NCBI GenBank assembly: GCA_903927005.1
Contig: CAIYLH010000083.1
Location: 1 to 64,000 of the forward strand
Reading direction: 5' to 3'
Origin: an uncultured Pseudomonadota bacterium
Lineage (GTDB): Bacteria > Pseudomonadota > Gammaproteobacteria > Steroidobacterales > Steroidobacteraceae
Length of the DNA stretch: 64,000 nucleotides
Position 1 is the first letter of the stretch, and every line of letters starts with the position of its first letter. The translations under genes and the position numbers were made by a program. The notes under the pieces were generated by a model. It was given only the letters and a program-made list of their open reading frames with translations, had not been told where the DNA came from and searched no databases. Shown in pieces: positions 1 through 64,000 of the stretch.

Positions 1-1
1 C

Positions 2-97
2 TCCGAGACAGCCTCTGAAGCCTGGAACCCGGAGATGTTGGGCATGAAACCCTTCGGAACTGCGGCCATGAGAGGTACCACCTGCACATTAAACTAA
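2..97 (+). other. Open tail of an unidentified reading frame at the window edge
   Basis: A frame open from the window start runs about 31 codons and ends with TAA at 95-97. It could be the 3' end of a gene starting outside the window, but I recognise no family and codon use is not decisive. The rest of 98-131 shows nothing identifiable. It may simply be non-coding. Confidence 0.12.
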
Positions 98-131
98 TGT
101 CGACAGATGTCTCAGGTCACATTGGCACGGG

Positions 132-209
132 GGGCTTTCATGAATTTTTGCAGACATTACGGGCCAACTTCTTCACGGCGATCCGCGCCGGGAGCAGGAA
201 CGGATTAAA
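132..209 (+). pseudogene. 3' remnant of a TumE-type toxin gene
   Basis: This stretch matches, with a few substitutions and small indels, the last third of the intact TumE toxin gene at 3346-3633 (compare 3561-3636). The 5' two thirds of the gene are absent and the sequence to the left is unrelated. It leads directly into the matching TumA remnant, so the whole is one decayed duplicate of the TumE-TumA operon rather than two independent fragments. Confidence 0.7.
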
Positions 210-470
210 ACGGTCACGATTGGTGTCAGCTCATTGAAAGACCCGGAGCAGCGCTTGGCCGATGCATTCAAGGGGAAAAGGCGCGGCGCCAGAATTTCCT
301 TCGCATCCGAAGAGCTTCTTTGGAAAGTGCTGACTTCCAAACGCTGGGCCCTGCTTCGAGTGATGGCAGGCTAGGGCACGCCCGGCAGCCGTGAGATCGC
401 GCGGCGACTCGGACGTGATGCGCGCGCAGTACATAGCGACGTCCAGCTTCTCCTGAAGACCGGACTGCCG
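204..470 (+). pseudogene. Decayed TumA-type HTH antitoxin
   Basis: This is a second copy of the TumA antitoxin at 3630-3971, about nine in ten bases identical by eye over the first 220 bases. Three lesions are visible. The start codon is ATT (204-206) where the intact copy has ATG. A CAG codon has become TAG (372-374), truncating the frame at codon 57 just before the helix-turn-helix. Similarity is lost after about 470, before the C-terminus. It sits about 130 bp upstream of vapB. A functional product is unlikely. Confidence 0.8.
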
Positions 471-547
471 CCGCTCACTACGGGATGGCCTCCCGGCCCC
501 GCTGCTGCACCGCAGGAGCCGCCGAACCCGTTTGCGCCGGCGGCGCT

Positions 548-576
548 TTGACGCGCCGGCAGCGCGGACTTACTAT
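548..576 (+). promoter_or_regulatory. vapBC promoter
   Basis: A TTGACG hexamer (548-553) and a TACTAT hexamer (571-576) are separated by 17 bp and lie 23 bp upstream of the vapB start. The -35 matches the sigma-70 consensus at five of six positions and the -10 at four of six. Confidence 0.55.
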
Positions 577-599
577 TCTCAGATCGATCGGGGAAATGT

Positions 600-806
600 A
601 TGAGCATCGTCACCGTCTCGTCAAAATGCCAGATCGTCATCCCGCGGGCGCTGCGTGAGGCGCTCGGGATCCAGCCCGGCGATCGCCTCGAGGCCATCCC
701 CTATCACGGCCATATCGCACTCGTCCCGGTACGGCCGATGAAGTCGATGCGCGGATTTCTGCGAGGCATCGACACGGAAGTGGAGCGGGACGACGACCGC
801 ACGTGA
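600..806 (+). CDS. vapB: VapB-like antitoxin, AbrB/MazE/SpoVT fold
   Basis: A 68-residue protein with a swapped-hairpin AbrB-type DNA-binding domain in its first 45 residues, carrying the typical segment VSSKCQIVIPRALREALGI (residues 6-24) and then QPGDRLEAI. Members of this family bind and neutralise a PIN-domain toxin through the C-terminal tail and repress their own promoter. The tail here is acidic (DTEVERDDD), as expected for toxin contact. The stop codon overlaps the vapC start in a GTGA arrangement, so the pair is probably translationally coupled. A promoter is visible at 548-576. Confidence 0.88.
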   Translation: MSIVTVSSKCQIVIPRALREALGIQPGDRLEAIPYHGHIALVPVRPMKSMRGFLRGIDTEVERDDDRT

Positions 807-1276
807 ACGTCGTCGACTCGTCAGCTTGGCTCGAATACTTCGCCGACGGCCCGAACGCCGCGACGTTCGCGCGCCCGATCGAGGCGGTCGCCAAGCTCGT
901 CGTCCCAACGCTCTCCCTCTACGAGGTGTTCAAGCGTGTCTTCGTGCTGCGCGGAGAGCGCGCCGGGCTCGAGGCCGCGGCAATGATGCGGCAGGGCATG
1001 CAGGCGAATCTCACCGATTCGATCGCGCTTGAAGCGGCCCGCCTGTCGCTGGAGCACCGGCTGCCGATGGCGGACAGCGTGATCCTGGCCACGGCCCGGG
1101 CACATGGTGCGACACTCTGGACGCAGGACGCGGACTTCGCCGACATCGCCGGCGTGCGCTACGTCGCGAAGGGCACGCCCCGCGTCAATGAGCCTGGCAC
1201 TCCGCCGTACGCCGGTCGAACGGCGCCGCGGCCACGCACGCAGTCGCCGAAGCGCACGCCGCGGCCACGTTCCTGA
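803..1276 (+). CDS. vapC: VapC-like PIN-domain ribonuclease toxin with a C-terminal extension
   Basis: A 157-residue PIN-domain protein starting at GTG 803, inside the vapB stop. The acidic residues of the Mg2+ site are in place: D5 (NVVDSSAW), E41 (LYEVFK), D91 (MADSVI) and D109 with D111 (TQDADF). VapC toxins are RNases that commonly cut tRNA or rRNA, and the catalytic site looks intact. The PIN fold should end near residue 130. The remaining 27 or so residues are rich in Pro, Arg and Thr, which is unusual and may reflect loss of an original stop codon. With VapB directly upstream, the pair looks functional. Confidence 0.87.
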   Translation: MNVVDSSAWLEYFADGPNAATFARPIEAVAKLVVPTLSLYEVFKRVFVLRGERAGLEAAAMMRQGMQANLTDSIALEAARLSLEHRLPMADSVILATARAHGATLWTQDADFADIAGVRYVAKGTPRVNEPGTPPYAGRTAPRPRTQSPKRTPRPRS

Positions 1277-1293
1277 ACCGGCGCGGCGCCGCG

Positions 1294-2172
1294 TCAGTAC
1301 GCCGTGCGGCTGGGCCAGGTCGCGACGATGCCGCTGCCGACGATGAGCGCGATGCCGAACCACGTTGCCGGCGTCGGCACGACCCCGAACATCAGCGCGC
1401 CTGCGATCACGGCGCCGACGATCTCGGTATAGCCGAGCGGCGCGAGCTGCGAGGAGAGGGCGTGGCGATGCGCGGCGACGATGCCGTAGTGACCGATCGC
1501 GGCGATGAGCCCGATTGCGACGAGCAGCCACAGATCGGTAGCGGACGGGACGGTGAACACGGCCGGCACGACGACCGAGTAGCCGATGGCGCCGATCAGC
1601 GCCGACAGCGCCGTGGTCACGAGCGGCGAGGACTCGTCGGCGAGCCGGCGGGTCGCGATCATCGACAGCGGGTAGAGGACGGCGGATCCCAGCGCGAACA
1701 CCGCACCATCCGCGAGGCCGTGGAACGTCGGACGCACGACGATCAAGGCGCCGACGAACCCGCACGCGACCATCGACCACTGCCGCGCGGTCGGCCGCTC
1801 ACCGAGCACCAGCGCCGTGATCGGCAGCAGGATCGCTGGATAACACAGGAAGATCGCCATCGCGTCGGCCACCGGCATGCGCGACACCGCCATGAAGAAG
1901 CAGCCGGAGGCGAGGCACATGCACAGGCCGCGCGCGAGCTGCCACCCGGGGTGGCGGGTGCGCAGGCCCTGCCAGCCGTCGCGCAGCAGCGCCAGCGGCA
2001 CCACCGCGAGCGCATAGACGATGTGCCGTGCCCAGACGATCTCGATCACCGGCAGGCGGGTCGACAGCAGCTTCGCGATCGCATCCATCAGCGGCAGGAA
2101 CGCGAGCGCTGCGATGAAGATCAGGTAGCCGCGACGGACGTTCAGCTGGCCAGGACGGTGCACCGTGATCAC
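1294..2172 (-). CDS. DMT-superfamily (EamA) inner-membrane transporter
   Basis: A 292-residue very hydrophobic protein with about ten predicted membrane segments arranged as two EamA repeats, the usual size for a drug/metabolite transporter. Short motifs such as DAIAKLL near residue 30 and EIVWAR near 45 fit the RhaT/EamA group. The substrate cannot be read from sequence. The frame begins at GTG 2172 after an N-terminal stretch without membrane character, so an in-frame start nearer the first helix is possible. Its 3' end lies 17 bp from the vapC stop (convergent), and its 5' end faces the first tRNA-Lys fragment. Confidence 0.8.
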   Translation of the reverse strand: MITVHRPGQLNVRRGYLIFIAALAFLPLMDAIAKLLSTRLPVIEIVWARHIVYALAVVPLALLRDGWQGLRTRHPGWQLARGLCMCLASGCFFMAVSRMPVADAMAIFLCYPAILLPITALVLGERPTARQWSMVACGFVGALIVVRPTFHGLADGAVFALGSAVLYPLSMIATRRLADESSPLVTTALSALIGAIGYSVVVPAVFTVPSATDLWLLVAIGLIAAIGHYGIVAAHRHALSSQLAPLGYTEIVGAVIAGALMFGVVPTPATWFGIALIVGSGIVATWPSRTAY

Positions 2173-2279
2173 TCCGGAACTGCGCGAGTCATGAACCGGC
2201 GACGCCTGAGGAACGACGATGCCAGGTGGACGGACGCCGCGTCGGCCGCAATGGGCTCAGCAACGATGCGTCGGTAGGA

Positions 2280-2328
2280 AATTGGTGGCCGTGTAGGGAT
2301 CGAACTTTCGAACAATTGATTAAGAGTC
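2280..2328 (-). repeat. att-like tRNA-Lys 3'-half copy 1
   Basis: A 49-bp copy of the tRNA-Lys segment running from the anticodon loop to the CCA end (compare 4891-4940). It has one base missing in the acceptor region (GGTGGCC rather than GGTGGGCC) and a few substitutions in the T-stem region. The 5' half of the tRNA is absent, so it cannot form a tRNA. Copy 3 has the same single-base deletion. Confidence 0.85.
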
Positions 2329-2404
2329 GGGAGTAGTTTTTTAATCTTTTTATTTACAGCAACTTACACGCGCGAATCGCCGGTGTATAGCAAAGTGTGT
2401 GAGC
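2329..2404. repeat. Element arm next to att copy 1
   Basis: The sequence following the tRNA fragment resembles that following copy 2. A T-rich stretch comes first, then a 42-bp block (2363-2404) that matches 3201-3242 at about 36 of 42 positions. This sits where the 5' half of the tRNA would be, so it is probably the conserved end of the integrated element. Confidence 0.6.
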
Positions 2405-2405
2405 C

Positions 2406-2708
2406 CTAGGCGGTTTCAGCGACGAGGCGCACACCGAGCGCCGCACAGACCCGACTCACAGTGTCAAATCGCGGCTGCGCACCGGGCCGCAGCGCTTTGT
2501 AAAGCGCTTCCCGCGCCAGGCCGGTCGCATCGGCGATCTCACTCATGCCGCGAGCTCGCGCAATATCACCGAGCGCCGCGGCAAGCAGAGATCCATCTTT
2601 TTCAGCCAACACTAGCGTGAGGTACTCGGCGATTGCCTGATCGCTGTCGAGGTATTCCGCCGCGTCGAATTCCGGGAGAGCCTTTGCCTTAACAATCTTG
2701 CGCTTCAT
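2406..2708 (-). CDS. Antitoxin of a HigA-like addiction module
   Basis: A 100-residue protein of the putative addiction-module antidote family (Xre-type helix-turn-helix). The HTH covers roughly residues 55-95, including MSEIADATGL and a recognition-helix region LYKAL. The N-terminal half, with ALPEFDAAEYL, is typical of this family. I chose ATG 2706-2708 because a GGGAG ribosome-binding site lies just upstream and the frame begins there with the family N-terminus. The frame stays open upstream only because the toxin gene before it is frameshifted into it. The antitoxin looks intact although its toxin is broken. Confidence 0.85.
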   Translation of the reverse strand: MKRKIVKAKALPEFDAAEYLDSDQAIAEYLTLVLAEKDGSLLAAALGDIARARGMSEIADATGLAREALYKALRPGAQPRFDTVSRVCAALGVRLVAETA

Positions 2709-2710
2709 AG

Positions 2711-3008
2711 TTACTCCCACGAAAGATGCTCTGCACGCCTGTGAGCCGCAGCAATGTCTCTGGCCTGCGACGATTTTGCACCGCCACCCAGCAGCACGAC
2801 GATGTGGCCGTCCCGCGTGGTGAAATTCATCCGCCAGCCCGCTCCAGAATGCTCGCATTTCAGAGACGCCGTGGCCCACCGACTTCACGTCACCGAGATT
2901 GCCGAGGGCGGCCTGACGAAGCCGAACCACCAGGCGCCGCTGTACGGTCTTGTCCGCAAGGCCTTTGAGCCAAGCGTCGAACTCCGGCAACCTGCGGATG
3001 GAGTACAC
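2711..3008 (-). pseudogene. Frameshifted HigB/RelE-type toxin
   Basis: The frame starting at GTG 3006-3008 encodes the usual N-terminus of this toxin family (SIRRLPEFDAWLKGL) for about 52 codons, through GVSEMR. The rest of the toxin continues in another frame, through GWRMNFTTRDGH and LLGGGAKSSQ, to a TAA at 2711-2713 just before the antitoxin. A single net one-base insertion (or two-base loss) near 2850-2854 explains the break. If real rather than an assembly error, it inactivates the RNase toxin while leaving the rest of the gene well preserved, which implies recent decay. Confidence 0.82.
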
Positions 3009-3014
3009 GCCGGC

Positions 3015-3044
3015 ATTGTAATCAATCGATTACATTTACGGCAA
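3015..3044 (-). promoter_or_regulatory. Promoter with embedded operator for the 2406-3008 TA operon
   Basis: Read on the minus strand, TTGCCG (3039-3044) and TACAAT (3015-3020) are spaced 18 bp. Between and across them lies a perfect inverted repeat TGTAATC-N4-GATTACA (3017-3034), placed to occlude the -10. This is the expected layout for autorepression by the HTH antitoxin. The -10 is only 6 bp from the GTG start of the toxin, so the transcript may be leaderless or nearly so. Confidence 0.6.
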
Positions 3045-3122
3045 CAGAAATGCCCGACCGCACCCTGAACGAGTCATTAAGACTCGCTCAGCGCGCTCGT
3101 TCATGAGGAACCTTAGGAATCA

Positions 3123-3166
3123 GTGGGCCGTGTAGGGATCGAACCTACGACCAATTGATTAAGAGT
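3123..3166 (-). repeat. att-like tRNA-Lys 3'-half copy 2
   Basis: A 44-bp segment identical to the tRNA-Lys gene from the anticodon loop into the acceptor stem (4897-4940). Identity stops abruptly at both ends, as expected of an attachment core. This is the only copy without substitutions relative to the intact tRNA, so it is probably the youngest or is kept identical by recombination. Confidence 0.88.
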
Positions 3167-3242
3167 AAAGAGCGCTTTTTTGGCTTCTTCTATTCAATGG
3201 CTTACAAGCGGGCATCGCCGGTGTGTAGCAAAGTGCGTAAGC
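3167..3242. repeat. Element arm next to att copy 2
   Basis: This is the counterpart of 2329-2404. A T-rich stretch is followed by a 42-bp block (3201-3242) with six differences from the first copy. It suggests that the same or closely related elements integrated at both sites. The remainder, up to the tumE promoter at about 3298, shows no gene. Confidence 0.6.
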
Positions 3243-3297
3243 ACGAATTCGAGCTGAGGTCGCGCTGCGCACGCACCGCCCATGATGCCCCGACCAA

Positions 3298-3346
3298 TGT
3301 TGCTTTCATTGACAACAATTTATAGGTGTTGCTACGATAAGCAACA
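3298..3346 (+). promoter_or_regulatory. tumE-tumA promoter with two inverted repeats
   Basis: TTGACA (3309-3314, full consensus) and TACGAT (3333-3338) are 18 bp apart just upstream of the tumE ATG. One inverted repeat, TGTTG-N10-CAACA (3298-3317), overlaps the -35. A second, TGTTGC-N8-GCAACA (3327-3346), encloses the -10 and reaches the start codon. The shared half-site TGTTG suggests a dimeric repressor binding twice, most simply the TumA antitoxin with or without toxin. Confidence 0.6.
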
Positions 3347-3633
3347 TGAAGGCCGACTTGATAATGCAGGAACGAATCGTCCTGACGGCCGCCAGCTTTG
3401 CTGACATTGTTGTTTGGAAACTAGCCGCTTCGCTGCCCGGTAGCCGACATCGGTTCAAGTATCGTCTCGCCTACATTGTCGAGAATTCCTGTGTCGTGCG
3501 CTTTGACAACGAAACTGGCAAGGGGGACCACAAGCACGTCGGCGCGAAGGAAGTGCCCTACGCTTTCATCGATTTGCAGACATTACGGGCCGACTTCTTC
3601 ACGGAGATCCGCGCCAGGAGCAGGAACAGATGA
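3346..3633 (+). CDS. tumE: TumE-family toxin
   Basis: A 95-residue protein of the TumE toxin family, recognised from the segment HRFKYRLAYIV, the conserved RFDNETGKGDHKH stretch and the C-terminal YAFIDLQTLRADFF. Members of this family pair with a small HTH antitoxin encoded immediately downstream. The biochemical activity is not readable from sequence. The gene overlaps tumA by ATGA. It appears full length, the only intact toxin in the three tRNA-bounded units. Base composition is visibly lower in G+C than the core genes. A decayed relative lies at 132-209. Confidence 0.82.
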   Translation: MKADLIMQERIVLTAASFADIVVWKLAASLPGSRHRFKYRLAYIVENSCVVRFDNETGKGDHKHVGAKEVPYAFIDLQTLRADFFTEIRARSRNR

Positions 3634-3971
3634 AAACCGTCACGATTGGCGTCAGCTCACTCGAGGACGCGGAACAGCGCTTGGCCGATGCGTTCAAGGG
3701 GAAAAGGCGCAGCGCCAGAATTTCCTTCGCATCCGAAGATCTTCTTTGGAAAGTGCTGACTTCCAAGCGCTGGGCCCTGCTTCGGGTAATGGCAGGACAG
3801 GGCACGCTCGGCATCCGTGAGATCGCGCGGCGACTCGGCCGTGACGCGCGCGCCGTGCATAGCGACGTCCACCTGCTGCTGAAGGCCGGACTGCTGAATC
3901 GCGCAGAGGATCGCGGTGTGGTGTTTCCGTACGACGAAATCCACGTGGATTTCGTGCTCAAGGCGGCGTGA
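3630..3971 (+). CDS. tumA: TumA-family winged-HTH antitoxin
   Basis: A 113-residue protein with a MarR/HVO_A0114-like winged helix-turn-helix in its second half. ALLRVMAGQGTLGIREIARR forms the first helices, DARAVHSDVHLLLKAGLL the recognition helix and wing, and FPYDEIHVDFVL the last strand. It should neutralise TumE and repress the promoter at 3298-3346. The start overlaps the tumE stop (ATGA). The stop codon is only 12 bp from tRNA-Lys fragment 3, so the cassette is compact. A broken paralogue is at 204-470. Confidence 0.85.
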   Translation: MKTVTIGVSSLEDAEQRLADAFKGKRRSARISFASEDLLWKVLTSKRWALLRVMAGQGTLGIREIARRLGRDARAVHSDVHLLLKAGLLNRAEDRGVVFPYDEIHVDFVLKAA

Positions 3972-3983
3972 AACACGTCGGAA

Positions 3984-4032
3984 AATTGGTGGCCGTGTAG
4001 GGATCGAACCTCTGACCAATTGATTAAGAGTC
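3984..4032 (-). repeat. att-like tRNA-Lys 3'-half copy 3
   Basis: A 49-bp copy of tRNA-Lys 4891-4940. It has the same single-base deletion as copy 1 in the acceptor region and two changes in the T-stem region. Unlike copies 1 and 2, it is not followed by the shared T-rich arm, so the element that entered here may have been of another type. Confidence 0.85.
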
Positions 4033-4177
4033 AGGACGCAAAATTTCAGCAAGTCATCGTTTGTATTGACTGTTCCGGACTAAATGGTGAATATTTTGTG
4101 GACTTTCAGGCACATAGCGCCCTGTTTTGGTAGGAGTTTCCGGGCTCTTATTCACCAGCCATTTCAGCCGCGCAGCG

Positions 4178-4206
4178 TCGCCGCAGGCTCTGCCCCCCTG
4201 CGGCGA
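4178..4206. repeat. Perfect 10-bp inverted repeat
   Basis: The arms 4178-4187 (TCGCCGCAGG) and 4197-4206 are exact reverse complements around a 9-base loop. It lies in the roughly 240-bp stretch between att copy 3 and the toxin remnant, where I find no gene. There is no T-run on either side, so a simple intrinsic terminator is doubtful. A REP-like palindrome is another possibility. Confidence 0.45.
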
Positions 4207-4273
4207 TCGGACCCTCATTTGGAGCCGCACACATCGGGGCTGGCGCCATGAAAATTTTCGCGCCTGCTAATGA

Positions 4274-4471
4274 ATCGCGACACGAAAGCTCGGGCAACTC
4301 GACGCTGCGAATACGCTTGAGTTCTTACGCTCGCCGCCAGGCAACCGACTGGAGGCACTAAAGGGCGCACGTAAAGGACAGTTCAGCATCCGGATCAATG
4401 ACCAGTTCCGCCTTTGCTTTCGCTGGACGGATGAGGGACCGACGGACGTTGAAGTCGTGGACTATCACTAA
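4274..4471 (+). pseudogene. 5'-truncated HigB/RelE-type toxin
   Basis: From 4274 the frame encodes the C-terminal two thirds of a HigB toxin: [34 protein letters not shown] and the terminal VVDYH, ending at TAA 4469-4471. The usual N-terminal 30 residues are missing. An in-frame TGA (4271-4273) precedes the remnant and there is no start codon for more than 50 codons, so it cannot be made. The conserved distance to higA (11 bp) shows it was the partner of that antitoxin. Confidence 0.8.
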
Positions 4472-4482
4472 GGGTAGCGAAG

Positions 4483-4782
4483 ATGTTTAAGAACGGGATG
4501 AGACCTATTCACCCTGGCGAGGTGCTTCGAGAGGATTTTCTCAAGCCACTCGGCATGAGCGCCAACGCGCTGGCGAAGGCGCTCAGCGTACCCGCCCCCA
4601 GGATCAACGAAGTCATTCGCGAGCGACGCGGCGTTTCTGCCGATACGGCCATGCGGTTGGCTCGATATTTCGGCGGCGATGCGCGCTCGTGGCTGAATCT
4701 TCAGACTGCCTACGACCTGCGTGTCGCGGAAATCAGCAACGCCAAGCGCATTGCTCGTGAGGTTTCGCCTGTGGCTGCCTAG
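4483..4782 (+). CDS. higA: HigA-family antitoxin
   Basis: A 99-residue protein starting MFKNGMRPIHPGEVLREDF, the standard HigA N-terminus. An Xre-type HTH follows (SANALAKAL, then PRINEVIRERRGVSADTAMRLARYF). HigA binds HigB and represses the operon. An AGGG ribosome-binding site precedes the ATG. The toxin upstream is truncated, so this antitoxin is an orphan. It could still cross-neutralise related toxins or act as a repressor. A palindrome at 4804-4820 lies just downstream, without a clear T-run. Confidence 0.9.
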   Translation: MFKNGMRPIHPGEVLREDFLKPLGMSANALAKALSVPAPRINEVIRERRGVSADTAMRLARYFGGDARSWLNLQTAYDLRVAEISNAKRIAREVSPVAA

Positions 4783-4890
4783 CCGAGGAAGTCAGCCCGA
4801 CGCGCCGAGTTCAACTCGGCTAAAAACATCACGGGCAGGCCTGCTGAGGATCGTCGTGAGTGCGAATCCGATAAGGCGCTGGCGTTTGGA

Positions 4891-4969
<79 letters not shown>

Positions 4970-5112
4970 AATCTCTACATTCTAACCTGCGATGCGCCGC
5001 GGTTCTACACCTAACGACTCATCACTCTCCAGATTCGTGTCACCAGAGCGACACTCACCACTGCGTCTTCGCAGTCTGGCGATCGGCGCGAACGCTTATC
5101 GCAAGGAAGGGA

Positions 5113-5189
5113 TGGGGTGGACGATGGGACTCGAACCCACGACGGCCGGAATCACAATCCGGGGCTCTACCAGCTGAGCTACGCCCACC
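5113..5189 (-). tRNA. tRNA-His (anticodon GTG)
   Basis: The stem CCGGA, loop TTGTGAT and stem TCCGG give anticodon GTG. The 5' end carries the extra G at position -1, which is diagnostic for tRNA-His, pairing with the discriminator C. CCA is encoded at 5115-5113. It is third in the Pro-Arg-His-Lys operon. Confidence 0.95.
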
Positions 5190-5254
5190 ACCGAAAAAAC
5201 TTCTCACCGACATCAACTCAACTTCAACTCGACTTCGCACCCACCGCCATCGGT

Positions 5255-5331
5255 TGGCGCGCCCGACAGGATTCGAACCTGCGACCACCGACTTAGAAGG
5301 TCGGTGCTCTATCCAACTGAGCTACGGGCGC
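5255..5331 (-). tRNA. tRNA-Arg (anticodon TCT)
   Basis: The acceptor stem GCGCCCG/CGGGCGC is followed by discriminator G and encoded CCA (5257-5255). The anticodon loop CTTCTAA gives TCT, reading AGA. It is second in the tRNA operon. Confidence 0.95.
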
Positions 5332-5403
5332 TCGTGCTCCCGACTCGAGTTACCTACCGGCCCCGTGCAATACCAAGGCCCTTATACGCCTTCCAGAAAT
5401 CAA

Positions 5404-5480
<77 letters not shown>

Positions 5481-5505
5481 CCGGTCCGTATCACACGGGC
5501 GCGCA

Positions 5506-5534
5506 ATATTACGGGCACCCCCCTCCCCCGTCAA
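5506..5534 (-). promoter_or_regulatory. Promoter of the Pro-Arg-His-Lys tRNA operon
   Basis: On the minus strand, TTGACG (5529-5534) and TAATAT (5506-5511) are separated by exactly 17 bp. A GC-rich discriminator follows, as is typical of stringently controlled stable-RNA promoters. The first tRNA begins 25 bp downstream of the -10. Confidence 0.65.
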
Positions 5535-5614
5535 ACCCAGTCTGATTCCCGAGCTTGGAATCGCATGCGATAATGGTGAGTTGACTGCACAAATACAGCT
5601 CTGGGGGACCGCGA

Positions 5615-6481
5615 GTGACCGCAACACTTATTGATGGCAAGGCGATTTCCAAGGCCCTGAAGGCCGATGTCCGCGTCGCCACCGACGCGCTGGTCGCCCG
5701 CGGCGGCCGCCGGCCGGGACTTGCGGTCGTGCTGGTGGGCAGCGACCCGGCCTCCGGCATCTACGTCAAGAACAAGCGCATCGCCTGCGAAGAAACCGGC
5801 ATCCACTCGGTGTCCCACGACCTGCCGGCGAGCACCTCCGAGGCGGACCTGCTCAGCCTGATCGACAGCCTGAACGCGGACCCTGCGATCGACGGCATCC
5901 TGGTACAGGCGCCGCTGCCCAAGCACATCTCGGACCACGCGGTGATCGAGCGCATCGATCCGTCCAAGGACGTCGACGGCTTTCACCCCTACAACGTCGG
6001 CCGACTCGCCATCCGCCAGCCGCTGATGCGCCCGTGCACGCCGTATGGCGTGATGATCATGCTGCAGAAGATGGGCCTGGAAGTGCGCGGCAAGGACGCG
6101 GTCGTGGTCGGCCAGTCGAACATCGTCGGCCGGCCGATGGCGCTGGAGCTGCTGATGGCGCAGGCCACCATCACCGTCTGCCACAGCAAGACGCGTGATC
6201 TCAAGGGCGAGGTGGGCCGCGCCGAGGTGCTGGTGGTCGGCACCGGCAAGCCGAACATGATCCCGGGCGAGTGGATTCGTGAAGGCGCGATCGTGATCGA
6301 CGTTGGCATCAACCGCATGCCGGACGGCAAGATCTGCGGCGATGTGCACTTCGCCAGCGCCGTCGAGCGCGCCGGCTACATCACGCCGGTGCCGGGCGGC
6401 GTCGGCCCGATGACCATCGCGGCGCTGATGCAGAACACGCTCGAGAGCGCGCTGGCGCGGCAGGGACTCAAGGGCGCCTGA
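5615..6481 (+). CDS. folD: Bifunctional methylenetetrahydrofolate dehydrogenase/cyclohydrolase
   Basis: 288 residues, normal FolD length. The protein converts 5,10-methylene-THF to 10-formyl-THF with NADP+ in the cytoplasm. Conserved segments include [14 protein letters not shown] (catalytic Lys near residue 54), PLPKHI, the [14 protein letters not shown] signature, [12 protein letters not shown] in the Rossmann domain and [13 protein letters not shown] near the C-terminus. The start is GTG 5615, preceded by a GGGGGA ribosome-binding site. It diverges from the tRNA operon. A GATAAT hexamer at 5569-5574 could be its -10. Confidence 0.96.
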
Positions 6482-6492
6482 CGGCGCCCTTG
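6469..6492. terminator. Hairpin between convergent folD and cysS
   Basis: A perfect 10-bp inverted repeat (6469-6478 and 6483-6492) with a TGAC loop that contains the folD stop codon. It lies between two convergent genes and could stop transcription from both sides. There is no U-rich tract. Confidence 0.45.
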
Positions 6493-6505
6493 CCCGGCGC
6501 TATTC

Positions 6506-7921
6506 CTAGCGGTAGCGCCAACTTGTGCCCTGCGGCCCGTCCTCCAGGACGATGCCGCGGGCCAGGAGCTCATCCCGGACGCGGTCCGATTCCTTGAAGT
6601 CCTTGTTGCGACGCGCCGCGGTGCGCGCCGCAACCAGCGCCTCGATCTCGGCGGCAACGGGCTCCGCTTCTGTCGACTCACCCTCCTCGCCCGGCATCCG
6701 CTCGGGACGGGTCTGCAGCCAGAGCTCCGGGTCTAGCCCCAGCACGCCCACGACCTCGGCAAGCGCCTTCAGCTCAGCGGCGAGCAGCGCGGCCTTCGCG
6801 GTATCGCCTACGCTCTTGGCGACATTGAGGTCGCGCGCCAGCGCCTGCAGCGCGGCGAGCGCCTCGGGCGTATTGAAGTCGTCGTCCATCGCCGCCTTGA
6901 ACTTCTCGGTCGCCGCGCCGTGCACGACGCTCTCGGCCGGCGTTACGCCACGCAGCGCGACGTACAGCCGCTCCAGCGCCGCATCCGCCTGACGCAGGTT
7001 GTCGTCGGAGTAATTGATCGGGCCACGGTAGTGACTGGAGAGCACGAACGCGCGCATCACTTCCGGTCGCAGGTGCGGCAGCACCTCACGCACGGTGAAG
7101 AAGTTGCCGAGCGACTTCGACATCTTCTCGGCGTTGACGTTGACGAAGCCGTTATGCATCCAGGTGGTCACGAACGGCGTCCCACAGGCCGCGCAGGTCT
7201 GCGCGATCTCGTTCTCGTGGTGCGGAAACTTCAGGTCCATGCCGCCGCCATGGATGTCGAAATGCCCGCCCAGCAGCGCCACCGACATCGCCGAGCACTC
7301 GATATGCCAGCCCGGACGTCCCGCGCCCCACGGCGACTCCCAGGCCGGCTCGCCGGGCTTGGCCATCTTCCACAGCACGAAGTCGAGCGGATCGCGCTTG
7401 CCCTCGTTGACCTCGACGCGGGAACCGGCGCGCAGGTCCGCGAGACGCTTGCCGGACAGCCGACCGTAGCCTTCGAACTTCGCCACCGCGTACAGCACGT
7501 CGCCGTCGGCGCCCACATAGGCGTAATCCTTGGCGACCAGCTGCTCGATCATCGCGATGATCTGCGGCACGTACTGGGTCGCCCGCGGCTCGTGCTCGGG
7601 ACGCTCCACGCCCAGCGCCGCGCAGTCTTCGTGCATCGCAGCGATGAACCGCTCGGTGAGAGCCGCCATCGACTCGCCGTTCTCGGCAGCGCGGGCGATG
7701 ATCTTGTCATCGATGTCGGTGATGTTGCGCACGTGCGTGACGCGGTAGCCACGGTGGCGCAGGTAACGACGCACGACGTCAAACACGATCAGCGAGCGCG
7801 CATGGCCGACATGGCAGAAGTCGTACACGGTCATGCCGCAGACATACATCCGCACATGGCCGGGCTCGAGGGTCTGCAGCGGCTCCTTGCGGCCGGTCAG
7901 CGAGTTGTGAATTTCAATCAT
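6506..7921 (-). CDS. cysS: Cysteinyl-tRNA synthetase
   Basis: About 471 residues, close to the usual 460. It is a class I synthetase charging tRNA-Cys. Zinc ligands start with the Cys in YVCGMTVYD. The HIGH-type motif is HVGHARS, the Cys/His pair near WHIECS is present, and the KMSKS loop is EKMSKSLG. Two ATGs lie at 7928-7930 and 7919-7921. I prefer the second because the AAGGA ribosome-binding site is about 10 bases from it and only 1 base from the first. It lies 20 bp downstream of gltX and is probably cotranscribed with it. Confidence 0.95.
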
Positions 7922-7941
7922 CGAGGTCATTTCCTTCGGGT

Positions 7942-9345
7942 CTACAGACTGCCGGCGGGGAGCCGGCGCGCGGCCTCGAGCCGCGCGGTCAACAGGGATC
8001 GTGACATCACCGCCATCAGGCGGGCGAGCTCGGGGCCATCGAGGCGACCGGTCAGTGCCGCGCGCAGCGGCTTGAACAGAGCCGCGCCGGACTTGCCGGC
8101 CGCCTTCAGCGCCGCAACCAGATTGGCGTAATCGGCGCCGGCCGCGACCGCAGCGAGTGCCGCGTCCCAAAATGGCGTGCCGGCAGCGGCCAGCAGCGCA
8201 GCCAGCTCCGGCACGGGGCACGGCAGCTCGCCGTAAACGACCGGCGCCCACTCGGCGACGTCCGCCGGCAGTAGCAGGTTCGCGCGCAGCGCGGCGACGA
8301 AGTCCGCTTCCCGGCCCGGCGGCACACGCCCCGTAGCCCAGGCCTCGAGCACACTGGCCGGGGCGTGCTGCACGGCCTCCTTCTGCCAGTGGCGCAGCTG
8401 CGCCTCATCGAAGTGCGCCGGTGCCCGGCCTAAGGCCCCCAGATCGAACCCTGCCACGAGCGCGGCGGGCTCGAGCCAGCCATCCTCGCCATAGCGGTGG
8501 CCGAGCCGCGCGAGCAGGTTCAGTACCGCGCCAGGCAGGTAACCGGCCTCGGCAAGGCTCGCAAGGCTCGCCGCCCCGTCGCGCTTGGACAGCGGCGCGC
8601 CGGCCGCACCCACCAGCAGCGGCAGGTGGCCGTAAGCGGGCGGCGTGCCGCCCAGGGCCTGGATCAAGAGCATCTGGCGCGGCGTGTTGGCGACATGGTC
8701 CTCGCCGCGCAGCACGTGACTGACCTGCATCAGCCCATCGTCGACCGCGTTGGAGAACAGGAAAGCGGCACTGCCATCGGCGCGGCGGATCACGAAGTCG
8801 CCGAGGTCGCCGCCCTCGAAGCGCTGCGGCCCGCGCACCAGGTCGGTGTACTCGATCGGCCCTGGCGTGACCCGAAAGCGAAGCGAGGGGCTGCGCCCCT
8901 CGGCCAGTCTTGCGGCCCGTCCGGCGCCATCCAGGGCCGCGCAAGGACCTGAATAGCGTGGCGGCCGGCCGGCCTGCAATGCGGCCTTGCGGGCAAACTC
9001 CAGCTCCAGCGAACTGCAGTAACACGGGTAGGCCTGGCCGCCCGCCTCCAGGCGCGCGTAGGCCGCCGCGTAGACCGCACCGCGCTCGGACTGGCGATAG
9101 GGGCCTGCCAGGTCATCCCGGCCGGGGCCGGCGTCCCACTCCAGCCCCAGCCAGCGCAGGGCCGCGACCAGCGACTGCTCGTGGGCGGGATCGGAGCGCG
9201 CCCGATCGGTGTCCTCGATGCGCAGCACGAACCGCCCGCCGTGGCGGCGCGCGTACAGCCAGTTGAACAGGGCCGTCCGGACGTTGCCCAGGTGCAGGGC
9301 GCCCGTCGGGCTGGGGGCGAAGCGAGTGATAACGGGTACAGACAT
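7942..9345 (-). CDS. gltX: Glutamyl-tRNA synthetase
   Basis: 467 residues, a class I synthetase. The start [20 protein letters not shown] contains the HIGH-type motif (HLGN), and the KMSKS-type motif is [11 protein letters not shown]...C cluster around YPCYCSS resembles the zinc knuckle of GluRS. The frame stays open a further 16 codons upstream, but the family N-terminus begins at ATG 9343-9345. It sits between cysS and the cyclophilin gene. Whether it also mischarges tRNA-Gln cannot be judged here. Confidence 0.94.
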
Positions 9346-9355
9346 GGGGCCGAAG

Positions 9356-9361
9356 TATAAT
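9356..9361 (+). promoter_or_regulatory. Consensus -10 element upstream of the cyclophilin gene
   Basis: A perfect TATAAT lies 31 bp before the cyclophilin start in the 47-bp gap to the divergent gltX. No good -35 is visible at 16-18 bp, so an activator or extended contacts may be needed. Confidence 0.4.
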
Positions 9362-9392
9362 GCGCTCCCCCTCCACCCCTGCCGGGAATCCA

Positions 9393-10019
9393 ATGCCGAA
9401 CCACGCCCCTGCCCGCCGCCTTCGCCTCGCCCTCCTCGGATCGCTGGTCGCGCTACTCGGACTCGCCCCCCTCGCCCGCGCCGACGACGGCTCGCCCAGC
9501 CAGGTACGGATCGAGACCAACCTCGGCAGCTTCACCATCGAGCTTGCGCTGGCACGCGCGCCGCTGACCTGCGCCGCCTTCATCAACAACGTCCGCGCCG
9601 GCTACTACACCGGCACCGTGTTCCATCGGGTGATCTCGAACTTCGTCGTGCAGGCCGGCGGCTACGACGACAAGTTCCAGAGCAAGACTCCGAGCGCGAC
9701 CGTCTCCAACGAATCCGGCAACGGCCTGTCGAACAAGCGTGGCACGGTCGGGCTCGCGCGCGGCGATTCGCCGCACTCCGGCAACGCGCAGTTCTACGTC
9801 AACCTGACCGACAACGACGACCTCGACCCGACGCCGCTGCGCTGGGGCTACACGGTGTTCGGCAAGATCATCGAGGGCATGGACGTAGTCGAGAAGATCG
9901 GCCACTCGCCGACCGGCTCGATGGGTCCTTGGACGCGCGACGCGCCGCTGGACATGATCGTGATCCAGAAGGCGGAGATCGTCGGCGCCGCCGCGACCGC
10001 GCCGGCCACGGCGCACTGA
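9393..10019 (+). CDS. Periplasmic cyclophilin-type peptidyl-prolyl isomerase
   Basis: 208 residues starting at MPNHAPARRLRL, with a signal peptide whose hydrophobic core LALLGSLVALLGLAPL ends near ARA-DD. The mature part is a bacterial cyclophilin: FHRVISNFVVQAGG, a QFYVNLTDN segment, and GYTVFGKIIEGMDVV. It accelerates proline isomerisation of exported proteins. A start 11 codons earlier is in frame but would place charged residues before a normal signal sequence. The next gene, lpxH, begins 5 bp downstream, the same pairing as ppiB-lpxH of enterics. Confidence 0.92.
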   Translation: MPNHAPARRLRLALLGSLVALLGLAPLARADDGSPSQVRIETNLGSFTIELALARAPLTCAAFINNVRAGYYTGTVFHRVISNFVVQAGGYDDKFQSKTPSATVSNESGNGLSNKRGTVGLARGDSPHSGNAQFYVNLTDNDDLDPTPLRWGYTVFGKIIEGMDVVEKIGHSPTGSMGPWTRDAPLDMIVIQKAEIVGAAATAPATAH

Positions 10020-10024
10020 GCCAC

Positions 10025-10747
10025 GTGACCGCGCTCGTCGTCTCTGACCTGCACATCGACGCGGCATGGCCCGAGATCGGCGAACAGTTCATCGCCTTCC
10101 TCGAAGGTGAAGCCCGCGGCGCCGAGGCGTTGTACGTGTTGGGCGACCTGTTCGAGGCGTGGATCGGCGACGACGACGACAACCCGCACCGACGCGGGGT
10201 CGTCGCTGCGCTGCGCAGATTGAGCGCGTCCGGCGTCGAGCTGTATTTCCAGCACGGCAACCGCGACTTCCTCTACGGGTCGCGCTTCGAGTGCGATACT
10301 GGCGGCCTGCTGCTCGCGGACCCCGTCATCGTCAGCCGCCACGGCAAACGCGCGCTGTTCGCGCACGGCGATGCGCTGTGCACGGACGATGTGCCGTACC
10401 AGCGACTGCGGGCACTGGTGCGCGATCCCCCCTGGCAGCGCGCATTCCTCGGCCTCGGCCGCGCGACACGACAGCTGCTGGCAGACGAAGCGCGCAGCGG
10501 CAGTCGCGCGCACACCGCCCAGCAGCAGACGATGCTGATGGACGTGAACCCGGCAACCGTCGAGGCGCTGCTGCGCGCCGCCGGCGTCGATACGCTCGTT
10601 CACGGCCACACGCATCGTCCGGGCGTACATGCGCTGTCAATCGATGGACGGGCCTGCACGCGCATCGTCACCGGCGACTGGTACACGCAAGGCAGCGTGC
10701 TGTGCTGGGACAATGCGGGCCTGCGGCTGGAGACGCGGCCGCGCTGA
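10025..10747 (+). CDS. lpxH: UDP-2,3-diacylglucosamine pyrophosphohydrolase
   Basis: 240 residues, a metallophosphoesterase of the lipid A pathway that cleaves UDP-2,3-diacylglucosamine to lipid X and UMP at the inner membrane. Metal ligands are visible: D8 and H10 (SDLHI), D41 (GDLFEAWIGDD), N79 (GNRD), H114 (HGD), and H193/H195 (HGHTH). The start is GTG 10025, just after the cyclophilin stop, with no strong ribosome-binding site, so translational coupling is likely. Confidence 0.94.
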   Translation: MTALVVSDLHIDAAWPEIGEQFIAFLEGEARGAEALYVLGDLFEAWIGDDDDNPHRRGVVAALRRLSASGVELYFQHGNRDFLYGSRFECDTGGLLLADPVIVSRHGKRALFAHGDALCTDDVPYQRLRALVRDPPWQRAFLGLGRATRQLLADEARSGSRAHTAQQQTMLMDVNPATVEALLRAAGVDTLVHGHTHRPGVHALSIDGRACTRIVTGDWYTQGSVLCWDNAGLRLETRPR

Positions 10748-10751
10748 GACT

Positions 10752-11357
10752 TCAGGCCGGTGGGCCGGAATGAAAGCGGAACAAAGGGTCAGGACGGGTA
10801 GCAAGATCCGCCTCAACCGTCGCCAGCGCCGCAAGCCGCACGGCGTAGTCGAGCCCCGATGCTTCCGCATGGCGACGGGCAAGATCACTGTAGAGACTGC
10901 GATGGCGCGCCTCGGCCGCCTCGAGGCCCGCGTAGAACCGAGCGATGTCCTCAGGCAGCAGCGGAATGAGGCCGGCGAACCGCTCCGAAGAGCGCGCCTC
11001 GATCAACTGCCCGGCGATCAGCAGATCCAGCCGGCGGACCGGCTCGTGGGCTGTGACCGCACGGCGCAGTTCGCCGGCATAGCGCCCCGGCGGCAGGCGC
11101 GCGTAGCGCACCTCGCGCTTCGCCATCAGCCCCAGCACCTGTTCGTAATGGCGCAGCTCCTCGCGCGCGAGCCGCGCGAGGCTCAGTCCCAGCGCCGTGT
11201 CATCGGCATACTGGAACATCAGCCCCAGTGCCGTGGACGCGGCCTTCTTCTCGCAGTTGGCGTGATCGACCAGCAGTACCTCGAGCGACTGCAGCGCCGC
11301 CTCGTACCAGCCAGGCGGCGTCGCGGCCAGCAGCCCTGTCTGGAGCGGCCCGCTCAC
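10752..11357 (-). CDS. miaE: tRNA-(ms2io6A)-hydroxylase, MiaE type
   Basis: 201 residues, a ferritin-like di-iron oxygenase that hydroxylates the isopentenyl group of ms2i6A37 in tRNA. The E and ExxH ligands fit WYEAALQSLEVLLVDHANCEKKA, EELRHYEQV and EARSSERF...EARHRSLY. The start is GTG 11355-11357, which overlaps the upstream kinase stop as GTGA. The frame is open further upstream only because it overlaps the kinase gene. It is the last gene of the minus-strand purF block. Confidence 0.9.
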   Translation of the reverse strand: MSGPLQTGLLAATPPGWYEAALQSLEVLLVDHANCEKKAASTALGLMFQYADDTALGLSLARLAREELRHYEQVLGLMAKREVRYARLPPGRYAGELRRAVTAHEPVRRLDLLIAGQLIEARSSERFAGLIPLLPEDIARFYAGLEAAEARHRSLYSDLARRHAEASGLDYAVRLAALATVEADLATRPDPLFRFHSGPPA

Positions 11358-12631
11358 CCGCCCTCCGTCACCGGCATCGCGCCCGGCGGCACCAGCGGCG
11401 GTGGTGGCGGCAGCGCGTCGATCGCCTCGCACAGCTGCTCAGCTGACTGGTAGCGATCGCGCGCCTCCTTCGCCAGCATCCGCTCGAGCAAGCCCTGCCA
11501 GTGCGCGTACTGTGCCGGCAGCAGCGGGATCGGCGTATGACTGTGCTTGTAGATGACCGCCATCGGCGTCGCGGCGAGGAACGGCTTCTTGCCGGTCAGC
11601 ATCTCGTAGAAGATCACGCCGAGGCTGTACAGGTCGCTGCGCTCATCCGCCTCCCGGCCGTGACCCTGCTCGGGGCTCATGTAGTACGGCGTGCCGAAGA
11701 TCTCGCCGGTCGCGGTGATCTCAGCCTCCAGCGACAACTGCTTGGCCAGCCCGAAGTCGATCAGCGCGATCGTGCCATCGGCCCGCAGCATCACGTTGCC
11801 GGGCTTGAGGTCGCGGTGCAGAACGCCCGCAGCGTGGATCGCGGCGAGCGCGCCGGCCATCTGCCGCAGCATGTCCAACGCATCCAGCGGAGTGATGCCG
11901 CGGCGCATGCGGCTGCGCAGGTCGCCGGCGGCGAAATACTCCATCTGGATAAAGGCGTGATCGTCGGCGACCCCGAGCTCGTAGATGCGCACGACATTGG
12001 GATGATCGATCTGCCGGATGATCTCGTATTCCTGCAAGAAGCGATCGAAGGTGCCGGGTTTGTCGGTCAGGTCGGGGATCTGGCGCAGCAGCTTGAGCAC
12101 CACCAGACGCGCCTCGCGCTCGCTCTCGGCCAGATAGACGGTCGACATCGTGCTGTTGGCGAGCGCACGGATGCAGCGCAAGCCCTTGATCGCGGTCTGG
12201 CCGAAGCGGTAGGCCTTCGCCGCCGCCGCACTGGCGCGGAAGGAGGCCAGCGTGCGTCGCTGCAGGCTGGCGGCGTCTTTCACCAGCCCGACGAACTGAC
12301 GGTGGCCGATCTTCGCCTTCGCGATGCAGCCGTAGGCACCAGCGGCGAGCGCCGCGGCGGCTGCCGTATCGTCGCGCTCCGGCAGCAGAAAGATCACCGG
12401 CGGGAACAGCGGACGGGCGCGCGCGTCGGTAAGCCAGCCAAGGCCGTCCTCGTCCGCGGGCCGCGCATCGAGCAGCACCGCATCGTAGCCGGCCGCATGA
12501 AACTCGGCCGGCAGCCGGCCCAGCTGCCGCGGCTCGTGCTCGACGACGACGACATCGCCCAGACCCGTGACCAGGTGCTGCCTGATCAGCCGGCGATAGT
12601 CCGGGTCGTCCTCGATCAACAGCACGCGCAT
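11354..12631 (-). CDS. Receiver domain-Ser/Thr protein kinase fusion
   Basis: 425 residues with two domains. Residues 1-120 form a CheY-like receiver, with acidic pocket E7-D8-D9 and phospho-acceptor D55 in AVLLDARP. Residues 150-405 form a Hanks-type kinase, with VVLKLL (K180), HRDLKPGN (272-279), DFGLAK (292-297) and a TPYYMSPEQ activation segment. The glycine-rich loop is poor: ALANSTMSTVYLA lacks the usual glycines. A Pro-rich tail ends the protein. A sensor histidine kinase would be expected to phosphorylate the receiver, but none is nearby. It lies between a glycerate kinase and miaE in a tight operon. Confidence 0.88.
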   Translation of the reverse strand: MRVLLIEDDPDYRRLIRQHLVTGLGDVVVVEHEPRQLGRLPAEFHAAGYDAVLLDARPADEDGLGWLTDARARPLFPPVIFLLPERDDTAAAAALAAGAYGCIAKAKIGHRQFVGLVKDAASLQRRTLASFRASAAAAKAYRFGQTAIKGLRCIRALANSTMSTVYLAESEREARLVVLKLLRQIPDLTDKPGTFDRFLQEYEIIRQIDHPNVVRIYELGVADDHAFIQMEYFAAGDLRSRMRRGITPLDALDMLRQMAGALAAIHAAGVLHRDLKPGNVMLRADGTIALIDFGLAKQLSLEAEITATGEIFGTPYYMSPEQGHGREADERSDLYSLGVIFYEMLTGKKPFLAATPMAVIYKHSHTPIPLLPAQYAHWQGLLERMLAKEARDRYQSAEQLCEAIDALPPPPPLVPPGAMPVTEGG

Positions 12632-12633
12632 TG

Positions 12634-13917
12634 TCAGGCCTCCTTGCCTTGCACCGGAGCGTCACCCGGCTCGTCATCGTCGGGCGGCAGCGGCGCCCGG
12701 CGCAGACCGAGCATCAGGTCACCGACGTTGGTGCCGGTAGGACCGGTATACAGCAGATCGCCGGCCGCCTCGAGGAACGGACCGGCATTGGCCTGCGCCA
12801 GCGCGGCCTCCGGATCCAGCCCTGCGGCGCGACCGCGCGCGAGCGTACCGCCATCAACGATGGCGCCGGCGTCGGCAGAGTTGCCATCGCTGCCGTCGGT
12901 GCCGGCGGCGAGGATCAGCAGGTCGTTGTGGCCGGCAAGCAGTCGTGCGGCGGCCAGCGCGAACTGCTGGTTGCGACCGCCCCGGCCGGGCGTCGGTGGC
13001 AGACACACGGTGGTTTCGCCGCCCCACAGCAGCACGTCCTCGGTGCCGAGGGCGAGCTCGTGCGCGAACCGGTTCGCGCACGACTCCACCTCGCCGTCCG
13101 CACGCGATGCGAGCCTGCGGCACAGCAGCCCCTGCTGATCCGCGGCCAGCGCCACCGCCACGAAGGCGTCCTCGAGCCGCGCGACGATGCGCGCCGGCAT
13201 GCTTGCGCCCGCGGGCAGTCCGCGCTCGGCCAGGACCAGCTCGCGCACCCACTCCGGCAGGTCTGCCGGCAGCTTCTCGGCGGGAGCTGCGGCGACCAGC
13301 CCCGAGCCGATCACCGCCGGATCATCACCGGGCACATCGGAGATCAGCAGCGCCTCGGCGCGGTGAAACTCAAGCAGACGCGCGAGCCTGCCGCCCTTGA
13401 GCCGCGACACGCGTCGGCGCAGACCGTTCAGGGCCGTGATCGGCAGACCCGAGCCCAAGCCCCATTCGTTCAGCCGGGCAAGCTCGGTCGCGGTGACTCC
13501 CGCCGCCAGGGATTCCACCAGGCTCGAGGCGCCGCCGGAGACGAGCACCAGCACGCGGCTGCCGGCCGGTGTCGCGGCAATGAACGCCTCCAGTGCCGCG
13601 CCCGCGGCGAGACTGGCCGCCCCCGGCACCGGATGGTCGCCCTCCAGGCACACCAGTGCCGGCCAATGGCCGAGCTCCGCCTCGAGGTGTCCGGCACGGC
13701 TGATGACCAGACCACGCTGAATGCTGCGACCGTGCAGGTCGCAGGCGCCAAGCGCCATGCTGCCGGCCGCCTTGCCGATCGCGATCAGCGCCAGCGGCTC
13801 GTCCGCTACCGGCCCCGCCAGCGCGCGCGCGACCGCACTGCGCCCCTCGACTGCGGCGGACGCCACGGCATAGAGCTTGAGCAGCGCAGCTCGGCGCCGG
13901 TCCGCGCCGACTCCCAT
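12634..13917 (-). CDS. Glycerate 2-kinase, GckA/TtuD (MOFRL) family
   Basis: About 427 residues with an N-terminal DUF4147-type domain (LIAIGKAAGSMA; VLVLVSGGASSL; NEWGLGSGLPITALNGLRR) and a C-terminal MOFRL domain (LLWGGETTV; GRGGRNQQFALA; GTDGSDG). Family members phosphorylate D-glycerate to 2-phosphoglycerate. The ATG at 13915-13917 is chosen because the family sequence begins there. A GTG 12 bases upstream is also possible. It lies 22 bp after purF and 2 bp before the kinase fusion. Confidence 0.88.
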   Translation of the reverse strand: MGVGADRRRAALLKLYAVASAAVEGRSAVARALAGPVADEPLALIAIGKAAGSMALGACDLHGRSIQRGLVISRAGHLEAELGHWPALVCLEGDHPVPGAASLAAGAALEAFIAATPAGSRVLVLVSGGASSLVESLAAGVTATELARLNEWGLGSGLPITALNGLRRRVSRLKGGRLARLLEFHRAEALLISDVPGDDPAVIGSGLVAAAPAEKLPADLPEWVRELVLAERGLPAGASMPARIVARLEDAFVAVALAADQQGLLCRRLASRADGEVESCANRFAHELALGTEDVLLWGGETTVCLPPTPGRGGRNQQFALAAARLLAGHNDLLILAAGTDGSDGNSADAGAIVDGGTLARGRAAGLDPEAALAQANAGPFLEAAGDLLYTGPTGTNVGDLMLGLRRAPLPPDDDEPGDAPVQGKEA

Positions 13918-13939
13918 GGGATCACGCACGGCAGTCGGG

Positions 13940-15469
13940 TCAGACGACCCGGACCGCCCGCGGCTTCGATGCGGGCGCCGGCGGTATTTCAGCGGCATCA
14001 CGACGCCGCGCCTTCGCCGCATCCGAACGCTCGCGCTCGAGGGCCGCCAGATACTCCGGGGTCACATCGCCGGTGACGTATTCGCCCGAGAAGCAGGACG
14101 TGTCAAACGACTCGACCCGCGCCTTGTCGTGCCTCACCGCCGTGACCAGATCCTCGAGATCCTGATAGATGAGCCAGTCCGCACCGATCAGCTGCGCCAC
14201 CTCTTCGTCGGTGCGGCCGTTGGCGACCAGCTCGCCGACCGCTGCCATGTCAATGCCGTAGACATTGGGGTAGCGCACCGGCGGCGCCGCCGAGGCGAAG
14301 TAGACCTTGCGCGCACCGGCCTCGCGGGCGAGGTCGATGATCTGCGCCGACGTCGTGCCGCGCACGATCGAGTCGTCGACCAGCAGTACGTTGCGGCCGC
14401 GGAACTCGAGCGGAATCGCGTTCAGCTTCGAACGCACCGACTTCTGGCGTTCTTCCTGACCCGGCATGATGAACGTGCGGCCGATGTAGCGATTCTTGAC
14501 GAAGCCCTCGCGATACTCGAGGTTCAGGTCGAGCGCGAGCTGCATCGCACTGGTGCGACTGGTGTCGGGAATCGGGATCACGACGTCGATGTCATGGTCC
14601 GGCCGCAGCCGCTTGATCTTCTCCGCCAGCTTCTCGCCCATGCGCATGCGCGCCTTGTGGACCGAGATGTTGTCGATGATCGAATCGGGGCGCGCGAAGT
14701 AGACGTACTCAAACACGCACGGGGTGTGCGCGGTCACCTCTGCACAGCGGGCGCTGTGCAGGCCACCGGAGACGTCGATGTAGACCGCCTCGCCCGGCTC
14801 TACGTCGCGCACGAGGTCAAAGCCGACCAGGTCCAGCGATACCGACTCGGAGGCCAGCATCCACTCGGTGCCGCGCGGCGTGATGCGCCGACCGAGCACC
14901 AGCGGGCGGATGCCGTTCGGGTCGCGGAAGCCCACCACGCCGTGGCCGATGATCAGCGCCACGACAGCGTAACCGCCGCGCACGCGACGATAGACATTCG
15001 CCAGCGCAGCGAACAGCTCATCAGGCTTCAGGTGCGCGGCGCCCTTGCGCTGCAGCTCGCTCGCCAGAATGTTGAGCAGCGCCTCGGAGTCGGAGCTGGT
15101 GTTCAGGTGGCGACGCTCGTCGCGCCACAGCGCCTCGGCGAGCTCCGCGGCGTTGGTCAGGTTGCCGTTATGCGACAGCCCGATGCCGTAGGGGGCATTG
15201 ACGTAGAACGGCTGCGCCTCGGCGACGCCGTCGCAGCCAGCGGTCGGGTAGCGCACGTGGCCGATACCGATGTTGCCCTTCAGCTGCAGCATGTGCCGCT
15301 GCTGGAACACGTCCCGCACGAGGCCGGATTCCTTGCGCAGGAACAGCTCCTCGCCGTCGCACGTCATGATGCCAGCGGCATCCTGGCCGCGGTGCTGCAG
15401 CACGGTGAGCGCGTCGTAGATGCGCTGATTGACGGGCGACTGCCCGACGATGCCGACGATGCCGCACAT
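13940..15469 (-). CDS. purF: Amidophosphoribosyltransferase
   Basis: 509 residues. It catalyses the first committed step of purine synthesis, PRPP plus glutamine to phosphoribosylamine. After Met removal, Cys1 of CGIVGIVG is the glutaminase nucleophile. The PRPP loop is [24 protein letters not shown] and SHNGNL are also diagnostic. A GGAG ribosome-binding site precedes ATG 15467-15469. It follows cvpA by 4 bp, the ancestral cvpA-purF arrangement. Confidence 0.96.
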
Positions 15470-15473
15470 GCTC

Positions 15474-15980
15474 CTACTCCCCGTCGGTGGCGAGTGCGCG
15501 GCGCGCAAGCGCCTTGGACTCGCCCGCAAAGCGTTCCAGCCAGCTGGCCACATGCAGGGTATAGGGCGCGAAGTGCGCACCGGTCCACCACGGCTCGTGC
15601 TGCAGGTTCATCGTCACCCCGAGCATTGCGCCGAAGCCGACCAACACCACACCGCGCGTGACGCCGAAAAAGAAGCCGAACAGACGGTCAACTACGCCAA
15701 GGCCAGCGGCGGTGTGCGACAGCCACGCCAGCAAGTGGCCCGCGATGGCACCGAGCAGCAGTACGCCGATCAGCACGATGCCGCGCGCAAGCCACGCCTT
15801 CTGCACCGCACTGAGCATGCCGCCCAGGTACGGCTGGAGAAAACCGGAGAAGTGCCAGGCGATCCAGATCGCGAGCAGCCAGGTGATCAGCGCGACCACC
15901 TCGCGGATGAAGCCACGTACGGCGCCGAGGATGGCGGAAGCGCCAATCACGGCGAAGATGATGTAGTCCGCGCCTTGCAT
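15474..15980 (-). CDS. cvpA: CvpA family membrane protein
   Basis: About 168 residues with four to five hydrophobic segments. The N-terminus [23 protein letters not shown] is typical of CvpA, an inner-membrane protein first linked to colicin V production and purine metabolism. I start at ATG 15978-15980 because CvpA proteins begin close to the DYxI motif. A GTG four codons upstream (15992) is the alternative. Confidence 0.9.
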
Positions 15981-16087
15981 CCGGGTTGCCACTAGAGGCG
16001 GCTGCGGGTGTGCAGCCTGAGCCCGTGATTTTATCTGAAACGCCCCGCGCTCACACGACGCCGTCCGGGACGGCGCGGATGGGCGTG

Positions 16088-16975
16088 TCAGCGCGGCGCG
16101 ACCGAGCCTTTATGGCCGTCACGCGCCAGCCGCGCGGCGATCGCGTCGGCGCGCGCTCGGTCCTGCTCGGGCCCGACTCGCACGCGAAACAGCACGCGGC
16201 CGCTGCCGCGGTACTCGCTGACGAAGGCCCGGTAGCCCTTGGCGCGCAGCTGGGTGGCGAGCTTTTCGCCGTTCTCGCGGCTGGCGAAACTGCCCAGCTG
16301 CACCACCCAGGCCTCGCCACTGCCGCCGTGCGCAGCGGACTTGGCCGCTGCCGGCTTGGCGGCGGCAACGGCGGGAAGCTCGGTGGGCGCGGTGGCGGGA
16401 CGCGGCGGGGTCACCGCCGCCACCGCCGCCGTAGAGGTCGGCTGGCTGGCCGGCGGGCCGGCCGGGCTGGTGCCCTTCGGGGCGACAGGCGGCGCCTGCA
16501 CTGCCTTCGCGGCCGCGCCAGCCGGGGCGGTGGCGGCAGGGGGCTTGGCCGCCGGCGTCGTGACGAGGGGCGGCGGGCTGGAGGGCGGCGGGGACGCCAT
16601 CGGTGGGCTCTTGGACGCCGCTGCCAGCGGCGCCGATGCCACGGCGACTGAGGGCGCCGGGGCAGCCGGCGTCGGGTCAACCACCGGCGCCGTCGGCGGC
16701 GGGTTCATCACCGCAGCAGCGGCCACTGGTGGGGCGACCCGCACGGCGGGCGCATCGGCCGGCGCTCCGTTTGGAGCATCGGCAGCCGGACGGGCAACCA
16801 GCGCGGGGCTGGAGGCGGTCAGGTCGACAACGACGGTACGCACGGGATTGGGAACATCGGAGGCCGGCGAGGGTGCCAGCCGCTTCGGGCCGGTCAGCAG
16901 CTCTGGCACGACCAGCACGACGATCAGGACCAGGGCGGCCGCGCCGACCAGTCGTTCTTTGAGGCGGGTGTCCAT
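16088..16975 (-). CDS. dedD: DedD-like SPOR-domain cell-division protein
   Basis: 295 residues. A short cytoplasmic N-terminus (MDTRLKERLVG) leads into one membrane helix at about residues 9-28. A long Pro/Ala-rich periplasmic linker covers about 35-210. A C-terminal SPOR domain follows (WVVQLGSFASRENGEKLA; VRVGPEQDRARADAIAARL), which binds denuded septal peptidoglycan. The gene context folC-dedD-cvpA supports DedD. ATG 16973-16975 is used because the membrane helix follows at the usual distance. Confidence 0.9.
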   Translation of the reverse strand: MDTRLKERLVGAAALVLIVVLVVPELLTGPKRLAPSPASDVPNPVRTVVVDLTASSPALVARPAADAPNGAPADAPAVRVAPPVAAAAVMNPPPTAPVVDPTPAAPAPSVAVASAPLAAASKSPPMASPPPSSPPPLVTTPAAKPPAATAPAGAAAKAVQAPPVAPKGTSPAGPPASQPTSTAAVAAVTPPRPATAPTELPAVAAAKPAAAKSAAHGGSGEAWVVQLGSFASRENGEKLATQLRAKGYRAFVSEYRGSGRVLFRVRVGPEQDRARADAIAARLARDGHKGSVAPR

Positions 16976-16983
16976 AAGATCGC

Positions 16984-18270
16984 TCAGACGGGAGGCGAGG
17001 CGGAGTATAGACGATGCCATTCCAGTGCCGGCGCGGCGGTGTGGAACGACCCAAAGACAACCACCCGATCCCCCGGCTCCGCCGCATGCGCCGCGAACGC
17101 ACAACCCGCTTCGACCGACATCGCGGTCGTCAGGGAGCGGCCCAGCAGCGGCTCCCATAGCGCGGCGAGCGACTCGGCCTGACGGCCGCGCTCACCTGCG
17201 AGCGTCACCGCGCAGACCACATCGCGCGCGCCGAGGGCACGCGCCAGCTCCCGGCCGACAGCGACCGCGTCCTTGTCGCCCAGCAGCCCCGCGACGACCA
17301 GCGTGCGGCCGCTGCCGCGCCGCTCGATCATGGTATCCGCCAGCACGGCCGCACTGCCGGGGTTGTGGGCCACGTCGAACACCCATTCAACCACTCCCGG
17401 CACCACCTGATAGCGCGCCGGCAACGACACGCCGGCCAGCCCCCGCGCAACCACCGCAGACCCTGGCAGCAGCCCAGCCGCGTCGAGGGCGGCGAGCGCG
17501 GTTGCAGCGTTCGCATACTGGGCGCTGCCGGCCAACGCCGGCGCCGGCAGCCCCGACAGGCGCGTCACGCCGCGCACAAAGGCAAAGCCAGCGGCTTGGA
17601 CCTCGACCTGGAAATCCGTGCCAAAACGCTCGAGGCGCGCGCCGATGCGCGCGGCCTCCGTCGCAATCGACGCCGGCATCGCCAGACTGCCGTAGATGGC
17701 CGGCCGGCCGGCCCGGAAGATGCCCGCCTTCTCACGGCCAATGGCCTCAAGCGTATCGCCCAGGTACTCGGTGTGGTCGAGGCTGATCGAGACCACGACG
17801 CCGACGTCGGCATCGATCGCATTGACCGCGTCGAGTCGCCCGCCGAGCCCGACCTCCAGAATCACAAGCTCCACGCCTGACTGCGCGAATGCCATCAGCG
17901 CGGCCAGCGTGCCGTACTCGAAATACGTCAGCGTCGTGGCGCCGCGCGCCGCCTCTATACGCTCGAACACCGCCACCAGCGTGGCAGGGTCGATCTCGGC
18001 GCCGTTGATGCGAATGCGCTCGGTGTAGCGAAGCAGATGTGGCGAGGTGTAGAGGCCGACCTTGAGGCCGGCGGCACGGGCCACTGACTCGAGCGTCGCG
18101 GTCACCGAGCCCTTGCCGTTGGTGCCGCCGACGGTAATGACCTTTGCAGCGGGCCTGCCCAGACCCAGAGCGGCCAGCAGCGTGTGCATGCGATCGAGCG
18201 TGAAGTCCATCGCGTGCGGATGCACGCGCTGCTGGTACTCCAGCCAGTCATCAAGCGTCCGCCCGGCCAC
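16984..18270 (-). CDS. folC: Folylpolyglutamate/dihydrofolate synthase
   Basis: 428 residues of the Mur ligase superfamily. The P-loop is GGTNGKGSV (residues 48-56), with YTSPHL, the VGLGGRLDAVN and SLDHTEYLG motifs, and FDVAHNPGS. It adds glutamate to dihydropteroate and folates. The GTG start at 18268-18270 lies 2 bp from the accD stop, so it is coupled to accD. Confidence 0.95.
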   Translation of the reverse strand: MAGRTLDDWLEYQQRVHPHAMDFTLDRMHTLLAALGLGRPAAKVITVGGTNGKGSVTATLESVARAAGLKVGLYTSPHLLRYTERIRINGAEIDPATLVAVFERIEAARGATTLTYFEYGTLAALMAFAQSGVELVILEVGLGGRLDAVNAIDADVGVVVSISLDHTEYLGDTLEAIGREKAGIFRAGRPAIYGSLAMPASIATEAARIGARLERFGTDFQVEVQAAGFAFVRGVTRLSGLPAPALAGSAQYANAATALAALDAAGLLPGSAVVARGLAGVSLPARYQVVPGVVEWVFDVAHNPGSAAVLADTMIERRGSGRTLVVAGLLGDKDAVAVGRELARALGARDVVCAVTLAGERGRQAESLAALWEPLLGRSLTTAMSVEAGCAFAAHAAEPGDRVVVFGSFHTAAPALEWHRLYSASPPV

Positions 18271-18272
18271 GC

Positions 18273-19136
18273 TCAGACCGCCTGCGGCGGCGCTTGCATC
18301 AGGAGGCGCAGGAGGTTGGCGATCCGTTCACGGTGATCGCGGCGGTCAAGAATCATGTCGATCGCGCCATGCTCGAGCAGGAACTCGCTGCGCTGGAAGC
18401 CTTCCGGCAGCGTCTCGCGGACGGTCTGCTGGATCACGCGCGGACCGGCGAACCCGATCAACGCGCGCGGCTCACCAATGTTCACGTCCCCGAGCATCGC
18501 CAGGCTCGCCGACACGCCGCCCGTGGTCGGGTCGGTCAGCACCGACACGAACGGCAGCCGGTCCTTGGCCAGGCGCCCTAGCGCCGCACTGGTCTTGGCC
18601 ATCTGCATCAGCGAGTAGAGGCCTTCCTGCATGCGCGCGCCGCCGCTCGCCGAAAAGCACACCAGCGGCATCCTGAAGGTGCGGCAATGTTCGACCGCGC
18701 GCACGAACTTCTCGCCGACGACCGAACCCATCGAACCGGCCATGAACTTGAACTCGAACGCGACGGCAACGATCTCCAGGCCCGTCAGGGTGCCGGCCAT
18801 GACCGTCAGCGCATCGCGCTCGCCGGTGTCCTTTTGGGCAGCGGCGACACGATCGCGGTAACGCTTGGAGTCCTTGAACCGCAGCGGGTCCTCGGACTGC
18901 ATGGCGGCGGCAAGCTCACTCGCCGAACCCGGGTCGAGGAAGCGCTTGAGCCGCTCACGGCCGTCGATACGCATGTGGTGCGAGCACTTCGGGCAGACAT
19001 TGAGGTTGCGCTCGAGCTCGGCGCGGTAGAGCACCGAATCGCAAGCCTCACACTTGATCCACAGCCCCTCAGGGACCGAACGCGTGCGGCGCTCGGTCTT
19101 GATCCGCGAGGGCATGATCTTCTCGAACCAGGTCAT
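18273..19136 (-). CDS. accD: Acetyl-CoA carboxylase carboxyltransferase subunit beta
   Basis: 287 residues starting [13 protein letters not shown] four-cysteine zinc ribbon (CEAC...CPKC, residues 27-49) is followed by the crotonase-fold carboxyltransferase domain with [12 protein letters not shown] and [10 protein letters not shown]. It pairs with AccA to make malonyl-CoA. The ATG overlaps the truA stop as ATGA. Confidence 0.96.
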
Positions 19137-19948
19137 CCGGGAGCTTCCAGGGACTGCGAGGCGCCGATGATAGCGGAAAGCCCGGCCGGCGCCTCGGCTG
19201 GGATGCCCGCGGCCTCCGGGTAGCGGACCTTGGCGAAGTACAACCCCCCGGCCGGGGCGGTAATGCCGGCGACAGCCCGGTCGCGGCCGGCGAGCACCTC
19301 TGCGATCCAGCCCACCGCTCGGGCGCCCTCGCCGACCGCGAGCGCTGAGCCTGCAATGTTGCGAACCATGTGATGCAAGAAGGCGTTGGCGGTCACCGAC
19401 AGCACCAGGAAGTCGCCGTGGCGCTCCACGCCGATCCGCTCCAGCCGCCGAACCGGGCTCTTCGACTGACACTCGGAGGCGCGGAACGCGGAATAGTCGT
19501 GCTGACCGACCAACGGCTGCAACGCCGCGTGCATGCGCGCCGCGTCCAGCGGCGAACGCCACAGACAGACCCGGTTGCTCAACAGTGGCGCGCGGGTCGG
19601 CGCATTCAAGATCACGTAGCGATAAGTGCGCGCCAGCGCCGAATAGCGCGCACTGAAATCCGCCGCGACCGGCACGATCCAGCGCAGCGCGACATCCTGC
19701 GGCAGGTTGGTGTTGGCACCGAACAGCCAGCCGCGCAACGGCCGCACGGCGTCAGTCTCAAAATGGATGACCTGGCCGAGCGCATGCACGCCGGTGTCTG
19801 TGCGCCCGGCGCAGACGACCTTGACGGGATGATCGGCAACGAAGCCGAGCGCGCGCTCAACCTCCGCCTGCACCGACGGAGCCGAGTTCTGCCGCTGCCA
19901 GCCCGCGTAGGCGGTGCCGGCGTACTCGATGCCTGCTGCGAACCGCAC
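19133..19948 (-). CDS. truA: tRNA pseudouridine(38-40) synthase
   Basis: 271 residues. The catalytic Asp is in [10 protein letters not shown] (residues 47-56), and RTYRYVI and HHMVRNIAG complete the family signature. It modifies the anticodon arm of many tRNAs. The start is GTG 19946-19948, 13 bp after fimV. In many relatives trpF (and trpBA) lie between truA and accD; here the two genes overlap directly. Confidence 0.95.
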
Positions 19949-19961
19949 GCGCTGCGTGCGC

Positions 19962-22900
19962 TCAGTGCGGCAGCGTCTCTATGAGGCGCTGCGCCTCCAC
20001 TTTCTGCGAGGAACTGCCCTCGCTGAGGACCTCCTGCAAGATGCTGCGCGCGCCATCCGGATCGCCCATGTCCATGTAAGCGCGCGCCAGATCGAGCTTG
20101 GTACCTACCTCCGACAGGGTCACCGGTTCGAGTTCGGGCAAATCCAGATCGTGCGGCATGCGCTCGGTCACAGTGGGCTCTCGATTTTCAATCAGCGGTG
20201 CCCCGACATCCAGATCCATCCCGCTGCCAGGCACCTTATGGATTCCGGTCGCGAACACATCTGTCGAGAACCGGATTTCGTCGCGCCTCGGTTGCGCAAC
20301 CGTATCGTTTTCGAGGGCCCGGGCGAGTTCGTCCAGGTCCAGATCCAGATCAGAGCTCGACAGCTCGATCTCGCTCGTTTCGCCGACGGCGTCGGGGTCG
20401 TACACCGGCAGCAGCTCGGTGGCGGCGCTGTCGACTAACCGCGGCGAGAGCATCGTCGCCGCGTTCGCCGCTTCGTCCGCCTGCGGGGTCGGCGGCGTCA
20501 CCGCGTAGCTCGACTCGAAGTCGGCGGGCGGCGCATATTCCATCTCGCGGGTGCGATCGGCATCGGCAGCGGCGAGCAACGAGCGCGACTGCGAGTCCAG
20601 ACCCGCCACCAGCGTCGCCCCGTCCGCCGGGTACAGCGTCTGATGGTCGGTCTCGTCAAGCGACTCGACGTCGAAGCCAAGATCCTCGATTGAGATCTCG
20701 GCAGTCGTCTCGGGGGCCCGCGTGGAACCCTGCTGCAGCGCAAGATCCAGCCGGTCAAGCAGCGCCGCATCGTCCTCGAGGTCGTAGACCGGCGTCTCGA
20801 CAGTCGGCGACTCCTCGAAGGCGCTGCTGCGCAGCGCCGGCTGCTCCACGGTCGATGCGTCGGCGCGCGCCGCCAACTCGCGAGTTGTGGCACCACTGTC
20901 GTGCGCATGCTCGGGCTCGAGCAGCAAGTCGAAGCGGTCCGGATCGAGGGTCGGCGAATTGCCGGTATCGGAGGCAGCGTCGCTGCCAGCCAGCGCATGA
21001 CCCAGATCGAGGTCGACGCCACCCTGAGCCATCATTCCGGTATTCAGGTTCAGGCTGGAGTCGCCCAGTAGGTCGAGGTCGATTCCCTGCGTGCCGGCAG
21101 CGTCCAGGTCAAAGTCGATGTCGACATGCGACGAGCTCTGCGACTGGCCGGCAAACAGCGCGTCGTCTGGCGCGATCTGGCGTCCCATGATCGCAACCTT
21201 GTCCCACTCGCCGGCAGGTGCCGCATCACGACCGCGCGCCAGCGTACGGGCGACGTCGATGAACGCGTCCTTGTTGCCCCAGACGAAAAAGACTTCCAAC
21301 AGCTTCAGCTGCAGGTCGCGACGTGCCGGCTCGCGCTCAATCGCCTGCTTGACGATGTCGGCGGCCTGGTCATACAGACCGTAGGCCATGTGGAAATCAG
21401 CTTCCGCCAGCGAGTCGGTCTGGTCGAGGCCGATCCCGGCGTCCATGGCTGGGAGATCGGCCACCGGCGCACTGTCGCGGAGCGTCGAGCGAGCGATCGA
21501 CGCGGTCTCAGAGGGTGCGAACGGCGGCGCCACGAACTCGCCGCTAGCGTCTTCAGCGGACTCTTCGACAACGATGTCGTCCGGTGCGCGGGTGCCCATC
21601 TCGGTTGTGGACAGAGACTGGGTCGTGACCTCCGGCGCGGGTTCGGCCCACGTCGGCTGCATGGAGTCATCGAACTCTGCGTCCGTACGGCGACGGCGCC
21701 ATGCGTTCAGGCCGATCAGCCCCCCTATCAGGGCGACCAGCGCCGCGATGCCGCCGTACAACAGGTTGTCGCTGGCGCCTTCGAAAAAGCCCGGCGCGGC
21801 CGGGACGGCCGGGACGGCCGGCGCATTCGACTTGGTCGGCGCCTGTGCGGGCGGCGACGGCGCCGCGGCAGGGGCGGCCTGGACTTGCGCCTTCGCCTTC
21901 GCTTCAGCCTCGGCTTCGGCCTCGGCCTTAGCCTTAGCCTGTGCCTGAACCTGAACCTGAGCCTGAGCCTGCGCCTGCGCGGACTGAGCCTGCAGCCGCG
22001 CGAACTCGGCGTTCTTCAGCTCGAGCAAGCGCCGGGCATCGGCGAGTTCCTTTTCTAGCGCGGCGGTCTTGCCGCTGGCCGGCGCCGACGTCTTAGTGGC
22101 AGCGTCGGCGGTAGCGCCGGTGTCCGTCGGCACGACCAGGCGCAGACGCGCCCCGCCACTACTGCGACCACTGCCGCCCAGGGTCGTCCGCCAGGCCTCG
22201 ACCTGACGCCTGACTTCGGCGACCGCCTCGTGTTCATCCATCGCCGACCACTCGGACTGTGGCGGCAGGCGCAGCACGGCGCCGCGCCGCAGGCGATTTA
22301 TGTTGCCGTCGAACGCCGCGGGATTGGCGCGGAAGGTCGCAATCATCAGGCGGTTGACGTCAGCTGGCGCGGACACGCCGCCCTCACGACGCACAATGGC
22401 CGACAGCGAGTCGTTCGCCGCGACGGCGTAATCGCCTGCCCGGGCGGCAGCGCCAGCAGCCGGGCTGCTGGGCGAACGCACCGCTGCAGCCGGTGCGCTG
22501 GCTGCCGAACTTGCCGGCGCAGCGCGCTCGACGGCGCCCGACGCGGCGGCGCTTGAAGTGCCGGTGACCGGCGCGGCCATCGGTACGGCGACGCTGGGCT
22601 GCTTCTCGAACACCGGCGGGTCGAGCAGCACGGTGTATTCGCGGATCAAATGACCGCGCGGCCAGCTCAGCTCGACCAGGAAGGTCACGAACGGCTCGCT
22701 GATCGCATCGCTGCTGCGCACTGACAGCACGTTGTGGCCGGCCGCGTCCTTGGTGACCTTGAACGTGAATCCGGTCAGGAACGCCGGATGGTCGATGCCA
22801 TAGCGGGTGAAAATGTCGCGCGAGGCAACCCCAGCGCGCAGCTGAGTCAATTCCTCGGTGGTCGCCCCCAACAGATCAATGTCGGCGCTCAGCGGCTGAT

Positions 22901-23000
22901 TCAGCGCAGAGCCGAGATGGATGTCGCCCAGTCCGACGGCATTTGCCAGGCCCGGCGCCGCAAGCAGCAGACCGAACAGCAGGCGGGATTTCATTGTCAT
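19962..23000 (-). CDS. fimV: FimV-like peptidoglycan-binding polar hub protein
   Basis: About 1012 residues. A signal peptide (KSRLLFGLLLAAPGLANA) is followed by the FimV N-terminal domain (LGDIHLGSALNQPLSADIDLL), a LysM-like region (YAVAANDSLSAIV), an Ala-Xaa low-complexity coil, one membrane helix (LLYGGIAALVALIGGLIGL) and a long acidic cytoplasmic part. The FimV C-terminal TPR motif closes the protein (TKLDLARAYMDMGDPDGAR). FimV organises the cell pole for type IV pili and twitching. ATG 22998-23000 has a GGGG ribosome-binding site 7 bases upstream; ATG 22994 is the alternative. Confidence 0.93.
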   Translation of the reverse strand: MTMKSRLLFGLLLAAPGLANAVGLGDIHLGSALNQPLSADIDLLGATTEELTQLRAGVASRDIFTRYGIDHPAFLTGFTFKVTKDAAGHNVLSVRSSDAISEPFVTFLVELSWPRGHLIREYTVLLDPPVFEKQPSVAVPMAAPVTGTSSAAASGAVERAAPASSAASAPAAAVRSPSSPAAGAAARAGDYAVAANDSLSAIVRREGGVSAPADVNRLMIATFRANPAAFDGNINRLRRGAVLRLPPQSEWSAMDEHEAVAEVRRQVEAWRTTLGGSGRSSGGARLRLVVPTDTGATADAATKTSAPASGKTAALEKELADARRLLELKNAEFARLQAQSAQAQAQAQVQVQAQAKAKAEAEAEAEAKAKAQVQAAPAAAPSPPAQAPTKSNAPAVPAVPAAPGFFEGASDNLLYGGIAALVALIGGLIGLNAWRRRRTDAEFDDSMQPTWAEPAPEVTTQSLSTTEMGTRAPDDIVVEESAEDASGEFVAPPFAPSETASIARSTLRDSAPVADLPAMDAGIGLDQTDSLAEADFHMAYGLYDQAADIVKQAIEREPARRDLQLKLLEVFFVWGNKDAFIDVARTLARGRDAAPAGEWDKVAIMGRQIAPDDALFAGQSQSSSHVDIDFDLDAAGTQGIDLDLLGDSSLNLNTGMMAQGGVDLDLGHALAGSDAASDTGNSPTLDPDRFDLLLEPEHAHDSGATTRELAARADASTVEQPALRSSAFEESPTVETPVYDLEDDAALLDRLDLALQQGSTRAPETTAEISIEDLGFDVESLDETDHQTLYPADGATLVAGLDSQSRSLLAAADADRTREMEYAPPADFESSYAVTPPTPQADEAANAATMLSPRLVDSAATELLPVYDPDAVGETSEIELSSSDLDLDLDELARALENDTVAQPRRDEIRFSTDVFATGIHKVPGSGMDLDVGAPLIENREPTVTERMPHDLDLPELEPVTLSEVGTKLDLARAYMDMGDPDGARSILQEVLSEGSSSQKVEAQRLIETLPH
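21884..21980 (-). repeat. Imperfect hexanucleotide repeat inside fimV
   Basis: About sixteen imperfect 6-bp units, drifting from CTTCGC through CCTCGG to CCTGAG on the plus strand. They encode an alternating Ala-Gln/Lys/Glu/Val tract. Units are whole codon pairs, so changes in copy number would lengthen or shorten the coil without a frameshift. Confidence 0.75.
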
Positions 23001-23319
23001 CGACTTACCCCGAGTGCGCGGTAGCCTTGAGCCGGCGGCGTAAAGCCGGCTCGAAAAGCTCGTCAAAATCCGTGAAATAGTCCACAAGTCTCTGATTCGC
23101 AAGTCACAGATTACGCGTGATTTGACGAAATATAGCTTAGTGAAGAGTGGCATACCAAAACTTCGACCCGCTCCACACTCCTGGCAAATCCATGCCCGGC
23201 CTGCTGACCCACCTCGCGCGGGCGAGGCTTGAGTTTGTCATAACCGGCGGGTTTGTCACTAATGCCACGCCGGCCCGGCCCATCTGGCGCGTCCAAGAGC
23301 CGCCAGCGAGCCTCCTAGC
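23001..23319. other. fimV upstream region with a leader hairpin
   Basis: No gene is visible in these 319 bp. An 8-bp perfect inverted repeat (GAGCCGGC at 23029-23036 and its complement at 23045-23052) sits about 30 bp before the fimV start and would fold in the mRNA leader. The AT-richer stretch around 23085-23150 is the likely promoter zone, but I cannot assign hexamers with confidence. Confidence 0.5.
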
Positions 23320-24477
23320 CTACCGACTGCTGCGCCCGGATGCAGCATCTACGGCGGGGAAGCCCAGACTGAGCACAAATGCCAGCAACGCGAGCCCCGC
23401 CGCCGCAACAAAGAGCGCGCGCGGCCCCGCGGCCGTCCATAGCCAGCCGGCGAGCAGACTGCCGGCGATGCCGCCCGCGCCCCAGCTGACCCCGGAGATC
23501 AGCGCCTGCACGCGGGCCGCGCGACCCGCCGGCACCAGCCGGGGGGCAATCAGCACGGTCACCGCGTGGAACAGCGCAAACCCGGCCAGATGCAACGACT
23601 GCGCCGCAAACATCACCCAGCGCGAGCCGGGAAAGGCGGCGCACAACACCCAGCGCAGCACGGTGGCGGCCAGGGCCACCGGCAACAGCCGCCGGGCGCC
23701 GACCCGGGCCAGCAGCGCGGGCGCCGCGATGAACATTCCCACCTCGGCCGCGACCGCGAAGGCCCAATAGGCACCGATCGTCGCCGGCGCATAGCCGTAG
23801 TGCGTCAGGTAGAGCGTGTAGAAGCCGTAGTAAGCGCCGAACCCCGTCAGGTGCAGGAAGGCGATCAGCAGCAGTCGCAGCAACGCGCGGCGATCGCCCG
23901 TCTCAACGCTCAGCGCCGCCGCACGCGGTGCCGGCCGCGCCACCCGCGGCAAGCACAGCAGCAGCAGTAGCGTCACCGCAAGCATCGCGGCAATGGCCCA
24001 CGGCACGAGCGCTGGCCCCCAGGCGCCGATCAGCGCGCCCATCGCGGCGGCGCAGACGACGTAACCGATCGAGCCCCATAGCCACAGCCAGCTGTAGCGG
24101 TGCGCACCACCGGCGAGCCGCTCGATCGCAACGGTGTCGACGATGGGCATCAGACCGTTGCAGGCAAAGCTGAACAGCGCGAACACCAACGCAAGCCACA
24201 GCGGCGTCCGCACCTGCGTCAGCAGCAGGCTTGCGACCACGGCGCTCAGGCCGAGCGTCCACAGCACGCGCCGCCGGTCGACTATGGCATCGGCCGCGCG
24301 AGCGCTGACGTAGGGGCCTGCGACGCGCACGGCGTTGAACAGCGCAAGCATCCCGCCGATGGCACCGGCCGTGAGGCCTAGCGAGGCGAGGTAGGCCGGC
24401 CAGTACGGCTGGAAGACGCCAATCGCGCCGTAGTAGCCGAAGTAAGTCGCCGCAAGCGCGACATCCCCGGCCCTCAC
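23320..24477 (-). CDS. MFS transporter, HcaT/MFS_1-like family
   Basis: 385 residues with about twelve hydrophobic helices. The N-terminus ([19 protein letters not shown]) resembles the phenylpropionate-permease (HcaT) branch of the major facilitator superfamily. Similar genes often sit beside aroC in gammaproteobacteria without known substrate. The start is GTG 24475-24477, overlapping the aroC stop (GTGA), so it is translationally coupled to aroC. Confidence 0.85.
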
Positions 24478-25574
24478 GTCCGCGGCGCGGTAATCACCGG
24501 CGTGAACGACTCGACGTCGGCATTCTGCCCACGGTGGCGCAACCAGTGATCCATCAGCACGATCGCGAGCATCGCCTCGGCGATCGGCGTCGCGCGCAAG
24601 CCGACGCAGGGGTCGTGCCGCCCGGTCGTGACGACCTCCACCGGCTCGCCGTCGAGGTTGATCGTGCGCCCCGGCACCTGAATGCTGGAAGTCGGCTTCA
24701 GCGCCATGCTGACGACGACGTCCTGGCCACTGGAAATGCCGCCGAGCACGCCGCCGGCATGGTTGGAGGTGAACCCGGCTGGCGTCAGTTCGTCGCGTGC
24801 CTCGCTGCCGCGCTGCAGGACGACGCCGAAGCCCGCGCCGACCTCGACGCCCTTGACCGCGTTGATACTCATCATTGCGTGCGCCAGATCAGCGTCGAGG
24901 CGATCAAAGACCGGCTCGCCCAGCCCCGGCGGCACGCCGTGCGCGACGACGGTAATGCGTGCGCCGACCGAGTCGCCCGCCTCGCGGATCTTCCACATGA
25001 ACGCGTCGAGCTCCTCGAGCCGCGACGGGTCGGGACAGAAGAACGGGTTGGTGTAGGCGAACGGGGGATCGACCGGCTCAATCGTCAGCGGGCCAATCGC
25101 GGCAAGGTAGCCGTAGATCGACACGCCAAGCCGCTCGGCGAGGTACTTACGCGCGATGGCGCCCGCTGCGACGCGCATCACCGTCTCGCGTGCCGAGGAA
25201 CGCCCACCGCCGCGGTAGTCGCGAAAGCCGTACTTCTGCTGGTAGGTGTAGTCGGCGTGACCGGGACGGAAACGATCCTTGATCTTTTCGTAGTCACGCG
25301 AGCGCTGATCGAGGTTCTCGACCAGCAGCCCGATCGGACTGCCGGTGGTGCGGCCTTCGAACACGCCCGAGAGGATACGGACGCGATCCGGCTCCTTGCG
25401 CTGGCTGGTGTGGTGCGAGGTGCCGGAGCGACGCCGCTCGACGTCGGCCATCAACTCATCCTCGCTGATCGCGAGCCCCGGCGGGCAACCGTCGACGATC
25501 GCACCAAGCGCCGGCCCATGGCTCTCGCCGAAGGTCGTCACCGTGAACAGCTTGCCGATCGTATTGCCCGACAT
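24474..25574 (-). CDS. aroC: Chorismate synthase
   Basis: 366 residues, typical length. The protein converts EPSP to chorismate using reduced FMN. Signatures are [18 protein letters not shown] (residues 16-33), RPGHADYTY and [11 protein letters not shown]. It lies 6 bp downstream of prmB, a very common pairing. Confidence 0.96.
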
Positions 25575-25580
25575 CCGTGC

Positions 25581-26459
25581 TTACTCCAACGTCAGCAGAA
25601 ACACGCCGCCGCCACCGTGCTCGAAGTCGAGCCACAGGAACGGCAGCTCGGGCCATGCCCGTTCGACCGCCTCATCCGTGTCGCCGACCTCGACCACCAG
25701 AATCCCCCCCGGGACAATGTGGCGGCGAGCCCCGTCGAGGATCCGACGCACCGCGTCGAGTCCATCGGCTCCCGAGACCAGGCCGAACTCGGGCTCATGC
25801 CCGTACTCGGGCGGCAGGCCGTCGACGACCGCCTGCGGCACGTAGGGCGGATTGGACACGATGATATCGTACCGGGCCCCCTCCAGAGCCGCGTACACGT
25901 CCGACAGGCGAGGGTGCACGCGCCCCTCGAGCCCGTGGCGGCGGATGTTATCGCGCGCGACCTCGAGCGCCTCCGGCGACAGGTCGACCGCATCGACCTC
26001 GGCGGCAGGGAACGCGTGCGCGCAGGCGATCGCGATGCAGCCCGATCCGGTGCCGATGTCGAGGATCCGCCGTACGCGCTCGGGCGCGATGAAGGGCCGG
26101 AAGTGCGTCTGGATCAGCTCGGCAATCGGCGAGCGCGGCACGAGCACGCGCGGGTCGACATGGATCTCGTGGCCGGCGAACCAGGTGACCCCGGTGAGAT
26201 AGGCCACCGGGATGCGCTCGTCGATGCGCCGGCGCACCAGCCCGCGCAGCTCGCGCCGCGCGGCCAGCGGCAGGTCCCAGCCGTAGGCGTCGGGAGCCGC
26301 CGAGTGGGGCCAGCCGGCGACATGAAAGACCAGCGCGGCGGCCTCGTCATGCGGGTTGTCGGTGCCATGACCATACGCCAGCGGCGCGCGCGCAAAGCGG
26401 CGAGCCGCCCAGCGAATCGCATCGCCGGCAGGAATCGGGGGCAGGCGCTCGGTCGTCAT
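25581..26459 (-). CDS. prmB: Ribosomal protein uL3 N5-glutamine methyltransferase
   Basis: 292 residues. A SAM-binding motif (ILDIGTGSGCIAIA) is followed by the NPPY motif of glutamine methyltransferases (SNPPYVPQ). The N-terminal helical part and the adjacency to aroC point to PrmB rather than PrmC. It methylates Gln150 of ribosomal protein uL3 in E. coli. It diverges from the sco gene. Confidence 0.92.
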   Translation of the reverse strand: MTTERLPPIPAGDAIRWAARRFARAPLAYGHGTDNPHDEAAALVFHVAGWPHSAAPDAYGWDLPLAARRELRGLVRRRIDERIPVAYLTGVTWFAGHEIHVDPRVLVPRSPIAELIQTHFRPFIAPERVRRILDIGTGSGCIAIACAHAFPAAEVDAVDLSPEALEVARDNIRRHGLEGRVHPRLSDVYAALEGARYDIIVSNPPYVPQAVVDGLPPEYGHEPEFGLVSGADGLDAVRRILDGARRHIVPGGILVVEVGDTDEAVERAWPELPFLWLDFEHGGGGVFLLTLE

Positions 26460-26510
26460 CGCCCAAGTCTAAAGCAGCCGGGCGCGCAGCGAGTCATGGG
26501 ATAATGGGCC

Positions 26511-27161
26511 ATGTCCGAGCCCACCCGCCCACTGCGCGCGCCGACCCGCCTGCCGCTCCTGCTGGTGCTGGGCCTCACCGCCTTGTTCGCCGGCATCGCC
26601 GCCTACCGCACGCTCAATAGCAGCGGCCCGCCCGGACTCGCCGCGGTCTATCCCGAACCGCGGCCGTTGCCCGCGATCGCGCTGCTGGCCCAGGATGGTT
26701 CGCGCTTCGACCGCAGCCACCTCACCGGGCACTACACGCTGCTGTTCCTGGGTTACACCAACTGCCCCGACGTCTGCCCGACGACACTGATGGAGCTCGC
26801 CGGCGCGCGGCGCGCGCTGGCGAGCCTGCCGGCGTCGCTACAGCCTGCCGTCGTGATGCTGTCGGTGGATCCGCTGCGCGACACGCCCGCGGTACTCGCC
26901 CGCTACGTGCCGCACTTCGACCCGACCTTCATCGGCGTCAGCGGCACAGACGCCGCGCTCCAGGCCTGGGCGCGAGCGCTTGGCGCGATGTACGCCGCAG
27001 AGCCTGCGCAGGACGGCGCTTACCGCGTTGATCACAGCGCAGCGCTATTCCTGATTGACCCGTCGGCGCGACTGCTCGCCGTCTACCCGGCCACCCCCTC
27101 GGCCGCCTCGCTGGCCGCCGACTACGCGCACCTGGTGCGCACACGCAACGGAACCTCATGA
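26511..27161 (+). CDS. SCO1/SenC family copper chaperone
   Basis: 216 residues with one N-terminal membrane anchor (LPLLLVLGLTALFAGIAAY) and a periplasmic thioredoxin fold. Copper ligands are C85 and C89 in NCPDVCP and H175 in VDHSA. It acts in CuA-site assembly of cytochrome oxidase or in thiol redox control. No cytochrome oxidase genes are in the window. A GATAAT at 26500-26505 ends only 5 bases before the ATG, which would give a nearly leaderless mRNA. The stop overlaps psd by ATGA. Confidence 0.9.
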   Translation: MSEPTRPLRAPTRLPLLLVLGLTALFAGIAAYRTLNSSGPPGLAAVYPEPRPLPAIALLAQDGSRFDRSHLTGHYTLLFLGYTNCPDVCPTTLMELAGARRALASLPASLQPAVVMLSVDPLRDTPAVLARYVPHFDPTFIGVSGTDAALQAWARALGAMYAAEPAQDGAYRVDHSAALFLIDPSARLLAVYPATPSAASLAADYAHLVRTRNGTS

Positions 27162-28036
27162 CCCTCCGCGCACGCGCTTTCATCCTGATGCAGCAGCTGC
27201 TGCCGCAACACCTGCTCACCGCAGCGGTCTACTGGCTCGCGCGGCGCCGCTCGCGCTGGCTCAAGAACGCACTGATCCGCGGCTTCTGCCGACTGTTCCC
27301 GATCGACCTCACCGAGGCCGAGTTCGGCGACGCCGAGGGCTATGCCGACTTCAACGCGTTCTTCACCCGGGCGCTGCAGGACGGTCGCCGCCCTCTTTCG
27401 ACCGAGCCCAATGCGCTGCTCAGCCCCTGCGACGGCACCGTCAGCGAGCGCGGCACGATCGACGGCTCGCAGGTGCTGCAGGCGCGCCTGAGCGCGAAGT
27501 GCCACAGCTACTCGCTCGAGGCCTTGGTCGGCGACGCCGGCCGCGCCGCGCCATTCGTTGGCGGCGAGTTCGCGACGATCTACCTGGCACCCTACAACTA
27601 CCACCGCGTGCATGTGCCGATGGCCGGCAGGCTGACCTCGATCCACTACGTGCCGGGCGCGCTTTATTCGGTCAACGCCACGACCGCGGCCGCCGTACCC
27701 GGCCTGTTTGCCCGCAACGAGCGCGTCGTGTGCCACTTCGACACCGCGAGCGGTCCGCTGGCGGTGATCTTCGTTGGCGCTTTGAATGTCGGCAGCGTAA
27801 GCCTGGTCGGAACCGGCGAGGTGACGCCACGGCGGCCGCGCACCCCGTGTCAGATCGAGCTGCCCGCGACGTGCGACTTTGCCGCGGGCGCGCAGCTCGG
27901 GCACTTCAACATGGGCTCGACCGTGATCCTGCTGCTGCCGCAAGGCTGCGTGTCGTGGCTCGCGCCATTCACACCCGGCGCCAGCGTGCAGGTCGGTGCG
28001 GCGATCGGTCAGCTCGCGCCGGCCGCCCCGCCATGA
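27158..28036 (+). CDS. psd: Phosphatidylserine decarboxylase proenzyme
   Basis: 292 residues. It makes phosphatidylethanolamine at the inner membrane. The proenzyme self-cleaves within the GST motif, visible as FNMGSTVILL near residue 250, leaving a pyruvoyl group. YLAPYNYHRVHVP is the second signature. It overlaps sco and epmA by ATGA at both ends, forming a tight sco-psd-epmA operon. Confidence 0.95.
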   Translation: MTLRARAFILMQQLLPQHLLTAAVYWLARRRSRWLKNALIRGFCRLFPIDLTEAEFGDAEGYADFNAFFTRALQDGRRPLSTEPNALLSPCDGTVSERGTIDGSQVLQARLSAKCHSYSLEALVGDAGRAAPFVGGEFATIYLAPYNYHRVHVPMAGRLTSIHYVPGALYSVNATTAAAVPGLFARNERVVCHFDTASGPLAVIFVGALNVGSVSLVGTGEVTPRRPRTPCQIELPATCDFAAGAQLGHFNMGSTVILLLPQGCVSWLAPFTPGASVQVGAAIGQLAPAAPP

Positions 28037-28983
28037 GCGCGGAGGTGGTACGCGAGCGGCTGGTCGCGCGCGCGCGACTACTGGAGCGCTGCCGCCATTT
28101 CTTCGCCGAGCGCGGCGTGCTCGAGGTGGAGACACCGATCCTGTGCCAGACGACGGTCACCGACGTCCACCTCGCCTCGCTCGAGACCCGGCTGGCAGGC
28201 CGACCGCGTCCTTACTACCTGCAGACCTCGCCCGAGTACGCGATGAAGCGGCTGCTCGCCGCTGGCAGCGGCGATATCTACCAGACCTGCAAGGTGTTCC
28301 GCGACGACGAAAGTGGCCGCCACCACAACCCTGAGTTCACTATGCTCGAGTGGTACCGGCTCGGCTTCGACCACCACCAGCTGATGGACGAGGTGCAGGC
28401 GTTGCTGGAGACGCTGCTGGCCGAGAGGCTGAACGCGCCGGCCGAGCGGCTCAGCTATCGTGATGCATTCCTGCGCGAGCTGGCGGTCGATCCGTACACC
28501 GCCTCGTTGGCGGCGCTCGCGGAGATCGCGCGCGAACGCCTCGGCGCGCGCGAGTTCAGCGCAGAGCGCGACACGCTGCTCGACCTGCTGATGGGGGCGC
28601 TGGTGGGACCGGCGCTCGGCGCCGAGCGGATCACGTTCGTGCACGACTATCCCGCCTCGCAGGCGGCACTGGCGCGTTGCCTGCCCGGCACGCCTGCGGT
28701 CGCGGCCCGCTTCGAGGCCTACGTTGGCGGCGTTGAGCTGTGCAACGGCTTCCACGAGCTCGCCGATGCCGCTGAACAGCGCCGGCGTTTCGAGGCCGAC
28801 CGCGCCGCGCGTGCGGCGCGCGGTCTGCCGCTGCCGCCCTTGGACGAGCGTCTGCTGGCCGCGCTAGCGCGCGGCCTGCCCGACTGTGCCGGGGTCGCGC
28901 TCGGGCTCGACCGTGTGCTGATGCTCGCCACCGGCAGCGACTCGCTGACCGACGTCCTCGCCTTTACCGTCGATGAGGCCTGA
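28033..28983 (+). CDS. epmA: EF-P beta-lysylation protein EpmA (GenX/PoxA)
   Basis: 316 residues, a LysRS-like class II synthetase without an anticodon-binding domain. Motif 2 is KVFRDDESGRHHNPEFTMLEWY and motif 3 is GVALGLDRVLML. It transfers (R)-beta-lysine to the conserved lysine of EF-P. The efp gene lies 525 bp away on the opposite strand, and its product has the target lysine. EpmB, which makes beta-lysine, is not in the window. Confidence 0.94.
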   Translation: MSAEVVRERLVARARLLERCRHFFAERGVLEVETPILCQTTVTDVHLASLETRLAGRPRPYYLQTSPEYAMKRLLAAGSGDIYQTCKVFRDDESGRHHNPEFTMLEWYRLGFDHHQLMDEVQALLETLLAERLNAPAERLSYRDAFLRELAVDPYTASLAALAEIARERLGAREFSAERDTLLDLLMGALVGPALGAERITFVHDYPASQAALARCLPGTPAVAARFEAYVGGVELCNGFHELADAAEQRRRFEADRAARAARGLPLPPLDERLLAALARGLPDCAGVALGLDRVLMLATGSDSLTDVLAFTVDEA

Positions 28984-28996
28984 CGGGAGACACGCC

Positions 28997-29491
28997 ATGA
29001 GCCATCCGACCACTCCGCTGCCGAGCGGCGCTGACGCCGCGACGCTCTACGCCCACCTGCTGCAGTCGCTCGACGGGCTGCTGGCAGGCGAACGTGACCC
29101 GATCGCGAACCTCGCCAACGCCTCGGCGCTGCTGTGGGCAACGCTGCCAGAGCTCAACTGGGCGGGGTTCTACCTGCTACGAGGCGATGAACTGGTGGTG
29201 GGCCCGTTCCAGGGCAAGCCCGCCTGCGTACGAATTTCCCTCGACCGGGGCGTCTGTGGGGCGGCGGGGCGCGAGCAGCGCACGCAGATCGTGGCCGACG
29301 TGCACGCGTTCGCAGGCCACATCGCCTGCGATGCGGCTTCGAACTCGGAAATCGTAGTGCCGCTGGTGCGCGACGGCCGACTGCTCGGCGTCATGGACCT
29401 GGACAGCCCGGTGCCCGGCAGGTTTGCCGACGAGGACGGCCGCGGGCTGGAAGCCTTCGCGGCGCGTCTCGTCGCGGGGTCCGACCTCTAG
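28997..29491 (+). CDS. msrC: Free methionine-(R)-sulfoxide reductase (GAF domain)
   Basis: 164 residues forming a single GAF domain. The three fRMsr cysteines are in GKPACVRI, RGVCGAA and HIACDAASNSEIVVP. The enzyme reduces free Met-(R)-SO using thioredoxin. ATG 28997 follows a GGGAGA ribosome-binding site and lies 13 bp after epmA. It is convergent with efp. Confidence 0.92.
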   Translation: MSHPTTPLPSGADAATLYAHLLQSLDGLLAGERDPIANLANASALLWATLPELNWAGFYLLRGDELVVGPFQGKPACVRISLDRGVCGAAGREQRTQIVADVHAFAGHIACDAASNSEIVVPLVRDGRLLGVMDLDSPVPGRFADEDGRGLEAFAARLVAGSDL

Positions 29492-29507
29492 CGGCCGGAC
29501 GTGCGCC

Positions 29508-30074
29508 TTATCTGGCGCGCGAGATGTAGTCGCCGGTGCGGGTGTCGATCCGCAGGATCTCGCCTTCGTTGATGAACAGCGGCACGCGCACCACCGCGCC
29601 GGTCTCAAGCTTGGCCGGCTTCTGCCCGCCGGTGGCGGTATCACCGCGCAGGCCCGGGTCCGTCTCGACGACCTTCAGGTCGACGTGCGCCGGCGGGGTC
29701 ACGGTCAGCGGCTGGCCGTTCCACAGCGTCACGATGCACTGCACGCCGTCCTTGAGCCACTGCGCGGAGTCACCCATCGCGGCCTTGCCGGCCATGTACT
29801 GCTCAAAGGTGTCCGGCGACATGAAGGTCCAGAAGCTGCCGTCCGTGAACAGGTACTGCATGTCCATGTCGACGATGTCGGCGGCCTCGACCGTGTCGCC
29901 CGACTTCCAGGTGCGCTCGACGACCTTGCCGTTCTTCAGGTTGCGAATCTTCACGCGGCTGAAGGCCTGGCCCTTGCCTGGCTTGACCATCTCGTTCTCA
30001 ACGATCGAGAACGGCTCGCCGTCGATGAGGATCTTCAGGCCGGTCTTGAATTCGTTCGTGCTGTAATTCGACAT
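29508..30074 (-). CDS. efp: Elongation factor P
   Basis: 188 residues with three KOW/OB-like domains. It relieves ribosome stalling at polyproline stretches. The modification site is K34 in KPGKGQAF, the beta-lysylated form that requires EpmA, consistent with the neighbouring epmA. The C-terminus ends [15 protein letters not shown] ribosome-binding site precedes the ATG. The 228-bp gap to the next gene carries divergent control signals that I cannot resolve. Confidence 0.96.
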
Positions 30075-30302
30075 GGGTCAATCGCTCCAGAGGCCAACAG
30101 GGGCACAAAAGGGGTGCCGCTCGGCCGTCCCAAAAGGCCCGACATGATACCGGCAAAGGGCTCTGCCGGCCAGCAACGGCCCCCGGCGCAGCCGCGCGAG
30201 CGATGGTCAGGCCTTTGAAAAGTGTCGAGTTGATCGCCGGTTCGGGGTCCCGGGCGGTGTACGATTGGCGCGGTCTCCCCAGCCACGCCCGGGTCCAGCG
30301 CC

Positions 30303-32381
30303 GTGCCTCAGTCTGCCGCAACGCCCTCGCCCTCCAACGGCACCCCCGTCCCCGTTCTGGTGCTGACCCGTCAGCAGGACCACGTGGAGTCGATCAACTC
30401 CACCCTGCGCCGTGCCGGCCATGCGGTGCACTGCACCTGGCTGCCGGATGCCGCCGACCTTGGCGACGCGATGATCCAGATCAACCCTGAGCTGCTGGTG
30501 GTGTTCGCGGACGAGCGACTGCTGCCACTGGACACGATCGCCGACCTGCGCGCCCGCAGCCAGCCGCCGGTGCCGGTGATCCTGGTCAGCGCCGAGGTCA
30601 CCGACATCACCAGCACTGCGGCGCTGCGCGCCGGCGCCCAGGACATCGTCTCGCTGTCCCACCCCGAGCGCATACAGCTGGTCTGCTCACGCGAACTGCG
30701 CGCGTTCCGCCTTGAGCGGGCACTGAACCAGACCGTCTCCTCGGCCCGCGAGTACCAGCGTGCTCTGGCCGCGTTCATGGAAGGCTCGGCGGACGCCATC
30801 GCGCAGGTGCAGGAAGGCATCGTGGTGGATGCCAACCCCGCCTGGCTGGAACTGTTCGGCTTTGCGGACACCGATGCCGTACACGGCCAACCGGTCATGG
30901 ACTTCTTCGATCGCGACTCGCACGCCGCGCTGAAAGGTGGCCTGTCTGCCTGCGCCACGGGCAAGTGGGCCAATCACCCGCTGCGCGTCTCTGCACGCCT
31001 CGCAGACGGCTCGCTGCTGCCGCTGGAAATGGTGCTCGCGCAGGGCGAGTTCGGCGACGAAACCGTCGTCAACTTCTGCATCCCGAGCCGTCGCCGCGAC
31101 TCTTCCGACATGGAGCAACGCCTGACCGAGGCGGTGCGCAAGGATCCGAGCACGGGCCTGCTGCACCGCGCCTACCTGCTGGAGGACCTGCGCACACAGC
31201 TGGGCCAGCCAGTACCCGGCGGCGTGCGCTATGTCGCCATGCTCCGTCCCGACCGGATGGACACCGTCGTCTCCCAGCTCGGCCCGTTGCTGGCGGAAGA
31301 GTTCATCGCCCAGGTGGCCGCCATTGCGCGCGACGAGGCAGCACCCGGCGACCTGTGCGGCCGCTTCACCGGCTCCAGCTTCCTGTTCCTGGTCGCTCGC
31401 GGCACGGTCAAGGACGTCGAGGCCTGGGCGGAGAACCTGCTGGCGAAGATATCCGCGCATATCTACAAGGTCGGCACCCGCACGCTGAGCGCGACCGCCA
31501 CGGTCGGACTGGGCCTGGTGGCGGCCAAGGTCACCGACCCGAGCGGGCCGGTCAACGACGCCATGGCGGCGATGCAGCTCGCGCGCGAGGCCGGCGGCAA
31601 CGCCGTACGCCTGCTCGACCACGTCGACAACGACGCGCGCGTCGAGGCCAACGACAAGCTCTGGGTACATCACATCAAAGCGGCGCTGATGGAGAACCGC
31701 TTCCGCCTCGTGCAGCAGCCGGTCGCGAGCCTGCTCGGCGAGGACAAGGGCATGTTCGACGTGCTTGTGCGCATGCTCGATGAGACCGGCAAGGAAGTGC
31801 TGCCCTCGGAGTTCATCCCGGCGGCTGAGCGCAACGACCTGATGAAGAATATCGACCGCTGGGTAATCGGCGCGGCGATGTCGTTCTGCTCCACGCGCAA
31901 GTCAGGCGTGATTTTCGTGCGCCTGTCGAAGGACACGGTGGAGGACCAGTCGCTGCCGACGTGGCTGTCGAACCAGCTGCGCGGCAATCGCTTCGAGCCA
32001 GGCCGGCTGTGCTTCCAGGTCACCCAGGAAGTCGCCGACCAGTTCCTGCTGCCGACCCAGGCGCTGCGTGAGCAGCTGGGCCGACAAGGGTTCAAGTTCG
32101 CGATCGAGCATTTTGGTGCGGGGGCCGAGCCACGGGTGCTGATCGAGCACGTCCGCCCCGACTTCGTGAAGATCGAAGGCTCCCTGATGCAGGGCCTGGC
32201 GGGCAACCCCGCGCTGCAGACCCGCGTGAAGCACCTGATCCTGCTGGCCAAAGCCGTCGGCGCGCAGACCATCGCCGAGCGCGTCGAGGACGCGAACACG
32301 ATGGCCGTGCTGTGGCAGCTGGGCATCGAGTTCGTACAGGGCTACTTCATCCACAAGCCCGAGGACGTCGTGCTCGGCTGA
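30303..32381 (+). CDS. FimX-like protein: receiver-PAS-degenerate GGDEF-degenerate EAL
   Basis: 692 residues. A response-regulator-like domain covers about 17-130, a PAS domain 150-265, a GGDEF-like domain 280-440 and an EAL-like domain 455-690. The GGDEF motif is replaced by TGSSF (356-360) and the EAL motif by a stretch containing FDVLVR (485-490). Both enzymes are therefore probably inactive and the protein is more likely a c-di-GMP receptor. This matches FimX, which controls type IV pilus assembly, and fits the presence of fimV. The start is GTG 30303. Confidence 0.85.
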   Translation: MPQSAATPSPSNGTPVPVLVLTRQQDHVESINSTLRRAGHAVHCTWLPDAADLGDAMIQINPELLVVFADERLLPLDTIADLRARSQPPVPVILVSAEVTDITSTAALRAGAQDIVSLSHPERIQLVCSRELRAFRLERALNQTVSSAREYQRALAAFMEGSADAIAQVQEGIVVDANPAWLELFGFADTDAVHGQPVMDFFDRDSHAALKGGLSACATGKWANHPLRVSARLADGSLLPLEMVLAQGEFGDETVVNFCIPSRRRDSSDMEQRLTEAVRKDPSTGLLHRAYLLEDLRTQLGQPVPGGVRYVAMLRPDRMDTVVSQLGPLLAEEFIAQVAAIARDEAAPGDLCGRFTGSSFLFLVARGTVKDVEAWAENLLAKISAHIYKVGTRTLSATATVGLGLVAAKVTDPSGPVNDAMAAMQLAREAGGNAVRLLDHVDNDARVEANDKLWVHHIKAALMENRFRLVQQPVASLLGEDKGMFDVLVRMLDETGKEVLPSEFIPAAERNDLMKNIDRWVIGAAMSFCSTRKSGVIFVRLSKDTVEDQSLPTWLSNQLRGNRFEPGRLCFQVTQEVADQFLLPTQALREQLGRQGFKFAIEHFGAGAEPRVLIEHVRPDFVKIEGSLMQGLAGNPALQTRVKHLILLAKAVGAQTIAERVEDANTMAVLWQLGIEFVQGYFIHKPEDVVLG

Positions 32382-32411
32382 CCGCCGGCGGCACGCGCGC
32401 AGGCCTGCCCT

Positions 32412-32690
32412 ATGGACTGTAGAGCCCGCTGCGGCGCCTGCTGTATCGCCCCGTCGATTTCAAGCCCCATTCCGGGCATGCCACAGGGCAAACGCGCCGG
32501 TGAGCGCTGCGTCCAGCTGCGCGCAGATGAATCCTGCGCGATCTTCGGCCGGCCGGAGCGACCGGCCGTCTGCGCGCAGCTGCGCCCGAGCGACGAGATG
32601 TGCCGCAGCTCGCGCGCCGAGGCGCTGGCGGCACTGACAGCGCTCGAACACGCCACGCGACCGGACCCAGCCGGAAAATCCTTTCGCTAA
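32412..32690 (+). CDS. YkgJ-family cysteine-cluster protein
   Basis: 92 residues with nine cysteines. The N-terminus CRARCGACC matches the CxxxCxxCC signature of the YkgJ/UPF0153 family, probably a metal (Fe-S or Zn) binding protein. GKRAGERCVQL and CAIFGRPERPAVC are the other conserved parts. Function is unknown. It follows the FimX-like gene by 30 bp. Confidence 0.85.
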   Translation: MDCRARCGACCIAPSISSPIPGMPQGKRAGERCVQLRADESCAIFGRPERPAVCAQLRPSDEMCRSSRAEALAALTALEHATRPDPAGKSFR

Positions 32691-32744
32691 GCGACGCGTC
32701 TCGCGCGCCAGTCGATCATTGCGCCGGGCATCACGCAGGCCGCC

Positions 32745-33941
32745 TCAACCAAACCCGGGCGTCGCACGCAGGCGCGCGAGCAATGGCGTCGCCAGCGGCA
32801 CGCTCAACATCGTGCTGCCCACCGCCATCAGCAGCAGCGCGGTGAACGTCTCGCTGCTGATAATCGCCTTGTCGAGCAGCACGTTGACGAAGATGATCAT
32901 GATCAGCGCCTTGGTCTGCAGCAGCCAGCCGATCAGCGACGCCTCGCCCGGCGCCCAGCCGAGAATGCGACCTGCTATCCGCAGACCCAGCAGCTTGCCG
33001 CTGACCGAGGCGACCAGCAGTACGCCTGCCAGCAGGAACACGCTCGTCCCACCCAGCGACCAGTGGGTACGCAGGCCCGTGCTCAGAAAGAACACCGGCA
33101 TCAGTACCAGCAGTACGTTGTGGCGCAGCATGTCCATCTCGCGCTGCTCGAACCACTTGCCATCCAGTAACACCCCGGCGAGGAACGCGCCGACCATGAA
33201 ATGCAGGCCCGACCAGTCCGCCGCCAGCGCGACCAGTGCAAGCCAGATGACACCCGCGTACCAGCGGTCGCGTTGCGCCAGCTTCGGCACCAGCCAGCGA
33301 ATGAGCGCGCCTGCCAGCGCAAGCGCGATCAGGAACACGCCCTGACGGCCGATCCGGTTCCAGTCCAACAGGATCAGCGCAAGCACGCCCCAGATCGCAA
33401 CGTCGTCGAGGCTTGCATAACGCAGGATCCGCTGACCGATAGGCTCGCGCAGGATGGCGAGCTTCTCCATGAACAGGATCAGGATCGGCAGTGCCGTGAC
33501 CGCGCAGGACATCCCGATACCGAGGGTGAACTGCCACGTCTGCGCCGCCGGCCCCATCCAGCCGGGATAGCGCGCCACGCCGACCGCGACCAGCGCGCCG
33601 AACGCGAGCGGCGTGGCGAGCGCAAGGCCGGCGGTGATGGTCGTCTGGCGCCGGTCGCGCCAGACGCCGGTGAGGTCGAGTTCTATGCCCGCGATCCAGA
33701 CGAACAGCATCACCGCCCACCAGGCGATGCCATTGAGCGACTGCACCACCGTCGGATTGAAGACAAACGCGTAGTAGTCGGGATATGCGGCACCCAGCAC
33801 GCCAGGGCCGAGCACGATGCCGAGCAGGATCTGCACGACGACCAGCGGGGCGTAGTACTCGGTCCTACCGAGTCGCCAGACGAGGTATGGGATCGCGAAG
33901 ATCATCAGCATCGCGAGCAGGAAGATTTCGGTCGTGGACAT
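32745..33941 (-). CDS. CPA2-family cation:proton antiporter
   Basis: 398 residues with about twelve membrane helices and a Na+/H+ exchanger (KefB-like) fold. ILLGIVLGPGVLG near residue 40 and the DD in YASLDDVAIW near residue 182 are typical. No TrkA-N or TrkA-C regulatory domain is attached, so it is a membrane-only form. Ion specificity cannot be told. A 90-bp gap separates it from glgX. Confidence 0.85.
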   Translation of the reverse strand: MSTTEIFLLAMLMIFAIPYLVWRLGRTEYYAPLVVVQILLGIVLGPGVLGAAYPDYYAFVFNPTVVQSLNGIAWWAVMLFVWIAGIELDLTGVWRDRRQTTITAGLALATPLAFGALVAVGVARYPGWMGPAAQTWQFTLGIGMSCAVTALPILILFMEKLAILREPIGQRILRYASLDDVAIWGVLALILLDWNRIGRQGVFLIALALAGALIRWLVPKLAQRDRWYAGVIWLALVALAADWSGLHFMVGAFLAGVLLDGKWFEQREMDMLRHNVLLVLMPVFFLSTGLRTHWSLGGTSVFLLAGVLLVASVSGKLLGLRIAGRILGWAPGEASLIGWLLQTKALIMIIFVNVLLDKAIISSETFTALLLMAVGSTMLSVPLATPLLARLRATPGFG

Positions 33942-34044
33942 AGCCCCTCCATCCCGGTCAGGCCCGGATGCTGAACGACACCACCTCCACCCGTTGAGCC
34001 TGGCCGGCAGTTGCGCAATTGTAGGGGGTCTGGCTGCCGATCGC

Positions 34045-36153
34045 TCAGCTGGCGGCTGCGCCGCTGCATGGCAGCCGCTCCAGTATCAGCGACGCGCGGC
34101 CAAGCAAGCGCAGCGGTAGCGCTAGTGACAGCGTCGCCGCCGCGTCCGGCAGCACCAGCAGGGCGGTGTCGACCAGCAGCCGCCAGCTACCGGCCGCAAT
34201 CTCCGGCGGCAGCCTGAACTCGACTTCCGCGGCGCCGGGGTTGAACAGCATCAGCAACGGGCCCGCCTCGGCCTGGGACGTATCGAGCAGGACGCCGATC
34301 GCGCGGCCTTGTGGATCGCTCCAGTCGCCATCGCTCATCCGCCTGCCCGCCGGATGCAGCCAGCCCACATCATGGTCGCGGCCGCTGCGACTGCCCTTGA
34401 GAAACGTCTCGCGCCGCAGCTCCGGCCGGCGCCGACGCAGCGCGATCACGCCGCGACAGAACTCCTCCAGCGACGCCGGGACCGTGGCGAGCGACCAGTC
34501 CTGCCAACTGATCGGGTTGTCCTGGCAGTAGGCGTTGTTGTTGCCAGCCTGCGTACGCGCGAACTCGTCGCCCGCCTGCAGCATCGGCACGCCCTGCGAG
34601 AGCAGCAGCGTGAGCAGCAGATTGCGCATCTGTCGCTGACGGATGGCGACGGTCGTGGGGTTCTCGCTCGGCCCTTCCTCGCCGCAGTTCCAGCTGAGGT
34701 TGTCGGCATGACCGTCGGCATTGCCCTCGAGGTTGGCCTCGTTGTGCTTGGCGCCGTAGCTGACAAGGTCGGCGAGCGTAAAGCCATCATGGGACGTCAC
34801 GAAATTGACGCTGGCCGTCGGCTTGCGGCCATGGTGCCGGAAAATATCGCTCGAACCGGCCAGCCGCTCCGCGAAGGCGCCAAGCACGTACGGATCGCCG
34901 CGCCAGAACGAGCGCAGTGTGTCGCGATAGCGATCATTCCACTCCGACCAGCCGGAGGGGAACTCGCCCAGCTGATAGCCGCCCGGACCGATGTCCCACG
35001 GCTCGGCGATCAGTTTGACGTAGGCGAGGATGGGATCCGCGCGCAACTCGGCAAACAACGGCGCGTGACGATCGAATCCTTCCACGCCGCGGCCGAGCAC
35101 CGGCGCAAGGTCGAAGCGAAAGCCATCTACGTGCATCGCCTGCACCCACCAGCGCAGCGAGTCGAGAATCAGGGCGCGAGTCGCGGGGTCGTCGCAATTG
35201 ACGGTATTGCCGCAGCCGGTGAGGTTGTCGTAGCGGCTTGGGTCATCGACTGCAGGCCGGTAGTAGGCCGCATTGTCGAATCCCTTCAGGGACAGCGTCG
35301 GGCCGTTTTCGTTGCCCTCCGCGGTGTGGTTGAAGACAACGTCCAGGATGACCTCAAGGCCCGCCGCATGCAGCGCCTTGACCATCTGGCGGAACTCCGC
35401 CACCGGGTCTGCGAGTGCGTACTGGGTAGCGGGTGCTGACCAGGCGAGCGAGTTGTAACCCCAGTAGTTGACCAGCCCGCGGTCGCGCAGGAACCCTTCC
35501 GTGGTGAACGCCTGCACCGGCATCAACTCCAGCGCCGTCACGCCCAGACGCAGCAGCCGTTCGATGACCGCCGGCTGCGCGAGGCCCAGGTAGGTGCCGC
35601 GCAGCTGCGGCGGCACCTCGGGATGCAACGCGGTGTAGCCCTTCACGTGCAGTTCGTACAGCACCGTGTCGCGCCACGGGGTGCTCGGCGCAAGATCGTC
35701 ACCCCAGTCGTAGTCATGATCGACGACCCGGCAGCGCGGCATCACCGCAGCGCTGTCCAGCTCGAAAGCCTCCGCCGTCTCAAACAGCGCGCGATCGTGG
35801 TGCGGCTCGCCGGTGAGCGCGCGAGCGCAAGGATCCAGCAGCAGTTTGCGCGGGTTGCAGCGCAGGCCACGTGCCGGCTCGTAAGGTCCGTGCACCCGGT
35901 AACCATACAGCGTACCGACGCCGGCGAACGGCTCGGGCAGGAAACCATGCCACGTGTCGCCGCTGCGCCCCGGCAGCGACACACTGCCCAGCGGCGTGCC
36001 GTCGTGCGTATCGAACAGACAAAGCTCCACCGACTGCGCGGCAGCGGAGTGGACCGCGAAATTGACGCCACGACCGGTAGGAGTCGCGCCCAGTGGCGAT
36101 GGCGCCCCCGCCTCAATCGCCGCGGCAAGTCGCTGCAGGGTAGGCACCGGCAT
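34045..36153 (-). CDS. glgX: Glycogen debranching enzyme (isoamylase type)
   Basis: 702 residues. An N-terminal CBM48 domain (TPTGRGVNFAVHS) precedes the GH13 barrel. The four GH13 regions are seen as DVVFNHTAEG, GFRFDLAPVLG, LIAEPWD and NFVTSHDGFTL. It removes alpha-1,6 branches from limit dextrins produced by GlgP. It is the last gene of glgP-glgB-glgX, 2 bp after glgB. Confidence 0.95.
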   Translation of the reverse strand: MPVPTLQRLAAAIEAGAPSPLGATPTGRGVNFAVHSAAAQSVELCLFDTHDGTPLGSVSLPGRSGDTWHGFLPEPFAGVGTLYGYRVHGPYEPARGLRCNPRKLLLDPCARALTGEPHHDRALFETAEAFELDSAAVMPRCRVVDHDYDWGDDLAPSTPWRDTVLYELHVKGYTALHPEVPPQLRGTYLGLAQPAVIERLLRLGVTALELMPVQAFTTEGFLRDRGLVNYWGYNSLAWSAPATQYALADPVAEFRQMVKALHAAGLEVILDVVFNHTAEGNENGPTLSLKGFDNAAYYRPAVDDPSRYDNLTGCGNTVNCDDPATRALILDSLRWWVQAMHVDGFRFDLAPVLGRGVEGFDRHAPLFAELRADPILAYVKLIAEPWDIGPGGYQLGEFPSGWSEWNDRYRDTLRSFWRGDPYVLGAFAERLAGSSDIFRHHGRKPTASVNFVTSHDGFTLADLVSYGAKHNEANLEGNADGHADNLSWNCGEEGPSENPTTVAIRQRQMRNLLLTLLLSQGVPMLQAGDEFARTQAGNNNAYCQDNPISWQDWSLATVPASLEEFCRGVIALRRRRPELRRETFLKGSRSGRDHDVGWLHPAGRRMSDGDWSDPQGRAIGVLLDTSQAEAGPLLMLFNPGAAEVEFRLPPEIAAGSWRLLVDTALLVLPDAAATLSLALPLRLLGRASLILERLPCSGAAAS

Positions 36154-36155
36154 GC

Positions 36156-38410
36156 TCAGGCCAGCCGCAGGATCAACGCACCCAGCGGCGGCACGGAAAG
36201 GCGCAGCGCATAGCGCCTGCCCTGCGCACCGCCGTCAACGGCCACGAACTCCCCGCCAGTGCAGTAGCCCGAGCCGCCGTAGCGGGGATCGTCCGAGTCG
36301 AACACCTTGAGGTAACGACCAGGCGCGTCAACGCCTATCCAGTAATCGACGCGCGGCACTGGGGTTGCGTTAAATACACACACCAGCGGACTGCCAGGCT
36401 CGTCGCGAGTCGAACGCCGCTCGAACGCGAACACGCTCTGTGCGGCGTTGTGCAGGTCGATCCACGCAAAGCCATCGCCATCGGCATCTGAACCGTGCAG
36501 CTGCGGGGCACCACGATAAAGAAGGTTAAGGTCGCGGTTCAGCTCGCGCAGCTGCCGATGGCGCTCGTGACCCAGCAACGGCCAGTCCAGCGCCTCGGCG
36601 TGCCGCCACTCGTGCCACTGCCCGAACTCCTGTCCCATGAACATCAGCTTCTTGCCCGGATGCGCCGCCATGTAGGCGAGGAACAGCCGGTAGTTGGCGC
36701 GCTTTTGCCATTCGTCGCCGGGCATCTTGTCGAGCAGCGAGCGCTTGCCGTGCACCACCTCGTCGTGCGAGATCGGCAGCATGAAGCGCTCCGACCAGGC
36801 ATAGACGAACGAGAACGTGACCAGGCGGTGCTCGTGCGCACGGTAGACGGGGTCCAACTGCCAGTAGCGCAACGAGTCGTTCATCCAGCCCATGTTCCAC
36901 TTGAACGTGAAACCCAGCCCGCCGAGGTGGGTCGGCTGCGTGACCCCTGGGAACGAGGTCGACTCCTCTGCGATCATCAGCGCACCGGGGGCGTATTCGC
37001 GCACGGCCCAGTTCAGGTGGCGCAGAAAATCGATCGCCTCGAGGTTCTCGCGACCGCCGTAGCGGTTTGCAACCCATTCACCCGGCGCGCGGCTGTAGTC
37101 CAGATAGAGCATCGACGCCACCGCGTCCACGCGCAGACCGTCGATGTGGAACTCGTTGAGCCAGTACAGCGCGTTGGCAACCAGGAAGTTCCGCACCTCG
37201 TTGCGGCCGAAGTTGAAGATCTTCGTGCCCCAGTCCATGTGCTCACCCTGACGCGGGTCAGCGTGCTCGTATAGCGCCGTGCCATCGAATTCGATCAGGC
37301 CGTGATCATCCTTGGGAAAGTGCGCCGGCACCCAGTCCATCAGCACGCCGATGCCGGCGGCGTGACAACGATCGACGAACGCCCTGAACTCGTCGGGCGT
37401 CCCGAAGCGCGCGGTTGGCGCGTAGTAGCCACCCACCTGGTAGCCCCACGAGCCATCCAACGGATGCTCGGCGACACCCATCAGCTGAATGTGCGTGTAG
37501 CCCATGTCGAGCACATACGGGATCAGCTGCTCGATGGCTTCCTGCCAGCTGAGGAACGGCGGCTCGCGGCCCGCCACCTGCCGCCAGGAGCCGAGGTGCA
37601 CTTCGTAAACGGCAATGGCCTGGCGCGCCGGCTCGCCGCGGCCGCGCGCCGCGAGCCACGCCGCGTCCTGCCACGGGAACCCGCCGAGCTCGCAGACCAG
37701 CGAGCAGTTGTCAGGCCGCAGCTGCATGGCTGCGGCATAGGGGTCTGACTTCAGGCGCGTGTCGCCCTCAGCGGTGCGTATCTCGTACTTGTAGGCGGCT
37801 CCCACCCCCACCTCCGGCACGAACAACTCCCATACGCCGCTACCGCCACGCGCCTGCATCGCGTGCCGACGACCGTCCCAGAGATTGAACGGGCCGACGA
37901 CGCTGACGCGCGCCGCGTTCGGCGCCCAGACCGCGAAGTGCGTGCCGCTGACGCCCTCGAGCTGGGTCGGGTGCGCGCCCAGCTTCGACCAGATGCGATG
38001 GTGCGTGCCCTCGCCGAACAGGTGCAGGTCAAGGTCGGTGAGCTGCGGCGCGAAGTAGTACGGGTCGGGCTGGCTGCGCACGTTGCCGTCCTGATAGCGC
38101 AGCTTGAGTCGATACGGCACCAACGGCCGTCGATACGGGACGCGACCCTCAAACAGGCCCGCGGGGTGCAGTCGCAGCAGCGGCCGCGCGGCCGTGTCAG
38201 GCTCGTCGTCCCAGTAGACGGCGACCTCCACCGCATCGGGCTCGAGCACGCGCACCAGGCAAAGCGGCTGCTCATCTGGCCGCGACAGCTCGTGGTAACC
38301 CAGTACCGAACGCGGCTCACGATGCGTCACCGCCACGATCGCCGCGATCACCTCAGGCTCGAGCCCCGCCGCGCCCACCCCCGATGGCTTGCTGCTGGGC
38401 GGGCCGACCA

Positions 38411-38411
<1 letters not shown>
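36156..38411 (-). CDS. glgB: 1,4-alpha-glucan branching enzyme
   Basis: 751 residues. Two N-terminal beta-sandwich domains include GTHFAVWAPNAARVSVVGPFN. The GH13_9 barrel has DWVPAHFPKDDHGL, GLRVDAVASMLYLDYSR, MIAEESTSFPGVT and LPISHDEVVHGK. It introduces alpha-1,6 branches into glycogen. The start overlaps the glgP stop (TGATG), so translation is coupled. Confidence 0.96.
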
Positions 38412-40906
<2,495 letters not shown>

Positions 40907-41005
40907 TTCACGAGAGCCACAGGACGATACCGCTTTGCAGGCCGGCTACACCATGGTGCAACGCGACGGAAGGCCCCATCGCCCGGTTTGGGGGCGGCGT
41001 TTTGC

Positions 41006-43276
41006 TCAGGCGCCGGAGGACTCGGCCTCGAGCATCGTGACCCGCCGGTAAGTCTTCGGCAGCATCGCGCCGCGCTGGGCCCGCTCGCCGCGGTAGGGGT
41101 CGAGCTCGGCATACGAGAGCGTCATCGCCCGCTCGCCGCAGACGACGCGCAGGCGGCCACCCGGCGCGACGACCGCGACGCCGACCATCTGCTCGCCGAA
41201 GAAACCGCCCTTCGGCGCGTGCACGTTGAACAGCTTGTTGCCCTTGCCCTTCGCCATCTCCGGCACTTCGCCGACCGGGAACACGAGCAGTCGACCGTCC
41301 TGGCCGTCAACCGCCACAGCGACCGCGACCAGCGCCTTCGGGTGCTCCGGCACCGCCGCCGCACAGAGCGCCTTCGCCCCCTCCGGCACGGTCAATACGG
41401 CCTTGCCCGCGCGGTTGCGCGAATACAGGTCCTCGAGCTTGACGATGAAGCCGTAGCCGGCATCGCTGGCCAACAGCCAGCGATCGGGCGGCTCACCGAT
41501 CATCACGCTCGGGAACGAGGCGCCATCCGGCGGATCGACCCGCCCGGACATCGGCTCGCCCTGGCCACGCGCCGACGGCAGCGTGTGCGCAAGAATGCTG
41601 TAGGTGCGGCCGGTCGAGTCGAGAAACACCGCCTGCTGGGTGCTCTTGCCACGCGCCGCCGCCAGGAACGCATCGCCAGTCTTGTAGGACAGCGAGCGCG
41701 GATCTATCTCGTGGCCCTTCGCCTGGCGCACGAACCCGGCCGTGGACAGCACGACCGTCACAGGCTCGGCGGTGACCAGCTCGGTCTCGTCGATGGCCTT
41801 GGCCGCTTCGCGCTCCACGATGCGGGTGCGGCGCTTGTCGCCGTACTTCAAGGCATCCGCGCTCAGCTCGTCCCGAATCAGCTGCTTGAGGCGAACCGGG
41901 CTCTGCAGCAACTTTTCGATGCCGTCGCGCTCGGTGGCAAGCTCCGCCTGCTCACCGCGGATCTTCATTTCCTCGAGGCGCGCCAGGTGGCGCAGCTTCG
42001 TCTCGAGAATCGCCTCGGCCTGCTCTGAAGACAGCGCGAAGCGCTTCATCAGCACAGCTTTCGGCTCATCCTCGGTACGGACAATACGAATGACCTCGTC
42101 GAGGTTCAGGTACGCGATCAAAAGGCCGTCGAGGATGTGCAGCCGGGCGTTGACCTTGCCCAGCCGGTACTCGAGACGGCGCGTCACGGTGCGCGTGCGG
42201 TAGGCGAGCCATTCGACCAGCATCGGCCGCAGCCCCAGCACCTGTGGCCGGCCGTCGAGCGTGATCACGTTCATGTTCACGCGATAGGTGCGCTCAAGGT
42301 CGGTGGTCGCGAACAGGTGAGTCATCACCTGCTCCGCATCGACGCGGTTGGAGCGCAGCTCGAGCACGATGCGGGTCGGATCCTCGTGATCCGATTCGTC
42401 GCGCACGTTCTCGACCATCGGCAGCTTCTTGGCGCGGATCTGCGCGGCGACCTGCTCCTGGATCTTGGAGCCGGACACCTGGTACGGCAACGCGGTGATG
42501 ATCACTTCGCCGTCGCCGACCTCATAGACCGCACGCGCCCGGAACGAGCCCGTGCCGGTCTCGTACATCGCGCGCAGCTCCGACTTCGGCGTCACGATCT
42601 CCGCACCGGTCGGCAGATCCGGACCCTGCACCGACTTGAGCAGCTCCTTCAGCGGCGCGTCGGGCTCGTCGAGCAGCTTGATGCACGCGGTCACCACCTC
42701 GCGCAGGTTGTGCGGCGGGATGTCGGTCGCCATGCCGACCGCGATACCGGTCGCACCGTTGAGCAGCACGTTGGGCAGCCGCGCCGGCAGCAGCGCCGGC
42801 TCGTCCATCGTGCCATCGAAGTTGGGGGTCCACTCGACGGTGCCCTGCCCGAGCTCAGCGAGCAGCGTCTCGGTATAGGGACGCAGCCGCGACTCGGTGT
42901 AACGCATCGCAGCGAACGACTTGGGGTCGTCAGCCGAGCCGAAGTTGCCCTGGCCGTCGATCAGCGGATAGCGGTAGGAGAAGTCCTGCGCCATGTGGAC
43001 CATGGCTTCATACGCAGCCGAGTCGCCATGCGGATGGAACTTGCCGATCACGTCGCCGATCGTGCGCGCGCTCTTCTTGTGCTTGGAGCCGGCCGCCAGG
43101 CCCAGCTCGCTCATCGCATAGACGATGCGACGCTGCACGGGCTTGAGGCCATCGGCAAGCTGCGGCAGCGCCCGATCGAGGATGACGTACATCGAGTAGT
43201 CGAGGTAGGCCTTTTCGGTGAACGTCTTGAGCGGCTGACGTTCGACGCCATCGAAGTTCAGGTCACCCGAGCTCAC
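41006..43276 (-). CDS. parC: DNA topoisomerase IV subunit A
   Basis: 756 residues. The breakage-reunion domain has the catalytic Tyr at about residue 126 ([10 protein letters not shown]), and a degenerate beta-propeller forms the C-terminal third. The quinolone region [16 protein letters not shown] keeps Ser (about residue 86) and Glu (about 90), the susceptible form. The GTG start at 43274-43276 overlaps the parE stop (GTGA). With ParE it decatenates sister chromosomes. Confidence 0.95.
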
Positions 43277-45168
43277 GGCACCACCTCGGCCATATTGCCC
43301 TTCGACTCGAGCCACTCACGCCGGTCGGCGGAGCGCTTCTTCGCCAGCAGCATGTCCATCAGCTCGTCGGTATTGTCAGCGGCCTCCACCGTCAACTGCA
43401 GCAAGCGACGCGTGCTGGTCGCCATGGTCGTCTCGCGCAGCTGCAACGGATTCATCTCGCCCAGGCCCTTGAAACGGGTGACAGTGATCTTGCCGCGCGT
43501 ACCCTCGGCGGCAATCCGATCGAGGATGCCGGCGCGTTCCGCGTCGTCGAGCGCGTAGTAAACGTTCTTGCCCACGTCGACGCGATACAGCGGCGGCATC
43601 GCGACATGCACGTGGCCGGCCAGCACCAGCGGCCGGAAGTGCCGCAGAAACAACGCGCACAGCAGTGTCGCGATGTGGGCGCCATCCGAGTCCGCGTCGG
43701 CGAGGATGCAAATCTTGTGGTAACGCAGATCCCCCAGCTTCGGCGAGCCGGGCTCGACGCCGATCGCGACCGAGATGTCGTGGACTTCCTGCGAGGCAAG
43801 CACGCCCGCAGCATCGACTTCCCAGGTGTTGAGGATCTTGCCGCGCAGTGGCATCACGGCCTGGAACTCGCGCTCGCGCGCCTGCTTCGCGCTGCCGCCG
43901 GCGGAGTCGCCCTCAACCAGGAACAGCTCCGTCCGAGCTGGCTCCTGCGAGGTGCAGTCGGCCAGCTTGCCCGGCAGCGCCGGACCCGACACCACCCGCT
44001 TGCGGATGACTTTCTGCGCGGCCTTCAGCCGCGCCTGCGCGTTCATGATCGCAAGGTTCGCGATCTTCTCGCCGGCCTCCGGGTGCTGTGACAACCAGAT
44101 ACCGAACGAGTCCTTCACCAGCCCAGACACGAACGCCGCCGACTCGCGCGAGGCAAGCCGCTCCTTCGTCTGCCCGGCGAACTGCGGCTCGTGCATCTTG
44201 ACCGACAGCACGTAGCAGAGCCGGTCCCAGACGTCCTCAGGCGCAAGCTTCACGCCGCGCGGGATGATGTTGCGCAGGTCGCAGAAGTCGCGCACCGCGT
44301 CGGTGATGCCGGCACGCAGGCCGTTGACGTGAGTGCCGCCATCAGTGGTCGGGATCAGGTTGACGTAGCTCTCGCCGACCGACTCGACGCCGTCTTCGTT
44401 GAGCCAGACGAACGCCCACTCGGCGACCTCGCTGCCGCCCTTGAGCGAGGCGGCGAACGGCTCGTCCGGGACGACCGCCACCTTGCCCATTCGCTCCAGC
44501 AGGTAGCTCGACAGACCGCCGGTGTAGAACCACTCGTCACGCTCACCACTGGCTTCGTTGAACAGCGTGACCTTCAGGCCCGCGCACAGCACGGCCTTGG
44601 CACGCAGCACGTGCTTGAGCTTGGTGACCGAGATCTTGTCGGTATCGAAGTACTTCGGATCTGGCCAGAAACGCACCGAGGTGCCGGTGTTGCGCGCGCC
44701 GACCTTGCCGACGGCCTGCAGCTTCTCGGTCAGGCGCCCACCGTTGAACGCGATCAGGTACTCGCAGCCGTCGCGCCGGACGCGGCACTCGAGGCGCGCG
44801 GACAGGGCGTTGACGACCGACACGCCAACGCCGTGCAGCCCACCGGACTGCTGGTAGGTCTTGTCCGAGAACTTACCGCCCGCGTGCAGGCGGGTCAGGA
44901 TCAGCTCCACGCCCGGGATCTTCTCGACCGGGTGGATGTCGACCGGCATGCCGCGGCCGTCGTCGACGACCTCGACGCTGCCGTCCTTGAAGACGGTGAC
45001 GTGGATCTCGCGGCAGTGGCCGGCGAGCGCCTCGTCGACGCTGTTGTCGACCACCTCGTGAACCAGATGGTTCGGTCGCGAGGTATCGGTGTACATGCCC
45101 GGGCGGCGGCGCACGGGGTCCAGGCCCGAAAGGACCTCGATATCGGAAGCGGTATAGGACTGGTTCAT
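43273..45168 (-). CDS. parE: DNA topoisomerase IV subunit B
   Basis: 631 residues. The GHKL ATPase domain has [25 protein letters not shown] and [12 protein letters not shown]. The TOPRIM domain has [12 protein letters not shown] and [12 protein letters not shown]. The length and the FKGLGEMNP ending fit ParE rather than GyrB. ATG 45166-45168 starts the family sequence [13 protein letters not shown]. The frame happens to stay open about 100 codons upstream without recognisable content. Confidence 0.95.
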
Positions 45169-45708
45169 CGCGGGCGCGAGGGTACTAGAAAATCCTGACG
45201 TTGGGTGAGGCCCGTGGCGAACGCCCGGGCCGACGAGTGAGTGTTCAGCGGCCCAATTCGATGCCGATCCTGACTGACCGCGCCGCGCAGCCCTCGCGCG
45301 CCGACGCCACAAGTCGAAGCCCAGAAAATGCAGCGCCGAGGTCTGCTGCTGGCGTCGCGCGTCCGGAGACTCGAGGCGCAGTGCCCCCTTGAGGCTGTTA
45401 CCGCCCAGAATCAGGGAGTTGCAGGCGTCAAACGCGGCCGGAAGGGCGTCCTCGAGGAAAATCCGCCCGGCGCGCCGCAACTCCTGAAGCTGCTACTGAA
45501 CTTCAGTCGGCCCGCGACACAACCCCCCGCAGCCGGGCCGATGGCGATTCGCCGCGCCTGCGGGTGGGCGCTGAGCTGCGCCCCGGTCCGTGGCTCACTG
45601 CCGGCGACGCTCAACGGCGGCGGCAACGTTGCATCCGGCGCGAAATGCCACGCGTTGACGCCTGCTTCCAGCGGCCGGTACTCTGCCTGCCTTCCCACTG
45701 GAACGACC
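45169..45708. other. Divergent intergenic region between parE and xseB
   Basis: 540 bp without a recognisable gene or RNA, which is long for this compact genome. Frames on both strands are open (the parE frame to 45480, the xseB frame from 45328), but their translations look like random GC-rich sequence. Promoters for parE and for xseB must lie here; I cannot place them reliably. Confidence 0.5.
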
Positions 45709-45987
45709 ATGCCCCGCGCCCCCCGCCCCGCCGCCGACCCGCCCCCCACCGCCGTGCCGTTCGACTTTGAAAAGTCGATGGCCGATCTCGAGGCCGTGGT
45801 CAGCCGACTCGAGCAGGGCGACGTGCCGCTGGAGGAGGCACTGGCGACCTTCGAGCGCGGCGTCGGGCTCACGCGCGCCTGCCAGGAGGCGCTCACCAGC
45901 GCCGAGCAGAAGGTAGAACTGCTGCTGGCCCGACCCGATGGCAGCCATGAAGCCGTCCCGTTCCACGACCCCGAAGACGACGAGTGA
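45709..45987 (+). CDS. xseB: Exodeoxyribonuclease VII small subunit
   Basis: 92 residues. The core FDFEKSMADLEAVVSRLEQGDVPLEEALATFERGVGL is typical of XseB, a helical subunit that binds XseA in several copies. I chose ATG 45709 because the family core begins about 18 residues later; an earlier start would add a non-conserved tail. It overlaps ispA by GTGA, the usual xseB-ispA-dxs order. Confidence 0.92.
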   Translation: MPRAPRPAADPPPTAVPFDFEKSMADLEAVVSRLEQGDVPLEEALATFERGVGLTRACQEALTSAEQKVELLLARPDGSHEAVPFHDPEDDE

Positions 45988-46877
45988 CGAGCGCCGCTGA
46001 ACGCCACGCACGGCTCGAGGCCTACCGGTCGCGTGTCGAGGCAAGCCTTACCACGCACCTGCCGCCCGCCGACGAGCTGCCGTCACGACTGCACTCCGCC
46101 CTGCGCTACAGCACGCTCGGTGGCGGCAAGCGCATACGGCCGGCGCTCGTCTACGCCACCGGTGAACTGCTCGGCGTCGCGCTGCCCGCGCTCGATGCCG
46201 CCGCGGCCGCGGTAGAGATGATCCACGTCTACTCGCTGATCCACGACGACCTGCCGGCGATGGACAACGACGACCTGCGCCGCGGTCGCCCGACCTGCCA
46301 CCGGCAATTCGACGAGGCAACCGCGATCCTGGTGGGCGACGCGCTGCAGGTGCTCGCGTTCGAGAGCCTGGCCATGGCCCCGGCGGGGGCGGAGCAGCGG
46401 GTTGCGATGATCCGGCTGCTCGCCACCGCCAGCGGCACGCGCGGCATGGCCGGCGGCCAGGCGATCGACCTCGCCTCGGTAGGCCGGGCCCTGTCGCCCG
46501 CCGAGGTCGAACAGATGCACCGCCTGAAGACCGGCGCACTGATCGAGGCAAGCGTTGGGCTGGCGATCAGCCTCGCGCCGGGAATTGCCGCGACGACCCG
46601 CGACGCGCTGCGCCGCTTCGCCGCGGCGCTGGGACTCGCCTTCCAGATCGTCGACGATATCCTTGACGTCGAAGGCGACCCCAGCCTGATGGGCAAGGCC
46701 GTCGGCGCGGACCAGGCGCGCCACAAACCCACCTATCCGGCCGCTGCCGGCATGCCGGCAGCGCGCGCACGGGCCGCCGCCCTCAATGCAGAAGCGCAGG
46801 CGGCGATCGCACCGCTAGGCCCGCAGGCCGGGATGCTCAGCTGGCTGGGTGCGTTTATCACCGAACGCGCCTCCTGA
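45984..46877 (+). CDS. ispA: Farnesyl (polyprenyl) diphosphate synthase
   Basis: 297 residues. Both Asp-rich motifs are present: first DDLPAMD (residues 88-94), second DDILD. GGGKRIRPALV and KTGALIEASV support the FPP synthase group, which condenses IPP with DMAPP and GPP. Product length cannot be told, but the xseB-ispA-dxs context fits IspA. It starts with GTG 45984 inside the xseB stop. Confidence 0.94.
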   Translation: MTSAAERHARLEAYRSRVEASLTTHLPPADELPSRLHSALRYSTLGGGKRIRPALVYATGELLGVALPALDAAAAAVEMIHVYSLIHDDLPAMDNDDLRRGRPTCHRQFDEATAILVGDALQVLAFESLAMAPAGAEQRVAMIRLLATASGTRGMAGGQAIDLASVGRALSPAEVEQMHRLKTGALIEASVGLAISLAPGIAATTRDALRRFAAALGLAFQIVDDILDVEGDPSLMGKAVGADQARHKPTYPAAAGMPAARARAAALNAEAQAAIAPLGPQAGMLSWLGAFITERAS

Positions 46878-46927
46878 TGCCGCGTCCGGCTCTGCGCCGC
46901 GGCGGTCGTTACAGGTAGACTGTACAA

Positions 46928-48823
46928 ATGGCCGGCCCGGAGCGATATCCCCACCTTGACCGCATTGCGTTGCCGGCAGACCTGCGCGCCCTACCCGAGC
47001 ACAAGCTGCCGGCGGTAGCGGCCGAGCTGCGGGCGTTCCTGATCGACACGGTCAGCCAGAGGGGCGGCCACTTCGCTGCGGGTCTGGGAACGGTGGAGCT
47101 GACGCTCGCCCTGCACTACGTCTACGACACCCCCCTGGACCGACTGGTGTGGGACGTCGGCCATCAGGCCTACCCCCACAAGGTGCTGACCGGCAGACGC
47201 GACCGATTGCACACGATCAAGCACAAGGATGGGCTTGCGCCATTCCCCACGCGCGACGAGAGCGAGTTCGACACCTTCGGCGTGGGTCACTCGAGCACCT
47301 CGATCTCAGCGGCGCTGGGCATGGCGATCGCCGATCATCTCGCTGGCGACCGTCAGCGCGCCGGCGCGCGGCGTCACGTCGCCATCATCGGCGACGGTGC
47401 GATGACCGCAGGTCTCGCGTTCGAGGCACTGAACCATGCAGGCTCACTCGACGTCGACATGCTGGTGGCGCTCAACGATAACGACATGTCGATCTCGGAG
47501 AACGTCGGTGCGCTATCGAATTACTTCGCACGCGTACTGTCAGGCCGGCTGTATGCCGGCCTGAAGGAAGGCGGCAAACGGATCCTGCGGCGAGTGCCCG
47601 CCGCGTGGGAACTGGCGCGCCGCTCCGAGGAGCACATGAAGGGCATGATCCTGCCCGGCACCATGTTTGAAGAGATGGGCCTGAACTACATCGGTCCCGT
47701 GGATGGCCATGACGTGATCGGCCTGGTGCGCATGCTGCGCAACATCCGCCATCTGCGCGGGCCGCAGTTCCTGCACGTGGTCACCAAGAAGGGCAAGGGC
47801 TATGCGCCGGCTGAGGCCGACCCGATCAAGTGGCACGGCCCCGGCCCGTTCGACGCGGACAAGGGACTCATCTTCAAGGAAAGTGCGACGGGACCGAGCT
47901 ACACACAGGTGTTCGGCCAGTGGCTGTGCGACATCGCCGAGCGCGACCCGCGCATCGTCGCGATTACGCCTGCGATGCGGGAAGGCTCCGGGCTGGTTGA
48001 ATACTCGCGCAAGTTTCCGACCCGCTACTTCGATGTCGGCATCGCCGAGCAGCACGCCGTGACGCTGGCAGCGGGCCTCGCCTGTGAAGGCCTGCGCCCT
48101 GTCGTCGCGATCTACTCCTCGTTCATGCAGCGCGCCTACGACCAACTGATCCACGACGTCGCACTGCAGAAGCTGCCGGTGATCTTTGCCCTGGACAGGG
48201 CCGGCCTCGTCGGCGGCGACGGCGCCACCCATCAGGGGGTGTTCGACCTGACATTCCTGCGCACCGTGCCGAACATGACGATCATGGCGCCGGCGGACGA
48301 AAACGAATGTCGTCAGATGCTCTACACCGCGACGCTGCTCGACGGGCCGGCCGCCGTGCGCTATCCGCGCGGTACTGGACCGGGAGTGCAGACCATCACA
48401 GAGATGACCGCACTACCAGTCGGTCGTGGCATCATCTGCCGCGAAGGGCGCTCGGGTCTTGCAATCCTCGCGTTCGGCACCATGGTGGCAACGTTGGCGC
48501 CGATCGCTGAGAAGCTCGACGCGACGCTTGTGAACATGCGCTTCGTGAAGCCCATCGACGAGGACCTGATCCGACTTCTGGCCGAGCGCCACGAGTCGTT
48601 CGTGACGGCCGAGGAAAATGCGCTAGCCGGTGGCGCCGGTGCGGCGGTTCTGGAGGTAATGAGCGCGCACGGCCACGTACTGCCGGTGCTGCAGCTCGGG
48701 ATCCCGGATCGCTACATCGGCCATGGCTCGCGCACCGACAACCTCGTCGACGCGGGTCTGGACGCGGCAAGCATGACGAAGCGCATCGAGCAGTTTTTAC
48801 AATCCCGCCAACGTCGCGCGTGA
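46928..48823 (+). CDS. dxs: 1-deoxy-D-xylulose-5-phosphate synthase
   Basis: 631 residues. It makes DXP from pyruvate and glyceraldehyde-3-phosphate with thiamine diphosphate, the entry step of the MEP pathway. The ThDP motif is [15 protein letters not shown]...NDNDMSIS. The transketolase pyrimidine domain has [15 protein letters not shown] and [18 protein letters not shown]. It follows ispA by 50 bp, so two isoprenoid steps are together. Confidence 0.96.
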
Positions 48824-48887
48824 ACATGGCGCGCGGCGCCAGGCAAACTTTCTAATTCACCGCTGCGAGCGACAGGACGAAATTTCG

Positions 48888-49709
48888 ATGGACACGGGTA
48901 CAACGGCGCCTACGACACAGTCGATCGAGGACGTGCAGAATCATGCCGACACGCGCCAGATAGCGATCGATCGGGTCGGCATCAAGGACATCTATCACCC
49001 CGTGCGCGTCCGCGACCGCTCGGGCGGCGACCAGAACACGGTCGCCAACTTCAACATGTACGTGTACCTGCCGCACAACTTCAAGGGCACGCACATGTCG
49101 CGGTTCGTGGAGATCCTGCATCTGCACGAACGCGAACTGACGGTCGACTCGTTCCGCGCGATGCTGCGGGAGATGGTCACCCGGCTTGATGCCGAGACCG
49201 GCCACATCGAGATGGCATTTCCGTACTTCATCATGAAGAAGGCGCCGGTGTCGGGCGTGCAGAGCCTGCTCGACTACCGTGCAACCCTGATCGGCGAAGT
49301 CAGCGGCGAGCGCATCGACACCTGGATCAAGGTGGTCGTGCCGGTCACCAGCCTGTGTCCGTGCTCGAAGAAGATCTCTGACTATGGCGCCCACAACCAA
49401 CGCTCGCACGTCACGATCACGGCCCGCATCAACGGCCACGTCTGGATCGAGGAGCTGATCGACATCGCCGAGAGCGAAGCCTCCTGCGAGGTGTACGGCA
49501 TCCTCAAGCGCCCGGACGAGAAATACGTGACCGAGCGCGCCTATGACAACCCGAAGTTCGTCGAAGACATGGTGCGCGACGTTGCGGTGCGGCTGAACGC
49601 GGACGACCGGATCCGTGCCTATATCGTCGAGTCGGAGAACTTCGAGTCCATCCACAATCACTCGGCGTATGCGCTGATCGAGCGCAACAAGGACGCGCAG
49701 GCAGCCTGA
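48888..49709 (+). CDS. folE2: GTP cyclohydrolase FolE2 (type IB)
   Basis: 273 residues of the FolE2 (COG1469) family, which makes 7,8-dihydroneopterin triphosphate for folate and queuosine. The metal-binding Cys is in [19 protein letters not shown] (C157 or C159), and the conserved His and Glu of the C-terminal part ([12 protein letters not shown]) are present. FolE2 can use metals other than zinc and is often zinc-regulated, but I see no clear Zur box in the 64-bp gap to dxs. Confidence 0.94.
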
Positions 49710-49739
49710 GCCTGCGCGCGTGTAAAACCCGGCGCGCCG

Positions 49740-50804
49740 CTAGGCGCTCGCCGGGTAGTCGGTATAGCCGACGCGCGGATCGGGCAACCCCGAGCCGTAG
49801 AAGGTCTTCGGCTGCCACGGATTCAGCGCCAGCCCCTTGGCCAGGCGCGCCGGCAGGTCGGGGTTGGCGATGAAGTCCTTGCCGAACGCGACCGCATCCG
49901 CCTCGCCCGAGCGCAGCAGCTGACGCGCGGATTCCGCGCTGAAGCCTTCGTTGGCAATCACAGCCCCGCCGAAGCGCGCCTTCAATGCAGGCGCTATGCG
50001 CGGCTCGCGCAGCGACTCGCGCAGGCACAGAAAAGCGATCTTACGGCGACCGAGCTGCTCGGCCAGGTAGCCGAAAGTCGCCAGCGGATTGGAGTCCCCC
50101 ATCGAGTGCGCGTCGCCACGCGGCGCAAGATGCATGCCCACGCGCCCCGCGCCCCACACCTCGATGGCAGCATCGGTGACCTCCAGGTGCAGTCGCGCGC
50201 GATTCTCGATCGAGCCACCGTAGCGGTCGGTGCGATGATTGCTGCAGTCGTGCAGGAACTGATCAAGCAGGTAGCCGTTCGCGCCATGCACTTCGACACC
50301 ATCGAAGCCGGCGCGTTTGGCGTTCTGCGCACCGCGGCGGAACGCCGCGACGATGCCCGGCATCTCGCTGCTCTCCAGTGCGCGCGGCACCACGTAAGGG
50401 CGCTCCGGGCGCAACTGGCTGACGAAGCCGGCGGGTGCGATCGCGCTAGGAGCCACCGGCAGTGCGCCGCCGAGCAGTTCGGGATCCGAGACGCGGCCAA
50501 CGTGCCACAGCTGCAGCATGATGCGACCGCCAGCGGCATGTACGGCCTGGGTGACCCGCGCCCAACCGTCGATCTGCGCCTCCGACCAGATGCCAGGCGT
50601 GGCGTAATAGGCCACGCCATCGGCACTTACACTGGTCGCCTCGCTAAGAATCAGGCCGGCGCTGGCGCGCTGGCTGTAGTACTCCGCATTGAGCGCAGTG
50701 GGAACGCGACCGTCACCAGCCCGGCAGCGGGTCAAGGGCGCCATCACGACGCGGTTCGGCAGGTTCAGCTCGCCCATGCGGATGGGCTCGAAAAGGTCGC
50801 TCAA
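49740..50804 (-). CDS. Old Yellow Enzyme-family ene-reductase
   Basis: 354 residues, an FMN-dependent TIM barrel. NRVVMAPLTRCRA is the FMN-binding start, and GFDGVEVHGANGYLLDQFLHD with TDRYGGS is the NemA/XenB-like active-site part. It reduces activated alkenes such as maleimides and xenobiotics with NAD(P)H. I start at TTG 50802-50804 because it is preceded by a strong GAGGAG site at 6 bases and gives the family N-terminus SDLFEPIRMGEL. A longer frame upstream has no such support. Confidence 0.9.
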   Translation of the reverse strand: MSDLFEPIRMGELNLPNRVVMAPLTRCRAGDGRVPTALNAEYYSQRASAGLILSEATSVSADGVAYYATPGIWSEAQIDGWARVTQAVHAAGGRIMLQLWHVGRVSDPELLGGALPVAPSAIAPAGFVSQLRPERPYVVPRALESSEMPGIVAAFRRGAQNAKRAGFDGVEVHGANGYLLDQFLHDCSNHRTDRYGGSIENRARLHLEVTDAAIEVWGAGRVGMHLAPRGDAHSMGDSNPLATFGYLAEQLGRRKIAFLCLRESLREPRIAPALKARFGGAVIANEGFSAESARQLLRSGEADAVAFGKDFIANPDLPARLAKGLALNPWQPKTFYGSGLPDPRVGYTDYPASA

Positions 50805-50925
50805 ATCACTCTCCTCGGACGCCCGTACAAGGGCGGAACCGGCAGAAAGTTTGGCAGCGACGCCATGCAGCAGCAAGGCGGGAAATCGGTCCCCTCACCT
50901 GCCGCCACGAAGAGATCGGCGGCGC

Positions 50926-52242
50926 TCAGCCCTGCGTGGGCGGAAGCTCGGTGCCTTGCAGGCGGCCGATCAGCGAGCGCAGGAAGACTTTGTTGAAACG
51001 CAGCTGGCAGGATGCGGACACCTGCTCGAGCAGCGTGGAGCTGACCTTCATCACGCTGACCTGGCCACGCGCGCGGATCGTCGCCAGACGCTTGGCGCCG
51101 TACACGAAGCTCGTCTCGCCGAAACATTCGCCAGCCTCAAGGCTGCCGACCTTGCGGCCAAAACGCTCGACCTCCACGTTGCCGGCGACGATGATGTAGA
51201 AGCGATCATCGATCTCGCCTTCCTTGACGATCTCCTCGGCTTCGGAGTAGTCCTGCCACTGGCTGGCACGCAGGACCTCCCAGATCTCGGCATGAGAGAA
51301 ATCGTGGAAAAACTTGAGCCTGCGCAGAATCGCAAACTGCTCATGGCGGTCTATCTTGTTCGACTCGACGCGCAACCGCTGGTGCACTCGCGTGAGGTCG
51401 GCGGCGAAGTCCTGGCCGGTCGCGTAGCGCCTCGAGGCGTCCTTCTGCAACGCCAGCGCAACCACCCGCTCGAGCTCTTCGGGCACGCCCTCGCGCAGCG
51501 TGTGGATCGGTGGTGGCGTCGCGTAGACGATCTGGTGCAGCAGCTTTGAAAGGTTGCCGGCACGGAACGGGCGGTAGCCGGTGAGCAGCTCGTACATCAC
51601 CGCACCGAGCGAATACAGGTCGGAGCGCTGCGTGATTTCGGCCGACTGCACCTGCTCGGGCGACATGTAGGAGGGGCTTCCTGCGATGCCGTCGATACGG
51701 GAGATTTCGGAGTCGGCAACAATCGCGATGCCAAAGTCGATGATGCGCACGTCGCTGTCGACGGTCAGCATGATGTTGGAGGGCTTGATGTCGCGGTGAA
51801 TAACGCCACGCCCGTGAGCGTAGGAGAGCGCTTTGGCGCACTTGTAGATTAGTTCGACAACGTCATCGATGCGCAGCAGGTTGTCGGGCTTGCAGTAGGT
51901 GGCAAGCGTGCGCGCGCCATGCACGAACTCGGTCACCACGTAGTAGTGACCGCCTTCCTCGCCCGCATCGTAGATGGGCAGGATGTTCGGGTGCTGCAAC
52001 ATGCCCACCATGTGGGCTTCAGACAGGAACATCTTGCGCGCGACTCGCGCCTTTTCCGGATCGTCCGTGGCCTCTATGTTGTAGACCTTGATGGCGACAT
52101 CGCGACCGTAATACGGATCGTGCGACAGGTAGACGTTGCCGGTGCTACCGCGGCCGACTTCCTTGATGATCTCGTACTTGCCGATACGCTCGGGCACGGG
52201 ACGGCCGCCGCGACCCGCCGGCAACCCTCGACTTCCCGTCAT
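50926..52242 (-). CDS. Ser/Thr protein kinase with C-terminal cyclic-nucleotide-binding domain
   Basis: 438 residues. The kinase domain covers about 20-280, with a full glycine-rich loop (EVGRGSTGNVYL), K52 in VAIKVY, HRDIKPSN (from 148), DFGIA (from 168) and SPSYMSPEQ. A cNMP-binding (CAP_ED) domain follows at about 305-425, with IVKEGEIDDRFYIIVAGNVEV and LEAGECFGETSFVYGAKRLATIRA; the last resembles the phosphate-binding cassette. No membrane segment is present, so it is a cytoplasmic kinase. ATG 52240-52242 is used; a TTG three codons upstream is the alternative. There is no partner phosphatase nearby. Confidence 0.9.
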   Translation of the reverse strand: MTGSRGLPAGRGGRPVPERIGKYEIIKEVGRGSTGNVYLSHDPYYGRDVAIKVYNIEATDDPEKARVARKMFLSEAHMVGMLQHPNILPIYDAGEEGGHYYVVTEFVHGARTLATYCKPDNLLRIDDVVELIYKCAKALSYAHGRGVIHRDIKPSNIMLTVDSDVRIIDFGIAIVADSEISRIDGIAGSPSYMSPEQVQSAEITQRSDLYSLGAVMYELLTGYRPFRAGNLSKLLHQIVYATPPPIHTLREGVPEELERVVALALQKDASRRYATGQDFAADLTRVHQRLRVESNKIDRHEQFAILRRLKFFHDFSHAEIWEVLRASQWQDYSEAEEIVKEGEIDDRFYIIVAGNVEVERFGRKVGSLEAGECFGETSFVYGAKRLATIRARGQVSVMKVSSTLLEQVSASCQLRFNKVFLRSLIGRLQGTELPPTQG

Positions 52243-52381
52243 TGGAGTCAAATTGCGAATAAAGCACTCCCCGGCTGACCCAGGCCGCGATCAGACCCAG
52301 CATCGACGGCCAGCATAAGGCCCCGCCACGGCGGGGACCGTGAAGCACATCCCGCTTTACCGCCCGCGCCTACCCGGGCTG

Positions 52382-53344
52382 TCATGCGTGGAAGTGGTCC
52401 CAGCCGCGGGGGATGGGCAGTTCGCCCCGCTCGCCCAGGACGCGCACTCCCCGACCCGCCACCACCTCGCCAATGCAGTGGCAAGCGGGCGCCCCGGCGC
52501 TGGCCGCCAGCTGAAACATCTGCTGTCGGGCGCCCGGCGCAACGGTATAGAGCAGCTCATAGTCATCGCCGCCGCCAAGGGCGAAGTCGCGCGCCCGCGC
52601 CTCGCCGGCCAACGCATAAAGAGCTCGCGACAGCGGCAGCTCGGCCGCGCGCAGCACCGCCCCGACGCCGCTCGCCGCAACCAGGCGGCCGAGATCGGCG
52701 GCGAGTCCGTCGGAGACATCGATGCAACTGCTGGCAATACCCCGCAGCCGGCTGCCGAAGGCAACCCGCGGCTCGGGACGACGAAACTTGAACTCCAGCG
52801 CGCCGCGATCCGCACCGTGACCCTGCAGGCGACCCTGCAGCAACGCCAGTCCCGCCGCAGCATCGCCAGGCCAGCCGGTCACGTAGATCAGATCGCCGGG
52901 ACGCGCCCCGCTACGGCGCAGCGCCGTGCCCGTCGGCAGCAGACCCAGCAGCGAGACGCTGATCGAAAGCGGCCCGCGGGTCGTGTCGCCCCCGACCAGC
53001 GCGACGCCGTGCTGCATCGCCAACGCGCCGAAGCCCGCGGCGAAGCCCTCGAGCCACTCCTCGTCGACATCCGGCATCGTCAATGCGAGCATCGCCCAGG
53101 CAGGCGTTGCACCCATCGCGGCCAAATCAGACAGGTTGACCGCCAGCGCGCGCCAGCCGATGTCGTCGGCGTGACTGTCGTGCGGAAAGTGGTGGCCGGC
53201 GACGAGCGTATCCACGCACGTGACGAGCTGCTGGCCGGGCGGCACCGCGAGCAGCGCGGCATCGTCGCCGACGCCCTGAACCACGTCAGCGCGCTGCGCG
53301 CCGAGCTGGGAAAAGTAGCGATCGATCAGCTCAAACTCGCCCAC
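52382..53344 (-). CDS. thiL: Thiamine-monophosphate kinase
   Basis: 320 residues of the PurM-like family. GEFELIDRYFSQLG starts the protein, followed by VGDDAALL, HADDIGWRALAVNLSDLAAMGATP, VGGDTTRGP and CIDVSDGLAADLGRL. It phosphorylates thiamine monophosphate to ThDP, needed by Dxs upstream. GTG 53342-53344 has a GGGGA ribosome-binding site at 5 bases. It lies 13 bp after nusB. Confidence 0.94.
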   Translation of the reverse strand: MGEFELIDRYFSQLGAQRADVVQGVGDDAALLAVPPGQQLVTCVDTLVAGHHFPHDSHADDIGWRALAVNLSDLAAMGATPAWAMLALTMPDVDEEWLEGFAAGFGALAMQHGVALVGGDTTRGPLSISVSLLGLLPTGTALRRSGARPGDLIYVTGWPGDAAAGLALLQGRLQGHGADRGALEFKFRRPEPRVAFGSRLRGIASSCIDVSDGLAADLGRLVAASGVGAVLRAAELPLSRALYALAGEARARDFALGGGDDYELLYTVAPGARQQMFQLAASAGAPACHCIGEVVAGRGVRVLGERGELPIPRGWDHFHA

Positions 53345-53357
53345 GGCGTCCCCTGTG

Positions 53358-53807
53358 CTACAGCTGGCGCTCGTTCGGCCTGAGCTCGCTCGCAGCGCGG
53401 TCGAGCACGGCATTGACGTACTTGTAGCCGTCGGTGGCGCCGAAGCGCTTGGCAAGATCCACCGCCTCGCTGATCGCAACGCGGAACGGCACGTCGAGGC
53501 GATGCTGCAACTCGTAAAGCGCCATCCACAGAATGCCGTGCTCGATCGGATCAAGGCGCGCAGGCTCGATATCGGAATAGCGCGCGAGCAATTCGTCGAG
53601 CGCGTCACGACCGGTGGCGATGTTCATCAGCAACTCGCGGATGAAATCCGCGTCAGCGCCGGCCGAGTCCGGATCCTCGAGGTACTGGTGGTAGATGTCC
53701 TGCCAGGGATTGCCACTGAGCTGCAGCTGGTACAGCGCCTGCGCGAGCACCTTGCGCGCACCGCGGCGAGCGCGTGACAGGGCTCTCGAATCGCTTTGCC
53801 GTGCCAT
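53358..53807 (-). CDS. nusB: Transcription antitermination factor NusB
   Basis: 149 residues, all-helical. The conserved parts are RRGARKVLAQALYQLQLSG, the DFIRELL segment, ILWMALYEL and the signature AISEAVDLAKRFGATDGYKYVNAVLD. It binds boxA RNA with NusE (S10) in rRNA antitermination. It lies 3 bp after ribH, as in many proteobacteria. Confidence 0.95.
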   Translation of the reverse strand: MARQSDSRALSRARRGARKVLAQALYQLQLSGNPWQDIYHQYLEDPDSAGADADFIRELLMNIATGRDALDELLARYSDIEPARLDPIEHGILWMALYELQHRLDVPFRVAISEAVDLAKRFGATDGYKYVNAVLDRAASELRPNERQL

Positions 53808-53810
53808 GAT

Positions 53811-54287
53811 TCAGGTGTCCAGGCGCTTGAGCAGGTTGTGGGTCTCAAGCGCCGCCAGAGCGGCCTCCGCCCCCTTGTTACCTGCCTTGCCGCCGGCACG
53901 GTCAATGGCCTGCTCGAAGGTGTCGCAGGTGAGCACGCCAAAGCCGACCGGCACGCCGCTATCGAGCGAGGCGCGGGCGACGCCGGACGAACATTCGCCG
54001 GCAACGAAGTCGAAATGCGCCGTGTCGCCCTTGATGACGGCGCCAAGCGCAACGATCGCATCGTAGCGGCGCGTCAGCGCGAGTTTCTTCACCACCAGCG
54101 GCATCTCGTAGGCGCCGGGCACGCGCACCAACTCGAGGTTCTTCTCCGAAGCGCCGTGGCGCACCAGCGCGTCAATCGCGCCTTCGATCAGCCGGGAAAC
54201 CACGAAGTCATTGAAGCGCGCCGCGACGATCACTACGCGGATGTCGCGGGCCAGCAGGTCCGCCTCGAGGGTCTTGATCGTGGTCAT
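53811..54287 (-). CDS. ribH: 6,7-dimethyl-8-ribityllumazine synthase
   Basis: 158 residues. Substrate motifs ARFNDFVVSRLIEGA, VPGAYEMPLVVKKLA, ALGAVIKGDTAHFDFV and GFGVLTCDTFEQA are intact. It condenses ArPP-derived pyrimidine with DHBP to form lumazine, usually as an icosahedral 60-mer. It overlaps ribBX by 4 bases. Confidence 0.96.
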   Translation of the reverse strand: MTTIKTLEADLLARDIRVVIVAARFNDFVVSRLIEGAIDALVRHGASEKNLELVRVPGAYEMPLVVKKLALTRRYDAIVALGAVIKGDTAHFDFVAGECSSGVARASLDSGVPVGFGVLTCDTFEQAIDRAGGKAGNKGAEAALAALETHNLLKRLDT

Positions 54288-55420
54288 GAACGAAGCTCTC
54301 CGGCCGGGTCTTGCTCGACGCCGGTGTTGACGTATTCGGTGATCGTAAGGCCGAAGGCCGCGAGGCCCTGCAGTTGCTTGGGTGCCGACAGCACGCGCAT
54401 CTGCGTGACTCCCAGATCCTGCAGGATCTGCGCACCAATGCCGTAGGTTCGCAGCACCGGACCTTGCACGGCGCGCGGCACCGCGTCGCTCAAGCCGCGG
54501 ATGGAGTCCACCAGTTCGCGCGGCCCCTCGTCGCTGCGCAGCAGCACGACGATGCCGTTGCCGTCCTCAGCGATGCGGCGCAACGCGTCGCGCAGCGGCC
54601 AGCCGAGCCCGTGGCCGCGGACGCCGACGACATCACGCAGGGTCTCGGCGAGATGCACGCGCACCAGCGGCGGATGACCCGGATCGAGCTTGCCACGCAC
54701 GAACGCAAGATGAACGTTGCGATTGACATGGTCCTCGTAGGCCAGCATCCGGAACGTCCCGAACTCGGTGTCGACCTGCGTGTCCTCGATGCGCTCGACC
54801 GAGCGCTCCTTGCTCAGCCGGTAACGGATCAGGTCCGCAATCGTGCCGATCTTCAGGCCGTGCTCGCGCGCGAACTTCTCCAGATCGCGCCGGCGCGCCA
54901 TCGTGCCGTCTTCGTTGAGAATCTCGACGATGACAGCGGCGGCTTCGAAGCCCGCCAGACGCGCAAGGTCGCAACCCGCCTCGGTGTGCCCGGCGCGCGT
55001 CAACACGCCACCGGGCTGCGCCATCAGCGGAAAGATATGGCCGGGCTGGCGCAAATCCTCGGGGCCCGCGCCCTTCTTGACCGCCGCGCGCACCGTATGG
55101 GCGCGATCGTGGGCAGAAATCCCGGTCGTCACCCCTTCAGCAGCCTCGATCGAGATCGTGAAGTTGGTGCGATGGGTGAGGTCCGTGCTCGACACCATCA
55201 GCGGCAGCCGCAGCTCGCGGCAGCGCTCGGCGGTCATCGTTAGACAGATCAGGCCACGGCCGTAGCGGGCCATGAAGTTGACGTCCTCGGCGCGGACGCA
55301 CTCGGCAGCCATTAGCAGGTCGCCCTCGTTCTCGCGATCCTCGTCGTCCATGATGACGACCATGCGCCCGGCACGCAGTTCGGCAAGGATGTCGTCGATG
55401 CTGTTGTCGAACGAGTTCAT
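54284..55420 (-). CDS. ribB: RibBX: DHBP synthase with a degenerate GTP cyclohydrolase II-like domain
   Basis: 378 residues. Residues 1-205 are a complete 3,4-dihydroxy-2-butanone 4-phosphate synthase (DDEDRENEGDLLMAAE, THRTNFTISIEAAEGVTTGIS, GHTEAGCDLARL). The second half has the length and fold positions of RibA. However, the zinc cysteines of the SECLTGD...RCDCG region are gone (here VHLAETLRDVVGVRGHGLGWPL), and the RQEGR motif is SDEGP. It is therefore a RibBX-type protein, and GTP cyclohydrolase II activity is not expected. ATG 55418-55420 is the family start. Confidence 0.93.
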   Translation of the reverse strand: MNSFDNSIDDILAELRAGRMVVIMDDEDRENEGDLLMAAECVRAEDVNFMARYGRGLICLTMTAERCRELRLPLMVSSTDLTHRTNFTISIEAAEGVTTGISAHDRAHTVRAAVKKGAGPEDLRQPGHIFPLMAQPGGVLTRAGHTEAGCDLARLAGFEAAAVIVEILNEDGTMARRRDLEKFAREHGLKIGTIADLIRYRLSKERSVERIEDTQVDTEFGTFRMLAYEDHVNRNVHLAFVRGKLDPGHPPLVRVHLAETLRDVVGVRGHGLGWPLRDALRRIAEDGNGIVVLLRSDEGPRELVDSIRGLSDAVPRAVQGPVLRTYGIGAQILQDLGVTQMRVLSAPKQLQGLAAFGLTITEYVNTGVEQDPAGELRS

Positions 55421-55471
55421 CGGGCGCGCCGCCCCTTGAGTGGCCAAAGGAGTAATTGTAACAGGGACCTG

Positions 55472-55837
55472 TCAGCCGCCGGCCCGCTTGGCAGCGATCC
55501 CCCGCCGAACCAGCTCCGCCAGCAGCGTGTCCCGGTGCTCGCCCTGGATCTCGATGACGCCCGCCTCGACCCGCCCGCCGCTGCCGCAACGCTGCTTGAG
55601 CTCGCGGGCGAGCTGTTCGAGCTGTGCGGCCGGCAGCCCCAGACCGGTCACGACCGTCACCCCCTTGCCGCCTCGACCCTGCACCTGGCGGGCTACCCGC
55701 ACCGGCCCCGCCGGCGCGGCCGGACGGCTGGCAGCCAGCGCCTTGCAGCGGCAGGCATTGGCCGGAAAGCCGCAGCCGGGGCAAACCCGCCCCGGGCCGG
55801 TGGAGTAGACGAGGCGAGCGTCTGGGCGGGACTTCAT
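55472..55837 (-). CDS. SUI1/YciH-family translation-factor-like protein
   Basis: 121 residues. A cysteine-bearing N-terminus (VCPGCGFPANACRC) leads to a SUI1/eIF1 fold (GKGVTVVTGLGLPAAQLEQLARELKQRCGSGG...IEIQGEHRDTLLAELVRRG). YciH homologues discriminate against non-canonical initiation in bacteria and are not essential. It sits 51 bp upstream of ribBX, so ribBX may be expressed from its transcript. Confidence 0.88.
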   Translation of the reverse strand: MKSRPDARLVYSTGPGRVCPGCGFPANACRCKALAASRPAAPAGPVRVARQVQGRGGKGVTVVTGLGLPAAQLEQLARELKQRCGSGGRVEAGVIEIQGEHRDTLLAELVRRGIAAKRAGG

Positions 55838-55904
55838 GCGGGCAAGTTTAGCGCGGCCTGCGCCGGCGCTCGACGGCAGAGCTCATGGCGACCGACAATG
55901 GCGC

Positions 55905-56378
55905 ATGGATGCAATCCAAATCGCCCCCGCCCGCCGCGGGGATGCCGCCCGCCTCGCCTCGATGTCGCGACGACTCGTCGAAGCGGGTCTGGAGGCGTGC
56001 TGGACCGAGGATCGCGTCGAGCGCGAGCGCAAGAATCCCGACAGCGTCGTGCTGACCGCGCGAGTGGCAGGCTCGATCGGTGGCTTCGCCATCATGCAAT
56101 ACGGCGACGAGGCGGCGCACCTGAGCGTGCTTGCGGTCGAACCGATCCACCAACGCCACGGCATCGGCCGCAAGCTGGTCGCCTGGCTTGAGGACACCGC
56201 GCGTGGCGCCGGCGTGTTTTGCGTCCGGCTCGAGGTCCGCGACACCAACCACGGCGCGCGCCGCTTCTATACGGCGCTCGGCTATGCCGAACGCGGCTGG
56301 GTCCGCGGCTACTACCAGGCGCACGAGGATGCGCTGCGCTTCGAGCGCGACCTGCGCGTACGCGACGCGAGCGTCTAG
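55905..56378 (+). CDS. GNAT-family N-acetyltransferase
   Basis: 157 residues with the Gcn5 fold. The acetyl-CoA loop is QRHGIGRKLVAWLED (residues 87-101), preceded by the strand AHLSVLAVEP and followed by LEVRDTNHGARRFYTALGYAERG. It resembles RimI-type enzymes, but the substrate is unknown. I use ATG 55905, which begins the fold directly. It diverges from the SUI1 gene. Confidence 0.85.
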   Translation: MDAIQIAPARRGDAARLASMSRRLVEAGLEACWTEDRVERERKNPDSVVLTARVAGSIGGFAIMQYGDEAAHLSVLAVEPIHQRHGIGRKLVAWLEDTARGAGVFCVRLEVRDTNHGARRFYTALGYAERGWVRGYYQAHEDALRFERDLRVRDASV

Positions 56379-56521
56379 CGCACGGTGCGCAGAGCCCCCT
56401 GAACCGCCCCTTTCCAGCGCACGACTAGTCATTCGTACTGGACGATTCCTATATGATAGCCGCCATCACGTCCGCTATGTTGCGCGGCAACAGACCAGTA
56501 GCCACCAGGAAATGTTAGCTC

Positions 56522-58825
56522 ATGCACTACCGCCTCCGACCCCTGACCCTCGGCGCCCTGGCACTGGCCGTCACGCTGCCGACGCTCGCCGCGCCGCCCG
56601 CTGCGATCGACGCGCTGGACGAGATCATCGTCACCGCCAACAAGATGGCCGAGCCACTCAACAAGGTCGCCGAGAGCATCGGCGTCATGACCGCCGCGCA
56701 ACTCGAGTCGAGCCGCACGGTCGACCTGCAGGACGTGGTCAATCGCGTCCCCGGCGTCTCGTCCAACTTCGCCGGAGCTCCGGGCACGGCCTCGTTCGCG
56801 GTGCGCGGCGTCAGCGCTAGCGGCGGCAACTCGACGACGACGGGCATGTACATCGACGACGTGTCGATCAATTTTGGCAACTTCGGCTTTGCCGGCGCCT
56901 TCGAGCCTGCCTTCTTCGACATCGACCGCGTCGAGGTGCTGCGCGGGCCGCAGGGCACGCTGTACGGCGCAGAATCGTTCGGCGGCACCATCCGCTTCGT
57001 CAACACACCCGCAGTGCTCGATGCGCGCGACGGCTACGTCAGCGGCAGCCTGTACTCGCAGGCGCAGGGCACCCCGGGCGGCTCGGCACGCGCCGCCATT
57101 AGCGTACCGCTGGTCGAGCAGCAGCTGGCGCTGCGACTGGCCGGCATATACCAGCACGACGGTGGCTTCGTCGATCACGTCGATGCCGACGGCGAGCGCA
57201 TTCGCTCCAACACCAACTCGCAGACCGTGACGGGCATGCGCGCGACGCTGCTCTGGCAGCCGACCGAGTACCTGAAGATCTCGCCGCTGTTCCAGTACCA
57301 ACTGACCGAGAACAAGGACACCTGGACGTACGATCGCTCGCTCGGGGAGTACAACAGTCCGCGCCGGCTCGACGAGCCACTGCGCGACCACTTCCGTCTG
57401 ACTGCAGTGACCGCGACGCTGGAGATGGGAGACCACGTGCTCACCTCGGTGAGCAGCTACGTCAACCGCTCGATCGACCGCATCCAGGACTATACGAACT
57501 ATGACGTCGGCTACGTCGCGCCGGTGCTGGTGGACTACTTCGCGCCAGCCAACCCGGACGCCGCCCTCGCGCAGTTGCTGGCGGTCTCGGACCGGGCCTT
57601 CCACACCAATAGCAATGAGCAGTGGTCGCAGGAACTGCGCCTTGCAAGCCGCTTCCCGTCATTGAATGTGACCACCCTGGTCGGCCTGTATCTGAACCAC
57701 GAGGCTCGCGGCCACGTATCGGCGGAGAATGCGGCCGGCTTCGGGGACGTCACCCAGCAACTGTTCGGGCTCGACGCCAACGAGGCACTCGCTGCCGCGT
57801 TCGGTCAGGCTCCCGGACAGGCCGACCTGGGCGACGTGCTGTACGCCGAAGACTCGCAGCTGCGTTTCAATCGCACAGCGATCTACGGCGAGGGCTCCTG
57901 GGAGCCGGCCTCGCTGAAGGGTCTGAAGGTCACCGGCGGCGCGCGCTATTCGCGCATCACCGAGAAGCGCTTCGGCTACGCCGATGGATTCTTCAACAAT
58001 GGCTTCCAGCCGCTGAACCAGGGCTTCAACGAGAACCAGACGGCGCCCAAACTGCGAGTCGCCTACCAGGCGAACGATGCGACGCTGCTGTATGTGTCGG
58101 CGGCGAAGGGGTTCCGCCTCGGCGGCCAGAACTCGTCACTGCCTTCGAGCTGCGGCCCCGAACTCGAGGCATCCGGCCTGACCTTCACACCCAGCTACGC
58201 CACCGACAGCCTGTGGAGCTACGAAGCTGGCGCCAAGCTGACGCTCGCCGACCGACGTCTGCAGATCAACGCCTCGGCGTTCCACATCGACTGGACCAAC
58301 ATCGTTCAGGCCATCAACTTCAACGTCTGCGGCTTCGGCTTCAACGTGAACCTCGGCAAGGCCGCCAGTGACGGCGGTGACATCGCCGTGCAGTGGCGCC
58401 CGATCGCCGGCCTGGACATCGACCTGGGCATCGCCTACACGAACGCGCGCTTCAAGCAGAACGTCGATGTGGCGGGCATCGAAGCCGGCTCGCCGATCCC
58501 GTACAGCGTGCCGTGGACTGGCAACGTGGGCATTGGCTACGAATGGGCTGCTGCAAGCGGTCGGGCATACGCTCGCGCCGCCTACCTGTACACGGATGCG
58601 AGCCGCGGCGACATTTACGCCGGCAGCTCGAACTTCATCCGCCCGGCCTACAGCACGGCCGACGCCTCTGGCGGCTATCGCTTCGACCGCTGGGATGTGT
58701 CGGTGTACGCGAAGAACCTGACCAACGCGCACCCGCCGCTGCAGCAGGACACGGGACTGGGCTACTACAACGTCGCGACGCTGCGCCCGCGGCAGATCGG
58801 CGTCGAGGCCCGCTGGACCTTCTGA
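56522..58825 (+). CDS. TonB-dependent outer-membrane receptor
   Basis: 767 residues. A signal peptide (LTLGALALAVTLPTLAA) is followed by a TonB-box-like DEIIVTANK (residues 33-41). The plug domain (about 45-155) has VLRGPQGTLYGAESFGGTIRF, and a 22-strand barrel ends in the terminal ARWTF with a C-terminal aromatic. The ligand is unknown. The tandem with a convergent S9 peptidase could mean peptide or ester uptake, but this is speculation. A TATGAT at 56452-56457 may be the -10. Confidence 0.93.
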   Translation: MHYRLRPLTLGALALAVTLPTLAAPPAAIDALDEIIVTANKMAEPLNKVAESIGVMTAAQLESSRTVDLQDVVNRVPGVSSNFAGAPGTASFAVRGVSASGGNSTTTGMYIDDVSINFGNFGFAGAFEPAFFDIDRVEVLRGPQGTLYGAESFGGTIRFVNTPAVLDARDGYVSGSLYSQAQGTPGGSARAAISVPLVEQQLALRLAGIYQHDGGFVDHVDADGERIRSNTNSQTVTGMRATLLWQPTEYLKISPLFQYQLTENKDTWTYDRSLGEYNSPRRLDEPLRDHFRLTAVTATLEMGDHVLTSVSSYVNRSIDRIQDYTNYDVGYVAPVLVDYFAPANPDAALAQLLAVSDRAFHTNSNEQWSQELRLASRFPSLNVTTLVGLYLNHEARGHVSAENAAGFGDVTQQLFGLDANEALAAAFGQAPGQADLGDVLYAEDSQLRFNRTAIYGEGSWEPASLKGLKVTGGARYSRITEKRFGYADGFFNNGFQPLNQGFNENQTAPKLRVAYQANDATLLYVSAAKGFRLGGQNSSLPSSCGPELEASGLTFTPSYATDSLWSYEAGAKLTLADRRLQINASAFHIDWTNIVQAINFNVCGFGFNVNLGKAASDGGDIAVQWRPIAGLDIDLGIAYTNARFKQNVDVAGIEAGSPIPYSVPWTGNVGIGYEWAAASGRAYARAAYLYTDASRGDIYAGSSNFIRPAYSTADASGGYRFDRWDVSVYAKNLTNAHPPLQQDTGLGYYNVATLRPRQIGVEARWTF

Positions 58826-58830
58826 GCGTG

Positions 58831-58870
58831 GCGCGTTCGGCGCCGCCCTAGGGGGCAGTGCCGAACGCGC
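58831..58870. terminator. Hairpin between convergent receptor and peptidase genes
   Basis: Exact 11-bp arms (58831-58841 and 58860-58870) around an 18-base loop lie just after the receptor stop and overlap the end of the peptidase gene. It is placed to end transcription from both directions. No T-run is present. Confidence 0.5.
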
Positions 58871-60953
58871 GCTGGATGAACGCCACGATCCGTCGGCGCG
58901 CGTCGTGGCCGTGCCACGGCTCGGTAGATGCTTCGGCGTAGATCGCCTGCGCGAGGGGACCATGGTCCTCACGCGGATAGGTGACCAGTTCGACCGGAAC
59001 GCCGGACTGGCGCAGCGCGCGATACATCTCCTGCGACTGGCCGAGGGGGTCGGTTACATCCGCCTCTCCCTGCAGCAGCAGGAAAGGCGTGTGGCCGGAT
59101 ACGACGCGCGACAGCGGACTTTGCCGCCACGCATCAGCGCTGCGCTCCCACGGCTTGCCGAAGTACCAGCGGTCGTACCACGACGAATCCTCGGTGCCGT
59201 ACTCGCTGTACTGGTCGATAACCGGCGCACCGCTGACGATCGCACGGAAGCGGTCGGTACTGCCCTCCACGAAAGCGGCCATCTCGCCGCCATAGCTGTA
59301 GCCGACCAGCGCTAGCCGCGCAGGATCGATCGGCTCGCTGGCCAGCACCCGGTCCACCGCGCTCATCAGGTCGCGGTAGTCACCACCGCCCAAGTCGTTC
59401 TTGTTGGCCGCGGCGAACGCAGCGCCACGACCGGCGCTGCCGCGCGGATTCACCCGCAGCACGGCCCAACCCTGCCCGACCAGGAAGTCGGCAAATGGAT
59501 CCTGGTGATCGAAGTAGGCCCCCAGCGGCCCGCCATGCACTTCCAGCACGAGCGGCACGCGCTGCTGGCCGCGGTCCGACGGCATATAGAGCAGCCCCTG
59601 CAGCTGGCGACCCTCGTGCTCCCACTGCAGGCGCTGCGGCGCGACGCTGCGCAGCGGCGACGGCGACAATGCCGGCGTCAGCAGAACGCGCAGTGGCCCA
59701 CCGAGGGACGCTGCGTAGTACAGCGCCGACGGCTGGCCACCGCTGCTGGCGAGAAACACCCAGCCACGGCGCATCGCGTTGCTATCCATCTCGCTAACGA
59801 CCGCGGCCGGCAGCGCGAGCGTCGTGGCCACGCCTCGCTTCGCGCCATAACGAACCATCGACACGTCCAGGCCGCGCTCGACGCCGAGCAGCACTTCACC
59901 GCCGGCGAGCGCCATCGGGGCACCGGCGGGATTGCCATCGAGCGGGTCGGGCCAGGCGTGTATCACACCGTTCGCCAGTTCGTAGTCGTACAGGGCCGAG
60001 TAACCGGGCGGCGCCTCCTGTTCGGCCTGCGCCACGAACAGCAACCGCTTGCCGTCTAGCGACCAGACCGCACTCGACACGGTGGGCGGCATGCCGGCCA
60101 GCCGGCGCGCATGCGTCGGCTCGGCCGCCTCGATCAACCATGTCTCGGTGGCTGGCCCCAGGTCAGCGGCGTGATTGCCTCCCTCGGCGAGCGCCACCAG
60201 GCGATGGCCATCCGCACTCCACGCGAATGCGCCTACATCCAGCTCGCCGCCGAGCGGCACCGGCAGCAAACGCCCGGTCGCAATTTCCAGCAGGTAGAGG
60301 CGGACATGGTGCAGACCGTGATCAACCCACGCCGCGTCCGCGCGCGCGTCCTTCTGGCGCTTCTCGCCCGGCGTCTCCGGATCACGTGCCGTCAGCGCGA
60401 TCAAACGGCCGTCCGGCGACGGCCGGAACGCGACCACGTCCGCGGCAAGCTCCACAGCTGCCGGCAGCCCCTCACCGGGCGCAGCCGGCGGCAGTGCAAG
60501 CGGATCGCGCGCGTCGTCAGCGACGACCGGCACGTTGACGGCGAGCACTCTGGCCTCGCCGCCGGCAAGTGCCAACTGGTAGAGCGACGTGCGTTCGCCG
60601 CGATGAGCGATGAACAGCACACTGCGTCCGTCGGGCAGCCACTGCGCCGATCCCTCGCCCTGCTTGTCGGAGGGCGGTGAAAAGGTCAGCTGGCGCGCCG
60701 CGCCAGCGTCGATCTCCGTCAGGAACAAATGACCGCGCCCGCCGTCCGCGCTCGAATCAACCACCCGCATCAAGACCTGCCGGCCGTCCGGCGACAAACG
60801 CGGCTGCTCAAGGCGACGAAGCTGGCGCAACGCGTCACTGGAGGGCAGCGGCGGCTCGCCAGCGCTCGCCGCTACGCCAGGTAAAGCCACCAGCAGCCAT
60901 AGCCACGGCGCGCACAGATGGACGATGGATAAGGATGCAGCGCGGAATTTCAT
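58848..60953 (-). CDS. S9-family serine peptidase (prolyl oligopeptidase/acylaminoacyl-peptidase type)
   Basis: 701 residues. A signal peptide (LWLLVALPGVAASAG) indicates export. A seven-bladed WD40-like propeller (repeats such as RLSPDGRQVL, FRPSPDGRLIAL and WSADGHRLVAL) is followed by an alpha/beta-hydrolase domain. The catalytic triad is S553 (GYSYGG), D632 (EADVTD) and H664 (REDHGPL). It hydrolyses short peptides, probably in the periplasm. It is convergent with the TonB-dependent receptor. Confidence 0.93.
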   Translation of the reverse strand: MKFRAASLSIVHLCAPWLWLLVALPGVAASAGEPPLPSSDALRQLRRLEQPRLSPDGRQVLMRVVDSSADGGRGHLFLTEIDAGAARQLTFSPPSDKQGEGSAQWLPDGRSVLFIAHRGERTSLYQLALAGGEARVLAVNVPVVADDARDPLALPPAAPGEGLPAAVELAADVVAFRPSPDGRLIALTARDPETPGEKRQKDARADAAWVDHGLHHVRLYLLEIATGRLLPVPLGGELDVGAFAWSADGHRLVALAEGGNHAADLGPATETWLIEAAEPTHARRLAGMPPTVSSAVWSLDGKRLLFVAQAEQEAPPGYSALYDYELANGVIHAWPDPLDGNPAGAPMALAGGEVLLGVERGLDVSMVRYGAKRGVATTLALPAAVVSEMDSNAMRRGWVFLASSGGQPSALYYAASLGGPLRVLLTPALSPSPLRSVAPQRLQWEHEGRQLQGLLYMPSDRGQQRVPLVLEVHGGPLGAYFDHQDPFADFLVGQGWAVLRVNPRGSAGRGAAFAAANKNDLGGGDYRDLMSAVDRVLASEPIDPARLALVGYSYGGEMAAFVEGSTDRFRAIVSGAPVIDQYSEYGTEDSSWYDRWYFGKPWERSADAWRQSPLSRVVSGHTPFLLLQGEADVTDPLGQSQEMYRALRQSGVPVELVTYPREDHGPLAQAIYAEASTEPWHGHDARRRIVAFIQRAFGTAP

Positions 60954-61030
60954 CGCAATATCTCATGCGCAAGGACGGGACGGCATTATGACTGGTGTAC
61001 GACACGACTTGCCAAGGCACTGATGAAGCG

Positions 61031-61258
61031 TCAAAACTCCGCAGTGGCTCGCCGCCTCCCGACGACCATGACGGTGCACGCGGACCGCCCTGCCGCAGGT
61101 CCGCCCAAGCCCGCTGCGGCAGCGATCTTGCGCACAGCGAAACTTTCGTAGCCCTCACCGACGAGCATCGCGCGAGCCGCAGCGGCAATGCGCTCTCGCG
61201 TTAGCTGGCCCTTCGATACAGCAGCGGCCCCGGGGCGCGGGCGGCCGCGGATGCTCAT
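61031..61258 (-). pseudogene. Truncated TetR-family regulator
   Basis: 75 codons. Residues 1-50 contain the start of a TetR HTH (TRERIAAAARAMLVGEGYESFAVRKIAAAAGL). The expected recognition helix and the whole ligand-binding domain are missing; unrelated Gly/Arg-rich sequence runs to a TGA at 61031. The ATG overlaps the ribE stop (ATGA), so it would be translated with the riboflavin operon if transcribed. It looks like a deletion remnant at the junction of the inserted 55.4-61.2 kb block. Confidence 0.65.
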
Positions 61259-61863
61259 GGCGTGCGCAAGGCCGAGGCAGTCACCAGACGCTCGACATAT
61301 CGCGCGATGATGTCGATTTCAAGATTGACCGAATCGCCCACGACAAGCGCGCCGAGCGTAGTCACCTCACGCGTGTGCGGGATCAGATTCACGCCGAAGC
61401 GACGCCCCTCAACCGCGTTGACCGTCAGGCTGACGCCCTCGATCGTGGCCGAGCCCTTGGCGGCGACATAGCGCGCCAGCGACTCGGGCACCTCGAACGT
61501 GAGCCGCAGCGAACGCGCGTCATCCTGCGCTTCCACCAGCGTCGCAAGGCCGTCAACGTGACCGGTAACGTAGTGACCGCCCAGCGCGTCACCGGCACGC
61601 AGCGCCTTCTCCAGATTCACCTTGCTGCCTACAGCCCGTCGCCCCAGCGTCGTGCAGGCAAGGGTTTCGTTGGAGACATCCGCCGCGAAGTGGCCGCCAT
61701 CGAGGCGCGTCACCGTCAGGCAAGCACCAGCCACCGCGATGCTGTCGCCGAGCACGACGCCATCAAGCGACAGGCCGCAGGCATCGATCAGCAGCTCCAC
61801 GTCGCCACCCTTGGGCGTCATCGCTGCAATCCGGCCAACGGCCTGAACGATACCGGTGAACAT
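61255..61863 (-). CDS. ribE: Riboflavin synthase, alpha chain
   Basis: 202 residues with two lumazine-binding repeats. [10 protein letters not shown] begins the first, with GVVLGDSIAVAGACLTV and VSNETL. The second begins LGGHYVTGHVDG, with EGVSLTVNAVEG and NLIPHT. It dismutates two lumazines to riboflavin. ATG 61861-61863 overlaps the ribD stop (TGATG). Confidence 0.95.
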   Translation of the reverse strand: MFTGIVQAVGRIAAMTPKGGDVELLIDACGLSLDGVVLGDSIAVAGACLTVTRLDGGHFAADVSNETLACTTLGRRAVGSKVNLEKALRAGDALGGHYVTGHVDGLATLVEAQDDARSLRLTFEVPESLARYVAAKGSATIEGVSLTVNAVEGRRFGVNLIPHTREVTTLGALVVGDSVNLEIDIIARYVERLVTASALRTP

Positions 61864-62975
61864 CACGCTACCTCGCGAGCCACGGGAACGAGCGTCAGGC
61901 GCAGGTCAGGGCCGATCTGGCGCACGTCGGTGTATCGAAATTCCCAGCGATCGCCCAGGTCGTCGAGCATCGGCAGCATCGCCAGCGGCGCGCCATCGTG
62001 ACCCAGCAGGTGCGGCGCGAGGTAGAGCACGAACTCATCGACCAGCCCTGCGCTGATGAAGCTGCCGGCGAGCCGGGGACCGGCCTCGACCAGCACCTCG
62101 TTGAGGCCACGCTCACCAAGCAGACCCAGCACCTGCGCAAGATCGCGCCCACCGCCGGACGCCACGACGACCTCGGCACCGACTTTAGTCAGCGCCGCCT
62201 GCGCGGCGGCATCGCCAGAGCCGGTAAGGATCAACACCGGGCCCGTCTCGCTGAACAACCGCGCAGTGGGCCGCAGCACCAGTCCCGGATCCAGAATCAC
62301 CCGTAGTGGCAGCCGGCCGCGCAGCTGCAGATTCACATCACGAACCGTCAAGCGCGCGTCGTCACGATCCACCGTGGAGGCCCCCGACAGCACCGCGCTG
62401 CTGCGCGCGCGCAAGCGCTGCACGTCGGCACGGGCCGCCTCCGAGGTCAGCCACTGGCTGCTGCCATTGGCAAGCGCAGTGCGACCATCGAGACTTGCGC
62501 CCAACTTAACCCGCAGCCACGGGCGACCGCGGCGCAGGCGACTGAAGAAGCCCACGTTCAGCGCTTCGGCCTGGCCCGCCAGCAGGCCGGACTGAACGCT
62601 GACGCCGGCCGCCGCGAGCCGCGCAACGCCGGCACCGGACACCAGTGGGTTCGGGTCGCCCGAAGCGTAGACGACGCGAGCGACCCCCGCCGCCAGCAGC
62701 GCCTCGGCGCAAGGTGGCGTGCGGCCGTGGTGCGCACAGGGTTCAAGCGTCACGTAGACGGTCGCGCCGCGCGCAGCGCCGCCCGCGGCGGCGAGCGCGT
62801 GCACCTCGGCATGCCCTTCACCGGCACGGGCGTGAAACCCCTCGCCCACGATTCGACCCGCATTGACGATCACGCAGCCCACCCGTGGGTTCGGGTCGGT
62901 CGAGTAAAGACCCAACTCGGCCAGCTGCAGTGCCCGCGCCATATAGAGGTGATCGTTGGCGTTGAAGTCGGTCAT
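61863..62975 (-). CDS. ribD: Bifunctional pyrimidine deaminase/reductase RibD
   Basis: 370 residues. The N-terminal deaminase carries the zinc site GHAEVHAL and [14 protein letters not shown]. The C-terminal reductase has [15 protein letters not shown] and [11 protein letters not shown]. It performs two consecutive steps after GTP cyclohydrolase II. It overlaps nrdR by ATGA and ribE by TGATG. Confidence 0.96.
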
Positions 62976-63514
62976 ACGCCGCGCTTGCGTCCCTGCTTTT
63001 CCTTTTCCTCGGCAGCCGCCGCCTCGAGGAACGACAACTGGCCCACCGGCTGGTCGCGGCGCGGCTTGTGCTTGAGGCGTGCGATCTCGTCGTGGAACGC
63101 CTCGACGTCCTGGAAGCTGCGGTAGATGGAGGCGAAGCGTACATAGGCCACCTCGTCCAGGTGGCGCAGCTCCTCCATGACCAGCTCGCCGATCAGCCGC
63201 GAGCCCACCTCGCGCTCGCCCAGACTGCGCAGCTTGTGGCCGATGTGCACGATGGCAGCATCGATCGCATCGTTGGCGACGGGGCGCTTCTCCAGCGACT
63301 TCTGCATGCCCGAGCGGAGCTTGGCCTCGGAGAACGGCTCTCGCGTCTGGTCGCTCTTGACGATCTGCGGCATCACCAGTTCCGCCGACTCAAAGGTCGT
63401 GAAGCGCTCGCTGCAGGCTAGGCACTCACGCCGGCGGCGGATCTGTTGACCCTCCGCGGCCAGCCGTGAGTCAGTGACCTTGGTCTCGACGTGGCCGCAG
63501 AAGGGGCAATGCAC
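62972..63514 (-). CDS. nrdR: Transcriptional repressor NrdR
   Basis: 180 residues. A zinc ribbon (C3, C6, C31, C34) is followed by an ATP-cone domain. It represses ribonucleotide reductase genes through NrdR boxes. The tail after about residue 150 (KHKPRRDQ...[11 protein letters not shown]) is charged and longer than in E. coli. It lies 22 bp downstream of glyA, the common glyA-nrdR-ribD arrangement. Confidence 0.95.
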
Positions 63515-63536
63515 GTCGGCTGCCCAGGCTTGCCGG

Positions 63537-64000
63537 TCAGCTCTGCTTGTACACAGGGAAGCGGCGGCAGATCGCCTCCACTTCGCCCCGTACGCGCACG
63601 ATGACCTCCTGCTCCGCCGTCACACCGCCCTTGCCATCCGGCGAGCCGAGGTGGGCGCGCGCCGACAGGTTGTCGAGCAGATCGGAGATCAGGTTCGCCA
63701 GCTGCACGACCTCCGCCTCGCGGAAGCCCCGCGTCGTTACCGCGGGAGTGCCGATGCGCAGGCCGCTGGTGATCATCGGCGGACGCGGGTCGTTGGGAAC
63801 CGCGTTCTTGTTGACCGTGATGTGAGCCGCGCCCAGCGCGGCGTCCGCATCCTTGCCGGTGACGTTCTTGGCAATCAGGTCGAGCAGGAACAGGTGATTG
63901 TCGGTGCCGCCCGAGACGATGTTGTAGCCGCGCTTGATGAACGCCGCGGCCATCGCCTGGGCGTTGATGACGACCTGCCGCTGGTAGTCCTTGAACTCCG
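63537..64000 (-). CDS. glyA: Serine hydroxymethyltransferase (3' part, cut by the window end)
   Basis: The last 154 codons or so of Gly[35 protein letters not shown] and [15 protein letters not shown] are the conserved C-terminal parts. It links serine/glycine to one-carbon folate metabolism, as does folD in this window. The 5' end, with the PLP lysine, is outside the window. Confidence 0.95.

Follow-up and report, generated by a model that had tools for sequence, protein, structure and literature searches.

The receiver-Ser/Thr kinase (REC-STK) fusion encoded in the purF operon of this Steroidobacteraceae bacterium is best explained as an active kinase that is controlled without the classic phospho-switch, its receiver having become a pseudo-receiver, a reading to which we assign a probability of about 0.57 from sequence comparison. 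Among relatives the kinase half is nearly always kept, whereas the residues with which the receiver handles phosphate have been lost repeatedly, so that this switch has probably ceased to control the kinase.

The gene lies within the window, the whole 64,000-nucleotide stretch of DNA that was analysed. Pfam recognises both halves of its product, Response_reg at residues 3–106 (37.0 bits, E 4.3e-9) and Pkinase at residues 161–401 (157.4 bits, E 5.8e-46), and these E-values, together with the orthologues described below, rule out a chance or misread frame. The fusion of a receiver with a Hanks kinase, its exact boundaries and its placement in a purF-glycerate kinase-miaE block, all proposed in a sequence-only reading of the window, are thus borne out (Table 1). 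The stop of the glycerate kinase gene lies two bases ahead of the REC-STK ATG, and the REC-STK stop shares four bases (GTGA) with the likely GTG start of miaE. This overlap makes co-translation of REC-STK and miaE probable, and the short spacing, the AAGGAGG motif and the overlap together suggest that REC-STK is co-expressed with purF, glycerate kinase and miaE.

Table 1 Features of the REC-STK gene, its product and its neighbours (positions in the window).
Feature	Position	Strand	Basis and remarks
REC-STK gene	11354..12631	−	ATG at 12631, stop TGA 11356–11354, 425 aa; ORF coordinates exact
purF	13940..15469	−	TIGR01134, 511 bits
Glycerate 2-kinase ORF (DUF4147/MOFRL)	12634..14022	−	Pfam; exact start uncertain
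AAGGAGG, likely REC-STK ribosome-binding site	12639..12645	−	Sequence; within the end of the glycerate kinase gene
miaE	10752..11357	−	Pfam MiaE; likely start GTG
Receiver domain, residues 1–118	12278..12631	−	Pfam Response_reg; pseudo-receiver, Thr/Ser position is Leu83
Asp55, acceptor position (LLDARP), kept	12467..12469	−	Alignment
Leu83 at conserved Thr/Ser position	12383..12385	−	Alignment
Cys102 at K-3 aromatic switch position	12326..12328	−	Alignment rows
Lys105, conserved receiver Lys, kept	12317..12319	−	Alignment
Linker, residues 119–150	12182..12277	−	AlphaFold secondary structure; holds end of extended alpha5
Ser/Thr kinase domain, residues 151–405	11417..12181	−	Pfam Pkinase; Foldseek best PknB, PknA
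Nucleotide loop A158-N-S-T-M-S163	12143..12160	−	AxSxxS replaces GxGxxG; alignment
Lys180 (VAIK lysine)	12092..12094	−	K in 67/67 linked rows
HRD 272–274, catalytic loop	11810..11818	−	67/67 linked rows
DFG 292–294	11750..11758	−	DFG 66, DYG 1 (67 linked rows)
Thr306, activation loop	11714..11716	−	T 65, S 2 (67 linked rows)

An AlphaFold model of the protein (mean pLDDT 88.3), whose input combined 19 related sequences, seven of them kinase-only rows, with the window protein, shows helix alpha5 spanning residues 110–132 and directed at the kinase. The pLDDT falls below 50 in the activation-loop stretch 296–312; confidence is also low for residues 181–200 and for the C-terminal tail. The window genome encodes five kinases above the Pfam cut-off and three PP2C proteins, none of the latter at the REC-STK locus. 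A second Ser/Thr kinase ORF of the window (50929–52290, minus strand, 454 aa from stop to stop) has a loop with glycines (VGRGSTGNVYLS).

A search of 60 relatives returned near-full-length proteins ranging from 86% identity within the genus down to about 42% within the order, the named relatives including metagenome genomes of Steroidobacteraceae, Woeseiaceae and Chromatiales, and many of the sequences come from metagenome-assembled genomes. A profile match (E 1e-100) occurs in 222 of the 296 genomes of the order; this number is a ceiling for orthologues, since it counts one kinase-only gene (genome G002, see below) and may include paralogues. Gene order is conserved as accD-folC-SPOR-cvpA-purF-(glycerate kinase)-REC/STK, with miaE and the oppositely directed lpxH and ppi genes usually coming next. 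With glycerate kinase sometimes in between, purF lies upstream of REC-STK at 50 of 51 distinct loci, the exception, L138, being cut by a contig end, and this common placement rules out a fusion unique to the window locus. When the tree was built from the kinase part only and without the nucleotide loop, one branch (SH-aLRT 99) separated the 53 purF-linked rows from the others; in an enlarged tree of 93 rows this linked/unlinked branch has an SH-aLRT of 77. Many inner branches are weakly supported. On this comparison of sequences and gene order, the window gene belongs as the local orthologue to a REC-STK clade that spans the order and resides in the purF operon, and it has been inherited at that site. 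This order-wide conservation of the architecture had escaped the sequence-only reading, as had the two receiver substitutions described next.

The counts below refer to these linked rows, enlarged by 15 of 20 added regions; the other five (L308, L309 (frame broken), L312, L313 and L314) do not contain a full REC-STK. One locus (L148) was dropped as a duplicate of L044, L150 was taken off the receiver counts, having no residue at the Asp55 column, and L235, the receiverless copy of G002, was left out of the 67 linked rows, while L138 and L307 were counted as linked although purF falls outside the contig. Four further linked loci stand outside the tables (L240, which is cut, L244, L245 and L246); all four carry pseudo-receivers, and miaE directly follows the kinase in the three that are not cut.

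A working receiver relies on five residues, namely two acidic residues, an Asp, a Thr/Ser and a Lys (PMC12632262, section 3). The window receiver has the acidic pair E7/D8, Lys105 and the intact acceptor Asp55 that the sequence-only reading had pointed out, but position 83 is Leu and the K-3 aromatic switch position is taken by Cys102. Because the Thr/Ser is missing, it is, as judged from the alignment, a pseudo-receiver by the 2025 definition (PMC12632262); it keeps Asp55 and so differs from the aspartate-less receivers (ALR) described there. All ten receiver-bearing genus members retain Asp55 and Lys105, and none has T/S at position 83 or an aromatic residue at position 102. Over the linked clade as a whole, Asp55 is preserved in 36 of 66 rows and is elsewhere substituted by Gly, Ala, Val or Ser, with at least ten changes by parsimony on the tree. 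A complete DD/D/T/K receiver is found in 17/66 linked rows and a pseudo-receiver in 49/66, a proportion that counts kin and is not directly comparable with the ~6% of bacterial receivers reported to be pseudo-receivers (PMC12632262, section 4); among unlinked REC-STK rows, mostly from the wider class, 16 of 25 are complete. Response_reg scores reach 45–68 bits in three relatives that carry the cassette described below, compared with 37.0 in the window protein, and drop to 29.5 bits (below the cut-off) in L315 and to no match in L044. Between the window gene and seven relatives, receiver dN/dS is 0.25–0.63, higher than that of the kinase in 7/7 pairs. Since these values stay below 1, the receiver is not a dead domain; by this measure it is less constrained than the kinase, yet under purifying selection.

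The kinase half has the VAIK Lys, HRD and DFG listed in the sequence-only reading, and in addition an alphaC Glu (Glu201) and an Asn (Asn279) that are invariant in 67/67 linked rows, L235 excluded. Its fold and catalytic residues resemble those of PknB and PknA (E about 1e-41), and Thr306 aligns with a Thr of both; it differs from them in its N-terminal receiver and in the absence of the first two loop glycines. The glycine-poor loop does read ALANSTMSTVYLA as claimed, with A158, S160 and S163 at the GxGxxG positions. A family search of the kind proposed in the sequence-only reading recovers the same domain order across the order, with AxSxxS in 17/67 linked rows, including 10/10 receiver-bearing genus members. 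Glycine is absent at 158, 160 and 163 together in 25/67 linked rows and present at both 158 and 160 in only 8/67; across 78 aligned rows the first glycine is replaced in 46, the second in 25 and the third in all 78, and PknB likewise has Ser in place of the third. As AxSxxS is fixed in the ten receiver-bearing genus members, we regard it as a lineage variant made up of small residues. Kinase dN/dS between the window gene and the same seven relatives is 0.10–0.30, and by this measure the kinase half is under purifying selection.

A loop whose three canonical positions all lack glycine, as in those 25 rows, would suit a catalytically dead or scaffold kinase, and the receiverless copy of G002 also lacks the alphaC Glu. 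We consider this very unlikely for the window protein, given that Lys180, Glu201, HRD and Asn279 are invariant in the linked rows, that DFG and the activation-loop Thr are almost so, that dN/dS is low, that AxSxxS does not vary among the receiver-bearing genus members and that PknB, too, has Ser at the third position. With the other catalytic positions kept and the loop fixed in the genus, AxSxxS is, as far as conservation can tell, no mark of a dead kinase. Similarly improbable is that the gene is on its way out, with selection relaxed on the whole protein in the lineage of the window, even though the losses in relatives and the faster evolution of the receiver agree with this. The full-length gene is present in 10/15 genus genomes, that of the window included. 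It is absent, with purF and miaE adjacent, from G013 and G004 of the same genus and from G026 of the same family; G007 and G012 are uninformative on gene loss, as purF was not found in them (one weak match only in G012). The genus member G002 has, between purF and miaE, a kinase-only ORF with an open frame of 305 aa and no Pfam receiver match. This copy (L235) keeps the Lys, HRD, Asn and DFG; its alphaC Glu is replaced by Ala, its activation-loop Thr is missing, its loop reads SMSAAT and its branch is long. Because of the lost Glu and Thr and the long branch, the G002 kinase may itself be eroding, and we dropped the idea that this in-place loss of a receiver proves an intact kinase to need none. 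Against an ongoing loss in the lineage of the window stand the strong constraint on its kinase and on the full-length genus relatives, the profile match in up to 222/296 genomes of the order, and genome size, which is 4.0 Mb for the window but 2.4–2.8 Mb in the three members of the genus where the gene is lost or eroding.

A working response regulator deserves more weight, although we still hold it to be rather unlikely. Here an unlinked histidine kinase would phosphorylate Asp55, and the signal would pass through alpha1-alpha5 to the kinase without Y-T coupling. The acidic pair of the window protein, the Asp55 and Lys105 shared by the ten genus members and the complete receivers among linked and unlinked relatives all fit such a regulator, and a second allosteric path to alpha1-alpha5 is known (PMC12632262, section 7). 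Yet none of those ten proteins has T/S at 83 or an aromatic at 102, the Asp is lost in other members of the family, and a query with the histidine kinase of the cassette gave no match at E 1e-6 in window positions 2001–22000, in agreement with the sequence-only reading, which had seen no histidine kinase in the block. That reading had also expected the protein to link two-component signalling to Ser/Thr phosphorylation. The expectation suits ten relatives that have complete receivers and the cassette; for the window protein it is doubtful, since Leu83 and Cys102 remove the Y-T coupling residues and Asp55 has changed so often in the clade.

For an active kinase with a pseudo-receiver, we envisage that the kinase acts on its targets after probable autophosphorylation at the conserved activation-loop Thr306, and that the receiver, joined by the extended alpha5 to the N-lobe, would serve in docking, dimerisation or ligand sensing, presumably without switching by classical Asp phosphorylation and Y-T coupling. 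Phosphorylation may still matter, because the ten receiver-bearing genus members have retained Asp55 and Lys105, which would leave room for signalling via another surface. In some relatives the input could come from a Group 1 Rup GTPase/hybrid histidine kinase cassette directly downstream.

This cassette was found at ten REC-STK loci (L132, L136, L151, L154, L156, L304, L305, L306, L307 and L310), which sit outside the family of the window. As far as each of the ten contigs extends, the genes after REC-STK encode, in this order, an OmpR-type regulator, a coiled coil, an OmpA-domain protein, a GTPase of the Ras family and a hybrid histidine kinase, and miaE comes next; the GTPase is in view at 9/10 loci and the hybrid histidine kinase at 8/10, the contig of L310 stopping in the OmpA gene and that of L154 after the GTPase. 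Five genes of L136 and single genes of L151, L132 and L237 were identified with Pfam and the others with tblastn. The available part of a 2014 survey (PMC4316618) describes the Group 1 Rup neighbourhood as rup, a coiled coil, an OmpA-domain protein and a histidine kinase, and on that description the cassette is this neighbourhood plus an OmpR regulator and REC-STK, neither of which is mentioned there as an adjacent gene. According to the same part of the survey, no member of this system type had been characterised experimentally.

The Rup GTPase is present in 10/60 relatives, 35/296 genomes of the order and 20/274 of the class. It gave no match in family f1, to which the window belongs and of which 37 genomes were covered, the window genome included (E 1e-15 for the latter), which places the window genome outside the Group 1 Rup systems. 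In G044 (purF locus L300) the cassette stands between purF and miaE without REC-STK, and in G057 it follows purF without REC-STK over the stretch fetched, so that L237, L238 and L300 of these two genomes represent the complementary arrangement. We considered the regulator next to purF in G044 and G057 as a divergent REC-STK orthologue and rejected this, as it belongs to the Rup cassette, being its OmpR regulator. No REC-STK match was seen at 20 regions around GTPase hits (L284–L303), of which L300 is the purF locus of G044, L287 shows the GTPase alone and some are cut by contig ends.

Complete receivers occur in 10/10 linked rows with the cassette vs 7/56 without it, the latter being L128, L142, L145, L041, L149, L323 and L311; the fetched parts of L240, L244, L245 and L246 show no cassette-type neighbour of REC-STK, and counting these four gives 7/60. 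At L149, an extra ORF of ~456 aa (5661–7028, minus strand) lies between REC-STK and miaE, outside any Rup cassette. Fisher tests of cassette vs receiver gave 1e-4, and 9e-8 after the added loci, both values ignoring kinship and part of the added loci having been chosen because they bear the cassette. Rows with the cassette are closely related, two cassette changes suffice on the tree, and a tree-aware comparison has one pair on supported branches, or two after enlargement, and cannot reach 0.05. Given this kinship, the few changes and pairs and the partly preselected loci, either order of events is possible: the cassette was lost first and the receivers decayed later, or the cassette was gained by some lineages.

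A broader proposal is that the purF-linked REC-STK was, or somewhere still is, the Ser/Thr-kinase output of the Rup GTPase/hybrid histidine kinase, and that without the cassette it repeatedly gave rise to phosphorylation-independent pseudo-receivers and to one deletion, convergent with fungal Rim15. We offer this as a tentative idea with well below even odds. If true, the cassette link would bring GTPase, His-Asp and Ser/Thr signalling together as three currencies of one system. How bacterial pseudo-receivers switch has been called a mystery (PMC12632262, abstract). Here a single syntenic gene provides a natural series, with complete receivers beside the cassette, several independent losses of the active site and one deletion (with an eroding kinase), and the role of a receiver for a Ser/Thr kinase therefore becomes testable.

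The nearest analogue that we found is fungal Rim15, a Greatwall-like kinase. In the available part of PMC8510515, its receiver is described as canonical in some phyla, as having lost the Asp in Ascomycota and as absent from the S. pombe homologues. The Asp is replaced by Glu, Ala or Gly in some lineages, and in yeast, truncating the Rim15 receiver reportedly abolishes function (available parts of PMC8510515; PMC12632262, section 4). As described in these sources, Rim15 thus resembles the present clade in combining a Ser/Thr kinase with a receiver whose Asp is replaced, or which is absent, depending on the lineage, as here in G002. The Rim15 receiver is C-terminal and eukaryotic, whereas the one studied here is N-terminal and belongs to a bacterial purine operon, and we compare the two as analogues. 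The pseudo-receiver of ShkA, according to the available part of PMC7010744, takes part in restraining a histidine kinase and responds to c-di-GMP, which shows that a pseudo-receiver can help to hold a kinase in check and answer a ligand; on the same source, ShkA differs in being a histidine kinase bound by c-di-GMP, whereas the window protein is a Ser/Thr kinase. Response regulators may also act through Ser/Thr kinase domains, as stated in the available part of PMC10767990, and on that description a receiver with a Ser/Thr kinase belongs to a known architecture class. The available parts of PMC2176072 and PMC4395418 contain no REC-Hanks kinase of this kind.

Our search of the open-licence literature found no work on a bacterial REC-Hanks kinase of this kind, on the present clade, on the decay of its receiver or on the Rup cassette link. 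Architectures that combine a receiver with a Ser/Thr kinase are reportedly listed in two Galperin reviews.

Related genes also occur in other settings. At both L228 (2174–8489) and L230 (3256–9443), two facing REC-STK genes flank a histidine kinase match, and all four receivers are complete. Two tandem REC-STK genes lie on one strand at L227 (5507–8329, minus strand), upstream of ORFs that by eye are carAB-like. Related kinases at L233 and L234 have HLD instead of HRD and zero Gly at the three canonical loop positions. In two genomes, unlinked REC-STKs (L220 and L222) lie within a few kb of an ORF resembling pyruvate kinase by eye.
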